Both the position numbers and the translations under genes were made by a program. The notes under the pieces were generated by a model. It was given only the letters and a program-made list of their open reading frames with translations. It did no database searches and was not told where the DNA came from. 64,000 nt of DNA from Paragorgia papillata (lineage: Eukaryota > Cnidaria > Anthozoa > Scleralcyonacea > Coralliidae): NCBI GenBank assembly GCA_035771165.1, contig JAWNZC010000105.1, positions 408,001 through 472,000 of the forward strand. The letters run 5' to 3'. Shown here piece after piece: positions 1 to 64,000 of the stretch (its first letter is position 1; each line of letters starts with the position of its first letter).

Positions 1-50
1 GACACACCCAACTGATATTGTTTGTTTTTCATATTGTACTTTTGTAATAG

Positions 51-844
51 ATTAATCAGAAAAAATTATGTTCCAATCCTATTGCTGCTGACATCAAGTA
101 TCCATCAATAAACATAATTTCCCAAGATGAGTTAGAGATTGCAAATGCTGAATCTATTGGTGGTGGTGTCTTCGGCAATTGCTTTCTGAAGAAGTTTACA
201 CGACTCGGCATAAATGTTGTTGAAAAGCAGCTAATTGATATGGGGATATTGATATGCTCTATAAAGAAGCAAAGCTTATGCAAATATTTTCCCACAGATG
301 TATACCCCATTTGTTTGGAATACAGGTAGAGAAAAAACCACTATCTTTGATAATGGAATTTGTTGAGGAGAACAATCAATCGATGACAGTCCATAAAATG
401 TTGTTTGACTCAAATGCTGACCAAACAAGATTAAGTATGTCAATAAAAGATTGGCTTTGCATCTGTTATGACATTACAGATGCATTAGATCACATGCACC
501 AAAAAGGCTACCTACATTGTGACCTAAAAACAAACAATGTTTTGGTTTCCAAAAAGAAAGGCTATCTCATAGACTTTGGCAAAGTACACGAGATGGCACA
601 CCCTGCTGCTAAGAAATACAAAGAAGTCTATAGCCATATTGCACCAGAGGTACTAAAAGGCTCTCCTGTTAGCATAGCGAGTGATATATATTCACTTGGA
701 AGAATCTTTAAAGTCATTGCCAAAGAAGTCAATAGTACAGTACTGATCCAGTTAGGGAAAACAGCCACAAATATCGATCCAAAGCAACGGCCAACTTTGC
801 TGCGACTATTGACAACCTTCCATTCTGAGAAAATTCATGATTAG
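51..844 (+). pseudogene. Orphan Ser/Thr-type protein kinase domain, frameshifted (kinase 1)
   Basis: The last exon of a protein kinase appears to start after a splice acceptor (AG at 49-50). The glycine loop reads IGGGVFGNC, the catalytic loop HCDLKTNNVLV and the metal-binding motif DFGK, followed by an APE motif (IAPEVL) and a C-lobe ending at the stop at 842-844. These motifs are intact, so catalysis on protein Ser/Thr (possibly Tyr) is the family expectation. The glycine-loop half and the rest are in different frames. The switch falls at the GGGG run at 242-245, so a one-base indel (or assembly error) breaks the gene. The closest relative in the window is kinase 2 (12699-13475, minus strand), alignable throughout, including a shared extension after the glycine loop. 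Upstream exons lie outside the window. The substrate is unknown. Confidence 0.8.
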
Positions 845-907
845 TTGAAATATTCATTCTAAAAAGAAATTAATATAATCTGATCAGATCAGATCCAAAA
901 TGTATTA

Positions 908-1000
908 TTAACCCTTTCACTCCCTCTGTCTATTGCCAGACAATTTCACACATCAAGGGAAGACTTCCTGACATGGTGGGACTGGGAGTTAAAGGGTTAA
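908..1000. mobile_element. Short MITE with TTAA ends, copy 1
   Basis: This 93-bp unit starts TTAACCCTTTCACTCCC and ends with the inverted form GGGAGTTAAAGGGTTAA. TTAA at both ends suggests a piggyBac- or Kolobok-type target duplication. It carries no coding sequence. A sister copy follows 6 bp later. Confidence 0.6.
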
Positions 1001-1006
1001 TAAACC

Positions 1007-1121
1007 TTAACCCTTTCATTCCCATTTGTGCCATTTGGCACTTTTTATTTTTTACTCTGCCTAATGCCAGATGATTTTACTCATCAAGGGAAGACCTCCT
1101 GATATGGAGTTAAAGGGTTAA
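1007..1121. mobile_element. Short MITE with TTAA ends, copy 2
   Basis: Same termini (TTAACCCTTTCATTCCC and GGAGTTAAAGGGTTAA) and same inner segment (ATCAAGGGAAGAC) as the copy at 908-1000, slightly longer. The two adjacent copies point to tandem insertion or local duplication. Confidence 0.6.
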
Positions 1122-1230
1122 TTAAAAAATAAGATACAAAATTTATACATTTTACATAATTATATATAAGTAACAATCATTCAGTGATGTTCGTCAAGCT
1201 CAAATACTCAGAAAAAGTTTCTAAGCCCCA

Positions 1231-1300
1231 GACAGTCACAGGAATCAAACCTGCAACCTTCTGATAACCAGTTAGACTCTATCCATTGGGCTACTGAGAC
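1231..1300 (-). tRNA. tRNA-Arg-like pseudogene or tRNA-derived SINE head
   Basis: Read on the minus strand, the segment has an A-box-like TAGCCCAATGGATA, a degenerate anticodon arm, and a B-box-like GGTTTGATTCC inside a T arm whose stem is GCAGG/CCTGT. The layout resembles tRNA-Arg. The acceptor stem does not pair well and the anticodon stem has a mismatch, so a pseudogene or SINE promoter is more likely than a working tRNA. Confidence 0.45.
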
Positions 1301-1399
1301 TCACAGAGAGCTAATGTAACAAATTCATAGTCCTTTATCATATGTGCTTCCTAAGCAGCAGCCTTTGGATATGCATATGAGATGTTATTAGTTAAACGC

Positions 1400-1535
1400 A
1401 TGTGAGTGATGTACATGTGCAAGCTTGGATAATTGGTAAACTGACTGACATTCAGTTTCATGAATGTCACTGAATGTCTGTTAGTTTAGTAATTATCCAA
1501 GCTTGCACAATTATACCATATACATCACTCACAAC
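1400..1535. repeat. Fold-back repeat (about 58-bp arms)
   Basis: The left arm begins TGTGAGTGATGTACATG and contains CAAGCTTGGATAATT. The right arm is its inverted copy, ending CATCACTCACAAC, with a short spacer around 1460. No coding content. It looks like a hairpin MITE. Confidence 0.6.
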
Positions 1536-1568
1536 ATACATTATCCATGTATATGGTTGTAAAAATAA

Positions 1569-2325
1569 TTGTGTCATTTGCCAGCCAGTTAAAGCTTTAC
1601 TGCATAGTATAATACACCATTTAATAAAATCAAATAACATGTATAATACATTGTATTTAAAAATAAATATTAATTAACTGTAAACTGCACAGTAGTGGTG
1701 GCAACTCTTGTGCTGTCAAGATGAATCGTCTTTCGGCAGCAGGTTGCAAAGATATTGTGTCTTTTGGTAGCCAGTTAAAGCTTTACTGTGTAGTGTAATA
1801 CACCATTTAATAATTACATTAAATAACTGTATAATATTATATTTAAAATTAACTGTAAACTGCACAGTAGTGGTGGCAACTCTTGTGCTGTCAAGATGAA
1901 TCGTCTTTCGGCAGCAGGTTGCAAAGATATTGTGTCTTTTGGTAGCCAGTTAAAGCTTTACTGTGTAGTGTGATAGACCATTTAATAATTACGTTAAATT
2001 GCAACTGTATAATGTTATATTTAAAATTAACTGTAAACTGCACAGTAGTGGTGGCAACTCTTGTGCTGTCAAGATGAATCGTCTTTCGGCAGCAGGTTGC
2101 AAAGATATTGTGTCTTTTGGTAGCCAGTTAAAGCTTTACTGTGTAGTGCGATACACCATTTAATAATTACGTTAAATTGCAACTGTATAATATTATATTT
2201 AAAATTAACTGTAAACTGCACAGTAATGGTGGAAACTCTTGTGCTGTCAAGATGAATCGTCTTTCGGCAGCAGGTTGCAAAGATAGATATTTTGGTGGCC
2301 AGTTAAAGCTTTACTGTGTAGCAAA
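1569..2325 (+). repeat. Tandem array A, about 175-178 bp period, 3' of kinase 1
   Basis: Repeat anchors (TAAACTGCAC) fall at 1681, 1856, 2034 and 2212, giving spacings of 175, 178 and 178 bp, with a partial unit in front. Each unit contains two short hairpins: AAGATG-AAT-CGTCTT and, after the linker GGCAGCAGGTTG, AAAGATA-TTG-TGTCTTT, then GGTAGCCAG. The same two-hairpin order occurs in array B (11850-12560) in the same orientation relative to its kinase. The array starts about 725 bp after the kinase stop. It could be a satellite or a structured 3' UTR/ncRNA element. Confidence 0.75.
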
Positions 2326-3290
2326 AAGTACAATTTAAAGTCAACTTATAAACTTGCAGTTATGACACATAACCATATATTGAAGACAACACATCTACTT
2401 CCAAGAATAAACAGTAAATTCCAAGAACAAAAAGTACTCATTATTCCAATAATTCCATAATTCACTGGGAAGTGTAATACCACGAGAATAGGTATCAGAA
2501 CATTCATGATTGTAATAGTAGAAAAGAATCTTTAATTTCGTAAATAAATGTTTCAAATGCTAGGTGAGGACAGACCGTATAAGCGTTTGTCCTCACTGTT
2601 GTGGTTCTTATTTCTGTCCATCAGGCATCATATAAACAAAATATTAAATTAAGTATAAACTAGAATCGAATTATAATCATGATAATTGATACTAAATGTG
2701 TATTAACTAAATAAGTTCAGAGTTACTTTTTCGATAATTTTGTGAATAGCAGCCAGAAACGAGAGTTGATGAAGATGAGAGTCGTGCAGTACAATAAAAT
2801 ATAATAAATATAAGCATTACGACTTACCTTACATGCAAGAACATTTAAAAAGTGCTCTGTGCGTATATTAAAATTGCTCGTGAAGTGTAGCAGAGTATCT
2901 TACGAGATGTACGTTGAACATCACTTTCCAATACTGTGTTGTCTTGAAATTGTGAATTTCTGCGTTCTGTATAAATATAGACAAACTCGACAAACCACGA
3001 TGACAATTAACAACGAACATCCGCGCTCCTTGGAAGCGCCATTTTGGTTCGGTTTAAATGTCGCAAAATCGGCGACGCGGCCGCGCATTACTAAGCAAAG
3101 AAAACTGGGGCGAATATGTTAGTGACCCAGGCATTAACGCACCTGAGAAAATGAGATAATAAATATATGTGCTTGTGGCATAAGAGGCCATAAAGATCAG
3201 GGGGGGCATGTATCCACTGGATTGGTCAGGAGGTGCAGACGTCATAATGACGCACGCGTGCACGACCCAGGCAGGTACACGACGGGCAAC
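2326..3290. other. No gene recognised
   Basis: AT-rich to about 2900, then CpG-richer (3000-3290) just before the start codon of the next pseudogene, so the last part may be its old promoter. A 24-bp motif at 3124-3147 (GACCCAGGCATTAACGCACC...) recurs at 11154-11177 (inverted) and 24581-24604. Open frames here lack recognisable domains. Confidence 0.5.
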
Positions 3291-4324
3291 ATGGCCGCAT
3301 ATCGGTGTAATCTGTGTGCCCACACTTTGTGGCACTTTCATTGCGATTATTACTCAATCACATGAGTAGAAATCACAAGAATGATCCGAATTTTCATGTT
3401 CTTTGTGGAATAGATGGTTGCGCTAGAACATACACTAAATTATTTTCGTTCAGGAATCATATTTGTCGTAAGCACTCAGTAGCTCTGTCAACACAACACC
3501 GTTGGCGAACATGAACAAGAAGGGAACTTAGACGAACTACAAGAAGTTGTAGATATTGCTGAGGTACCGTTTAACTTGGCTATGGAAGAAAAACAAATGC
3601 AGAGAACAAGCGCATTTTGTCTGCTCGAGTTTAAAGAAAAAAGGCCGTGTACCCCAAACTGTCGTGGATTTATTCATAAGGAATAATACTGAACTTGTCC
3701 AGAATGCCGTGGATGTCTTAAAATATGGGGTGAAAGACAAACTGAATACATCAGGAGTGGACTTTGAAGATATCCCTGGTCTCATCGAATTATTTGATGT
3801 TGATTGTTCTATTCGAAATCCGTTCAATGGAATCGAGAATGAACGGCAACAACATAAATACTACCTAGAAAACCTGGATCTTGTGGTAAGCAGTCTACTT
3901 ATCTAGTTATCTTCACAGTTCACATATAGTCTAAATTCACAGTTTCCTTCATATAACATCTTTGCACATTAGTTAAATCAACCTTATTATAACCTGATAC
4001 CTGACTGCTGTAATCTCATTTATGTGTTTATTAAGGAACCCCAAGAAGTTGTAATGGCAACCTACCACAAAAAAGTTAGGAGAGGTAACATGCTGGTCAA
4101 CAGAACTAAAAGAGATATAGGTTACTATATCCCAATACTTGCAAGCTTACAATAGTTGCTCAATGATGATGCAATTCTTGAAGAGGTAATTAATTTTTAA
4201 TTTACCGTGTTATGGTTTTAATTTACTAGCAACTGAGCAGGGCTGCTGAGAGTTGCTGCAGACATGGAGAATAGATGTACAGTATAGTACTTTCAACATA
4301 GTATTTAATGGGTCAACTACCATA

Positions 4325-4577
4325 GGTGGCATTCAGACTGGGTGACCGTGCCCAGGAACGGGCACTAAATGCACTGGTGTTCAGACACGTTCCCAAACCC
4401 TGGATACTTTTGGTGCTTCTTAGCACCAAAATATATTTTGTCAATGTGTTTTCACTGTTTGTTCCTATTAGTGCTTGGGCACCGTGCCTGGTTTTTTCAC
4501 TTTTTTACTTGGGTACGATGTTCAGACTAGTGCCCATGCCTGGGCACTGGGAACAGGCACTCAGTCTGAATGCTGCC
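4325..4577. mobile_element. MITE in a pseudogene intron
   Basis: The ends are inverted copies: GGTGGCATTCAGACTGGGTG on the left and the complement of GGCAGCATTCAGACTGAGTG on the right. The termini contain further repeats of TGCCCAGG and GGCACT, so the unit can fold. No transposase. Confidence 0.55.
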
Positions 4578-5290
4578 ATAAAGTTCCGAAAGTAATGGCA
4601 GCCTGAAAGTAACCCCCAATTAAAGTACCTGCCCCTGAACTTAGTACCTGCTTGTTTAGTTCAATGTCAGCACTGACAATCCTAAGATATCTGTGGACTG
4701 TGGTAGACAATCATCGAGTAATCTACCACAGTCAAATTACATTTACTTGCTGAAGAGGCAGAATTATTTCTGAGATGGAAATCATTCATCATTGTCAGTT
4801 GAAACCTGCATATTTCTTTTTATTCTAAACACTCAACAGATATCACTACCCACTCATACTTACACATAGACATTAATTGCAAGTATTGCTAGTCCACGAA
4901 TATATACCTGTAATTCCAACTGTTTTACAACCATTCTTATTTTCAGATATGCCATTCTCATGCCAGAGATCACAACAAACTGTCAGATTTCTGTGATGGT
5001 GAGCATTGCAAGATGCATCCACTGTTTGGAAATGATTCCACTGCATTCCAGATTTTATTATATTATGATGAGCTGGAAGTTTGTAATCCATTAGGCTCAA
5101 GAGCAAGTATACACAAACTTGGTAAGATTAATATTTTTTTTAAATTGTAAAAATTGCTTTTGTCACAATGCTCTATTTTGAAAGCACCAACGAGGGGATT
5201 ATAATGATGTATTTCTTGTGCTTGATACTGTTGAGATTTGGTTGTACATCATGGCTCTAACTAAGGGATCACTCTGTCAATTTATTTGCA

Positions 5291-5324
5291 GGGAATATTT
5301 TAACTCCCGAGTTAAAATATTCCC
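5291..5324. repeat. Perfect 16-bp inverted repeat
   Basis: GGGAATATTTTAACTC is followed by CC and then its exact complement, forming an uninterrupted hairpin inside an intron of the 3291-7190 pseudogene. Confidence 0.8.
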
Positions 5325-7958
5325 TATCAGTATCAGGGAATACATTTTATGAAGCCCATCCAAAGAAGCATAATTGGTGAGATCAAAGGGCACATTTGAT
5401 ATGAAATATAGAAATGCATGTTGTTCTTTTGAAAGTTGCTTGGCTGGTGAATTTCCAAACTTTTAAAATCCTATGCTGTAAGAAGAACATTTATTGTTTT
5501 GTGTATTTTCTTCTCGGTTAATACAAGAACTTAATACAATGCAATGACTGGTCCCTAAGTGTTGGTCAGTGGTCAGCAGTAATTTTACTATATAAAATAA
5601 TGATTAGTCCTTTAGTGCCGGTAACTGGTCATTGACCAGTAAATTATTTTAGTTTGTCTTGTTTACTATGTCTGGTAAAAAAATTCTCACAAACTTATCT
5701 ACTTGAGCACCTGTTAAAAAACTATAGAGCAGATAGCGAGTTACCAGCCAGATTAGTGAGTTATCCACCAGATTAGTGAGTTATCCATGTGATTAATAAT
5801 AATTTGTTATTGTTTTATTTTCTAGGTGCTTTTTATTATACATTAGGGAATATAAGACCTGAATGCAATACAACTTCTGGGTTTAGCCTACAGTAAACAC
5901 ATCAAGAAATATGGAATTGAACCAATTATGGAAAATTTCTTAGAAGACTTAAAGCAATTGGAACAGGTACTGGTACTAAAATGTTGTAATTGATTTCTCT
6001 GTTCTTATTGAGACATTCTGTGAATTGGTTTTTCGTTTGTTTTTGGTTTTTCGGTTTTCACTGTGAAGGAAACCGGAAAAACCGATAAATAATCTGATAT
6101 TTTCCAGTTAACCGATTAACCGCCTCACCCTACCTTACACATGCTTGAGTTGTATGTGTTATTGTGGACTTGTATCCATTGATTTTTGTGTTTTGAATAT
6201 CACCTGTAGGATGATGGTTATGAATTTATGGCCAATGGAGAGTTAAGAAAATTTAGAGGGACAATAGCATATTGCTCAGGTGATAACCTTGGCTCCCAAC
6301 TACTTGGAGGTTTCAAAGAAGGTTCAAGATCTCATAGACCCTGCAGAGAATGTATGGGAACTGCAGATGAGATTAAAATGCAGGTACTGTACATCATACT
6401 TTAATTGTATTCTTGTGTCAGTGTATCCTATGTATAGTGGGTGTTAAACTCACATTACCATTACAATTACAGTTCCATGAAACCCAATTTTCTCTGTGAA
6501 CTAGAGAAAGTTACAATATCCAGTGTGAACGACTTCCCTTGGCAGAACACTACAAGACGTATGGAATAAACAAGCAGTCGTGCCTAAATCAAAGCAGATA
6601 TTTCCATGTTGTTGGGGGGCTGCCATCTGATGCGATGCATGACATTTTGGAAGGTGTTTTACAGTATGGTGTCAAGTTTTTATTTTTCAAAATAAATTTT
6701 TCACTTTAGATGAGCTGAACAACAGAATCCAGTCGTTTGATTTTGGTTATCATAATGATACGAATAGGCCCTGTCCAATCCTCCGCCAAAAGCTCTTATC
6801 TCAAGACAATAGTCTGAAACAACATGGTGAGATTTTGTTTTTGTTGTATAGAGCTTAGTGTGCTACAAATCTCATGCCCTGGGCATTATTGGACTTCAAT
6901 TTGTTTGTTTTTTTGTTTGTCCTGTAGCAAACCAAATGTGGTGCCTGGCTGTGTGCTTGCCTATGCTAATTGGAGCATGTATACCAGAGGATGATGAGCA
7001 CTGGGTATTATTATGCAGTTTACTAGAAATTGTCAGGATAATTTTCTCACCATTAGTTAGCCTTGATCAAGCTGCTTATTTGCAAGTCCAAATTCAGAGT
7101 CACCATGAAATGTTCAACCAGCTTTATCCTGAGTGCTCAATAATACCTAAGATGCATTATATGGTTCATATGCCAAGAATAATTTTGGAGTGAGTAAAAT
7201 ACAACAAATAAACTACATTGTGTATAGGTTTATTATTATACAGTAAATAATGGTTATAAATCATTTTATAAATAGTTTGTCCAGGCAAGGTGAAATTTCA
7301 GCACCAGTGCGCTGGTACCTTATAATCTATGGTTCTATGGGGTGAATGTGTTTTGTGAAATTATTTTTCAAAGTCATTTATGTTTCTGGACTGGTGTAAT
7401 CTGCATGCAATAATGTTGTGAACTCTGTCTTTTCAGTTGTACCTTTTATTTGTTTTGGGTGCTATAAAGGAACCTGTTCCAGCTTGTCTTGTCAACCTTA
7501 GTATTTGCCAAAATATTTCACCTGCCATGTTGGAATAAAAATTTACAATACATATGCCTCGATGTCTTCGTGTTATAATTTACGGGCCAGGGCCCCCTTG
7601 GCGTGTCATGACACTCGTGTATTAGCGACGCGTTTTCGGGTTAAGTTCAAGGAAAATGACGCAGTGTGTCTGACTAACATGGCAGCACTTGTAGTTCCAG
7701 TTTGCTCGGGCTGTTGTGGTCATTCTCTCTATAAAGAAACAGTCTTTCTCTCTTTGTAGCCTCGCGCGAAGAGATTGAAGTCTTCGGGGGATACCATCGA
7801 ACAAACTCCCCCATGGGACAGTCTGCACACATCAATGAGGACCCAGCTCCAGAGGAAATGGGCCATTCTCAGCTTATTCACACCGATATCAATAGGGTGT
7901 CAACACACTCTCGTTCCGTGACCCTTGGTCATTCATTGCAGGGGAGGTCCACCGGCAT

Positions 7959-8830
7959 GTGGGGCCTTGGTCAGATATTTTGTCAGATTATCGTGAGAAG
8001 GAATTAGTTTTACGTTGGATCACCCAGGGCGTTTCCGTACACGATTTTCTTCAGCCCTTGAAGGGAACGTATAAGGGTGGGTCCTGTGATATTTCCTCAC
8101 CTCCTCAAAAGATATTTCCAAATCACAACTCCTGCAAAAAATTCAAGCAATTTATTGGGGGTCCCCTCCGTTCGCGTGTTTGCACGGGGGCAGTTAGAAT
8201 GTGGGGCAAGGTGGAGCCTCCCCATTTGGTTCTCCTCCTGCTTGTGGAACCATCGAAGCCACGCTTGTGTTTGGATGCCCGTTTGCTCAACCATTGGATG
8301 AAGGACTCACCTTTCTCCTTGGATAAACTGTCGGAGGTGCCCAGGTTCCTGTACGCCAGTTACCATGTGACAAAGCTCGTCGACAAGTCAGGATAAGATA
8401 ATGTCAAGCTCACACAGGAATCTCAACATGTTTTGGCTTGGAATGGGAGGGGTGATGGTTCGTTAACACCACTCTACCTTTTGGTTGGAAAAATTCTCCT
8501 TATGTCTATCAATCGTTAGGGCTCGCCGTGGTTAGTTTTTTCAGGGAACAGGGTATTGCGTGTTACTTATATATCGATGATCGATTAGTGGGTGAGATTT
8601 TGGCCAACAAGGGGTCTTGGTCTCGGCCGATTACACAGCGAAACCACGTATTTAGGCTTTGCTCCGCCGAATCTGCGCTCTACATCGTATGCCGTGTGCT
8701 TATCTCGTTGGGGTACTTCTTGGGTCTAAATAAATGCGTTCTACATCCAGTTACGCAGATTCGATATTTGGGATTGCTCATTGCCTCATGCCACCAGACG
8801 TTTCGGATCCGGTGGACAAGAAGTTAACTT
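7959..8830 (+). pseudogene. DIRS-like reverse transcriptase fragment
   Basis: A first block (7959-8396) contains SKPRLCLDARLLN and reaches the DKSGYD motif at a frame break. A second block (8400-8827) contains LPFGWKNSPYVYQ and the catalytic YLYIDDR. This spacing and the weakly conserved YIDD fit the RT of tyrosine-recombinase (DIRS/Ngaro) elements rather than LINE or gypsy RTs. There are at least two frame changes, and no recombinase or RNase H is visible. A LINE fragment follows directly, so the 3' end was lost. Confidence 0.65.
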
Positions 8831-8975
8831 TTTCTCAGTTACGCAGTAAAATCCTATCATTTGAGCGGGCTATTCCATTGCGCTCCCTCCATAAATTAAC
8901 ACTTCCCACAAAGCGTTTAGTGGTCTTTTAGACTCTACGTTATGCTCTGAATTAACAGTCAACAGTGAAAAGTCC

Positions 8976-9647
8976 ATGTCTTCTGCAAGCTTTCGTTTGG
9001 GGCTTTGTTGGACAAGGGATTTCCTATCGTTGAAACGATTTGTTAGTGGAAGTTTAAAGCTCGACGGTGTTTGGAGTTCACCTGGTGGTGACAAGAAGGT
9101 TTTAAGTATTGGCCACTCCTCTATTTCATGGCGAAAGAGCAATAAGGTTTTGAATTTTCAAGGTGACGAAGTGGATGTGGAAGATCTCAGGCGTAAGTTT
9201 TGTTTAATAATATGTGGTTCTACTACAAATAATGAAGGTGTGCGGCGAGAGAAAGAGCCGGTCACGGTCACTGACCATGATAGCGACTCGCCCAGTTCAT
9301 GTCGATGCAGTGAATTTACTGCTGATATTGAAGGTCTTAAATTGGAGATCGTTGTTACTGAGAAGGCGATACAATTGAATTCTGATACTATTGACACGGT
9401 TAGGCGTGAGTTAAAGGAGATTCACGACAAACAAAATGATATCCAACAAGAATTCGAGAATTCAAAGAGGGAAGTCACTGAAGCGTTACGTTCATCATTT
9501 GAATATTCAAATCCTGACTGCAATATTGTTCAAGAGAGAAATAAGATCAGTCTGGATAAGCTCACTAACACTGATGAAATTGCTAATGCTTCAACAAATT
9601 GTGAGGTCGCTCTTGATTTTATAGCAAGGCAATTAGAAGATTATTGA
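8976..9647 (+). CDS. LINE ORF1-like protein (fragment)
   Basis: Open frame of about 220 residues. The N-terminal third has a W-SSPGG-K pattern (VWSSPGGDKKVL) that I recall from the first ORF of cnidarian CR1/L2-type LINEs. The rest is acidic, heptad-rich and probably coiled coil, as expected for RNA-binding ORF1 proteins. It sits just upstream of an AP-endonuclease frame in the same orientation, supporting ORF1 of one LINE. The first residues may belong to an earlier frame, so the start is uncertain. Confidence 0.5.
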   Translation: MSSASFRLGLCWTRDFLSLKRFVSGSLKLDGVWSSPGGDKKVLSIGHSSISWRKSNKVLNFQGDEVDVEDLRRKFCLIICGSTTNNEGVRREKEPVTVTDHDSDSPSSCRCSEFTADIEGLKLEIVVTEKAIQLNSDTIDTVRRELKEIHDKQNDIQQEFENSKREVTEALRSSFEYSNPDCNIVQERNKISLDKLTNTDEIANASTNCEVALDFIARQLEDY

Positions 9648-9844
9648 GGGAAACAGAGCAATACTTTTAGAGTACATAAAAAGAAACATTGGAATACTTT
9701 TAAGAGTCAAGGCAAAACTACAATACGCGACTATATCTCGGGAAGATCCAATCAGAGATCTCACAGCCGAGATTTCTCACGGGGTCAAGTCGCCGACAGC
9801 AGCGTGACCTGGCAACAACAGCCAAGCAGAGAAAACCAAAATAT

Positions 9845-11132
9845 GTGCAGTCGGGAATTCTCTCGGAGTCTTTTTGCCTATACTGGAGTAACCAAGCGCA
9901 GTGGGGAGTATCCCCAGGGTCATTATATTTCGGGCACAAACAAACCACCAGAGGGACGATTGGCTCAACTACCTGGAATTTGTCCATCTTACAATGCGAT
10001 GCGATCCCTGTTAGAATTACCCCATGTGATAATGGATTGCTAAGTACCAGTTATTATAACCCTCGATGCCTTATTCGTTTTCCAAACAATAAATATCATA
10101 TTCAATCAATATCAAAGAAAGTAGCCATGGCCAACCATGGTAAAAAATCGAACTTAATTGTAATTGCTCGTTCACCGGTTCCTCCTACTGCGTGTTCTCG
10201 TATGGTTGACGCTTGTCTGCTCAACGCAAGATCAATAAATAATAAATCGTCCGTTATTAAGGATTTTGTTGTTGACAATAATATTGATATTCTGGCTCTT
10301 ACAGAAACATGGTTAAGACCAGACTCAATTGACTATAGGACAATAAACGACATTTGTCTGACAGGATACCTGTTTCAGCATGTTTTCTGGGTGACCAGAG
10401 GAGGTGGAGTTGCCATCTTATATAAGCAGTGCTTTAAGTTTAAGAACGAATTGTCGAAGCCCAGAGTGTATAAATCATTTGAAGTGGCTGTTTATCTAAT
10501 GAATTATTCATCGCATGTCTTGAGGCTGGTTGTTGTCAACAGGCCACCACCATCGGCCAAGAATGGACTTACTATGAGTTTGTTCTTTGAAGAATTTAGT
10601 CGTTTCCTGGAACAACTAATCACTGTACCTGGATCTCTTGTCATCCTTGGTGACATGAACTTTCATATGGACTCGTCAAATGACGTTCGACCTACAACAA
10701 CACATTAACGTCGCAACTCATCAAAATGGCCACACCCTAGATTTGGTCATTACTAGGAGAGATGATGATCTTGTTTCCAACTTCAGTGTTACTGACCCAG
10801 TAATTTCTGACCACATGGCAGTACATTGTAAGATATCTCTAACGAAACCCTCTTTCCAGCGTAAGGAAATCACTTACCAGAAGGTTAAATCAGTGGATAA
10901 AGAACGCTTTAAAACGGATATTGAGAATTCACCTCTGATGAATTATAACAATATTGATGTTACTGCGCTTACAGCACTATATGATAACACCCTGTCTTTA
11001 ATCTTTGAGCTGCACGGGCCTCCTAAAAACCGTACAGTTACAATCCATCCTGCGTCGCAGTGGTATACAGATGAAATAAGAATACACAAGCAATTCATTT
11101 TACTATCACAGTACACAGCTGTGTACCGTTGA
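9845..11132 (+). pseudogene. LINE ORF2 5' part: AP-like endonuclease
   Basis: The endonuclease motifs run LLNARSINNK, LALTETWL, GGGVAILY, and LVILGDMNFH, followed after a frameshift near 10690 by SDHMAVHC. These are the Mg2+-dependent nicking domain of CR1/L2-type LINEs. The frame continues to 11132 with the linker region but no reverse transcriptase follows, so this copy lacks its 3' half. With 8976-9647 it forms a truncated LINE. Confidence 0.75.
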
Positions 11133-11849
11133 ATTTATTTTTCCCACAACTCACTCAGGTACATTAATGCCTGGTTCCCTCCACGTTTCGCACAACAAGC
11201 TACGCGCGAGAGGCACGCGTGTTTGAAAGCCAATAACGTGGAATCATGACGTAGTTTTGGAAGAGAAGCTCAAAATGGCGAATATATCGCAAGGAGTGAA
11301 GACAAGTGAAATGTAATTTTCCGGTCACCTCTCGATGTTTGAACGCACAAGGTTAGTACAAATATATGTCTTATTAAACAAGTAATATATGGACATATAT
11401 ATGTAGAGGGTATTGGGCATTTTTTACATCTTCTTCACGAAAACGGGTACATGCTAATATGCATGGCATATTTGCATGCTGCATGTGTGCATGTGTGCAC
11501 AGACCAATTTTAATATATTAGTTAATACCAACGCATAATTTAGGGCTATCCCAATACCTTCCTTTGATATAATTATTTATACCAACTCCGCCTTTTTTCT
11601 CCAAGTTTTGAACCCTATTGACTATTAAATGTGCGTGTGTGCTTCGATTGCAGCTTTGTAAATATTTTGTATAAGCTTAATTTTGTGAATTGCAAAAACA
11701 TCACACCTGACACGGATATGCCGAAAGGAAGCGTTTTTACAGCTTCCTTCGGGATTTGTTGGAGCATATTTTGATTTCTTATAAAACAACACAATTGTGA
11801 AGAAATTGATAAGCAAAATATTATGGATCGAGCTTATACATTTTAAATG
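11133..11849. other. No gene recognised
   Basis: Contains an inverted copy of the 24-bp dispersed motif (11154-11177) and a CpG-richer patch at 11200-11340. No protein domain or RNA gene seen. Confidence 0.4.
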
Positions 11850-12560
11850 CCTGTCCAAAGACTCAGAATCTTGACAACATCATGGAGTGTTCACAGCACA
11901 TGTTTTTATAATTTTATATTTTTATGTACCGGTAATATGCATTATCTAAAATTTATTTTGGCACTATAAATCAGTTTCCACTTGCTGCCCAAAGACTCGA
12001 AGTCTTGACAACACGAGTGTCCACTAGTGTCTACAGTATTATTTAAAATTTATTTTGGCACTATAAATCAGTTTCCACTGGCTGCCTAAAGACTCAAGGT
12101 CTTGACAACCTACTGCCCAAAGACTCGAAGTCTTGACAACATGAGTGTCCACTGTTTAAACTACATATTTACTTAAGATGTATACAGTATTATTTAAAAT
12201 TTATTTTGGCACTATAAATCAGTTTCCACTGGCTACATAAAGACTCCAGGTCTTGACAACCTGCTACCAAAAGACTTGAAGTCTTGATAACATTAGTATC
12301 CACTGTTCACAATACATACAGTATATATTTAATTTATATTTAAATGTTATTTTAGTACTGTAAATTAGTTTCCACTGGCTGCCAAAAGACTCTAGGTCTT
12401 GACAACCTCCTACCGAAAGACTCGAAGTCTTGATAACATTAGTATCCACTGTTCACAGTACATACAGTATATATGTAATTTATATTTAAATGTTATTTTA
12501 GTACTGTAAATTAGTTTCCACTGGCTGCCAAAAGACTCAAAAGTCTTAATCTAGTCTAGC
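11850..12560 (-). repeat. Tandem array B, about 150-bp period, 3' of kinase 2
   Basis: Copies containing AAGACTC..GTCTTGA occur at about 11855, 11990, 12085, 12110, 12235, 12260, 12385, 12410 and 12530. The clearest units start near 12081, 12231 and 12380. Read on the minus strand (the kinase sense strand), a unit is hairpin AAGACT-TCG-AGTCTT, linker GGGCAGTAGGTTG, hairpin AAGACC-TTG-AGTCTT, then GGCAGCCAGT. This matches array A in order and linker. The array begins about 150 bp past the kinase 2 stop. Confidence 0.75.
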
Positions 12561-12698
12561 GAAAGCACACTAGAAATGCACATAGAGAAATGTAAGTACG
12601 CTAGTCTGTACATGCAGTACAGTAGCTATAATGAAGAGTCTCACAAGTGAGTCACAATGACACATGTACTTTTCTACATTTTAGCTGGACTTAAGTTC

Positions 12699-13496
12699 TC
12701 ACTGTGGTTTCTCTCTCAACATTCTCAGCACTTCAGAAACAGAGGGTGGTACAAAAGGCTTGGTGTCTTTGCATTGTTTTCCCAAGGATTTTACATGGGC
12801 GTTTTGCAATGTTTTCCCAACAGTATAAATAATTACTCCAAGAGAAAACACATCACTGGCAGTGCTAACTGACTGACCTCTCAAAACTTCTGGTGCTATG
12901 TGCTGATAAAAAGATGTATATTTCTTAGCTGATGGCCTTGAAATAGGACAAGCTTTTCCAAAATCTATGACAAAGCCCCTCTTCTGTGAAACAAGTACAT
13001 TGTTTGTTTTTAGGTCACAGTGCAGAAAGCCTTTGTTATGAATGTGTTCGACAGCTTCGGTGATATCAGTACAAACTAAGATCCACCCATTTGTACTAAG
13101 TGGTGATTGCTTTGCTGTGGTTTGGAACAATAACTTATGGACTGTTATTGATTCCATATTATTGCCAATGAATTCCATTACTAACGAATATGGTTTCTGT
13201 TCAATTTGGACTCCTAGCAAGTGTGGAATACTTTTATGGGTCAATATGTTCATGCATTGTCCTTCACTGATAACAGCTTTTATATCTGAGTGAACAAATT
13301 GTTTTTCTAGAACAACTATTCCAAAGCGTTTGTATCTCTTCAAGATACATTCCCCAAATGTGCCAGAACCAATATTTATGGAGTGATTTTGCTCCAGTGG
13401 CACTAATTCAAAAGGGCTTATCTGATTTACTGAAGCTTCAACCATTGTTTGTTTGGTAAGAGCTTCCAAATCCATCTATTGCAATCTAAAATAACA

Positions 13497-13548
<52 letters not shown>

Positions 13549-13921
13549 TTTTTTAAATTTATTTCTGTTATGTAAAAATATGGCAAAGCTAATAAAATAA
13601 AATAATATATATATATATACTGTATATACTGTATATAGTATGAATTCAAAATACAATTGTTTTCACCTTTCTCCTATGGGTTTGAATTGGTATTTTACGC
13701 CTAAGTTCTTTTGCTTCCTTACACAAGTTCTTCCACTTGGCATAGTATTTCTGAGCGAGAATTTTCTGCTCTTTGACACCATTACTGATTTCGCGTGCTA
13801 TCACATCAGCGGCAGCCACGCGTTTATTGATAGCGCGCTGTTGTCGGCGACGCTTTTTCCTGGAGTTTCTCATTTTCCTCCTCTTCTCGATCTCAATCGT
13901 ATTAGAATTTGGTTTGCCCAT
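12699..13921 (-). CDS. Orphan protein kinase, two exons (kinase 2)
   Basis: Exon 1 (13921 to about 13661) encodes a very basic, probably nuclear-targeted, helical N-terminus rich in RRK clusters (MRNSRKKRRRQQ) and has a candidate GT donor after GAGAAAG. Exon 2 (13475-12699) encodes the kinase: glycine loop IGSGTFGEC, HCDLKTNNVLV, DFGKA and IAPEVLRG, ending at a stop at 12699-12701. All catalytic motifs are present and the frame is open. The intron is short and holds a (TA)n run. Joining of the two exons is inferred from splice-like sequences; the kinase frame alone is secure. Kinase 1 at 51-844 is a paralogue. It does not match a named kinase family from memory. Confidence 0.75.
13506..13546. 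repeat. (TA)n microsatellite
   Basis: Pure TA dinucleotide run in the putative kinase 2 intron. Confidence 0.95.
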
Positions 13922-16900
13922 CTGTTGGCAATGCAGTAACTAAATATAAATTACAATACAATATCCCAAATGACCGACCAGAAGTTTGAAGTGATCGCGC
14001 AAAAACCCCGGGATATATCGATTTTGCCGCGAAGCTTAACCTTATTTGGTACGACTCCTTATTTGAATTAAGGGTACTGGTAACTACACTGAAATCTGAA
14101 TTTTAAGAAAAGCAAATGGATTGCAAAATGAAATTCTAATTTAGGTCTGAAACAGTCTGAACTGATCATTAGTGGAGCTGGTCTTGGAAAGATAATATAT
14201 TATAAGACTTCATCGTTTATGAATTTCATTTGTTGCATGAACGAAGGATCTGGTACTGAATACCGTTTCCTAGCAACGAAATGCATTTTAAGCATTTAAA
14301 CCACTGATAGAGATCAGTGATTTAAACGGCTTCTTGTTCATTTGAAATAGCTTGCTCGAATCTGCTCGAATTCGTTGAAATACATGTTCGTTATTTCGTT
14401 CCTCGAGGATACCAGGGACACAGAACGTCTGCGAACGTCTGTCGATTACTCTATTGCATTTTTGGAATTCAGACTGACAAAACGTTTAAATGATGGTTGG
14501 TGGGTTGCACAAATTGTGAATGTAAGTTGTAAAGCAATTATATAACTGGAAATAATTATGGTTCGAGTGTTTTGTTCGTTATTCGTTTTCATTTTGGGTG
14601 GCTCCTATAGGAGCCGGTTTGTTTAATTTTGATTCTAAAAGGAATAATTTTTCTTTCTTTTTATTTTTTCCACTGCTTCACTAGGGCTTTGCAATATTTG
14701 AGTTGGTCCATCAACAGCTTTGCAGTCGGGTTGGATATCATTTCTTCGGAAGTCGGAAGTTGACAGCTGTGTTCTTCGAAGTGTTTACGCTCCCAAGCCT
14801 TCAGCCGTTCTTTGATGCTTCGTTGTTCACGAGAAACTCTGGTTTCCAGCACCGCCAAGATATCCAAGTAATCTTCAAGGTAACCGCGATTTTTTGGAGA
14901 TGCCTTGACTTTTTTTCTTGCTTTATCAAACTGTAACACCTCTTTGGTTGGTCCTAAAATGAACTCCAGAGCACGTCCTTGCTTCGTTTCACATGCTTTA
15001 GTTTGTGTAGCTTCTCCTGGTGATTTGTCTGTTTGTGAAAGTAGAAAAAACTTTATTTTACTTTTATTATTTATTTTGTTACTCTGTTAAAAATTTGGGT
15101 GTACTGATTCAATATTGTAAACATGTGAATGACTACATACAAAGTATAATTTATGAACCAATCTTACCTGATTGTGTAATGCTTGAAACTGGTCCCAAGT
15201 TACTATTGCTAGTGTCAGCATCTGTGTTCCAGTTAGCTGCAGTTATCTCAGAGCTGCTTTCTTGAAAATAAATTATGTGCTCATTGTTTCCTTCACAGAC
15301 CAGACCTCACTCCCATCGTTCTCATTACTCTAAACTTTACCAACCCTCTGACTCTCATGTTTTTCAACCGAACCTTCCTTGTCTAAACCTTGATCATTAC
15401 CAGTACCAACTCCAACCTCATCTCTACTGAGACCCCCAGTTCCTCCAAAGTTTTCTACTTTGTCTTCTGCATGTGTACGATACCCACCAAAACCAATGTT
15501 ACCGTCAACCACCATTCCTCCAACCACCATCCCTCCACTAACTTCTAATCCAATAATTTGTTGATTGTCATTTCCTGCATCCTCACCATCTTGGTTTGTG
15601 CAGAGCCTTGCATTTGGAAGTGTCAACTTTTCAATTACCATGTTACCATTTTCATCTTCAATTCGTAGCTCAGTGACTGGTAACTGTCATTTGTTTTGTA
15701 AGCACATTTGCCAGCATTCTTTCAGATAGGCCTCTTCGGTTTTGAAATTACTGGAGCGAAAATGGTGCAGAACTGGTCCTTCAGGAACAGCTTCGGGGTT
15801 TCCCTTGGCATAAAAAAATTCAATGTCACCATTCTCACATGCTTTCCACCAAATGCCTTCACCCGCTAACAAGAAATTACTAATTCTTTCTAGGTGTGTT
15901 TGCCATGCTGAAGAGCAGTTTACAAGCATTTGTCGTCGAATGATAGTGTTTCCAAACCTTGGCAATGAAGATGCAAGTTTTGAAAGATGGGCTTCTTGCT
16001 TGTCAGAAGTGGAAGTTTGGTGAGTCTTAAGATTTTTTTCTGCCTGAAGTCGTAAGAATACATTTCCAATAATATGCTCTGAGTGGTATGAAGATGTTGT
16101 TCTTGTGATATTGGTTATCGCATTGAAGACTCTCTCTTGCTCTTCAGCATTTGAAGATCTGCCACTTATTAAGCGGTTTTGAATAGCTGCATGTGTTATG
16201 TTGTGGAAGTAGTTACCATAGCATTTACGTGTTGTTAAATGTTTCAATGTGAAGGCAATCAATCTCCTACACACTAATGCATGGTGCCAAGTGAGGTTAT
16301 GTAGTCGAAGTACAGATCTGGGTGTCCGGTGAGTTTCTGAACTGTAGGCTATTTCTTGGATTTCTACAAGGGTATCCAGCAACAATTGGGCTTTTGAATT
16401 TATCTTGCCTCTGACTTAGAATTTCATAACTACCACAGTTAATAGATTCTAGAGTTTTGTCTGGATCATTGAAACGTAGGGCTGGTACTCTCTGTACTCC
16501 ATGTAATTCATCTTTCAACAAATGTTGCAATTCATTCTTTTTGTCACCTTCATATATACCTCTAGCAGATAACTCTCTAGTTAAGTTCTCTTTTGTAAGA
16601 CCATGAAAAGGCTTGTTTGACTTTGCTAGAGAGTTACTCTTTCCACATGGACCTTTCAATACCAGCTTCTGACGATCTTCTAGAGACATATATGGGCAAC
16701 GAAATGAATAGTCAAGTTCATATACCCGATGTGCACTTGCTCCAATAATTCCCACCCTTTTGTTGGCCACACTCATACTGGCGTGCAGGACTGTCACCGT
16801 GGAAGAACCTCATTTTGTCATTTATTTGTATGCCAGACTTGGTTGTTACAGGATCAGAAAGTTCTTCCAAGCATTCTGCTCTTGTTTCTACATAGCACAA

Positions 16901-18115
16901 TTGCTCTTCATCAGATGATGAAGACCTTGCTACAATGTAGAGACTTGGGGCTTCGACTTCTGACTGGATGTTCACTTTCTTTCCAGTTAACTCTTCATAT
17001 TCCATGTCAGTATAGTATGTTGCTGAATCATACAAACAGGTCACCATAAAAACAAGGTGGGTGTGATTAGCCACCGTCGAGAGATCATGCCACATCAGCA
17101 AGTGTCGGGTCCTTTCTATTGCTTTTAATCTTTCTTTCATGTCTTCTTGACTTTCTCCATCTTTAACTTCATTAAGCTTTTCTAGTCTATCCAACACTTG
17201 CTGACTTGACATGTTTGTAACAAGATCATCTGGTGTTATTCGCATGAATTTCTCCAGTTCCTGTAGCTTTTTCTGGCGTATTTCGATGAGAGGGCATTTA
17301 CGTCCTTCGACAAAAAAGTGTGTTTTCACAATGGATCCATGATCCAGCACCAATTTTTCATACTAAAAAAGGAATAAATACAGTTACAGTATTTATGTAT
17401 ACTAACTATATTTCAATTAAATGAAAAACTGTTGCTTAAGCCTGAACATGCATAAAATTTGACTACCATATGTGTACCCAGAGTTATTTTTAATTTTATT
17501 ACATGTATTTTGAATTAAATAAATGCAATTTTTAATCACCTTTCTTGGCACAATTAACTCTCCAATATTGTATTCTCCTGTCAAAATCTTTTCTTTTAGT
17601 TTTTCTTTCATGCTGTTGTTGGTTTCTGGACATGGAATTGTGATCTCTCCTCCTGCACCCATCTTCATCTTTTTTCTAACCCGCCCACCATCATTTTCCA
17701 TCCTCGACCTTTTCTTAAATCGGTTGATGTCAACTCCTTCGGATTTCAACCATTCCTGGACAATTTGACCTCCATTCTTAGCCAACTCTCCTTTGGTATT
17801 GTTAATTTGGTAATGACGTGCCAATTCTGACCAGTTTATTATGGTGCCATTGACATAATCGTTCACCTCGTTTTTTAAACTCTCTTTGTCCCACTCCATG
17901 TTTTCAAACTTTCCAACAGGATTCTTTTGCTTTAATTGTTGATGTTGCTGCTCATGTCTTTCCTTGGCTTCATCATAACTCTCAAAGGCCATTGCAAGCC
18001 TCTCCCGTTGTCTCGCTGCCAGGGATTGTCTGTTGCCATAGCATCTGTAATTAATTGTCAGTAAAGATAATTGTTATATATACTTATACAATTATGTATA
18101 TTATATAAAATTGTT

Positions 18116-18310
18116 ACTACCCTTGTGGAAGTTTGAGCACTCTGGGCCCATGCGCACTTCACGCTATCTGAATGTACTTCACCGATGCTGTCCCACATGC
18201 GGTTGCCACCGACGATCGCATGTGTATAAGTAATTGATGAAATTCATTCAGATTGTTCCAAGCTACACTGATGAGCTGTTGTACAGCGAAACACCGTGTC
18301 TGTAGATTGA
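18116..18310 (+). mobile_element. Retrozyme monomer fragment
   Basis: Matches the 3' two thirds of the 277-bp units at 28603-29305, but in the opposite orientation, starting at ACTACCCTTGTGGAAG and ending in a hammerhead ribozyme followed by (TA)n. It includes the recurrent GAGCACTCTG. Non-coding; probably a reverse-transcribed and inserted circular or multimeric RNA. Confidence 0.75.
18263..18305 (+). ncRNA. Type I hammerhead ribozyme
   Basis: Stem I is CTACA (18263-18267) with TGTAG (18301-18305). The core CTGATGA is at 18268-18274. Stem II is GCTGT/ACAGC with a TGT loop, then GAAA. Stem III is only three pairs (ACA/TGT) around CCG. Predicted cleavage follows C18300. All core bases are conserved. 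Such short stem III versions are known from PLEs and animal retrozymes. Confidence 0.85.
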
Positions 18311-18369
18311 ACTATATATATATATATATATTTATTAGTTTTAATTATATATATATATAATTTTTTATA

Positions 18370-18560
18370 ATATATATAAAATTTCACCCTGGCCGCATGT
18401 GAGAAGAGTGCTTCCAGTTTGACTCTACCAAACATCGCAGGTTTCCTCCGGGTACTCCGGTTTCCTCCTGTAAAACACTGGACCAATGAGGGATGGCCCT
18501 TACTGGACAACAAGGGAGAACAGTTATCAATTAACTGATAGAGCTATCCAGTATAAATAA
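18370..18560 (-). repeat. SINE-like dispersed repeat
   Basis: Contains the central motif GGAGGAAACCGGAGTACCC on the minus strand, close to a motif in the 5S-derived SINE at 49430-49735, and ends in (TTTAG)n. I recall this core from invertebrate SINEs. The promoter head is not clear. Confidence 0.4.
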
Positions 18561-18589
18561 GATTAGTTTAGTTTAGTTTAGTTTAGTTT

Positions 18590-19118
18590 AGTTATGTGAC
18601 CGCTATACGCAACAAAAAGTGTAACCTCAGCTGTTTGGTTTTTACAATTATTTATTTAATTAATAAGAAACTTAGAACAGATATTGAAAATGTCTATAAA
18701 GATTAAAACTAAACTAAAGTTCAGAAACTTATCTGTCGTCTGCACACAACGAAACAGTCAATAGGAGATTCCAGCACAGGTTAACAATCCGTATGGACTT
18801 GAAAAGGAAGGAACAATAAAACCAACGGCAGGAACTCCAGGACTGACTTTGTAACCACTTTGATACATATAGCTCACTCTCATACATATGCATGCCTGAT
18901 ATATGTTCGATGGCTGCTTATATAGTTTCTAGAGTATATAATTATAGTAACATACTTCATTCTATATATAATATATTTACGTAATTACTAAATGACATCA
19001 TAGCTGACTCATGCCAAGTCATAAGTGTTTACTAATTGGTTACAAGTACTTATTAAGTGTTCAGTGATCAAATAACGTCTAGTTAATTAACTGTCTTAGG
19101 ATAGGCATATCCGTAACA
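18590..19118 (-). repeat. Gypsy 3' LTR
   Basis: On the minus strand it begins TGTTACGGATATGCC and ends near GCGGTCACATAAC. It matches the 21715-22247 LTR almost fully. Confidence 0.9.
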
Positions 19119-19189
19119 CCCTCCCTCTTAAAGAAAAAAAGAAGTTTGATAGAACTTTCTTTTTTAGAATATAAAATGTTTAGCCATGT

Positions 19190-20600
19190 CTATTGCCTAG
19201 AGAGACAGTCCGCAATCAAATTGTCTTTTCCTTTAATGTCTGATTTCCAAATTATATTCTTGTAAAACTAGACTCCATCGCAATAGGCATTGATTCTTGT
19301 TCTTCAGCTTGTGGAGGAATACCAAAGGATTATGATCACTGAATACAACGATCGGCAGACTTGAGGAAGAGACATAAACTTCGAAATGCTGTAAAGCGAA
19401 AACCATAGCTAAACACTCCTTTTCGATTGTCGAATAGTTTCTCTGGTGTTTGTTGAACTTTCTGGAAAAATAGCACACCGAATGCTCAATCCCGTCTTCA
19501 TCTTCTTGGAGCAAAACAGCACCAGCAGCTACATCACTTGCATCCACAGCTAACTTAAATGGATGGTTGAAATCTGGAGCTGACAAAACGGGAGCACGTT
19601 TCAACATGGCTCTAAGGTTTCCAAACGCCAGTTCACATTGATCTGTCCAAATATATTTAGCGTTCTTGGGAAGTGCTGAGTCAAAGGCTCAGTGATGGTG
19701 GAGAAATTTGGACAGAACTTTCTGTAATAACCAGCCATACCCAGGAAACGCATCAACTGTTTCTTTGACGAAGGTCTAGGAAACTCTGAAATACAACTTA
19801 TTTTGGCATCAACAGGCTTTACATAACCCTGACCAACAACATGACCCAAATAGGTGACATGTGCACACCCAAACTCACTTTTGATCAAATTGATGGTCAG
19901 TTTTGCCTTGCTGAGCCTCCTGAAGAACTCTCGGATGATCTTTAGATGTTCTTCCCACGTATTGCTGTAAATGATGATATCGTCGATGTACGCTTCGCAA
20001 CCGTCCAGGCCAGAAATGATGCTATTAACGAGACGTTGAAAGGTGGCTGGCGAATTTCTCATTCCAAATGGCATGACCTTGTACTGGAACAAACCCTCTG
20101 GGGTAACAAAGGCTGAGATTTCTTTGGCATGATCAGTAAGTGGAACTTGCCAAAATCCTTTCAATAAATCAAACTTGGTGACGTACTTGGCTTTTCCAAT
20201 TTTATCGATACAATCATCCATTCGTGGGATTGGAAATGTATCCGACTTAGTCACATTATTGACTTTTCGGTAATCGGTACACATACGATAGCTTCCATCC
20301 GGTTTCGGCACCAGGATACATGGAGAGCTCCAATTACTTTGACTTGGTTATATGAAGTCGTTTTCCAAAAGATATTGAACCTCCTCACGTAGGTATTTCT
20401 GCTTCACTGGGTTTAACCTGTAGGGATGTTGTTTCACTGGTTTAGCATCACCAACGTCGACATCGTGGAAAATTTTGTCTGTTCTGGTCGGAATATCTGA
20501 AAAAGGTGTTCGAATTCTTTAACCAGGTTCTGAAGATCTTGACGTTGATTCGGTGGAAGATGAGATAGCTTGGAATCCAGATTATGTAGGACATCAGAGT
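19190..20600 (-). pseudogene. Gypsy pol: reverse transcriptase and RNase H
   Basis: Reading leftwards: a linker with HHDVDVGDAKP-like residues, the RT palm with KFDLLKGFWQV and the catalytic YIDDIIIYS (about 19990), then RNase H (LAVDASDVAAGAVL, YSTIEKECLA, DHNPL). Disruptions include an in-frame stop near 20350, a frameshift near 19610, and a 2-base loss near 19235. After the RNase H the frame stops and the polypurine tract follows, so integrase is deleted. The RT signature is of Ty3/gypsy type. Confidence 0.85.
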
Positions 20601-21477
20601 TGTTGAGTTTTGATGTGGCAGACAGACAAAATCAATTGTCTCAATTGGTCGTATTTCTTATCGGATTTTTCGGAGGCACACCAGCTATCAAACAATTGCT
20701 CTTTTTCTCTAGCGAATTCTAAATAGGTCTGCCTACCCGTTTTTTCAAAATTTCTAAATTTCTGACGATATGCCTCAGGGACCAACTCGTACCCCTTAAG
20801 AATCAATTCCTTAACGGTATCGTATTCCGAAGCTATATCTAACGAAAGCTGTGCGTAAATATCACGAGCTTTTCCAACTAAAACACTTTGCAATAACATG
20901 GTCCAATTTTCTTTGGGCCACTTAAGATTTTCGGCTATTTTTTCAAAATGTAAAAAATACTTATCGACATCCCGTTCCTGGAAAGGTGGAACCATTCTAA
21001 TGTGCTTAGTAACATCAAAACTCGAATCTAGTTTGGTTCCTGTATGAACAGATCCCAATTTTCCTTGCAACTCTATTTTTCTCATTTCCAACTCAAATTT
21101 CTGCTTTTCTAATCTCTCTTCTCTTTCTCTTTCCCTTTCTTTATCTTCTCTTTCCCTTTCTCTATCTTCTCTTTCCTTTTCTCTATCTTTATATTCTCTT
21201 TCCCTTTCTCTATCTTGTCTTTCCCTTTCTCTCTCTCTCTCTCCATTTCTAATTTCTTTAATTCCAATTTCATTCTTTCTGCTTCCATTGCAAATTTCAT
21301 TCTTTCTATTTCTGGATTTGCATCTGGATTCTTATACAAATTTAAAACACTTTCCTCAAAGTGTTCTGATTTAACTAAGTGTTCCATAATTGTCTTTTGC
21401 ATGTCCTTCTTTACCATAGAACTTTTTACCTCTATAGTTAAATGATTACCTAATGAGATCAGGTCATCCTTCCTCAA
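20594..21477 (-). pseudogene. Gypsy gag
   Basis: The N-terminal part (21477-21109) ends in a Lys/Glu repeat region encoded by CTTTCC-type low-complexity DNA. The second part (21091-20594) holds a capsid-like SCAN-type region (YFLHFEKIAENLKWP, VLVGKARDIYAQL, ELVPEAYRQKFR). The two parts are split by a frame change near 21100. The zinc knuckle and protease expected downstream are missing; the sequence passes straight into the pre-RT linker. Confidence 0.75.
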
Positions 21478-21714
21478 TTTATTAAAAACCTCTTGATCAG
21501 GGCTCTAACATAAACTGCTCAGTTTAAATTCTGACATTTTATGAAATAGCTGAGCTCACACAAATTCCAAATTTACCTCCGAATAAAAAAAAATCAAAAG
21601 TTACCCAACTTTGATTTGAATGAAATTCCCCGGACACTAACGTACACTTTCCCGAGACACTAACGTATACGTTCCCGAGACACTAACGTATACGTTCCCG
21701 CCTGAGCCCCCAAT

Positions 21715-22247
21715 TGTTACGTGACCGCTATACGCAACAAAAAGTGTAACCTCAGCTGTTTGGTTTTTACAATTATTTATTTAATTAATAAGAAACTTAG
21801 AACAGATATTGAAAATATCTATAAAGATTAAAACTAAACTAAAGTTCAGAAAGTTATCTGTCGTCTGCACACAACGAAACAGTCAATAGGAGATTCCGGC
21901 ACAGGTTAACAATCCGTATGGACTTGAAAAGGAAGGAACAATAAATAAAACCAACGGCAGGAACTCCAGGACTGACTTTGTAACCACTTTGATACATATA
22001 GCTCACTCTCATACATATGCATGCCTGATATATGTTCAATGGCTGCTTATATAGTTTCTAGAGTATATAATTATAGTAACATACTTCATTCTATATATAA
22101 TATATTTACGTAATTACTAAATGACATCATAGCTGACTCATGCCAAGTCATAAGTATTTACTAATTGGTTACAAGTACTTATTAAGTGTTCAGTGATCAA
22201 ATAACGTCTAGTTAATTAACTGTCTTAGGATAGGCATATCCGTAACA
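21715..22247 (-). repeat. Gypsy 5' LTR
   Basis: Starts (plus-strand view) TGTTACGTGACCGC and ends CCGTAACA. It is followed on the minus strand by the primer-binding-like sequence and leader. Confidence 0.9.
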
Positions 22248-22760
22248 ATATATATATATATGTACATGCAGTCATGTTAATATTTAATGCAATATGTTGT
22301 ATGTTATATGTTATCTCTGTACTACATGCAGGAATTTAGCAAACCCCCCTCCTCTCCAACCCAGCAACTAATTCAACTAGGAAAAAATTGGTTCAACCAT
22401 GTTGAGTGACATGACTGCAGAATATATACATTTTAAATGAAACCAGCCCACTTGCAAATATTATACAATTCATGTATATGTATGTATGTATGTGTGCATG
22501 CATGTGTACATTCATCTATGTATGTCGGAAATACTAGCTACTGCAAGTGCACTGCTCTGACCACTGTGTTTACAATATCCATATGGGCTGTTTAGCTGAG
22601 ATCTTATTATAAATAATTATAATATATATATATATATATATATGTTAATATGTTAATTAGTATATCATATACTTGTAAGTACAGGATAAATTAGAAAGAA
22701 TTTTTTAGTTAATAGTGGTATTTTTGTTTTTTTGTTTTTGTGTAATGCATTAATACTATA
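22248..22760. other. Intron sequence with microsatellites
   Basis: Short (TA)n and (TATG)n runs and AT-rich unique sequence; no gene seen. Confidence 0.5.
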
Positions 22761-23514
22761 ATTAATTGTAAATACCGTACCTTATCACAGATGTGCTCTC
22801 CCACTGGGCTTCAGTAATTTGTTTGGCTCTCCTGTAGTGATTTCTCGTCTCTCGTTTCTTTTCAGCTTTCGACTTCTTTGGACCAATGTTGAGTTCACTA
22901 ACATTACAGAATGCCTTTGCCATGGTTATGCCATATCCATCTTCAAAGAGTGGATTAAGCCTCTTGTGTACTTCCCTTGCAAGTTCAGTAGATTGGCGTT
23001 TGGTGCACTTTTTGGGGGGATTTTGAAATTCCTGGTTTGAAGCGAGTTCTTCAATAACAGATAATGCGTCTTCGTTGGCGTTGCCTTTACAACAAATAAA
23101 CGTTATTGCTTTTACCGGGAATAAGGCCTGAATATTACAATATTGGTCGTGACATGCACTACAATTTTGGAATGTGTGGTGCCCTTGCTGTGCCAAAGTT
23201 AATGCCTTCCAGCTTTTGATGTTGAAGGCGCCCGTATACTGGTTGCGTTCTTGCATCTTGCGGCTGTTCCACCCGCTAAACTTCTTGCGCAAGTCAGGAA
23301 GAATCTTTCGAAAGCCTTTATAATCGACCGCAAAGTTCTCCTTGGTGGTCACGAAGATACCAGAGTACCGATTAAATCGCTCTTTCATCTGGCGTGCTTG
23401 ATGATCACTTCGGCTCTCATTCGTGTGACACTTGATGTCAACATCAACTTGTTTAGCAACTTGCCAAGCAATAGCTCTGGCAAAGCCACACGTCCAAGGA
23501 TGGATAAAACTTAA

Positions 23515-24735
23515 TAATTAAATACACTGTACACTATAACTTTATATATCGAACTCGTCTATTTAATCTTCTGAACGCTTGCTGGATAACCTGCTCCTCT
23601 GCAGAAATTTTGAATCTATTGCACCTAAATTTCAACTATGCGGATTTACGTCACACTTTAATAACATGTCAGAGATAAGCTATGGATCTAACATGCAAAT
23701 ACTCTATATTTTCTCCTCTTCTTGGTAATTTGTTCATAAAATTTTGTACGTGATCTTTGATCCTAAAAATTATTAATAAGTGTGTTATAGCTTGTATATG
23801 GGAATGAAATTCTCTTTCATGGACTAAACACGGCGTTCATAATGGGTATTGTACAACTAATTTGCTTTAGGTAGCTTATTTGACAAGCAATATAGTAAAT
23901 CTGAATTTAGTTTTAACTTTTAAGTTCCTTAATACGTCATCCATGTTGTTTTTACCTGTCATTGAACGCCATCTCCATGGTGATACTGATTTTATGTACT
24001 CTTCCGCTGAACTGGGATAACGAAAGCAGAGGCTCAGCATTATCATGGCGCTTGACAAAACATTTATCGCGCAAAGAACACGTTCGGCTTGCGGGAAGGG
24101 AAATTTTCTTTATTTGTTCATTCTACCCCGTAAATTTTGTTCAACACACGTTGAACTTTGGCTCTCCGTCTAGAACATTGAACATATTACCCCAGAAATA
24201 CACGTTTCTCTTGCAAAAGTTCACCACCACTGCAGCTGCCGTAATATTGCTTGCTTTATCTTCTTTTCTAATTGCAAATGTTTTGGGTTCTAGACAAGAG
24301 TTAAGTAGTATCACGTCCAGAGTTACTGTAGCGGCATTTTTGCAATAATCCATAAACGTTTTACGCTCCCGCGATAAGCGAATATTAATTTGCATTATTT
24401 TTAGCGATTTAAATATAAATATGATCAGGTGACCGGTTGTCATAGCAACCAAAAGTATACACAAAGTTTCGTTAACTATTACGGGACACATAAATGCATC
24501 AATGAAATTTGTAATTTATTTTCTTAATTTTTTATTGAATTTATTGGATTAATGTATCTTCTGGCATTCTGTTCAACTCGGACCCAGGCATTAATGCACC
24601 TGAGCAAGTAAATAAAATAATTAACGTTCAGAAAATATTTATAAGAGTACATGGTGTGGTTACGTACGCATAACTTACTTAAACAGACGGGATCGGAGTA
24701 ACAATTTACATTAATTTAGTATTTCAGCTGTATTC
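23515..24735. other. No gene recognised
   Basis: Open frames here have no known motifs. A third copy of the 24-bp dispersed motif lies at 24581-24604. Upstream exons or the promoter of the 14661-23510 gene might lie here, but none could be supported. Confidence 0.4.
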
Positions 24736-24739
24736 CTTT

Positions 24740-24960
24740 CCAACTTAATTAGTATTGTTGCAATGCGCTTAGGTATACTTTGGATTGTGCGGTCAATGAG
24801 GTAAACACTCAAGTTATCCAAACACCGAAAGACTCTGTCCTGAAAAGCCTGAAATGGCTCATTTGTTATACGCAAATGTATCGCTTCATCTTCTAACTGT
24901 TTTTTTACGATATGGAAAATATTTCCGATTGGATTTAAGTCAGGGGATCGCGCCGGTATT
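24740..24960 (-). pseudogene. Tc1/mariner transposase C-terminus (relic 1)
   Basis: Minus-strand frame with SPDLNPIGNIFHIVKK followed by a C-terminal helix region ending in IDRTIQSIPKRI and a stop. The motif normally reads SPDLNPIEN; the catalytic third acid (E) is G here. The N-terminal and middle DDE parts are absent. A dead fragment. Confidence 0.75.
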
Positions 24961-25239
24961 CGACGTTGAGTTCATTCAATATCTTGTAATCTGATAACGC
25001 AATTCTACTGTTTTGACAAGGGCAGTTTGTGACGGAATTAATTAGCAACTTAAACCAAAGAGTAAACGTGCACAAAATAGTGATTAACTTGTTTCGACAG
25101 AAAAATGCGACCTGAAAAGACATTCACTACAAAAATTTCTTATCCTACAGATTCGCTGTTAAAGATCAGTAAACAGTGAATTTGTTCACGAAAGCCAGTG
25201 TCACGTTTGAAATATTACATCGGAAGCCTTGTGATAAGA

Positions 25240-26487
25240 GAAATTTCAAAATGTTTTATCTTGTTTTTTCTCAGACAATCCTGGCCAAAATTATGTGGAC
25301 AGTCCACTCTAAACAAACATGACCAACCCATCATGCAGATTAATCAACCACGCAAAAAGCAACTTGGGCTTGGTGGGTAAACAAATCTTAAATAAAAAAT
25401 CTTAAGTAACAAATCAACAATAAAGTAAGATCCAGCACTGGTGCAAATCAAAGGAAGAACTCACACTGTTATTAAATGGTTCAATAATTTACAAAACAAA
25501 CAATCCCTTACATTTTTAATATTTGACATTGTTGACTTTTTTACCCCTCAATTTCGGGAAATCTACTCACTCAATCACTGGAATATTCAAGCCAATTTAT
25601 CAACATCTCAAAAGAAGATATTAATACCATAATGCATGCAAGAAAGTCCCTACTATTCGACCAAAAGAAGCTGTGGTGCAAGAAGTCCAACTCTAACATG
25701 TTTGATGTGACCATGGGCAGCTTCGACGGCGCTGACGTATGTGAGCTTGTTGGATTATTTATTCTACAAAAGCTAACGACAAGGTACAAGAACAACGACA
25801 TCGGCCTATATAGAGACGACGGCCTTGCGGTTTTTAAGAATATGGGCCCAAGAACTGTTAGAAAGCGTTAGAAAGCAATTTTTGGAAACGTTCGCCGAAA
25901 CCGGCTTAAAGATCACAGTGCAATCCAACTTGAAATCAGTTAATTATCTAGACATCACCCTCAACCTTTCCACCGGAAGATACCACCCCTATGGAAAACC
26001 CGATAACCACCCGCTGTACATCAACGCACAGTCTAACCACCCGCCATCCATCATTAAGCAAATCCCACGAGCCATAGGTAGCAGAATTTCCGAGTTATCA
26101 TTCGACGTACACGAGTTAGAAAAAGCCGCACCTCTTTACAACGATGCGCTTAAATCAAGTGGTTTTAATGAATCCATCAGCTTCACCAATAACAACACCA
26201 GACCCCGCAGAAAAAATCGGCGAAGAAACATCACTTGGTTCAATCCACCTTACAGTGCAAACGTTGAGACCAATGTAGGCAGATGCTTCCTGCAACTGAT
26301 CAACAAGCATCTCCCCACAGCAAATGTGCTACACAAGATTTTCAACAAGAACACCACCAATGTTAGTTACAGTTGCACGAGCAACATGGCTAGTATCATC
26401 AAACGCCACAACACCAAAGTCCTTAAACCCAACGACAGCCCTCGTATGAAGATTTGCAACTGCCGAAAAAGCGCAACCTGCCCATAA
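25240..26487 (+). pseudogene. Penelope-like element A, reverse transcriptase
   Basis: RT motifs: CRLINHAKSNLG-like finger region in broken frames (25280-25400), FDIVDF (25520), HARKSLLF (25633), the catalytic block LYRDDGL (about 25803), then the thumb (NYLDITLNLSTGRYHPY) and the pre-GIY-YIG linker with ITWFNPPYSANVETNVGR, ending at CNCRKSATCP. The GIY-YIG endonuclease that should follow is absent. Several frame changes occur before 25830. R-DD in place of Y-DD is typical of PLE RTs. (TA)n and hairpin PLE ends follow. Confidence 0.85.
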
Positions 26488-26561
26488 ACTTTCGAATTCT
26501 CCCAACTCACTCTCGTGTTTGCATCAGGCTATATAAACACGGGCGGCCATTTTCTATTTCT

Positions 26562-26627
<66 letters not shown>

Positions 26628-26632
<5 letters not shown>

Positions 26633-26850
26633 TATAAGTGGGCTTACCTCAAATGTATATTCGCTCTATCTTCACGGTATTGAGCACTTTTCAACATTTC
26701 GCGAACAACACTTTGTTTGTATCAATATATATATATATATATATCTTCATACAAACAAAGTGTTGTTCGCGAAATGTTGAAAAGTGCTCAATACCGTGAA
26801 GATAGAGCGAATATACATTCGAGGTAAGCCCACTTATAGTATATATATAT
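26628..26850. repeat. Long inverted repeat of PLE termini
   Basis: The left arm runs from the TA tract through AAGTGGGCTTACCTC, CGGTATTGAGCAC and TTTCGCGAACAAC. The right arm is its inverted copy with arms of about 100 bp around a central (TA)n. Inverted terminal segments are typical of PLE 5' ends. Both arms contain the GAGCAC motif found throughout this region. Confidence 0.8.
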
Positions 26851-26863
26851 ATATATATATAGT

Positions 26864-27012
26864 ATAGTTTAAGTGGGCTTACCTCAAAATGTCGAGTGCC
26901 GCAACTGTTTCACGCGGGGCGATCTTCAGTCCCCTGAGGATCGCCCCCCGCGTGAAACTGACAGTTGCGACACTCAACATTTTGAGGTAAGCCCACTTAA
27001 ACTATACTATAT
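26864..27012. repeat. Inverted repeat carrying opposed hammerhead cores
   Basis: The arms (AGTTTAAGTGGGCTTACC and its complement) meet near 26930. The right arm on the plus strand reads core CTGAGGA (26934-26940), stem II CGC/GCG, GAAA (26954-26957), stem III ACT/AGT. The left arm on the minus strand reads CTGAAGA, CGC/GCG, GAAA but with a shortened stem III. The hammerhead core allows any base at position 7, so both fit CUGANGA. Confidence 0.6.
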
Positions 27013-27096
27013 TCGCTCTACCTTTATGGTATTGAGCACTTTCCGACATTCCGTGAACAAAATCACACGTGCTCGTTTGTATATATATATATATTA

Positions 27097-27128
<32 letters not shown>

Positions 27129-28499
27129 TAATAATATTTTTGTTTTCGCCGACAAAACTAGAAACATTTATGAAACCTCGCTCAACACATACAACAATCT
27201 TTTGCATGACAATATAACAAAGACATATAAACATGGATCAGAGGACACCATAGAACAGATAGACAATGAACTAAAACACATTTCGAATAACTTGGGAATT
27301 GGCGACCGTATTGAACACATGAAAAAACGCGAAACATTTATTTCACTCAAAGACCATAAGGATAATTTCGAAAACAACCCAACATGCCGATTAATTAATC
27401 CTGCTAAAAGTGAGTCCGGAAAGCTCAGCAAAGTAATTCTTGATAAAATCAACTCTAAGTTAAGGAACATTTTGAACGTAAATCAATGGAGAAACACGCA
27501 AGAAGTAATCGAATGGTTTGGCAACATTGAAGAGAAAAGCAGACATACCTTCATTTCGTTTGACATTGTTAATTTCTACCCTTCAATTTCTGAAGACCTT
27601 CTGGACCAAGCATTATCTTGGGCCAGGAATTTGGCTATCATTACCGAAAGTGACATTTCAATAGTAAAACACGCTAGAAAATCGCTCCTTTTCAACAACG
27701 AAATAGACACCGCAATATCATCTGGTTTAACCCTCCATTTAACATAAATGTCAAAACAAACATAGGACGCAACTTTCTTAGCCTTATTGACAAGCACTTT
27801 CCACCAGGACACAAGCTTCACAAACTTTTTAACAGAAACACAGTCAAGATTAGCTATAGTTGCATGAACAACGTCAAGTCTATTATCACGAAACACAATT
27901 CACGCACAATCAGGAAAAGCAAGCCACGAAGCATAGTTACAAGCAGTTGCAATTGCAGGATTAAGGACAATTGCCCCCTACGTGGGCAATGCATGACAAA
28001 CAACATAGTATACAAGGCATCTATTTCCATAAGCAACACGAACATCACTAAACAATACATTGGCATGACAGCAAGTACATTTAAAGAGCGATATCGTAAC
28101 CATACTAAATCTTTCCGGAATAAAAAGTATTCAAATGAGACGGAACTTTCGAAATACATTTGGAATCTAAAAGAAAAAAACCAAAGTTTCGACATAACCT
28201 GGTCTATACTAAAACACTCAATTTCTTACACGTGAGGATCAAAAAGATGCAATTTATGTTTGGACGAAAAACTTTTCATCATGAAGGCAGACAAACAACT
28301 TTTACTAAACAAAAGATCAGAAATAGTTTCGACCTGTCGGCACAAAAATAGATTTCGGATCAACAACCTAAACAATCAAAGGAATGCGCGCAACGTTTCG
28401 ACGCCCACACCCACGCTCCAAAGGAATCCGCCGGACGTTTCGACGCCCACACCCACGCCCCAACCAACGCATTTAAGCAGCCTACTAACCGATATTTTT

Positions 28500-28548
28500 C
28501 AGTCACCTGATGATCCCGTTTACGGTGAAACCTCTGGTAGCGAAGACT
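28500..28548 (+). ncRNA. Hammerhead ribozyme of PLE B terminus
   Basis: Core CTGATGA at 28507-28513, stem II CCG/CGG around TTTA, GAAA at 28527-28530, stem III ACC/GGT around TCT, predicted cleavage after A28539. AGTC before the core can pair with GACT after it across an internal loop, as in type I hammerheads. An inverted pair of the same element occurs at 33858-34015. Confidence 0.75.
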
Positions 28549-28611
28549 TTAAGGTAAAACTATACTTCATACTTTGTATGTATATATATATATATATATA
28601 TATAGTTCAAT

Positions 28612-28654
28612 CTACAGACACGGTGTTTCGCTGTACAACAGCTCATCAGTGTAG
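28612..28654 (-). ncRNA. Type I hammerhead ribozyme, 277-bp unit 1
   Basis: Minus strand: stem I CTACA/TGTAG, core CTGATGA, stem II GCTGT/ACAGC with TGT loop, GAAA, stem III ACA/TGT around CCG, cleavage after the C before TGTAG. Intact core. Confidence 0.85.
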
Positions 28655-28888
28655 CTTGGAATAATCTGAATGAATTTCATCAATTACTTATACACATGCG
28701 ATCGTCGGTGACAACCGCATGTGGGACAGCATCGGTGAAGTACATTCAGATAGCGTGAAGTGCGCATGGGCCCAGAGTGCTCAAACTTCCACAAGGGTAG
28801 TGAGCGTTGCATTATCGCTAATAGGTACCCACGGCAACTTCACAGAGTGCTCAACAACACCGAAGTGAAGGAGCGTACATAGTTCAAT

Positions 28889-28934
28889 CTACAGACACGG
28901 TGTTTCGCTGTACAACAACAGCTCATCAGTGTAG
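28889..28934 (-). ncRNA. Type I hammerhead ribozyme, 277-bp unit 2
   Basis: As unit 1 but with a 3-nt insertion that enlarges the stem II loop (TGTTGT). Core intact. Confidence 0.85.
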
Positions 28935-29168
28935 CTTGGAATAATCTGAATGAATTTCATCAATTACTTATACACATGCGATCGTCGGTGACAACCGCAT
29001 GTGGGACAGCATCGGTGAAGTACATTCAGATAGCGTGAAGTGCGCATGGGCCCAGAGTGCTCAAACTTCCACAAGGGTAGTGAGCGTTGCATTATCGCTA
29101 ATAGGTACCCACGGCAACTTCACAGAGTGCTCAACAACACCGAAGTGAAGGAGCGTACATAGTTCAAT

Positions 29169-29211
29169 CTACAGACACGGTGTTTCGCTGTACAACAGCT
29201 CATCATTGTAG
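29169..29211 (-). ncRNA. Hammerhead ribozyme, 277-bp unit 3, core mutated
   Basis: Same stems, but the core reads ATGATGA, losing the invariant first C, so this copy should be inactive or weak. Confidence 0.75.
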
Positions 29212-29301
29212 CTTGGAATAATCTGAATGAATTTCATCAATTACTTATACACATGCGATCGTCGGTGACAACCGCATGTGGGACAGCATCGATGAAGTAC
29301 A

Positions 29302-29342
<41 letters not shown>

Positions 29343-29414
29343 CGCATAGCCCACCACTCTAGCAGTGGTTTGAGCACTCTGTTCCTATAATAACATATCC
29401 ATGTTCGTTCCGAG

Positions 29415-29456
29415 CTGCACTGATGAGCTGTGGTACAGCGAAACGTACGTCTGCAG
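29415..29456 (+). ncRNA. Type I hammerhead ribozyme, 188-bp unit 1
   Basis: Stem I CTGCA (29415-29419) with TGCAG (29452-29456); core CTGATGA (29420-29426); stem II GCTGT/ACAGC with loop GGT; GAAA (29440-29443); stem III ACG/CGT with a TA loop; predicted cleavage after C29451. Every conserved core base is present. Confidence 0.9.
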
Positions 29457-29602
29457 ATTGAATATATATGCTCCCACATTCCGGTGTGGTTGAGCACTCT
29501 ATGGATATAAATAGGTAACAAATAGCATTACGCATAGCCCACCACTCTAGCAGTGGTTTGAGCACTCTGTTCCTATAATAACATATCCATGTTCGTTCCG
29601 AG

Positions 29603-29644
29603 CTGCACTGATGAGCTGTGGTACAGCGAAACGTACGTCTGCAG
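29603..29644 (+). ncRNA. Type I hammerhead ribozyme, 188-bp unit 2
   Basis: Identical in core and stems to unit 1. Confidence 0.9.
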
Positions 29645-29790
29645 ATTGAATATATATGCTCCCACATTCCGGTGTGGTTGAGCACTCTATGGATATAAAT
29701 AGGTAACAAATAGCATTACGCATAGCCCACCACTCTAGCAGTGGTTTGAGCACTCTGTTCCTATAATAACATATCCATGTTCGTTCCGAG

Positions 29791-29832
29791 CTGCACTGAT
29801 GAGCTGTGGTACAGCGAAACGTACGTCTGCAG
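29791..29832 (+). ncRNA. Type I hammerhead ribozyme, 188-bp unit 3
   Basis: Identical in core and stems to unit 1. Confidence 0.9.
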
Positions 29833-29978
29833 ATTGAATATATATGCTCCCACATTCCGGTGTGGTTGAGCACTCTATGGATATAAATAGGTAACAAATA
29901 GCATTACGCATAGCCCACCACTCTAGCAGTGGTTTGAGCACTCTGTTCCTATAATAACATATCCATGTTCGTTCCGAG

Positions 29979-30020
29979 CTGCACTGATGAGCTGTGGTAC
30001 AGCGAAATGTACGTCTGCAG
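29979..30020 (+). ncRNA. Type I hammerhead ribozyme, 188-bp unit 4
   Basis: One change, C to T at 30008 after GAAA, which keeps stem III as a G-U wobble pair. Confidence 0.88.
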
Positions 30021-30166
30021 ATTGAATATATATGCTCCCACATTCCGGTGTGGTTGAGCACTCTATGGATATAAATAGGTAACAAATAGCATTACGCATA
30101 GCCCACCACTCTAGCAGTGGTTTGAGCACTCTGTTCCTATAATAACATATCCATGTTCGTTCCGAG

Positions 30167-30208
30167 CTGCACTGATGAGCTGTGGTACAGCGAAACGTAC
30201 GTCTGCAG
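30167..30208 (+). ncRNA. Type I hammerhead ribozyme, 188-bp unit 5
   Basis: Identical in core and stems to unit 1; the array ends in (TA)n just after it. Confidence 0.9.
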
Positions 30209-30215
30209 ATTGAAT

Positions 30216-30311
30216 ATATATATATATATATGCTCTATCTTTACGGTATTGAGCACTTTTAGACATTTCGCGAACAACACTTTGTTTGTTTGAATATATA
30301 TATATATATAT
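30216..30311 (+). repeat. PLE terminus fragment
   Basis: CGGTATTGAGCAC and TTTCGCGAACAACAC between two (TA)n runs, as in the arms at 26628-26850. Confidence 0.7.
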
Positions 30312-30431
30312 CCCGGACCTACTTCGCCGAGGATGACGTGTTTGGAATGTTCAAGGACGGCAGCTAAGCGACCTTTGAACTCAGTACACCAGGGCGGGTT
30401 GAGTGATATATCTGGCACTAAATCGATGTGG

Positions 30432-30680
30432 TCTACTTGTTTAAACTGCAGAAGTTTACTCCCAAATATCGACGAACCAAGACTTATATGACTTAAATAA
30501 ACTTTTTCTTATTGCCATCACTGAGACGTGGCTAAATGGAACGGTTTGCGATGACGAAATCAGCATCGCGGGATTTACTGTGCTTCGAAAAGATCGCGAA
30601 GCGCGTCGAGGTGGTGGACGTGTTGTCTATGTTCCTGATGGATTGACATTCAAGAGACGTAAAGACCTACAATCATTGTC
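30432..30680 (+). pseudogene. LINE endonuclease N-terminal fragment, cut by MITE R
   Basis: Frame pieces read NCRSLLPNIDE, ITETWLNGTV and RRGGGRVVYVPDG, an AP-type endonuclease of a CR1/L2-like LINE. It stops at AAAGACCTA where MITE R begins. The continuation of the same domain starts at 57378, right after the other R copy, and the join is in frame (KDL then EERDFEVLWLE). Confidence 0.75.
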
Positions 30681-30726
30681 AGTATTGTTGTAACAAAAGC
30701 AACATTAACATGTTTTGCATCGCTCT
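30681..30726 (+). mobile_element. MITE R, left part (interrupted by element X)
   Basis: Matches 57126-57181. TA precedes the CAATCATTG terminus. Its right part resumes at 37657 on the other side of X. Confidence 0.8.
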
Positions 30727-30840
30727 CATGGCCAGAAATTTGGGACATGCGCCTGCCTTGTGCAGCGGCTTTCAGTATGATAATTAGATACCGCACGCCT
30801 TTTACCCAGCGGCTTTCCGTATGATTATTAGCAAAACAAT

Positions 30841-31863
30841 ATGGCTGCCAGCCTGAAAAGAACTCGTACAACTACAAATGTCGATTACAGACAATTGAAC
30901 TCGTTTTCGTCTGCTATTTTGTACGACACGATGCCCAAAAGGAGAAATTCAAAGTTTTATGATGTTGAAAGGATCATCGAGCGAAGGAAAAGATCGCAAG
31001 TAATTTTTTAACTTTGGCGAAATTTACTTTATATTAATTATTATATTTTATTTATAAATAAATATATATATATATATATATTATTAAATATACATGTGTG
31101 TTCTTAGCAAATTACTGGTATTTATTACTGATGCCAGAGTATAAAGGATTCCTTCTGAAGAAGTATAAAGTTGTTTTCTTAATAATTTAATTGATTTTTG
31201 CAAGGATATGTTTAAGGTTTAATTATCTTTTTTTCAAGGCTACGAGTACCTTATCAAGTGGAAAGGATGGCCATTCCATAGCTGCTCGTGGGAGCCATCA
31301 GAAAATTTAACCCTGGCTCTTTTAAGGTATTTTTTATTTATAAGTAAATAACCTATAATTTTTTCTATCAACTTGCCACTAGTAACTAAAGATATTTGGC
31401 AAACATTAATTAAATTGCACCTATTTTATTGGTAGGAGTTATGACCAGCCACCCAAACCAGATGGGCCTAGGCTTGAAAGAGCATGCCGAGATTTCATGC
31501 ATGCGATTCAGTCAGGTCTAAAGTCAAAGTCCATTGGATCAATTTATGTCAACATGGACTTGGATGTGTGGCGATACATTACCTACAATCAAGGTATAGA
31601 ATGTGAGCACAAGGGCCACACATTATACGAGAAAAAGGACTTTGGACGCTTTGAGGGCTTGCCGGATGATTGGTTTTATACCCTCAATCTACATGGTGAA
31701 GGCATGGCAATAAATTTCCCACATTAAGGCAAAACCGATCGTTTCATGGACTCCTTCTAAGTTTGTGATAAGAAATAGAAAATTAGAAATGGCACCAAAA
31801 ATGCCTCTTGAAAAAATTACAATTGTATTTGCAAAGAGAGCTTGTAACATTGATAATGTATAG
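30841..31863 (+). CDS. Chromodomain protein of element X (probably damaged)
   Basis: Exon 1 (30841-30999) ends FYDVERIIERRKRSQ. Exon 2 (31239-31326) reads YEYLIKWKGWP then SCSWEPSENL, the aromatic-cage core of a chromodomain (Y, W, W/C-WE). Exon 3 (31436-31863) encodes a globular tail (DLDVWRYITYNQG, YEKKDFGRFEGLPDDW) shared with the Y copy. Chromodomains bind methylated histone tails, so a role in target choice or chromatin is plausible. Two problems: the exon 1 donor phase (0) does not fit exon 2 (phase 1), and a frameshift near 31722 shifts the last 45 codons (IKAKPIVSWTPSKF). Both may be mutations or sequence errors. Confidence 0.75.
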
Positions 31864-32198
31864 GTAAACATGTATTACATAAGAGAACATAAATAAATAA
31901 TTATGCACTTATCATTGTTTAGACCCAGGGTGGGGGTGTCCATCCTAGGGTTATTTAAATGTACATCTTGGCTGATGTTTTTATAAATGTGGTATATATC
32001 AAGGTGAAAAGTCCCTGTAGCTGTGATCTAGTACATTATAGATAATGTACAGCAGTGGCCATGTTAAGGTAATCCTCGGTAAGTATTGATAGTCCTAGGG
32101 TTTCTGTCTCCACCCTGGGCCTAAATATTGATGACTGCATTAATATTAACTATGTTGTCATGAAAAAATACATTACTATAGTATTTACAACAACATAA

Positions 32199-34083
32199 TT
32201 ATACTGATTGAGACTGCAAAGCTATACGATACATGTCAAGCAGTCTTGTGACATTTCTTACTCTTGTTTTGATACCCAAATCTTTTAAACGTGATCGAAG
32301 TACTTCTGGTGTAAGAGTCGCAAAGTTGTCTTCATTTTCATCAGCCTGCTCCTGATTACATAACCGAGGACGCTTGGTGCGACTTTCCCTAATCCCTGTT
32401 GACCAGTATTCATCTGCTTTCTTCTGATATTGTCTCGGTGTCCTCCGTACATCACGTAAATATCTCAGCCTCTCCTCAAGCAGCAAAACATCTTTAGCTG
32501 CATCCCACTTGTTGGATTTCTCTAAATGAATACGCCTGCAGTCGTCGTTCAGTTTTTCAACACCTACAGTAATTTGTAAAAGATAACATATAACATCTTA
32601 TATTATTTTACATCTGACAAATTGACTAAACCATGGGAAGTATTATTGATAATCCCTTGGTTTTGGGTTGAATAAGACTAAGAACAACATCAATTAATGC
32701 AAATTAATATTGGAAAAACCTATCGATACAAATATATCATAATCATGCGTCAATTTATAGAAAAACACAAATGTTGCTCACTTCCTGGAAACACCTGAAC
32801 ACGGCCATTATTACTTCTAACTTAGATGTAAAGTAAACACAGTTACCTTGCCCAGAAAAGTTTCGTATTCCTTTGTGAATCCTCATAAAGCGAGGCACAT
32901 GGTACACCATAGCGTGAATATATGGTGTAACGTTTGCTTTGCCATAGCCATTTAGAATTCCACCAAGCGACAGGAACAGTGTTACCCAAGCTGTAACCTG
33001 ACATAAAAAAAAAGAAACAATGTTGTGTCAAAGTACAATACAATGTGAATGTACAATACTAGTATGTCCTAGTATTTACCACATAGCACTGTTTTGTTCC
33101 AATGTGCCATAATTAAGAAACAAAGAATATATGGTATATTTCTGATTAATCTGGTGTGCCTTGGTGAAATAGGTATCAACATCTGCCTCTGTTAGAGCTT
33201 TCTTCTGGATGTAATCTTTGTAGATATGGTTGAAATCCTGTCAAAGCATAATTGAAATGGCCCCTCTCAGCTTCAAATGTAGGTACCTGTAATTAGCCAT
33301 TTCAGACCTTGGATCATGCTTTATTATTCAGAACATTTTTTATTTCATATATATATATATATATATATAGTAATATATTTTATTTATCTAATCAGTTTAC
33401 AGCTTGCCATTACACGGTGTTTCATGCTTTTGCAATCATCAGACATCAGAGTCGTCTGATTGCAAGCTGTAAAATTAGATAAATAAAATATATTACTCTG
33501 TTAGTTCTACAACTTTGTATTGAGCACTCTGCTTCCTAGGAAACCCCCTATGCTGTGCTATATTTATTTACGTATATATATATATATATATATGACGAAG
33601 GGCCTTCGCTCGAAACGTTAGTTTCTCTCTGACGAAGGGCCTTCGCTCGAAACGTTAGATTCCTACGTTCTCTGTTTCGGCAGTATATCTAACCTAAGTT
33701 ACTATATTTCGATTGTTGTTTCAACACTGCTTACGCAGCACGCTACTTTTATTTCACTATATATATATTATCTACCTTCAAAAGTATCGAGCACTCTGTG
33801 GTCTATTGTAAACAACTACTTTAACTATTATATATATATATATATATATAAAGTATAAAGTATAGTTTTACCTTAAAGTCTTCGCTACCAGAGGTTTCAC
33901 CCTAAACGGGATCATCAGGCGACTCCTCTTTCAGGGTCTCGACTCCTCTTTCAGACTCTCGACTTTCAGGGTGAAACCTCTGGTAGCGAAGACTTTAAGG
34001 TAAAACTATACTTTATACTTTGTATTTTGCTCTATCTATATATGGTATTGAGCACTCCCTAACATTTCGTGAACCAAAACTCA

Positions 34084-34151
<68 letters not shown>

Positions 34152-36939
34152 CTGTTGTACTGTTGTACAGCGAAACACCGTGTCTGTAGATTGAACTATA
34201 TATATATATATATATACACAGCTAGAACTTTTGTGAAACAGACCGCTGCTGGGATACACAAATGGAAATAAAACATTTATTATACTGACAAATACATACG
34301 AAAAGCACACTGTACCTTCCAAATCTTAATCACTGTAGCACTTGTTGCAGGACTGATTATGCCATCTAACTTCAGTGGTAGCTTTTCCAGTAGAATTTTC
34401 TTGTCTGTTCCCATCAGACTGGTGCAGTCATGCAAACCGCTTCCTTTACCATCGGCATTTTGCTTTTCCCAAACAGAAAATGACACACCACAACTGCAAA
34501 TAGCTTTAACAAGGTTTTGAAGATGCAATGGTTGTTGGTTACATGGAGCTTTTCTCAAATTTGCTGCCTTATCACGTTCTAAAGCTTCATTTACCAAATT
34601 ATTAATAAGCTTGTCTATCAGAAAGATAAATTACACATTAATATATATTACAGTATTATCTGATTTTAAAGGTAAAATGCTGAAAAATAAAATTAAAATA
34701 CATTTAACTGTTATGTAACCTGTAATTCGTAGCATCAAATGAAGCTCGTCCAGGACAATGTTTTCTAAGGGAATATTGAGCAGAGGAGGGCGTTCACAAG
34801 AAAACTGCTGTTTTAGGCAACATGCTCTTATATCATTTAAAGTCCTTCTGATATCATCCATCCAGTAGAAATTTTCTGGCCTTGTCATATCATATCTTTA
34901 ATATAAATGTGAAATTGGTTCACCATTCAATGTTTAGTCCAAGGGGGGAGGGGGGGGGGAGGGATGGGATTTTTTATATTTTCCATTAAAATGTCAAAAT
35001 CTGTACACTACCAATTTACACTACCAATTTTCCTTCATCAATGCTCACAAAAATCGCTTTAACTTTAGCTCTTTATTTTTTCACCTTACCTTAATATCTT
35101 GTGAATCTTGCACCAGATACAGGCATGGTCTGATGTTGCTGCTTTCATACCCATTAACAGCAACAGAAACTGTAAATAAAAGACTGCAGTTTATCAATCA
35201 AGTTCACTTCGGCAGTGCTTCCACTCGCATCAAATAATATTGCCGACTGGTTGGGAATCAAACCCGGGCCTCCTGCATGGCAGGCAAGAATTCTACCACT
35301 GAACCACCAGTGCAGAAGTCATATCAATATTAACAATTTAATGATCAAATTAATTAATTATTAATTTACAAAAATAATACAAATCACCTTGTAGTCTCCA
35401 CCAACAAACATCTCCACAGGTACATGATTTTCAGCTATTTTCAAGAAGCCAGTTTCCACAATCTTATTCACATCATTAAAGATCCTTGCACATGATGATT
35501 GAAGGATTTCGTACGACTCTTTTCCCTTAACTATAGCAACTGTGTGATTCCCTGGGAGGAAAAATCTTAGTTTCAAGACAAACAATTATCTGACTAGTAT
35601 ATTATATATATATATATATACATACAACAAACTGTAACCTTTGGATGTTAGTGCAGCTTCCCCGTCATTCAAAATTGAGAAGGAAATGACTATGAATCCA
35701 GTAAGTCTGGTCATTTTTGCACCATCACCACTTAGCTTGATCTTGTATTTTCCTGGGACATCCAAGCCATCCAGTGTGCACTTGTTCATCTAGATGAAGA
35801 AATAATAAATTCTTTATGCTTGTAAATAAAACATGATTGATTAATTATTTCGACAAACTTACATGTTTTTGGATTTCATTGCAGAGTGCGTCATAGAAGT
35901 TGAGCTGTGCACCTTCAGATACTCCCGGTGTCTGCTCAATGTGTGTAAGTGCATTCAGTGACTCTTTGCACTGTTTGATGAGGTAAGACCGTGGTAAGTT
36001 ATCCCCGGCTTGAGTCACACTCACTTCGTGATAGGCAGCCTCACCTATGCAAAACTGGTCTACTATTAACAGGATTTCTTTTATTCTGTTTTTTTCCTGT
36101 TCTGAAAGATCCTTATAACTCTTTCCCTGTGATGTGGTTTGATATGTCAAGGAGTAATTTAACCCACATTTATCAGTAAAGGTTGCTGATTCCAAAGTGA
36201 GGCCAAAGGTTTTAGCAAACCACAGGCTCCTTTCCACATACGTCTTTAGTTCAATTAGTTTGCGATGTCGCTGCTTTTTCCCAAGCTCTGATATTTCTTT
36301 CCCTGTATTTTTAAAATTAACAAAAATTCCAACGTTTTCAAGGTAATCGCTTAGTTCCTTATTTTCGTCCAAAATAGTCTCATATTCTTTCTGTTTACTG
36401 TTTAATGCTTGATTGGTTGTTATCTTGCTATGTTTTAATGTTCCTATTTCTGTCCACAGCTCCTCGCACCTCTCGTTCAGTCTTTCATTTTCTTTTGACA
36501 ACAATTCTACCTTCTTGTTTGTATCTTTTATTTGGACTTGAACCTCAGCCACCCTAACTATCTCATTGTGGTAAACTGAAATGTATTTTATGTTACCAAA
36601 ATATTCAGCTTTTAGACGGCCCTTAAGCTTGCAGCATTTACTCTTTATTTCTCCACAGCTTCTCCTTAGTAAACCATTCATTCTCTCGCAGTCGTTAAGT
36701 TGTATTCCATGTTGGGATATGAATGCATTCAAAATTTCATTAAATGAGTTCTCACCCAATGTGCCACTTTGCTTCAAATCATGCCCACTTCTCAAATGCT
36801 CGTACGGAATACCAATAGTCAATGCAATGTCACTATCGTTAACAGAAGCTTTTCTTGTATAACTTAAACAAAGTTCAGTAGACAAAGAAATCCTTTGCTT
36901 AAATTTATTCAAATCAAATCGTTTCAGAATATCAGACAT
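32199..36939 (-). CDS. Element X transposase-like protein, nine exons
   Basis: Exons: 36939-35863, 35789-35639, 35551-35388, 35169-35090, 34895-34720, 34614-34316, 33237-33080, 32997-32847, 32563-32199. Splice sites are GT/AG and phases agree except at exons 7/8, where I could not fit one. Exon 1 is a long coiled coil. Candidate catalytic acids: SGDGAKMTR (exon 2), LDELHLMLR (exon 5) and GVEKLNDD (exon 9), with a Cys pair HACIWCKIH (exon 4) and [11 protein letters not shown] (exon 8). The last exon ends in a SAP-like DNA-binding helix pair ([14 protein letters not shown]). About 890 residues, no stop in any exon. I recognise an abundant uncharacterised family of cnidarians and sponges; the transposase role is inferred from TIRs and motif layout. 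Confidence 0.75.
33370..33500 (-). repeat. Inverted-repeat retrozyme-like element with hammerhead
   Basis: Arms of about 36 bp (AGTAATATATTTTATTTATC, TTTACAGCTTGC) flank a hammerhead read on the minus strand (33396-33473): core CTGATGA at 33436-33442, stem II TGC/GCA, GAAA at 33420-33423, cleavage after GTA. Stem I is an unusually long 12-bp helix. Lies in intron 6 of the element X transposase gene. Confidence 0.65.
33590..33770 (+). repeat. PLE terminus fragment with repeated GACGAAGGGCC motif
   Basis: Two copies of GACGAAGGGCCTTCGCTCGA followed by AACGTTAG, at 33592 and 33632. The second is preceded by CT, giving CTGACGA and GAAA around a GGGC/GCTC stem, a hammerhead-like but imperfect core (one extra A). 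(TA)n on both sides. Confidence 0.5.
33858..34015. repeat. Inverted repeat of the PLE B terminus
   Basis: Arms of about 47 bp (TAGTTTTACCTTAAAGTC and complement). The left arm on the minus strand has core CTGATGA, stem II CCC/GGG, GAAA and ACC/GGT, i.e. the same ribozyme as at 28507. The centre holds a repeated GACTCCTCTTTCAG. Confidence 0.7.
34087..34150. repeat. (TA)n microsatellite
   Basis: Uninterrupted TA run of about 60 bp next to the truncated retrozyme end. Confidence 0.95.
34151..34200 (+). repeat. Truncated retrozyme end
   Basis: The 3' half of the 277-family hammerhead (ACAGCGAAACACCGTGTC then TGTAG) without the CTGATGA core, between (TA)n tracts. Confidence 0.7.
35243..35313 (-). 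tRNA. tRNA-Gly(GCC)-like gene, probably pseudogene or SINE head
   Basis: The minus strand reads GGTGGTTCAGTGGTAGAATT (A box and D arm), anticodon loop CTGCCAT (anticodon GCC) on a five-pair stem, and GGTTTGATTCC (B box). The acceptor stem mispairs at its last two bases and the T stem at two, so function is doubtful. It lies in intron 3 of the element X transposase gene. Confidence 0.65.
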
Positions 36940-37656
36940 TTAGTTTGCATATTCAAATTATGGCGCCCAATGGCGCGTAAACTACAACAGGGAAATGGGG
37001 ATATGTGGCAGTACGAATTAGCACTAATTTCCCCTCAGGACACCATTTTCTCCTTTTATCCTACACTATTAAAACGCCTGGTTTCTAAGGTTCTTGTTGA
37101 TACCAAACATGGCGAAATATTTTCAAAGAAAACAGTTTTGACAAGGTTTATGGACATCCGTGCTCATCAAAATTCTCGTATGTGGATTATTTTGGATCAG
37201 TGGATTTTCATGGTTTTCCACGCTAAAATGTACGCGGTTAACCTGAACGGATCACTTTCAAAATTGCAGGAGGAATACTTGATAATGTGTTGTTTACGAG
37301 GGGAGGGCGGCAAATTTGACCAGAAATAAAACGGGTCATAAACGGCCGGACTAAACTGTTCGTTCTCGTGGAAATGGGGCTGGAAATATACAGTTACTAC
37401 CAGCCAGATCAATACTGAAGTCGCACTAGAAATGTAACCCCATGGAGGTAAGAATACGGTATGAAACTTATTTTGTTTGACTACCAACGTTTTGCTTGTG
37501 TCATATCAAGGGCGGCAAATGCTATCGCTGCAATTGAACTCGCTCAAATTTTAATAATATGCCGCTACCCTTATATTTTACATATAGTACTTCCGCCATC
37601 TTTGTTTACTAAATTGCGAGTATGCGCAGTTTATATGTCCCAAATTTCTGGCCATG

Positions 37657-37852
37657 CTGCCTACATTCCTCGACCCCCCTCCCCCTAAACAATGTTGTAT
37701 CACCACAAAACATTCGTGATTTGTTCTCCATAGGTTCGCATAACATTTCCGTTAATGGGAAGCCAACATTGAATAGGGGGGATGGGGGGATATAAAAACA
37801 TTGTGCAATATCTTAATACTTTGGTGCACATGTTACAACTCATTCAGTACAG
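37657..37852 (+). mobile_element. MITE R, right part
   Basis: Almost the same as 57180-57368 (ACATTCCTCGACC, GGGGATGGGGGGATA, ACATGTTACAACTCATT). It lacks the final inverted terminus found in the 57 kb copy. Confidence 0.8.
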
Positions 37853-37974
37853 TAGTGGTTGTAGTATATTTTTACGACAATGGTGATATGTAAATAACAA
37901 GCTGTATTTTGCTTACAAACCTCTAAATGTGTCTGTATAACAGTAAATGACATCTTTACCACGCCTTATGTTAA

Positions 37975-38055
37975 TTTCTGTTGAACCCCTATTAAGTGGC
38001 CACCTGCCATTTCCCCGAGGGTGACCGCTTAATAGAGGTTCCACTGTATTTTACA
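37975..38055. mobile_element. Tiny fold-back MITE
   Basis: GAACCCCTATTAAGTGGCCACC and the inverted GGTGACCGCTTAATAGAGGTTC around a 20-bp centre. The ends resemble pogo-like termini (CAGTGGAACC). Confidence 0.55.
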
Positions 38056-38264
38056 CAGTAATGCAGATTGTGAGAAATGGCTTACGCCATGTACTCCTTT
38101 ACTTTTATTATTCATGGTCAATGAAGGTCGCAGTATACCCTTAAAAATTGTTTCCAAAGTGTCATGACGTATACTATAACACCTTTTCTCATATTACATT
38201 GCCATTGTGACACCCACTGTGTCTTCGTAGTTCACATTGAACTTTTCAATTGCGATTGAATGCA

Positions 38265-39615
38265 ATGGAATTCTTACAGTCTTATAATAGCGATATGTCG
38301 AGTACATCACCAGAAGATGAAGAATTACATACTCGCGAAGTCCGTCAAGTATATTTGGTTACTTAGAGGCAAGCGGATACTCAAGTTTCCCACACGACAA
38401 TCTTTTGCAGAAGCTATTGTTGATTCTTTCTCCATGCGATCTGCAGTCGTTTTACAATGGTGTTGTTCGAAAGAGTTGCACAAAAAATGGGGAGTACACT
38501 ATCATGTTTCTGTGAAGCTTGATAGAATTCAACGATGGTTGCCATCAAAGAAAGCACTGCAAAAAAAACATGGCATATCTGTTCATTTCTCAAGCATCCA
38601 CGCTAACTATTTCACCGCGTGGAAGCCAACAAAGCGACAACCAACAAAGGGACAACCACCCAGATTTAACCAACAGCAATGGATCTGCAACTATGAGAGC
38701 CCAACGAAACCTTCAAACAACGCAGAAAAAAACGTATGCCACTGAAATCAAGCGATGAAGAAGACCCCGACATTACTGATGATGAGTCGAACGCGGATAC
38801 GAAGAAATGGGCGGCGAAGAAGCGGAAACGACTCAGTGCTTTTGACGTATCGGAGATCATAGTAGCAAAGAATCTTCGAGATCGGAATGCTTTGCTAGCT
38901 TTTGCTAATATGCAAAACGGGATGGGAAGAGTGATTTGGCAGAATTCGTCATCAACCGGGGAACAAAAGTTGCGAATGAACTGCTAACTAATGCATGGGA
39001 GATGGAAAGCGCAGAACGCACTAATGAACGAAACAAAAAATCGGGAATAGATTTGCTGAAAGAAGCATATGACACAAAATGTACTTGTGAAACGGAAAGA
39101 GAGTGGGGGGATGTGTGCGTTACAGCTACTGGAGAACAACCACATACCGCGAGAACTGTTTGCCAAATCAATGAGGGAACTACTTGAAAGGGGTAGATGC
39201 AAATCGTGGTAAAACGTTCCTGTTAAATCCTCTCAACAGAATTTACAACACCTTCACCAATCCGGCATGCACAAGTTTTGCGTGGGTAGGAGCAGAGAAC
39301 GCTGAAGTCGTTTTTCTTAACGACTTCAGGTGGTCTCCTCAAATTTTAGCGTGTCATGATCTGCTTCTCATGTTGGAGGGGCACCTGGTTCATTTACCTG
39401 CCCCTAAATCCCATTTTGCCAAAGACACGACATTCGACGGAGATACACCAATCTTTTGCACTTCGAAACGACCGATTGTTTATGTGAAGAACGGACAAAC
39501 CGACGAACGAGAGACGGAGATGATGGCCGTCAGATGGAAACTTTTCAATTTCACCCGCCAGATTGCCCAGCATGAACAAAAGGAAGTGCAACCCTGTGGT
39601 TCATGTTTCGCATGA
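38265..39615 (+). pseudogene. Decayed Rep-like protein: HUH endonuclease and SF3 helicase
   Basis: A first frame (38265-38364) gives an acidic N-terminus. The next frame holds WCCSKELHKKWGVHYHV, whose HYH fits the HUH metal site, and a downstream NYFTAWK where the expected Tyr-xx-Lys segment is lost at a frame break near 38625. Further frames lead to a helicase part: ANRGKTFLLNPL (end of a Walker A whose start is deleted near 39195), VVFLNDFRW (Walker B-like) and TPIFCTSK (motif C-like). At least five frame breaks. The domain order is that of rolling-circle/hairpin Rep proteins of small ssDNA replicons and related transposons. I recall many such copies in cnidarian genomes; whether the source was a virus or transposon is open. 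Confidence 0.75.
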
Positions 39616-39989
39616 CTTATATTAGATATTGAGGTATAACTTCCCTGGGGCGCCGGAGCCACGGGGGCAGCTGCCCCCCCTGCCCTCACGGTGCGGGTGC
39701 AGCACGGGGGCAACCTATTGCCCTTTACCTTAATTAAGAGGCATATTTTCTGCAGAATTAGTAACGCAAATGTTTTACAAGCTAATTCATTGCTGTAGCA
39801 TACTTGCCAACATTTTGATTTAGGAAAGGGTACCGTCAGCGTTGACGTCACACACAGTGTACTTCATGTATGCCTGACCACAATCTTATGTCTTGTGCCC
39901 AGACCTCTTTGACTTTGCGGTTATCATGGCCAGAAATTCGCGACATTGAGCCACTATGTCGTCAGCGGTCAACCGCGTAAAAATTCAAA

Positions 39990-40888
39990 ATGGCGTCGAA
40001 GCGTTTGTCCACACGAGTGACTGACTACGTGCCGCTAGACAACTTTAGCTCTGTTGTTTTGTTCAATGATACTGCCCCACGAAGGAAAAAAGGAAAGATA
40101 TATGAAGTGGAAAAGGATAATCAGCAGAAAGAAAGAAAAACACGTAAGTATTAAAGCGGAACTGTCGATCTGGTTGAAAGTTGAAATTACCAGCATCAGC
40201 TATTATTCATTTATTGTATATTTTCGGTTCATACAAATGATTCGCCTGTTAATCTTACGCATTTTTGCTATTGTAGGACTTTTTATATCTTATTAAATGG
40301 GCTGGATGGCCCCTACAGTCCTGTACATGGGAACCTTCGGCCCATTTGCCGACCAATTTACTAAGGTATATCACACTATGATATCAAATTTAAACACGAT
40401 TCTGTAGAATTTCTGTTTCCTTTGCTTTTACTGTTAATAAATACAATAGATATTAACAGAGCGGTTTATATTCCTCTGTTTCTAGAGGTTATGAAACACC
40501 GCCGAAGCCTTCTCTTAGTAGATTGGAGAACAGTGCAAGAGCATTTTCCTGTGGCATTTTGTCCATGCTGAAGTCAAAGTCACTGGGACATGGATATATT
40601 GAAATGGACCACCATTGCTGGCGCTATGTTAGCCAAGGAAAAGGAAACCCCTCTGAACATAGAGGTTATTCTTTGTACGGGAAAAATGACTTTGTTCGCC
40701 TTTCAATGCTTCCCCCTGACTGGTGGTATTACTTAAACGAACATGGGGAAAGTAAAAAGGTAGACTTTCCCATTAAGATTAAGGCGGTGATTAGTTGGTC
40801 CCCCAAAAAACACATTTTTAAAAGAGAGAATCTTGTAGAAGGACCAAAATTCCCCATAGAAAAATTAAGTGTTTTGATTGCCATGTAA
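39990..40888 (+). pseudogene. Chromodomain protein of element Y
   Basis: Exon 1 (39990-40143) ends KIYEVEKDNQQ; exon 2 (40279-40366) carries LYLIKWAGWP then SCTWEPSAHL in a frame that does not match the exon 1 phase; exon 3 (40486-40888) encodes GYETPPKPSLSRLENS through WRYVSQGKG, YGKNDFVRLSMLPPDWW and ends at 40888. Exon 3 is fully open and extends past the point where the X copy is frameshifted. A one-base change in exon 2 probably inactivates it. Confidence 0.7.
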
Positions 40889-42273
40889 TCAAAGAAATCT
40901 TTTTAATTAGATGAACACTTTATTTTTATTACATATATAACTTTGTTTGCTCTTGAGTACTGTACAGTTTGTTCTAGGATCTTAAATTTAATATATACAT
41001 GTCATTTTAATACAATTATTTATCTTCGAGTGCTCTCTTCAAAATCTCTTGTAATTTTTCTAATTTTCGTGCGTGTGTTTGCACTCCTAATTCCTTTAGT
41101 TTTTCTTTAATTTCAAAAACTGTAAGAGATTCGATATCTAAAATACTTTCTGAATTGGTTTCTTGCAATTCGGGGTTGGGGGCATTTAATAGCTTTCTTC
41201 GTTTACTTCTTGTTTCTTTAATTTCAGTTGACCAATATTCACCATTTGTCTTGTTATATCTTCTTCGTACTCGTTCGCTGGTTAGTTGCAGTCGCTTACT
41301 GACAAGCAGGATATCTTTTGGAGCATCCCATTTGTTTGACTTTGTCAGATGAAATTTTCTCACATCATCATTGTTCTTCTCTACCCCTATCAGTGGCCAT
41401 TTATAAAAGGAGAAAACATATGTATGTGCTTGGAAATTAACCAGCTTATGCAATTATTGTCATCATATTAATACCATACATTACCTTGCCCTGTGAACTT
41501 TTTTATGCCACTGTGTCTCTGCATGAAATTTGGGACATGGTATACCAAGCAGTGCATGTATGGTGTAACTTGTTGTTTTCCAAACCCAGTTACTTCACCA
41601 CCCAAGGAAACAAATAGTGTTACTCATGCTTTAGCCTAGTAAAGCAATCAATATTTGATTATCAAATGAGAAGAACAATTCTAATTAACCCATTCCTGCC
41701 TGAAACAGACTTTATAATTATTGATTTAATCTGGCTAAAGCTAGCCAATTGTATTCAGAACAGGAAAGGACCAGCTGTGTAATCTTGGTAGGAATATCAT
41801 TATAAATACATATTGCACTCGCCAGTTCAAAGAATTCATTAATTCTTTCAGGTGAGGGATTGCACTCATTCATCATCTAATAAAGCTGACCAAAGTCCTA
41901 AAATGTATGAAATGGCTGGGGGTTTAGTTTTTGTCGTGTACTGTATGCATATTTTCACAACATGTACATGTTAATTAGAATAATATAAATTGCACATTTA
42001 ATTTAGATATTACCTTCCAGATTTTGATGACAGAGGCACTGTTGTCTGGCTTAATTATCCCATCTAGTTTATTTATTTATTTATTTTATTTAAACATATT
42101 TTATTTATCGACATTTTCTCCAAGAGCTTAGAGCTCATCAAGGGAGATTGTCTAATTTTTACATTGAAATAAATGGAGTACAGCACGAGGTAAATAAAGT
42201 TTAAGACAAAGATTAGGATATTGGAAAAGCTAATCGGAGATCATATTCAAACAGATTAGAGAATATCAACTTA

Positions 42274-45200
42274 CTAATCAGTTGAGCTAGTAAATCGCTT
42301 TGTGTTCAAGATGAATAATTGAACGTTATACATCAAGATTTGATTTTCTTCATTACTAATCTGTTCTGAGCCATGTAGAAACATTTCAATTATTTGATCA
42401 TCTGATAAACTCGACCATGTGGTGTGGAGCAACTGCGCAGATGAAGAAAGTAGTTGTCGTTGAGTAGCATATCGAGGACAATATAAAAAATAATGCTTAA
42501 TGTTTTCAACTATTCCCCATCGACATTTACAAAAAGGAGAAGATTTACAATTAATTCTATATAAATAAAAATTTAGTGCACAATGACCTAGACGGAGCCT
42601 AGTATGTAATATTGAGCCATATCGATTTAATGAAGTATTGTAAATTGTGTTACATTTTTGTCCACAAAAATAGCTACATAGTTTGCTCTTAAATAAAGAT
42701 AATGGTTCTATATTACATATGTTATCATCAAGTTCATTCCAAGCTGCAATTGCCGATGGGAAAAAGGATCTCTTAAAACGTTCAGTATTAGTAGGGATAT
42801 ATGTAAAGTTTTCATTGGATCTCAGCAAGTAATTATATCTTTGACTAACATATGGAGGCAGTAGGTCATGAAGGTAGGATGGCGTGAAGGAGTTCATTAT
42901 TTTATAAAGTAATGATAATTTATGTAAATGTCTCCTAGTTTTCAGGTCTTCCCAACATAATTCATTTAATAATCGCTTTCTATTTGTTCCTTTCGTAGCT
43001 CCATGCAGTAACTATACGAGCTGATTCATACTGAATCCCTTCTAAGAGATTTGCTGATAAGAGATGACATCTGCATATTCCATCAAAGGTCCAATAAGAC
43101 TTTTATATAACGAAATAAGGCTTGATCTATTAAGCTTATATTTAACACCTTTTAAAACATTCATCATTTTACTAGCTTTTTTATGTATACTTAGTATATG
43201 GTCAAACCAAGAAAAATTTGATGAAAACTTCAACCCTAGATGAGTATGAGAAATAACTTCTCTTAGAGCAATGCCATCTAAATATAAAGTAGGGTGTGAA
43301 GGTTTAAAAAGTTTTTTCGAAAATATAATACTTTCACATTTAGTAGGATTCATTTCCATTAACGATTGCTTACACCACTGGTTAATGTTATGAAGATCCA
43401 TATTTAATCTCAAAGCAGCATTTGATTGATCATCAACTACATCAAATAAAGATGTATCATCGGCATAAAGAAAACAATTTGATACAACATTTTCACTTAT
43501 GTCATTAATATATATAAGAAAAAGCAATGGCCCGAGTACAGAACCCTGTGGAACACCAGCTTCAATATCTAACCAGCTCGAGCTCTGCCCATCGATAACA
43601 ACTCTCTGCTTTCTATCTGATAAATAACAACGAAACCAACTTAGAAGTGGTTCTTTTACCCCAAGAATTTTCAGTTTATAAAGTAATCCCTCATGCCATA
43701 CTTTATCAAATGCTTTACTAAAATCGAGAAAAACCATACGTACTTCTTTTCCCATTTCTAGAGCTTGGTAAATCATGTGGACAATATAAGTGAGTTGATT
43801 AACAGTGCCATCTCCAGGTCTAAAACCGGACTGAAAAACATTGAGATATCGTATTTCTAATAAGAATTCATACAATCTTGCAAATACAATTTTCTCTGGA
43901 ATTTTTGAAATGGATGGAAAAAGCGATATGGGGCGATAATTCTATTTATATTGGCTATTATCTTTTTTGTATATAGGAGTTAAATTGGCTTTTTCCCATT
44001 CGGTGGGATATTCTCCCACTTGGAGGCTTAAATTTATTAAATGTGTGAATGATTTTGTAATGCCATAGCTGCATAATTTAATGATTTGGCTTCCAATGCC
44101 ATCATGACCACAAGCTTTTGATATGTCAACCTTATTCAATAATTCAAAACTTCTTGTTCCGTTGTCTGGATTATTGATAATGTTTTATCGGTGCAATCAT
44201 GCGTATACACGGATAATGGCAGCTGGTGATTGCTGTCATTAACTCTAGCTTGACTAGCAAAATATTCATTAAACATGTCAGCTTTTTCTTGCGTTAAAAA
44301 TAATCTCAGCATCCTCTTTAATTGCTGGGATAGATATACGGTTATTCTTATTAAGAATCGATTTAATATAACTCCACCATTTTTTTGGACCCAAGGAAGA
44401 GTCCGATAGTTTGTTATTTAATTTATGATAATAAGAAATTTTTGCTTCTCGAATCAATGACGTTGTACAATTTCTTTGAGTTTTATAACTCTGCCAGAGA
44501 GAACTTGTTTTTTTTTTACAAAATTGTTTTAATAATGTATTTCTTTTTCGGATCGTCGTTCGTACCACAGATGTCATCCATGGTTTATCCCTAGGACGTA
44601 TTACAACTGTTTTGTTCGGAATATATTTGTTAATTATAAAGCGAAAATACCGAGACCAGTATTCATAAACATCATCAATTTGTACAGATTCTCTGACACA
44701 ATCATCCCAATTAATATTCATAAGATCTTCATTCAGCTTTGTCACGTTGACATTGCAAAAATCCCATGTGTCATTTATAAGCTTTTTGTTTATAATATGT
44801 AATACTCATTTTTGCATAAATAAAAGAGTGGTCACAATTTGTAGGTGGACTGTATGTACCAGAATCTACAAAATATCTTGGACAGTTAGTGATTATGACA
44901 TCTAGTATTGTAGCTATATTATTTGTCACACGAGTTGGTTCATTGATTATCTGGAACAGGGCATTGCACTCAAGCCATTAATAAGTTATTATGGTCATAA
45001 TGGGCATTAAAATCACCGATTATCACCACAGGCGAATGAGGATTTTGTCTAATTGTATCAAGAACACTTTGGAGAGAATCCAAAAAAATCGAAGTTTCTT
45101 GTAAAGAATTGTTCGGCGGTCTATAACATACCCCACATAACAGAGCCAATTTATGCATCTTGATTTCAACCCAGAGCAGTTTTAAATTGTCATTTTCTAA

Positions 45201-45833
45201 GTCATCGCGTCTTTTACACGCAAGTGATTCTGCTACATATAAAGCGACACCTCCACCTCGCATATAAAATCGATCTTTTCTTATAGAGCGTTTTCATCGA
45301 CGTCACAGCGGCCATATTGGTGTACCAAAACAATGAAATGGCGGCCATATTGGTGTATGGTATGGGAATTAGCTCTTATTCAAATATTTCGTATTGTTTC
45401 ACCACCCCAATGGGGTCACCGATCACGTGAGTGAAAACGCTCTATAATTGGGTAATAACCTAGTGTAAACAGAGACTCACTAGGAGTTTTACCGCTCCAA
45501 CCATGTTTCAGATACCGCAAATAAATCAAAGCTTTTATCCAAAATAAACGAGGAAATTTCGTCAAATTTATCTTCATTTACAAGACTTCTAGCATTAATG
45601 TGTCCTATTGTAAGATACGATGTTTTTGGTCCAGGATTTAATTCAACGTCTCCTGCCATTAACCAAATCATTAGGAAGGGAATAAACAAAATGCATAAAC
45701 TTAAACCCAGTACTAAACAACTTAGTGATACTTCGAATCTTAAGAAGCGATATTTTCTGTTATTAAACATCCCGATAGCTGCTCTATAAATAATGAGGCT
45801 AACCTCCATTGAATAAATAAACAAACTTACCAT
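42274..45833 (-). pseudogene. LINE ORF2 with 2A-like N-terminus: endonuclease and reverse transcriptase
   Basis: The N-terminus has a hydrophobic stretch and then GDVELNPGP (45653-45627), a canonical 2A motif, just before the AP-endonuclease (GHINARSL, VSETWLE, MRGGGVALYV, VVIIGDFNAH). The RT follows (KACGHDGIGS, FLDFSKAFDKVWH, AGVPQGSVLGPLLF, catalytic FLYADDTS near 43470) and a C-terminal Cys-His segment (CKCRWGIVENIKHYFLYC). Frame breaks occur near 45480, the MITE at 45284-45444, 44970, 44280, 44140-43900 and 43040. 2A would separate the leader from the enzyme by ribosome skipping. Confidence 0.85.
45284..45444. mobile_element. TA-flanked MITE inside LINE ORF2
   Basis: Ends TAGAGCGTTTTCA and the inverted TGAAAACGCTCTA, flanked by TA on both sides, with an internal GGCCATATTGGTGTA direct repeat. 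Tc1/mariner-type target. Confidence 0.8.
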
Positions 45834-46156
45834 TCTGCACAGTTACTCCAAAACCACCTATCATAATCTTAAGACACACAAAAATCAAACAAGGGGAACT
45901 CAAACGGACTCTCACAAAAGACATAAATATATATAATTAATATTAATGAAGTTAGGAATAAAGTTAGGAATGAAGTTAGGAGATTGAATAGGAGGACTAT
46001 AGGTGCGGTCATACGATGAAAAAATGAAAAAATACTATGTTCCCGCTCATGAATCACTTGATGAATTCATACCACCAGGTTAAATAATTTAATAAAGTCA
46101 TCCATCTACCGCATAGTTCTTGCGTGTGTAGATCTGCATCTGAATCACTTGATAAA

Positions 46157-46861
46157 TCAAACCAAGTTAAATTTAACAAAATCAGCCATTTGACGAATTC
46201 GTATTATTTTACCATCTAAATTACGAATTAAAACTTTCCCATCTGTAGACCAAACTGATTTGATTCGACTGTTATGTTCACGAGCGTAGTTGAACAATTT
46301 AACGTTAAACTTAGTCAAATCTTCATTAATATAGAACCGTGTACCTTTTAAATGCTTGCGTTGTCTGCATATTGCTGCCTTTGTACCATACGATTTGAAT
46401 TTTATTATTACCGGTCTTATCCCATTTGAAGTTTTTGGACCAAGGCGATGTGCACGATCGATATCTTTCTCGTCTATACCGACGTCCAACTTTTCTTTAA
46501 CGAAGTGGACTATTTCATCAACGCAATTCTCGCCTTCGCTTTCATCCAAACCTATGAACCTCAGATTGTATTTTCTAGAGTATTGTTCATTTTCATTCGC
46601 TTGTACTTGTACTTTTGTTAGTTCAGCTTCCAAGGATTCAATTCTCTTTAAAACAGGAAGTGTAGCTTGTTGAACGGCATCTACGATGAGAGTAGTCACT
46701 GCTTTAGAGAGAATTTCTTTGAAGTCATTTGATCTAAAGAAATGGTGTAACTCGCTCTGTATCGCTTCTCTCATGTCCGCTCGAAGCTCGGCAGATTGGG
46801 ATGCTGCTTGTCTAGGTTCTGGCATACTGGTATACTTCATAGACAATATATTATTTAGCAT
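46157..46861 (-). CDS. LINE ORF1, L1-type RNA-binding protein
   Basis: 234 residues, open. A helical coiled coil (LPVLKRIESLEAELTKVQ) leads into YSRKYNLRFIGLDES, the start of an RRM like that of L1 ORF1 (Transposase_22), then DRAHRLGPK and a C-terminal domain (RFYINEDLT). L1 ORF1 proteins trimerise and chaperone element RNA. The start is the first Met of the frame; 46861 lies about 115 bp inside the LINE. Confidence 0.8.
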   Translation of the reverse strand: MLNNILSMKYTSMPEPRQAASQSAELRADMREAIQSELHHFFRSNDFKEILSKAVTTLIVDAVQQATLPVLKRIESLEAELTKVQVQANENEQYSRKYNLRFIGLDESEGENCVDEIVHFVKEKLDVGIDEKDIDRAHRLGPKTSNGIRPVIIKFKSYGTKAAICRQRKHLKGTRFYINEDLTKFNVKLFNYAREHNSRIKSVWSTDGKVLIRNLDGKIIRIRQMADFVKFNLV

Positions 46862-47295
46862 GCACCTTCTAGACCATAAAGAACAATCACATGCTTAGAG
46901 AAATATCCTTTCACAAAGTATAGAGTCAAATTGTCGGAGCTCAACAAAACACGTCTCCACTCCTTGAACTAACTTCACTAGTTTATCTGGGAGATCCCTC
47001 ATTAGTAGTTTCTTGTCCAAACCCATCAAGCATGTGAAGTCGTGTATCCCATTTCCTTTTCCATCTACATTCTTTTTTCCCCATACATTAAATGAAATGC
47101 CGCATTCCTGGATTGACTTGACAAGGTCTGATTGATGCTTGCTCGTCCTATCCGTTGGTGCTTTATTGACATTCTGTTTACTGTCCCATTCTGGAGCCTC
47201 GTTGACTAAACGTTTTGTCAAGATGTCTACATATTTTGATAAAATTAAAAATAGACAAATTTAGTTTACAATGATTGATTGATATGTATATTTTT

Positions 47296-47483
47296 AACAA
47301 ATAGATTCCATTTTGCCGTTGTCTGTTCAGTTATAGATGCACAGATGACGTCACAACGTGGTAAGAACAAAAAAGTGGCCCACGAGACGCAGTCGAGTGG
47401 GTCACTGATGTTCTTACCACGTTGTGACGTCCTCTGTGCATCTATAACTGAACAGACAACAAAAAAATGGAATCTATTTGTTT
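47296..47483. repeat. Fold-back repeat with about 75-bp arms
   Basis: Left arm from AACAAATAGATTCCATTTT through GTCTGTTCAGTTATAG and ACGTGGTAAGAACA; the right arm is inverted and near-identical. The centre GGCCCACGAGACGCAGTCG can itself pair. Within an intron of the Y transposase-like gene. Confidence 0.8.
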
Positions 47484-47648
47484 TATACAATAAAAATTTA
47501 AAAGGTCTTTATCGAAACTCGTGCCGGATTTTGGCATGAAGAAGGAAAAAGGCAAGTCAGCTGACGTGATCTGACGTGACCATGTGTCTGTCCTCTAATA
47601 GATCATGGCCAACAACCAATGAAAACACGCATAGCAACTAGGGTATTG

Positions 47649-47679
<31 letters not shown>

Positions 47680-47807
47680 TATCATCTTTTATTATATGCT
47701 TAGGTTGATTTATTTAGAATAATGTGAAATGCTACTCTTGAGCAGACCCAGACAGGGTATATGTGAAGTCTTATTCACCCAGTCCAGTAGTTACTGTGAG
47801 TATAGCC

Positions 47808-48945
47808 TGCGTTGCGGCGCTTGGGGTTGGGGGGAGTGTAGCAACAAGCGAGCGACGAAGTCGCGAGCGAGTGGAGAGGGGGGAAGGTGGGGAAGAAAGG
47901 GGAAAGGGAGGAAACAAAGGGGAGGGAGAGGGAGCGCCTGCACGAAATACCCATATTTTTGGATTTCCGCGGCCGTCAGCGACCGCAAAATTCTGATTGG
48001 CTGACGAATCATTAGTATTCAAGGCTTTCCTTCGTAGGAAATGAATCATTGCAAAATGGCGATTTTAGAAGAATCGTGCGTTGATGATATTCTTTCCGAA
48101 GCGTTATCATTTAGCTGCTGGTTGGCAGGAAAAGACGATTTGCTGTCTTACCTACGGGGTTTGGCAAGAGCTTGATTTTTCAAACGCTTGTGCGAGCGCG
48201 TGATTACCAGTTGGCAGGAAAAGCAGCTATCATTGTGATCTCTCCTAGCTTGAATAGTATTATTAGGGACCAACTGGATGACATGGAAATCCAAGGTTAT
48301 TCTGCCGTTGATGCGTCGTTAATACCTCTGGAAGATATTCGTAAATGTTCATTCAAAATAATCTTTGCCACCGCAGAAATCGTGAGAAAGAAGCGGTTCA
48401 TGGAGATACTAAGAGATTCGAGTTGTCCTTCACCAGAACAATTACATCGCTGCTATTGTGGTCGGCAGCGTTTCTTATTTATCTTCCACAAGGCCTACAA
48501 ATTCCTTCGGACAGAGTTCCACTGCGTATTGGTAATAACTTATTAAAAGCCAATGGACTCGAATGCTTCTGCCAGAACCGAGTCTTGGCTCTCTTGTCTA
48601 CGCAATGGCTTGAATAAATTTTCAAATCAGTTCTTACTTCCAGTAAGTGCAGTCAGCTGGCAATCGCAGAACCTGCAATTATTGTTACCGGTTTTAGACA
48701 TGAATAATCATGAGCACCGCAGCGATATATTTCTACGGGAAAAGTGAAATCCAATCATGCGTTACGTCGTGCTCTGAGGAAACCCGCTAAACACTGATCG
48801 GTTGAATTTTGGCAATTTGATAATTGGATTACTAGGGGTGGAAATCCAAAAACATGGGTCTTTCGTGCAGGCGCTTCCTCCCTCTCCACTCCTTCTTCCC
48901 TCCCCCCTCCCAAACCCCAAGCGCCGCTACGCAGGCTACTGTTGA
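47808..48945 (+). mobile_element. Long-TIR DNA element carrying a RecQ-like helicase remnant
   Basis: Left arm (47812-47990: AGCCTGCGTTGCGGCGCTTG ... GCGCCTGCACGAAA ... TTTTTGGATTTCC) matches the inverted right arm (48838-48945) with a variable G-rich stretch between. Between the arms lies a helicase gene fragment. Nested in an intron of the Y transposase-like gene. No clear target duplication. Confidence 0.7.
48056..48797 (+). pseudogene. RecQ-family helicase fragment
   Basis: N-terminal residues AILEESCVDDILSE, then a Walker A LPTGFGKSLIFQ reached only through frame changes (near 48130-48180), motif Ia-like VISPSLNSIIRDQ and FATAEIVRKKRF. The middle and conserved C-lobes are missing, but a typical tail NHALRRALRKPAKH and stop occur at 48750-48797. 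RecQ helicases unwind DNA 3'-5'. Inside long TIRs it looks like the cargo or core gene of a transposon whose interior has been deleted. Confidence 0.7.
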
Positions 48946-49429
48946 GTAGCATTTTGCATTTTAGTCTTATTGACTTGTTTACAAGGAATGTACCAAGGGG
49001 TGAATCACAGAGGGACATGGTTCCCTCTGGGAATGCATCAGTGAGCTCCACATGTATCTAGAGAGATATGTTTAGGTCAAACATGACAGGCATGTAGGCC
49101 TATTTTATGTCAGTCTCAGTCCCCTGTACACAGTCTTGCATGTGGTATGACGTACTAATTAGGAAAGAGTGGGTAGGAGAATAAAACTAACATACATGTA
49201 TAATAGGCCACCATATCAGCCATGTTACTATTCGCTGGTCAATTACCCAAAGAAATCTCTCCAGTTATACAGAGTTCACTGACTGATATCGACATTCTGA
49301 GCACATATTTATTACCTGTGATGCGAAGCATTAAATGTAGTTCATCCAATACTACATTTTCAAGCTTAATTTTAAGCAATGGTTGATGTTGACATGAAAA
49401 TTGATTTTTCAGGGCACAATATTGGATTT

Positions 49430-49735
49430 AGATTTAGATTTATTAACTTTATTGCCTATAGCAACTGGTGGTGAAACAGAGCGAAATGCCCTAATTGAAC
49501 ATGACTACCATGATGTAAGTGTTGGTTTTGCGGGGGAGGAAAATCGGAGAACCCGGCGAAAAACCCTCGAAGCACAGGAGGGATCAACTACAACTCTACT
49601 CACATTAGTTTCCAGCTTGACAACGGGGTCATTCCCAAGCGGTCACCCATCCAAGTACTAACCCCATCTAATCGGGCTTAACTTTTGGTGAGAGGCAGCG
49701 TGCTAACAGCACACACCACCCGTGCTTCCCTAAAA
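49430..49735 (-). repeat. 5S rRNA-derived SINE
   Basis: The minus strand at about 49690-49610 reads TTAGTACTTGGATGGGTGAC, the internal promoter part of 5S rRNA, followed by a body with GAGGGTTTTTCGCCGGG and a 3' end of (TTTAGAT)-like repeats. A degenerate 5S head with an unrelated tail is the SINE3 plan. Confidence 0.75.
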
Positions 49736-52330
49736 TGTCCTTATGTGAGTGACAATCATGCTTTTCCTAGTAATCAGTACGACAAACAACATATAGATAA
49801 ATATTGCTGAATTAAACATTGACACACTGCATGTTGCACTTAGTCAAAATAATAAGAATAATAATACCTTAATGACTTACACTAAATACATGCATAATCT
49901 GAGGTGGCTCCTTTAAAACCAAGTATCAACAAAAGAAAAATACATGTAAATATAAATCACTGGTGGTAATTTGAATATCAAGTATCAGCAAATGTTTAGT
50001 GGGTTTTGTGAGTATTAAGTAAGGGTTAATCAATGGTCACTTATGTAATTTAAAAGATTTAACATTGCTTGGGATGTTGAATAAAATATTTAACAAAACA
50101 GTTGGATCAATAAATTCAGGGTGTAGTTCGTAATTCAGGGTAATTGGCATTATCAATGCATACATGTAAATGTTACCTTGTAATCGCCTCCAACAAATAA
50201 TTCAATGGCCACATCCTTATCCTTAATTTTCCCGGCACTTGCTAATTTATTTATGTCATCAAAGATCTTTGAGCAAGAAACTTTCAAGAGATCATAGTCT
50301 TCATGACCTTTGATAACAGCAACTGTATGATTACCGACATAAAGAAATTATACAAATAAATTTCTTTCTATAATAAAACTTAATTTTAACTTAATATTTG
50401 AAATTAAAAACTAAGATTTTACTGAAGACAGACAAAATGATAGAAAAATACCTTTTGATGACATTAGTGTCTTCAGCATTTAAGATTGAGAAACTGATAA
50501 CAAAATTAGTCAGTCTAGTGATCTTTGCACCATCACCACTGATTTTCACTTTGATGGTAGTATCTCTCAGTTTCTCATCAGCCTCCATCTAAAAATTGAA
50601 GGTTGCCAACTGGTTAAATGTTTTACCAGATTATTTAATACATTACCAACAAATATATATGTAATGTTGCATCCAGATCAACCGAGCTCATGTACACTTT
50701 TCCATGTGATGTGTCAAAAAAATATGAACATATAAATAAAGCACATCTGTGATTAAATTCTTGCTGAACAGACCAGTTAGTTTCTATCAATATAAACTTT
50801 AAAGCTGGGTCGAGTCTGGTTAAGCTGACTGTAGTCATTAACCGCCGGATGATTCAAATATACCATAGATTCCGGGGTATTATCCTCTGGAACTATATAC
50901 ATCACCAAGGACATTTATGGAGCCTGGATATATACATATAGAAGCGATTGTGTAAAGTAAATTAATAAAATTATGCATGGAGTACTATTTATATCTGAGC
51001 TTTCTCTTGGAGATGGGGGGGGGGGGGGAGGAGGTACTTGTGAAATTGGGAGTATATGCACAAGAAGTGTCATTAGTATGTTGCAACAAAGTGGATAGGT
51101 GTGGATTAGAACACCGTGTTTAGACACATGGGGTAACCTTCACAAGGGGGTTTATTTATTGAACTCTACAGGCCCATACCTACTGCGAGGCAAAATAAGT
51201 CATGCCCCCCCCCCTCTAAATTTGTTATAATATATTTTAGCAGTAATCTTACCGTCTTTTCAATCACAGTGCTTAATTCCTCATGTAAATTAAGAGCGGC
51301 CCAATTAGCTTCTCCAGGCGTTTTTTCATTGCAGAAAAGCTTGTTTAGGTCGTCTTTACATTGTTTCACAAGGTAAGACTTAGGAAGTTGCTCGCCTCCT
51401 GGGCAACAGGTTAATTCGTGGTATGTTGCTTCACCAATGCAAAACTTGTCCATGATTAACAAATACTGCTGGATTATCTGCTGCTGTTCACGTGGGAGAT
51501 CTTCGTATGACTTTCTTCCTTTTTCTCCAAATGAGAGAGAGAGTAAGGTTTTCCAGAATCATCAACCAGGTTAACACTGTCCAAATGCAACCCAAAGGAT
51601 TCACTGAACCATAATGCCTGTTCAATCCTTGTTTCCAAGGTCCTAACGTTCCGTTCTTGTTGGCGTTTTCCAACTTCGGAAATTATTTTCCCTTTGTCTT
51701 CAAATTTTCTTTGAGGGGAAAGTTTTTCGATAACATTGTACAAATATTCATTTTCATACTTCAATTTCTCTATGTCTATAGAGGCCTTATCAATCTGTGG
51801 TTGGATTTTGTTTACCAATGTCAACGTCTCCTTACACTTAAGGTCTAATAGACTATTCTGACTTATAATCAGGGCATTAGCCTTTTCTAGTCGTGAGACT
51901 TCGCTTTCCAAGTCGCTCACCGATGCAAGTGTAATTAGTTCCCTTTGTTGTACAGCAATACTCTTCACTTTCGTTAGCAAATCTTGTCGACGTCTTCCAG
52001 TTTTGCCGACCAATTGTCGTGTCGCTTTCAAACAAGCTACCCGTAAGCGTTCCTCGACTCTCGAACAGTCCTCTTGGATCTTTGTAGGATACCGTTCAGC
52101 AATAAATGCGTTCAGTATTTGTACATACGACCATTCAACCAATCCGGTTTGCTTGGTTTCGTACCAACTTTTGTTAATACTGGGCGCCATGTTTTGCTGG
52201 AGTTACGCATGAGCAGTATCGCGTGTCGCAAATTTCTGGCCATGTAGTAGGTTTTGTGAAGTTGTGAAGAAATTTGGCCAGTATTCATCTCAAGCAAGTT
52301 CCTTCCTGCTCACGGTAAGAACTATCAGTT

Positions 52331-52673
52331 TTATAGTCCGTTTCAGCTTGCTTTTGAAATCCGATACGTATAATTGAAATGAACATTAAGAACTTACGTT
52401 GCAATGTTCCGAACTACGTTGCGAGGTAGATACAAATTTAAGTCGGCAATTTGTTTCTGTTTAACCAAGTATCTATTATTATATTCTATACAACAAATAA
52501 TCTTCTTCTCCGTGATTTTACCAAAGGAATTCCATTCAAAGCTTATCAAATTCGAACTTCACGACGAACTTCACAACGAACTTAACGAACTTCGCGAACT
52601 TCCGTACGAAGGTCCCAACCTTCCAACGAATGTTGACAAACGAATTTCAAAAGCAAGCTGAAACTGACTATAA
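52331..52673. mobile_element. MITE with 32-bp TIRs inside the hAT
   Basis: TTATAGTCCGTTTCAGCTTG on the left and the inverted TTATAGTCAGTTTCAGCTTG on the right; the interior has a CGAACTT short tandem repeat (52550-52610). No coding sequence; probable TA target. Confidence 0.7.
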
Positions 52674-53147
52674 TGTTTTACTTTGCTTGCAGAAGTAAAT
52701 AAGTAACGTGTTCACCAAAGCCAGGAATATTTTAGACTTTTTAGTGGCTTGTCTCGAAGAAATGAATGGGCTTTGTAGATCAAAAATCTCAAATATATAT
52801 TAACAATTTTAAGATGAGTCAAACAGAGTAATTTTTACAAAAATAAACGACAAAAATAATTCAAAATGTTATAAAACGGGTTTCGGAAAATGACATATGA
52901 TAAAATGTTTAGCAAAAGTTTTTTTATCGTTTGTTTTAAATTTTCAGACAATATTACTTATCACACCTCACACCTGCCAGCAACTCACACAACAATGTTG
53001 AATCTTTTTAAATACTCGATATAAAAACTTTTTTTCTAGACGTTTCTTTTCGTTTGAGCACGTTTTCCGTTCAATCAATACAAACAATATAAACAGCCAA
53101 TACAAACAGCCTCACGACATGACCATCTCATCATTTATCTTCTCTGA

Positions 53148-55134
53148 TTCAGCTGCTGGGTCTGCAACTGGAAAAAAGGTGTAGAATGACTCACCGAGCA
53201 TGAGCAAAATGACAAACATAAGAGCACCATGAAACGAGCAAGAGGAAACCAGCCCACAGTTGAGTGTCAGATAGATGATCGTGTCAAAGAGCTGCAACGT
53301 CTAAGACGGCAAGGCCTTATAGCCCATTTAAACACCTTGAAAACGCTTCTTCGACAGGGCGTTGCGATACGAGGACATACCGACGAAGATTCGAACATTT
53401 TTCAGTTCAACAAAGACAAGGCTATCGACAATGGAGGACTAAATCTTCTCTTGAAAGAAAACCAGTATATGTCTCATGACATTTTAGCCGAGCAAGAAGA
53501 AAAGTTGGCGCTCAGTGCAAGAAAGAATTTAATAAATGACGTGAATACGAGTAGTTGTTATGCAATCATTTGTGACGAGTCAAGCGGCATTTCTAAAACT
53601 GAACAGTTATCTTTTTCTGTTCGCCACTGCAGCGAAACCTACGAGATTTCGGAAGATTTTGTTGGCATTATGCCTTGTGATGAAGGACTAACATCTGAAG
53701 CTTTGTTGAAGTACGTGAAGGATATTCTGATCCGGTGCAATATGGTCCCCCAAAAGATGGTTGGTATGGCTTTCGATGGAGCATCGGCCATGAAACCGTT
53801 AGCAATTTTGCTAAAGGAAGAAGTCTGCAAACACGCACTTTACATTCATTGCTTTGCTCACTGCAACGAACTGGTCTTCAAAGATGCAACATCAGTATCA
53901 CCAATGGTTGCCGACACCCAAGATTTCTGCGAAAACATTTATGCTCTTGCCGGTGTCAGCCCAAAGAGAGTTTTGCTCTTGTCCAGAAAGAACTGTCAGA
54001 GCTCTGAAAGTACCCAGAGTCATTTAAAGCTGCGGCATCTTTCTAGAACACGGTGGGCCACAAGAGGAGCTGCTGCAGATGTTATTCTAAGGAAAAATCC
54101 CGAGCTCCAGGAGACTTTGAAGACCTTGTCTACTGATGCAAGTGTCACTCCAGAATGCTGAGCAAAATCAAGAAGGCTGCTACGAAAACTTAAGTCTTTT
54201 CCTGAGATGTTCAAGCTGGTTGCAATGAATGAACTTGCTTACCTATTGGAAAATAACTCAAAGCATTTGCAAAGTGCATCCGTGACTGCGGAACAAGCTA
54301 CAGCGAGCATTGACAAGCACTACATCCACCTACCGGAACTCTGGTCCGTTGTAGAATTCGAGCGTTTATTTGCCAAAGCAGAGAAAATAACAGGAGTGGA
54401 GCGTGATGAATGCGGCGTCCAAAAACAACAGCAACATGATGATGAACCGATTCTGCCAAAGAGAACGAGAACCACTCCTGCCTATATGGCAGACTACGTA
54501 GTCCATTCCAGCGCACCAATTGCACCAGTTACCCTGAGTGAGAAACAAGAGCTATTGCGCATGTTTTATGAAGTTTTAGATGCTATCAAAGAAGACTCGT
54601 TTCGATCAAGATGACCTCAAAGTTTTAAAAGCAATAGAAAGCTGTCTTTTAACTGCTGCAAATCAGAAATACTCCAGATCCAATAAGGCTGACGACTTTA
54701 TTACAAAGTTAAGTGATCTTTCAGAAGTAATCGACCTACAAGAGCTAAGGAATGAGTTTGAAGAGCTTCCTGTTCACATTAAGCTCCACAACAGGGAATC
54801 TGCAATTCCTATCAAGAAAGTTACCAAGGTTTCCACCATTTGTGATGTTTTGAACAAGAAACATAGTTCAAAGGAATGCCTACCAGAAGTCCACAGTTTG
54901 TTATGCCTTTACAATTCCGTGCCACTAGGGTCAGCAACCGCCGAGAGAAGTTTCAGTGCCATGAGAGGGGTTAAATCATGGTTACGGTCAACGATGTCCG
55001 GAAATAGCTTAAACAACAGAATGTTCAGTACCATCCAAAAGCACCGCATTGACGAAGTGCCTACTCATGAAGTTGCTAAAGAATTTGTTCAAGTTAATGA
55101 GCAACGGCGCAAGTACTTTGGAAGGTTTGAATGA
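53148..55134 (+). pseudogene. hAT transposase
   Basis: The TTF-type zinc finger end (NWKKGVE then LTEHEQNDKHKS) is followed by LKTLLRQGVAIRGHTDE, CYAIICDESSGIS (first catalytic D), MAFDGASAM (second), HCFAHCNELV and, near the end, SATAERSFSAMRGVKSWLRS in the C-terminal dimerisation domain that holds the catalytic E. Family: hAT transposases of the ZMYM1/DUF4371 type. Breaks: TGA at 53187-53189 and 54159-54161, frameshift near 54590. Lies at the right end of the hAT whose ends are 39645 and 55413. Confidence 0.9.
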
Positions 55135-55485
55135 AGGGGGAATGAAAAAAACTTTTGACGATTTCTCATTTTATTGAAGATGTTATGTTTTCTCAAACGT
55201 AAATAGGAATGTAACATCAATATGTACAATTAAGTCGTTGAATTAACTTTTTTCAAACACACTGTAAATTATTTGATAATGCATTTGGGTTATTTTACGT
55301 TATACAGCAAAATTAGTGAACGTTAATTAACCACGTGCAAAAATTAATTCTGAGAAAAAGTGCCCTTTTTAGATAGCTGCCCCCGCCGTCTCAAGTAGCT
55401 TCCGGCGCCCCTGTAACTTCCTATATTTTCTATTTTGTGTTAATAATGCAAAACCATCATCGTTAGGCTGTAGCGTTTCATATCA

Positions 55486-55633
55486 GTACACTTTACCATA
55501 GGTATACGATTATTTTTCATACACTTTACCACAGCGGTGTTTATAAATTAAATTAAGTGTCCTATTATTATACACTGTTTGTGGTAAAGTGTGGTAAAGT
55601 GTATGAAAAATTACGATTTTGCCATGGTAAAGT
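55486..55633. promoter_or_regulatory. Inverted cluster of iteron-like repeats
   Basis: Five copies of TGGTAAAGTGTA or close variants: two inverted on the left (55490-55502, 55520-55534) and three direct on the right (about 55573, 55584, 55621). Together they form a roughly 50-bp inverted repeat with TTTTTCATACACTTTACC arms. Without the hAT insertion, the cluster would lie under 100 bp past the stop of the Rep-like gene (38265-39615). This is the layout of a Rep-binding origin or hairpin terminus. Confidence 0.55.
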
Positions 55634-56019
55634 GAGTTAATATGACATAATTCGATTTAACAAAGCTTCTTTAACCGTAAATGTTTAATAAAATGTATTT
55701 GTTAGCAGCATATAGACTGATATAAATTGACGGGTCAAGTTAACTGGATATGATATACGACACTATCGTTATTAAACACGGCAGAGTTGCATGGCAACTT
55801 GAAAACAATTATTTTATTCCTTCAAACTCACATACAGTCTTTGAGATTCGGATTATTTGTTATCACGAATTCTTAAATTGTAGTTTACATTAAATACAAA
55901 TTATTATGACCATGTATAACATTTCAAGCGAAATAGTTGAATTGTTGTTTTGCACAAGATGTGTTGATAATATTGATACGGTTTAATTAGTGTAAGTGAG
56001 TTCAGTATTTTGTTCATCG

Positions 56020-56950
56020 ACCCTTAGTTTTCACAATATGCTTTAGTCTTTTAGGCATACTGGATATTGTCTTATCAATGTACTCTTTAGACGTTGACCA
56101 AATATTGTATTTAACTGCACTGCAGAACTCATCCCATGTCTGATGTTATTCTTTCTCACTTGGGCTTCAATGCGCTTTCACCTTTCACCTTTCACTTTTC
56201 CAGCAATTTCGAACAAATTTGGAAAATGTCGTGTTATAAATTGCGCGAAAACTTTTCCGTTCATCTTTTCGTATGGCTCGGCTAAAATTACTCCTTTCCC
56301 ATATGATATGGCGACAATGAGATGGAATCGTTTGCCTCCAGCCAGATTTTTACTCCCTTTGGTCGTTACAACGAGGCCCTCGCTTCTTTTTCACCAAACT
56401 CTGTTCTTTGGTTTCATCGCATCACTCATCGGGTTTCCTTTGTAGATGAAGGATACTCCGTCCAAATAAAATGCCACGTCTTTCATCCAATAATCGGCAT
56501 TTTGTGCACACATTGCCCTTGCAAATGTACGTCGTTGCTTTAGATCCTTGCAGTAAGGATCCCCTTTCTACGACTTTGTTGAAATTGGAATCCCAGTTTC
56601 CGAATTTGTCTTAAAAAGGTCCTGTAATGGGCTGTATCAAGACTGATTCCACTTGTCTTCACAACGTCCATAACAGTAAAATTTGGATTGTGTTGGCGGA
56701 TTTTCGCAATAGCTCTTTTAAGTTTCCGTTTATCACGCGCTGTCAAAAGACGAGGTCTGCCAAATTTTTTCTCCAGCTGCTTTCTTTCCTTTTTTTTCGT
56801 TTCAATTTCTTCTGCATGTATAAGTCGACAAACACTTGTTCTCGACATTTCCGTCTTGTAGGCAATCTTTGCTAGAGAGTATCCCCCTTCCTGCGCCAAG
56901 AAAAGTGCGTGTGCGCATTGCAAGGCCGTAAGTCGTCCTTTGAACACCAT
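56020..56950 (-). pseudogene. Tc1/mariner transposase (relic 2)
   Basis: Open N-terminal part (56950-56540) with a helix-turn-helix DNA-binding region (GYSLAKIAYKTEMSRTSVCR), a GRPRLLTARDKRKL linker and second HTH. The catalytic region continues in broken frames (YWMKDVAFYLDGVSF) and the C-terminus (NIWSTSKEYIDKTISSMPKR) is readable to about 56020. Part of the DDE core is lost. Flanking TIRs were not identified. Confidence 0.8.
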
Positions 56951-57123
56951 TTTTGAAATAACTCATTGTGACGTCACTTTAATTTATTCAATATAATCAA
57001 TTTTGATAATTTTAAAGAGGAATGCTGCCACTTTATTTGTAATCGCAGTTTCGTAACATTATCGCATACATTTAGGTACATTTTAAATGTTAAACGTTAA
57101 TGCAACGAGACCACCATTTTCAG

Positions 57124-57377
57124 ACAATCATTGTCAAAATTGTTGTAACAAAAGCAACATTGACATGTCTTGCATCACTCCGCCTACATTCCTCGACCAC
57201 CCCTCCCCCTAAACAATGTTGTATCACCACAAAACATTCGTGATTTGTTCTCCATAGGTTCGCATAACATTTCCGTTGATGGGAAGCCAACATTGAATAG
57301 GGGGGATGGGGGGATATAAAAACATTGTGAAATGTCTTACTTTGGTGCACATGTTACAACTCATTTTGTCAATGATT
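57124..57377. mobile_element. MITE R, uninterrupted copy
   Basis: Termini CAATCATTGTCAAAATTGTTG and the inverted CAATCATTGACAAAATGAGTTG. The right flank is TA and then LINE coding sequence. The stretch TGCATCACTCCGCCTAC at 57171-57187 is the unoccupied target corresponding to the element X insertion. Confidence 0.8.
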
Positions 57378-58295
57378 GTAGAAGAGAGGGATTTCGAGGT
57401 TCTATGGTTAGAGGCTACAATTCGTGACTCAAGTTACAATTCGTGACTCAAGTTATGTCATCGGTTGCACCTACAGAGCTCCTGATTTCTGAGCAAATGA
57501 GTTTTTTTGCTATTTGGATGATGTTGTAAGATCATAAACCTGCATTGGGAAAGAAGTCATTATAACAGGTGATCTGAATTACAATTTTATTGACGAATCA
57601 CTTGCCTTTTCAGCTTATTGAGTCAGCTTATTTCGAACTATACCAGGAATTCTCCAACATGCTCTACGCTGATAGATATTATTATGACTTCCACTCCGGC
57701 GATATTTTCACGAACCGGGGTATTGCAAAATGCACTCAGTGATCATCATCTTGTGTATGGTGTGATCCCAGGGTTTTCATGTCGTCAGCGACATCGTGTG
57801 AGAACATTGCGGAGATGGAACGAGGATAATGTTGCTGCCTTCCAAGCTGACATGATGAAAATACCGTGGAGTGATCTAAAGATGCCTGATAGTATGGTCA
57901 GAAGCTTGAAAGTTGGCTAATGTTCTTTAGAAGCAACCTAGACAAGCACTTCCCCATACGTAGAAAGAGAATCCGCCAGAAATCGTATCCTTGGCTGGAC
58001 AGTACGACTCTAAAGCTCATGAGAAGGCGGGATTATGTGCATAAGCGAGCTCTGCGTTCGGGTGATGACAATGGATGGGGTTTATATAGACAACTTAGGA
58101 ACCAAGTTACAAGTAAGCTCCGAAAGCAAAAACGTGATTATTTCCAGCATCATCTCACCGAACACAAGGGAAATCCAAAGGCGTTTTGGAAAACCTTGCG
58201 ACTTGTTATACCAAAGAAAAAACAATCGACCAACATCGATAAGCTGTTGTGGACAACAAGGAAATAACCGACCCAAAGCTTATTGTAAATGGACC

Positions 58296-61200
58296 TTTTA
58301 CCTTTCAGGAAAAACCCGCAATGCATTGTGGTAGTTGGGTATCACTTCACTTCCAGGTGAAATGGCTGCCGCGAGGCGAGCACTTTTACTTGGAAGAATA
58401 ATTTATTAGTTTTAACCGCTTTTATCTTTCGAGAGTAAACTTTACCTATTGCAGCATAACTAGGGGGGTATTTACTACATTCTGTGGAAAAGGTAATGAA
58501 GTTACTGCAGTCATTGTCGAAAAAGTCAATTCAGAGTGATCGACTGAGCGAACACGCTTCGAACAAAAACATTTATGAAGAAAGGTCTGTGCGAGCGTTT
58601 GCAGGTGAGTAAGCTTATCAAGTGGCGATCAATAAAACATTTTGCTATGTGGATATTTGTTTGTAGCTTATCTGTACAGATTGTGTCGTTTTTGCAATTG
58701 TGCACGTCTCTTTAATGCCTTTTTTCGCTTATTGAGACTTACAAAGTTTGGCCATGCTTCCGATCAGACGTTCGATAAACAATACCCCTACTAACAATGT
58801 TTTAGTTCTGTTTTGGCCCGAAAACTAAGCTTGTCCAGTGAGCAAAAATTCAGGTTTTTACAAGAGCTGCAACTCAAAAGTGCTTTCGCGAGTTTTGCAG
58901 CCGTTGTTTTGCTTATTTTCTTTGTGTCTTGATTCGTCTCCTCCCAAAGTAATTTAGTAAGTTCTAAAATATTATGCACTTGTCAAAGTTTAGCCCCAGG
59001 GTAGGGGGAACGATCAAACCCAGGGGGATTTGACATTTTTTGAAAATTTACTTCAAATTCCTTACCCAGGATTTCCTCAGCAAACATTTGTGTCAAATAA
59101 AGAAAACATTTTTTCTGTGGTTCCACCATTTTATCAATATAAATGTTAAGCCCCAGGGTGGGAGCAACCCACAGGGATATTGACTTTGTGGGGGAAAATT
59201 GTCAAATTCCCCTGCAGTAGAATAGCCTTGTTGGTCAAAATACCCCTCCCTGGGAAATATCAAGTGCTAAAATTTAATATTAAGATCATCTTATGTGTCA
59301 AAAATCCCATCCCTGAAGCTTGTCAAGAAAGTCAAATTTCCCTGTCTTGGGATGTCCCACCCTGGGGCTTAACATTGATAGGTGCCTAACAATTGATTCA
59401 AGGAGAACATTAACAGCATAATAAAGCAGTCAGTACAAAATCTATGTATGTGGCAGTGTTCAGGGAGCTGGATGTTTTTAATATCACAAATACAAGGTAA
59501 TTAAACTAGAAAAACCAAACTAATTGCTCTTGTGGTTGATCAAGAACATTTAAGCCCATTTCAAACCTTGCACTACTGAAGAGGGCAGTTTCCAGTCCAT
59601 CTCTTCTGAAACCTTCTTAAAAATTAAATACAGTATCGGTCAACAAACTAACAAAGAATATTAATTAAACTGATATTGTCAAAGAAACTGAGCACAATTT
59701 CAACCTGAGCATAATAGAACACAAAAATACAATAAAAACAGCTCATATTTACCTATCAGATTTGTACACCATATTTCAATACTTGGTGGTCACCAGACTC
59801 CCACACAAATTATCAAATATCCCATCTCTCAGGATGGTTGTTTTTGTCAAATTCCTAACCCACGGGGGAGGTTGTTAAGTCCCATTGGGTTGCCCATCCC
59901 CCCTCCCCTGGGGCTTAACATTGACAGGTGCATTAGTTTTAATATGTTGTAAAATAATTTAAATTCCACATTGTTTATTTACTAAATATTAAAAAAAAAG
60001 TGTTGAGTTTTTCTCTGTACATGTACTTGTGTACATTGAACTTTTCTCAAGTAGTTTTAGTTACTTAGATATTAGTAAGTAAAAACTCAAGGTATAAATA
60101 TAAACTTTATTAGTGTTTGTGCAGTGTTCTAGAACTATAAATACAACCTAGTTAATACAGGTGCTTAGAGGTGCTCCCAATTAATCGATTATTTTTTCGG
60201 TTTTTTTCGCAATCGATTATACTGTACTTAACAATAATCGGATGACAACCCTGCACAGCATGATGCCGGAATGAGTTTCTTTCCGGAATTAAAAAATTGT
60301 GACAAGATGGGCATTGTCGTTGTGATCAAATGACAAAGGCGACTTGTTTTGATTGGAGTGTCAACTGTCAAGTGTAAACTGTGAGAGCGCGAGAAAGTGC
60401 ACAATCTATAACCGTGATTAAACAGTGATTTAAAATGTGAATAGTGACTGAATTGTTGGCCGACAACAAGGGAGGCAATCCCCAACAAATTTAGTAAAAA
60501 CTTTATAAAAGCACCCCCTTCCTTTGAATGGACAAACCACCATGGACATGTCGTATTTAAATTATTTAATCAATACGATTAATCGATATTAATCGATTAT
60601 GAAAATGAACCGATGGGAGCAGCTCTACAGTAGCTTATTACAGAATATAATATTTTAACCTAAAATAACATTTGTAGTGTTTGGCTTAACTTGTTAAACA
60701 TGTTGATAGTTTGTAAATGAAATAATTATAAATATTTGTACTGTATATACATATTAGGAATATATTTATAATATTAAAATAGTTAAATTAGTTAGAATAT
60801 AATTTATTAATATGAAGGATGAACCTTGCACTTCGAAGGAGGCAACAAACTGTGCCAAGTTGAGACAAAGCGATGGACAAGAGACTTGAAATTCTTCCAC
60901 CTTTATTTACCTATGAGCCGTTGTAAAAGCATCTGGGAACTGAATTAGCCAGTGACAACTCTACTGGTGCTGTCAAAACAGAATCAAATAACTGAAGAAA
61001 TTGTCTGTGCTAACTATGTGTAAGGCTGGTATTAAAGGAGGATGCTGTAAACATGTTCTAGCATTGCTATTCCTAGCCTAGTTTATCATTTATTCATTTG
61101 TTAATATTAAAAACGTCTGAACACTACCACACATATATTTTGTACTGACTGCTTTATTATGCTGTCAATGTTGTTTCTCCTTGAATCAATTGTTATGCAC

Positions 61201-62280
61201 CTATCAATGTTAAGGCCCAGGGTAGGTTGGCAGGGGGGGGCAGGCAACCCATGGGATATTGACTGATTGACAGGGAAATTTTACTTTCTCAAGGGATGGG
61301 ATTTTTGACACATAAAATTATCTTAATATTTCCCAGGGAGGGGTATTTTGACCAACAAGGCTATTCTACTACAGGGGAATTTGACTGCAACTTTTCCCCC
61401 ACAAAGTCAATATCCCTGTGGGTTGCCCACCCCCCACCCCCACCCCACCCTGGGGCTTAAATATATTGATAAAATGGTGGAACCACAGAAAACTTTTTTT
61501 CTTTATTTGACACAAATGTTTGCCACCTGGGTAAGGAATTTGAAGTAAATTTTCAAAAAATGTCAAATCCCCCTGGGTTTGATCGTTCCCCCTACCCTGG
61601 GGCTATTTTAGAACTTACTAAATTACTTGAGAGGAGACGAATCAAGACACAAAGAAAATAAGCAAAACAACGGCTGCAAAACTCGCGAAAGCACTTTTGA
61701 GTTGCAGCTCTTATAAAAACCTGAATTTTTGCTCACTGGACAAGCTTAGTTTTCGGGCCAAAACAGAACCAAAACATTGTTAGTAGGGGTATTGTTTATC
61801 GAACGTCTGATCGGAAGCATGGCCAAACTTTGTCAGTCTCAATAAGCGAAAAAAGGCATTAAAGAGACGTGCACAATTGCAAAAACGACACGATCTGTAC
61901 AGATAAACTACAAACAAATATCCACATAGCAAAATATTTTATTGATCGCCACTTGATAAGCTTACTCACCTGCAAACGCTCGCACAGACCTTTCTTCATA
62001 AATGTTTTTGTTCGAAGTGTGTTCGCTCAGTCGATCACTCTGAATTGACTTTCTCGACAACGACTGCAGTAACTTCATTACCTTTTCCACACGGAATGTA
62101 GTAAATACCCCCCTAGTTATGCTGCAATAAGTAAAGTTTACTCTCGAAAGATAAAAGCGGTTAAAACTAATCAATTATTCTTCCAAGTAAAAGTGCTCGC
62201 CTCGCTGCAGCCATTTCACCTGGAAGTGAAGTGATACCCAACTACCACAATGCATTGCGGGTTTTTCCTAAAAGGTAAAA
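58296..62280. mobile_element. Large inverted-repeat DNA element (about 1.2-kb arms)
   Basis: Arms 58296 to about 59490 and about 61095 to 62280 are inverted copies starting TTTTACCTTTCAGGAAAAAC. The flanks GGACC (58291-58295) and GGTCC (62281-62285) suggest a 5-bp duplication of GGWCC type, and the surrounding LINE frame joins across it. Each arm includes repeated CCCAGGGTGGG segments. The 1.6-kb centre has a small hAT-like MITE and no transposase, so the element is non-autonomous. Superfamily unassigned. Confidence 0.8.
60166..60627. mobile_element. hAT-like MITE in the centre of the large element
   Basis: TAGAGGTGCTCCCA at the left and the inverted TAGAGCTGCTCCCA at the right, then repeated ATTAATCGATTAT motifs. 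The flanks CAGGTGCT (60158-60165) and CAGTAGCT (60628-60635) match at six of eight positions, a worn 8-bp duplication. Confidence 0.6.
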
Positions 62281-64000
62281 GGTCCATTCGCTCAACTCTT
62301 ATTTTGCGGGCATAGCTGATTCCGTCCTGTCAAAAGCTTACCCACATCGAGTAACGAAGGCAACTTCAGTTGAAAGTCACGATAAATCGAACTCTGGTTC
62401 TTTTGCTTTCAAATACATATCAAACAAGCAGGTATATAAGGTGTTGTATTCAATCAACACTGCAAAGGCAATGGGAGCAGATAATATTCCAGCCAAAGCT
62501 ATTAGGCTTGTCGCCAGTCAGATTGCACCCAGTGTAGCCTAGCTGTCAATGAATCCTTCAGACTCGGTACATTTCCATCGGCATGGAAATTAGCCCGCGT
62601 ATCACCACTGTACAAGGGAGGGGATTCCACTAACCGTGACAACCAACGTCCAATCTCTGTTTTACCGTGTATGTCAAAAGTGTATGAGAGCTTTTCAAAC
62701 TCGCAGCTTCAAGAATACGCTATTGAAAACAAATTGATTAGCAACAAACAGTTTCCTTATAAGAGGTTTTCGTCATGCAACGTGGCTCTGATACTCCTGG
62801 TAGATGAGTGGAAGTGGGCTATAGACAGTAAAAAACTATCGCCACCTTTTTAGACCTACGCAAAGCATTCTATATCATCACCATGACATTTTACTCTTAA
62901 AAATGAGGAATGCAGGTATATCGGGGATGGCCTTCCATTGGTTCGAAAGCTACCTCGCGGATCGCAAACAATATGTTTCCTGAAATTAATCTACCTCAAG
63001 GATCAGTCCTTGGGTCAACACTATTTTCCATACATTACAACAGTGTTCTATCGGTAGTCAAACATTCCAACTGTTACTGTATGCTGTTGGCAGATGATAC
63101 GGAAATACATTCATTGGACACCAACATCAGTCGTGCAGTTGAAAATGTTAACGAAGATTTAGTGTGTGTCGAGAAGTGGCTTGTAGAGAATGAAATGGTC
63201 GCGGATCCAGGAAAATCGGAAGAGATGAAGATCGGATCTCGTCCTGCCATGAAAAACACCACAGACGTTGTTATTAATCTCAACAGTCACAAACTGAAGG
63301 AAGTTAACACTTACAAATATCTCGGTGTGCACATGGACAGTCTATTGACATGGAGTGCTCACTTTTCACACATACGTAAGAAGGTCTACCCGAAACTTTG
63401 TTTATTAAACAGAATATCTTCCTTTCTACCCAGACACGTTTTGTTAAGTATATACAAACTTACTATAATGCCAATCCTTGACTATGGGTGTATAGTTTGG
63501 ATGAACTGTACAAAACAGATCTCAGGTAAGATTGAAAGGCTTCAGAAACTATGCTCAGAGTAGACAGGAGATCATGCTCGCAGGACATGCCTAACAAATT
63601 AGGCTTATTAACATTACAAAATCGCAGGCGTTTTCTGCGTTTTCAGTTAATTTTTAAAATTGTAAATAATCTTAATTGAACAGAGCAGTTAATTTCATAC
63701 CTACCTAGCCGCGCGAGCATGCATAATAAGCATTTTAGGGATAATACATTATTACACTTACCTAAGGCAAAATCTGCCACAGGTCAAAGCACATTCCAGT
63801 ACTCTGCAGCTAGAGATTGGAATAGTCTTCCAAAAGAAATTAGGGAGATCGGTTCGCTAAACTTTTTTAAGTCTGCTACTTTTAAGTATCTTTTAAATTT
63901 AGATGTTGTAGGCCATCATTGTAATATCATATAGGCGCTACGTATGTAAACCTGGCACTTTTAAATGTTGTAATATTTTAATTGTAATTAGTTTTAGTCC

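Follow-up and report, generated by a model that had tools for sequence, protein, structure and literature searches.

A transposon family of Paragorgia papillata that probably pairs a RAG1/Transib-type transposase with a chromodomain cofactor

In vertebrates, antibody genes are cut by the enzyme RAG1, which together with RAG2 founded the rearrangement of antigen-receptor genes; it has long been asked why RAG2 has a histone-reader domain. Most Transib elements have one gene only. Chromodomains are encoded by other mobile elements, the chromoviruses, which are Ty3-type retrotransposons, and P and hAT elements produce 8-bp target duplications and carry a THAP or BED domain. According to the excerpted account in PMC7204232, a PHD domain is present in every invertebrate RAG2L except that of amphioxus. 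The CMCT (CMC-Transib-RAG) clan of DDE transposons, as defined in excerpts of PMC12730594, is recognised by an RNase H-like core with the series D, D, C(2)C, H(3-4)H, E, by mostly CA..TG termini and by target duplications of 2-5 bp.

The window studied here is a stretch of 64,000 nt of Paragorgia papillata (GCA_035771165.1, contig JAWNZC010000105.1, positions 408,001-472,000, forward strand). A sequence-only reading had described in it two elements, X and Y, with common 22-bp inverted termini:

30727..37656, minus strand (that of the transposase gene): element X, 6930 bp, complete between its termini
30727..30748, plus strand: left terminal inverted repeat of X, 22 bp, no mismatch against the right end
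37635..37656, minus strand: right terminal inverted repeat of X, 22 bp
39925..52244, minus strand (that of the transposase gene): element Y, decayed, its 12320 bp including a nested retrotransposon
39925..39946, plus strand: left terminal inverted repeat of Y, 2 mismatches against X
52223..52244, minus strand: right terminal inverted repeat of Y, 2 mismatches against X

When the window was searched with the 22-mer, allowing up to 3 mismatches, exactly these four sites were found (0 + 0 mismatches at the ends of X, 2 + 2 at those of Y), compared with none in 100 shuffled controls. Genome-wide, the exact 22-mer occurs at 8 places in 617.9 Mb and its reversed control nowhere. The two elements had also been said to differ throughout, and an ungapped repeat search indeed gave only short X-Y matches. 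At the junctions of X, CATGG is preceded by ...cgctct and CCATG is followed by ctgcct.... Within the family the termini start with CATGGCC or CATTACC. We considered whether CATG might be a 4-bp target duplication; the ends of copies C77 and C203, CATT...AATG, rule this out, and the termini are therefore inverted, not repeated.

The proposed two-gene family is real. Both elements contain the convergent gene pair, which was recovered in 19 of 22 places. Homology begins at the terminus in four groups of copies, and empty sites were found for four insertions, with target duplications of 1, 1, 0 and 0 bp. The last two values, from C64 and C225, exclude a universal 1-bp duplication. No 5-bp or 8-bp flank match was present in any of 12 elements. 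The single flanking bases are equal in 7 of the 12 (P = 0.019 if a match chance of 0.264 is assumed), which is weak taken alone; judged from the flanks only, X, C237 and C437 match over 2 bp, perhaps by chance. C437 and C448 share 96.7% identity over 1.5 kb beyond the terminus and therefore represent one insertion duplicated together with its surroundings. We have practically no doubt that the pair is not an accident, that is, a dispersed cellular gene family adjoining repeats: the only point in favour of this is that homologues are named "uncharacterized" or "hypothetical" protein in databases, against which stand the termini, the near-identical copies, the 19/22 pairing and the empty sites, the existence of which refutes it. 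Altogether, these data show the boundaries of the elements, their past mobility, the gene pairing and the short target duplication; the family is large and was recently mobile.

Nine exons were drawn by eye for the transposase gene (gene 2) of X:

35863..36939, minus strand: exon 1, N-terminal and coiled-coil region; tblastn self match 99%
35639..35789, minus strand: exon 2, SGDGA, first catalytic Asp (D1) at 35724-35726
35388..35551, minus strand: exon 3, GGDYK, second catalytic Asp (D2) at 35394-35396
35090..35169, minus strand: exon 4, CxxC (ZnC2-type ligands)
34720..34895, minus strand: exon 5, LDELHLM, aligned with RAG1 DALH795
34316..34614, minus strand: exon 6
33151..33237, minus strand: exon 7, 3' border uncertain, GT donor absent
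32847..32997, minus strand: exon 8, HxxxxH (ZnH2-type ligands)
32199..32563, minus strand: exon 9, GVEKLND with the catalytic Glu at 32556-32558, followed by a tail that looks SAP-like by eye

Seven of the eight introns have GT-AG borders, the exception being the one after exon 7; several relatives have the transposase gene in a single open frame. Three motifs had been put forward as carrying the catalytic acids. SGDGA (D1) and GVEKLND (E) stood, LDELHLM was ruled out as a catalytic site since it aligns with the RAG1 H795 region, and GGDYKF (D2), which aligns with RAG1 D708, had been overlooked. D1 and D2 are each present in 64/64 homologues; conservation is shown for the catalytic acids and for the zinc ligands. 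Pfam gave no SAP match in the X transposase; the SAP profile was met in relatives only (E 0.011 and 9.7e-5, both under Pfam's cut-off). In Y the gene is decayed and split:

41019..52190, minus strand: remains of the Y transposase gene, with stops, split by a nested insertion
about 51253-52190, minus strand: first exon of the Y transposase
about 41019-41393, minus strand: last exon, with GVEK
42064..46990 (borders by eye), minus strand: nested non-LTR retrotransposon, foreign to the element; its reverse transcriptase lies at 43045-43941

A structure model was made for the homologue P0004, not for X, and its predicted fold contains an RNase H-like core, as the sequence-only reading had anticipated. 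The protein family, which that reading knew only as uncharacterised, is no orphan and appears to be a divergent relative of RAG1/Transib. The RAG1 likeness is weak in sequence, at 16% in the structural alignment with an hhalign probability of 34, and an unrelated coiled coil, 4c47 (E 7.7e-4), came close behind RAG1 when PDB profiles were searched; the N-terminal half of the transposase is largely coiled coil. In RAG1 a nonamer-binding domain precedes the dimerisation domain; few matches spanned model residues 1-268. The motif Cx2Cx3GHx4C, which RAG1L has at its C-terminus, was not seen by eye in P0004 and L012; P0110, P0114 and P0115, proteins of the sister group, have it. It is very improbable that X and Y are cut-and-paste elements of the P or hAT type: RAG1 scored twice as high, an 8-bp duplication appears in 0/12 flanks and at none of the four empty sites, and THAP and BED were absent from Pfam scans of 9 proteins.

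To our knowledge, structures within the clan have been solved for RAG1 and Transib only, and for this reason the RAG1 match does not place the family in the clan. The CA..TG termini and the RNase H-like core, in which D-D-E is accompanied by C(2)C and H(3-4)H ahead of E and after D2, agree with the CMCT definition; the duplications at the four empty sites (1, 1, 0, 0 bp) do not reach its 2-5 bp. The family may, though this is doubtful, be a diverged branch of another named lineage of the clan (EnSpm/CACTA, Chapaev, Plavaka, ESTA or Lanisha), RAG1 being matched only because it and Transib have solved structures. C(2)C and H(3-4)H, located between D2 and E, are common to all of these lineages, most have CA..TG termini, fungal PlavakaB ends in CATCA..TGATG with duplications of 2-3 bp, and ESTA was likewise first recognised through HHpred similarity to RAG1 (excerpts of PMC12730594); the 2-bp flank matches of X, C237 and C437 point the same way. 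The comparison with CACTA, Plavaka and Chapaev is one of described features. Against this membership, the clan's duplications are longer (PMC12730594, in part), and none of 9 family proteins, scanned with Pfam at E up to 1 or 5, matched a transposase family, Transposase_21 (PF02992) included. The CAC..GTG (CACTA) termini of EnSpm/CACTA were not found, nor was its 2-3 bp duplication at the four empty sites. We could not match the family to any named transposon group, and we propose tentatively that it is an unnamed animal superfamily, sister to or beside RAG/Transib, with a chromodomain cofactor replacing RAG2 and near-blunt (0-1 bp) joining.

The second gene (gene 1) encodes the chromodomain protein:

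30841..30999, plus strand: X exon 1, first half of the chromodomain; donor GT at 31000
31238..31326, plus strand: X exon 2, with KWKGW and the aromatic cage; its acceptor is changed with respect to that of the C91 copy
31436..31863 (end approximate), plus strand: X exon 3, conserved C-terminal domain; frameshift inside
39990..40885, plus strand: Y chromodomain gene, three exons, exon 1 frameshifted

The lesions of the X gene are thus one splice-acceptor change and one frameshift. With query proteins read across small lesions, the chromodomain reported in both elements was recovered by Pfam PF00385 at E 8.8e-15 (X) and 2.8e-13 (Y), with scores of 54.8 and 50.0 bits, the cut-off being 25.1. At the cage positions of HP1, the aromatic cage reads Y-W-W (X, Y, C353), Y-W-Y (C64) or F-W-Y (C77). 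Chromo was the only Pfam match of the partner protein (about 215-225 aa) at E up to 1, kelch and PHD not being found, and a fold search gave no match for the C-terminal domain of exon 3. The gene, including this second conserved domain, has been kept under selection, with weaker constraint in one comparison (C64/C67, pN 0.49, pS 0.73).

Taken together, X and Y are probably autonomous cut-and-paste transposons with a RAG1/Transib-core transposase, for which the chromodomain protein most likely serves as cofactor. The gene 2 product would consist of a dimerisation/DNA-binding region, a pre-RNase H domain, an RNase H domain (D-D-E) with a CxxC/HxxxxH zinc insertion, and a C-terminal domain. It would bind the CATGG termini and, by homology with RAG and Transib, may excise the element via flank hairpins; insertion would presumably follow, staggered by 0 or 1 bp. 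The cofactor, probably in contact with the transposase, would bind methyl-lysine on histone H3 and might steer or license integration, a part comparable to that of RAG2 or of the chromodomain in Ty3-type integrases, the latter parallel having been drawn by the sequence-only reading. It is less likely that the protein instead protects the element, binding silencing marks or competing with HP1/Polycomb-type readers so that the element stays expressed. This role would suit the closest PDB matches of the chromodomain, which are HP1/CBX/LHP1-type readers, and has a parallel in the separate TET/JBP dioxygenase gene of 11 fungal DNA transposon lineages, proposed in the excerpted text to aid escape from methylation-based silencing (PMC12730594). 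On the other side, the convergent pairing resembles that of RAG1L-RAG2L, whose partner protein forms a subunit of the recombinase (PMC7204232, in part), a likeness not decisive between the two roles.

If the superfamily reading is true, a histone-reading partner in convergent order would have been gained repeatedly by RAG-type transposases, and chromatin reading would be a recurrent need of RAG-type recombinases; a second RAG1-type lineage with a different histone reader would reveal what the partner slot is for. Joining would here be near-blunt (0-1 bp), in contrast to the 5 bp of RAG and Transib, and such strand transfer would be a test of what determines the stagger in an enzyme of the RAG type. 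The family can be tested in cells, because near-identical copies have open transposase frames.

Compared with known systems, the family has in common with the CMCT clade (EnSpm/CACTA, Mirage, Chapaev, Plavaka, ESTA, Lanisha) the series D, D, C(2)C, H(3-4)H, E and CA..TG ends, those of PlavakaB being the closest seen, but the available excerpts give that clade 2-5 bp duplications, against 0-1 bp here, and mention no chromodomain gene (PMC12730594). Transib (HzTransib) differs by its CAC termini and 5-bp duplications, as partially described in PMC7204232 and PMC4411706. Spy elements (PHIS), also DNA transposons, are reported in a title cited by PMC12730594 to lack a target duplication. Their transposase is of the unrelated PIF/Harbinger-IS5 type. 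Chromoviruses also encode a chromodomain; in the present elements it sits on a small protein of its own, and a DDE transposase is the element's enzyme. RAG-like transposons (RAG1L plus RAG2L, for instance ProtoRAG) share with the family the RAG1-type core, two convergent genes between short inverted repeats, and a partner with a histone-reader domain, PHD in theirs apart from amphioxus and a chromodomain here. The present elements differ from them in that Pfam kelch (the RAG2L beta-propeller) and PHD are absent from the partner, in that the termini are CATGG/CATTA in place of CAC heptamer-like ends, in a duplication of 0-1 bp at four sites instead of 5 bp, and in the coiled-coil N-terminal half of a transposase that comes in nine-exon and single-frame versions.

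The chromodomain gene (gene 1) that had been read in both elements, X (30727..37656) and Y (39925..52244), was recovered in each by a Pfam Chromo match (E 8.8e-15 in X and 2.8e-13 in Y). In X it runs rightward from 30841 in three exons, and the transposase gene (gene 2), which has nine, runs leftward from 36939. GT-AG borders were found at seven of the eight introns of gene 2; the one after exon 7 lacks a GT donor. The Pfam scan of gene 2 gave weak coiled-coil matches and nothing else. Both elements are decayed: gene 1 of X carries a frameshift and a splice acceptor altered relative to the copy on contig C91 (96-98% identical), and Y contains stops and a nested non-LTR retrotransposon, its gene 1 being likewise frameshifted. 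The following features were also found in the window.

254-844 and 12699-13475, opposite strands: two protein kinase domain frames
28602-30221: tandem arrays of 280-bp and 188-bp units (97 and 99% matches), ending about 0.5 kb left of X
47296-47482: inverted repeat in Y, 74 bp, 95%, 39 bp between arms
47918-48890: second inverted pair in Y, arms at 47918 and 48840, 51 bp, 88%
53229-55134: hAT transposon remains directly right of Y (weak DUF4371, hAT dimerisation domain)

Array-related pieces recur inverted in X at 33.8-34.2 kb, and the two inverted repeats of Y are perhaps nested non-autonomous elements.

The 22-bp inverted termini said to be common to X and Y were borne out: CATGGCCAGAAATTTGGGACAT was found at four places in the window, both ends of X and of Y (at most 3 mismatches), and at none in 100 shuffles. 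The genome search that the sequence-only reading had proposed gave eight exact occurrences and none for the reversed control (617.9 Mb, 473 contigs). At five of these places the element has all or some of the transposase gene (C19, C91, C320 and twice on C105, whose positions 408001-472000 are the window); the other three belong to two copies, one on C437 (twice), which retains of the transposase a piece of exon 1 alone, and one on C448. Since these two copies are 96.7% alike across 1.5 kb beyond the terminus, they represent a single insertion duplicated with its surroundings. Locus L039 (C437:332410-339173) has lost most of both genes and holds a 442-aa pogo-like DDE_1 transposase frame within CATGG termini (E 7.8e-33). 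X and Y differ throughout, as had been described; their DNA shares just short ungapped stretches, and they are thus old relatives and not the result of a duplication. The twelve elements delimited at both ends (X, Y and those on C77, C203, C64, C237, C353, C437, C91, C320, C225 and C215) measure 5.3-7.9 kb, except Y (12.3 kb).

When the X protein was compared with the host genome by tblastn, at least 61 pieces matched. Five loci (L011-L015) encode the transposase in one open frame of 817-896 codons, with 36-41% identity to X over most of the protein; as this frame spans most of the protein, they are without the X introns. Such single-frame lineages coexist in the genome with nine-exon ones (X, Y, L045), and the chromodomain gene, read by eye, has three exons in both (C77 and C64 for the former type; C353, X and Y with an intron-bearing transposase). 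Copies at separate places are nearly identical (C77/C203, 99.7% over 4578 bp; C64/C237, 99.9% over 3885 bp), and homology starts at a CATGG- or CATTA-type terminus in four groups (C64/C237; C77/C203/C37; C378/C353; X/C91/C19/C127), except that in the C378/C353 group it overruns the terminus by 1 base (C378/C273) and 15 bases (C378/C375). At C353:2040004 and C91:4342016, two copies have 150-bp flanks that are both 100% matches to one query and belong to the same host repeat; either one insertion was duplicated with the repeat or the same site was struck twice.

Flank bases were equal in 7 of the 12 delimited elements, with a 2-bp match in three (X, C237, C437), and no match over 3-10 bp was found among the twelve. 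Empty sites, all in repeats, were read for four insertions: those of C353 (6 loci) and C203 (3 loci) indicate a 1-bp duplication, those of C64 and C225 (3 loci each) none. Together these comparisons exclude a regular 5-bp duplication of the RAG/Transib type.

D366 (SGDGA), D447 (GGDxKF), C466 and C469 of the transposase occur in all 64 alignment rows, H688 in 63, H693 in 62 and E713 in 60, and the X protein has the same catalytic and zinc-type residues. In an hhalign comparison with mouse RAG1 (E 4.3e-4, probability only 34), D447 aligns with D708, C466/C469 with C727/C730, H529 with H795, H688/H693 with H937/H942 and E713 with E962; the D2-to-C (19) and H-to-E (25) spacings equal those of RAG1. 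D366 falls outside this alignment and sits in strand 359-369 of the modelled core, where it would take the position of RAG1 D600. Thus, among the acids proposed in SGDGA, LDELHLM and GVEKLND, D366 and E713 stood, whereas LDELHLM, which corresponds to the RAG1 H795 region, was ruled out, the second acid being D447.

The convergent gene pair also held as a family trait. Among 24 stretches (22 chosen loci, X and Y), two (L039 and L044) had neither the transposase end nor the chromodomain gene; in 19 of the 22 with a transposase C-terminus the chromodomain gene lay downstream on the opposite strand, these 19 including near-identical copies and forming about 11 groups by DNA matches. The misses were L028, L031 and L046 (1554, 893 and 646 bp of downstream sequence available). 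In chromodomain exon 3, pN and pS were 0.24 and 0.79 for C64/C215 and 0.24 and 0.77 for C77/C268, with synonymous sites saturated in both; the more distant pair C64/C67 was less clear (0.49 and 0.73). For the transposase, dN and dS were 0.20 and 1.58 (C64/C215) and 0.35 and 3.9 (C77/C268). The element thus keeps its partner gene in working order. The two-gene family, with its RAG1-like transposase and selected chromodomain partner, is real and recently mobile.

The chromodomain of the partner retains the aromatic cage positions (in X, Y and C353 the residues are Y-W-W, in C64 Y-W-Y and in C77 F-W-Y), so that methyl-lysine binding is plausible. The C-terminal half of the protein shows good conservation across 9 homologues; the model of this half was of poor quality and matched no known fold. 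The likely role of the partner is that of a transposase cofactor.

A large sister group of transposases gave 273 matches at E <=0.001, a count that partly includes the main family; the three members examined (P0110, P0114, P0115) end in Cx2Cx3GHx4C, the RAG1L tail motif. Literature searches listed no paper whose title or abstract opening links a chromodomain gene to a RAG-, Transib- or CMC-type element; they covered neither Repbase nor most subscription papers, where the family may already be named. In RAG-like transposons the RAG1L and RAG2L genes converge, the termini are CAC and the duplications measure 5 bp, a PHD finger ending every invertebrate RAG2L except the amphioxus protein (PMC7204232), and Transib also makes 5-bp duplications (PMC4411706); ESTA was likewise first recognised through its likeness to RAG1 (PMC12730594). 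PlavakaB ends in CATCA..TGATG (PMC12730594). The present family, with its CATGG- or CATTA-type ends, belongs to the CMC-Transib-RAG clan by fold, motif and termini but differs from the clan in duplication length (1, 1, 0 and 0 bp at its four empty sites against 2-5 bp), and it is probably an unnamed superfamily of this clan.
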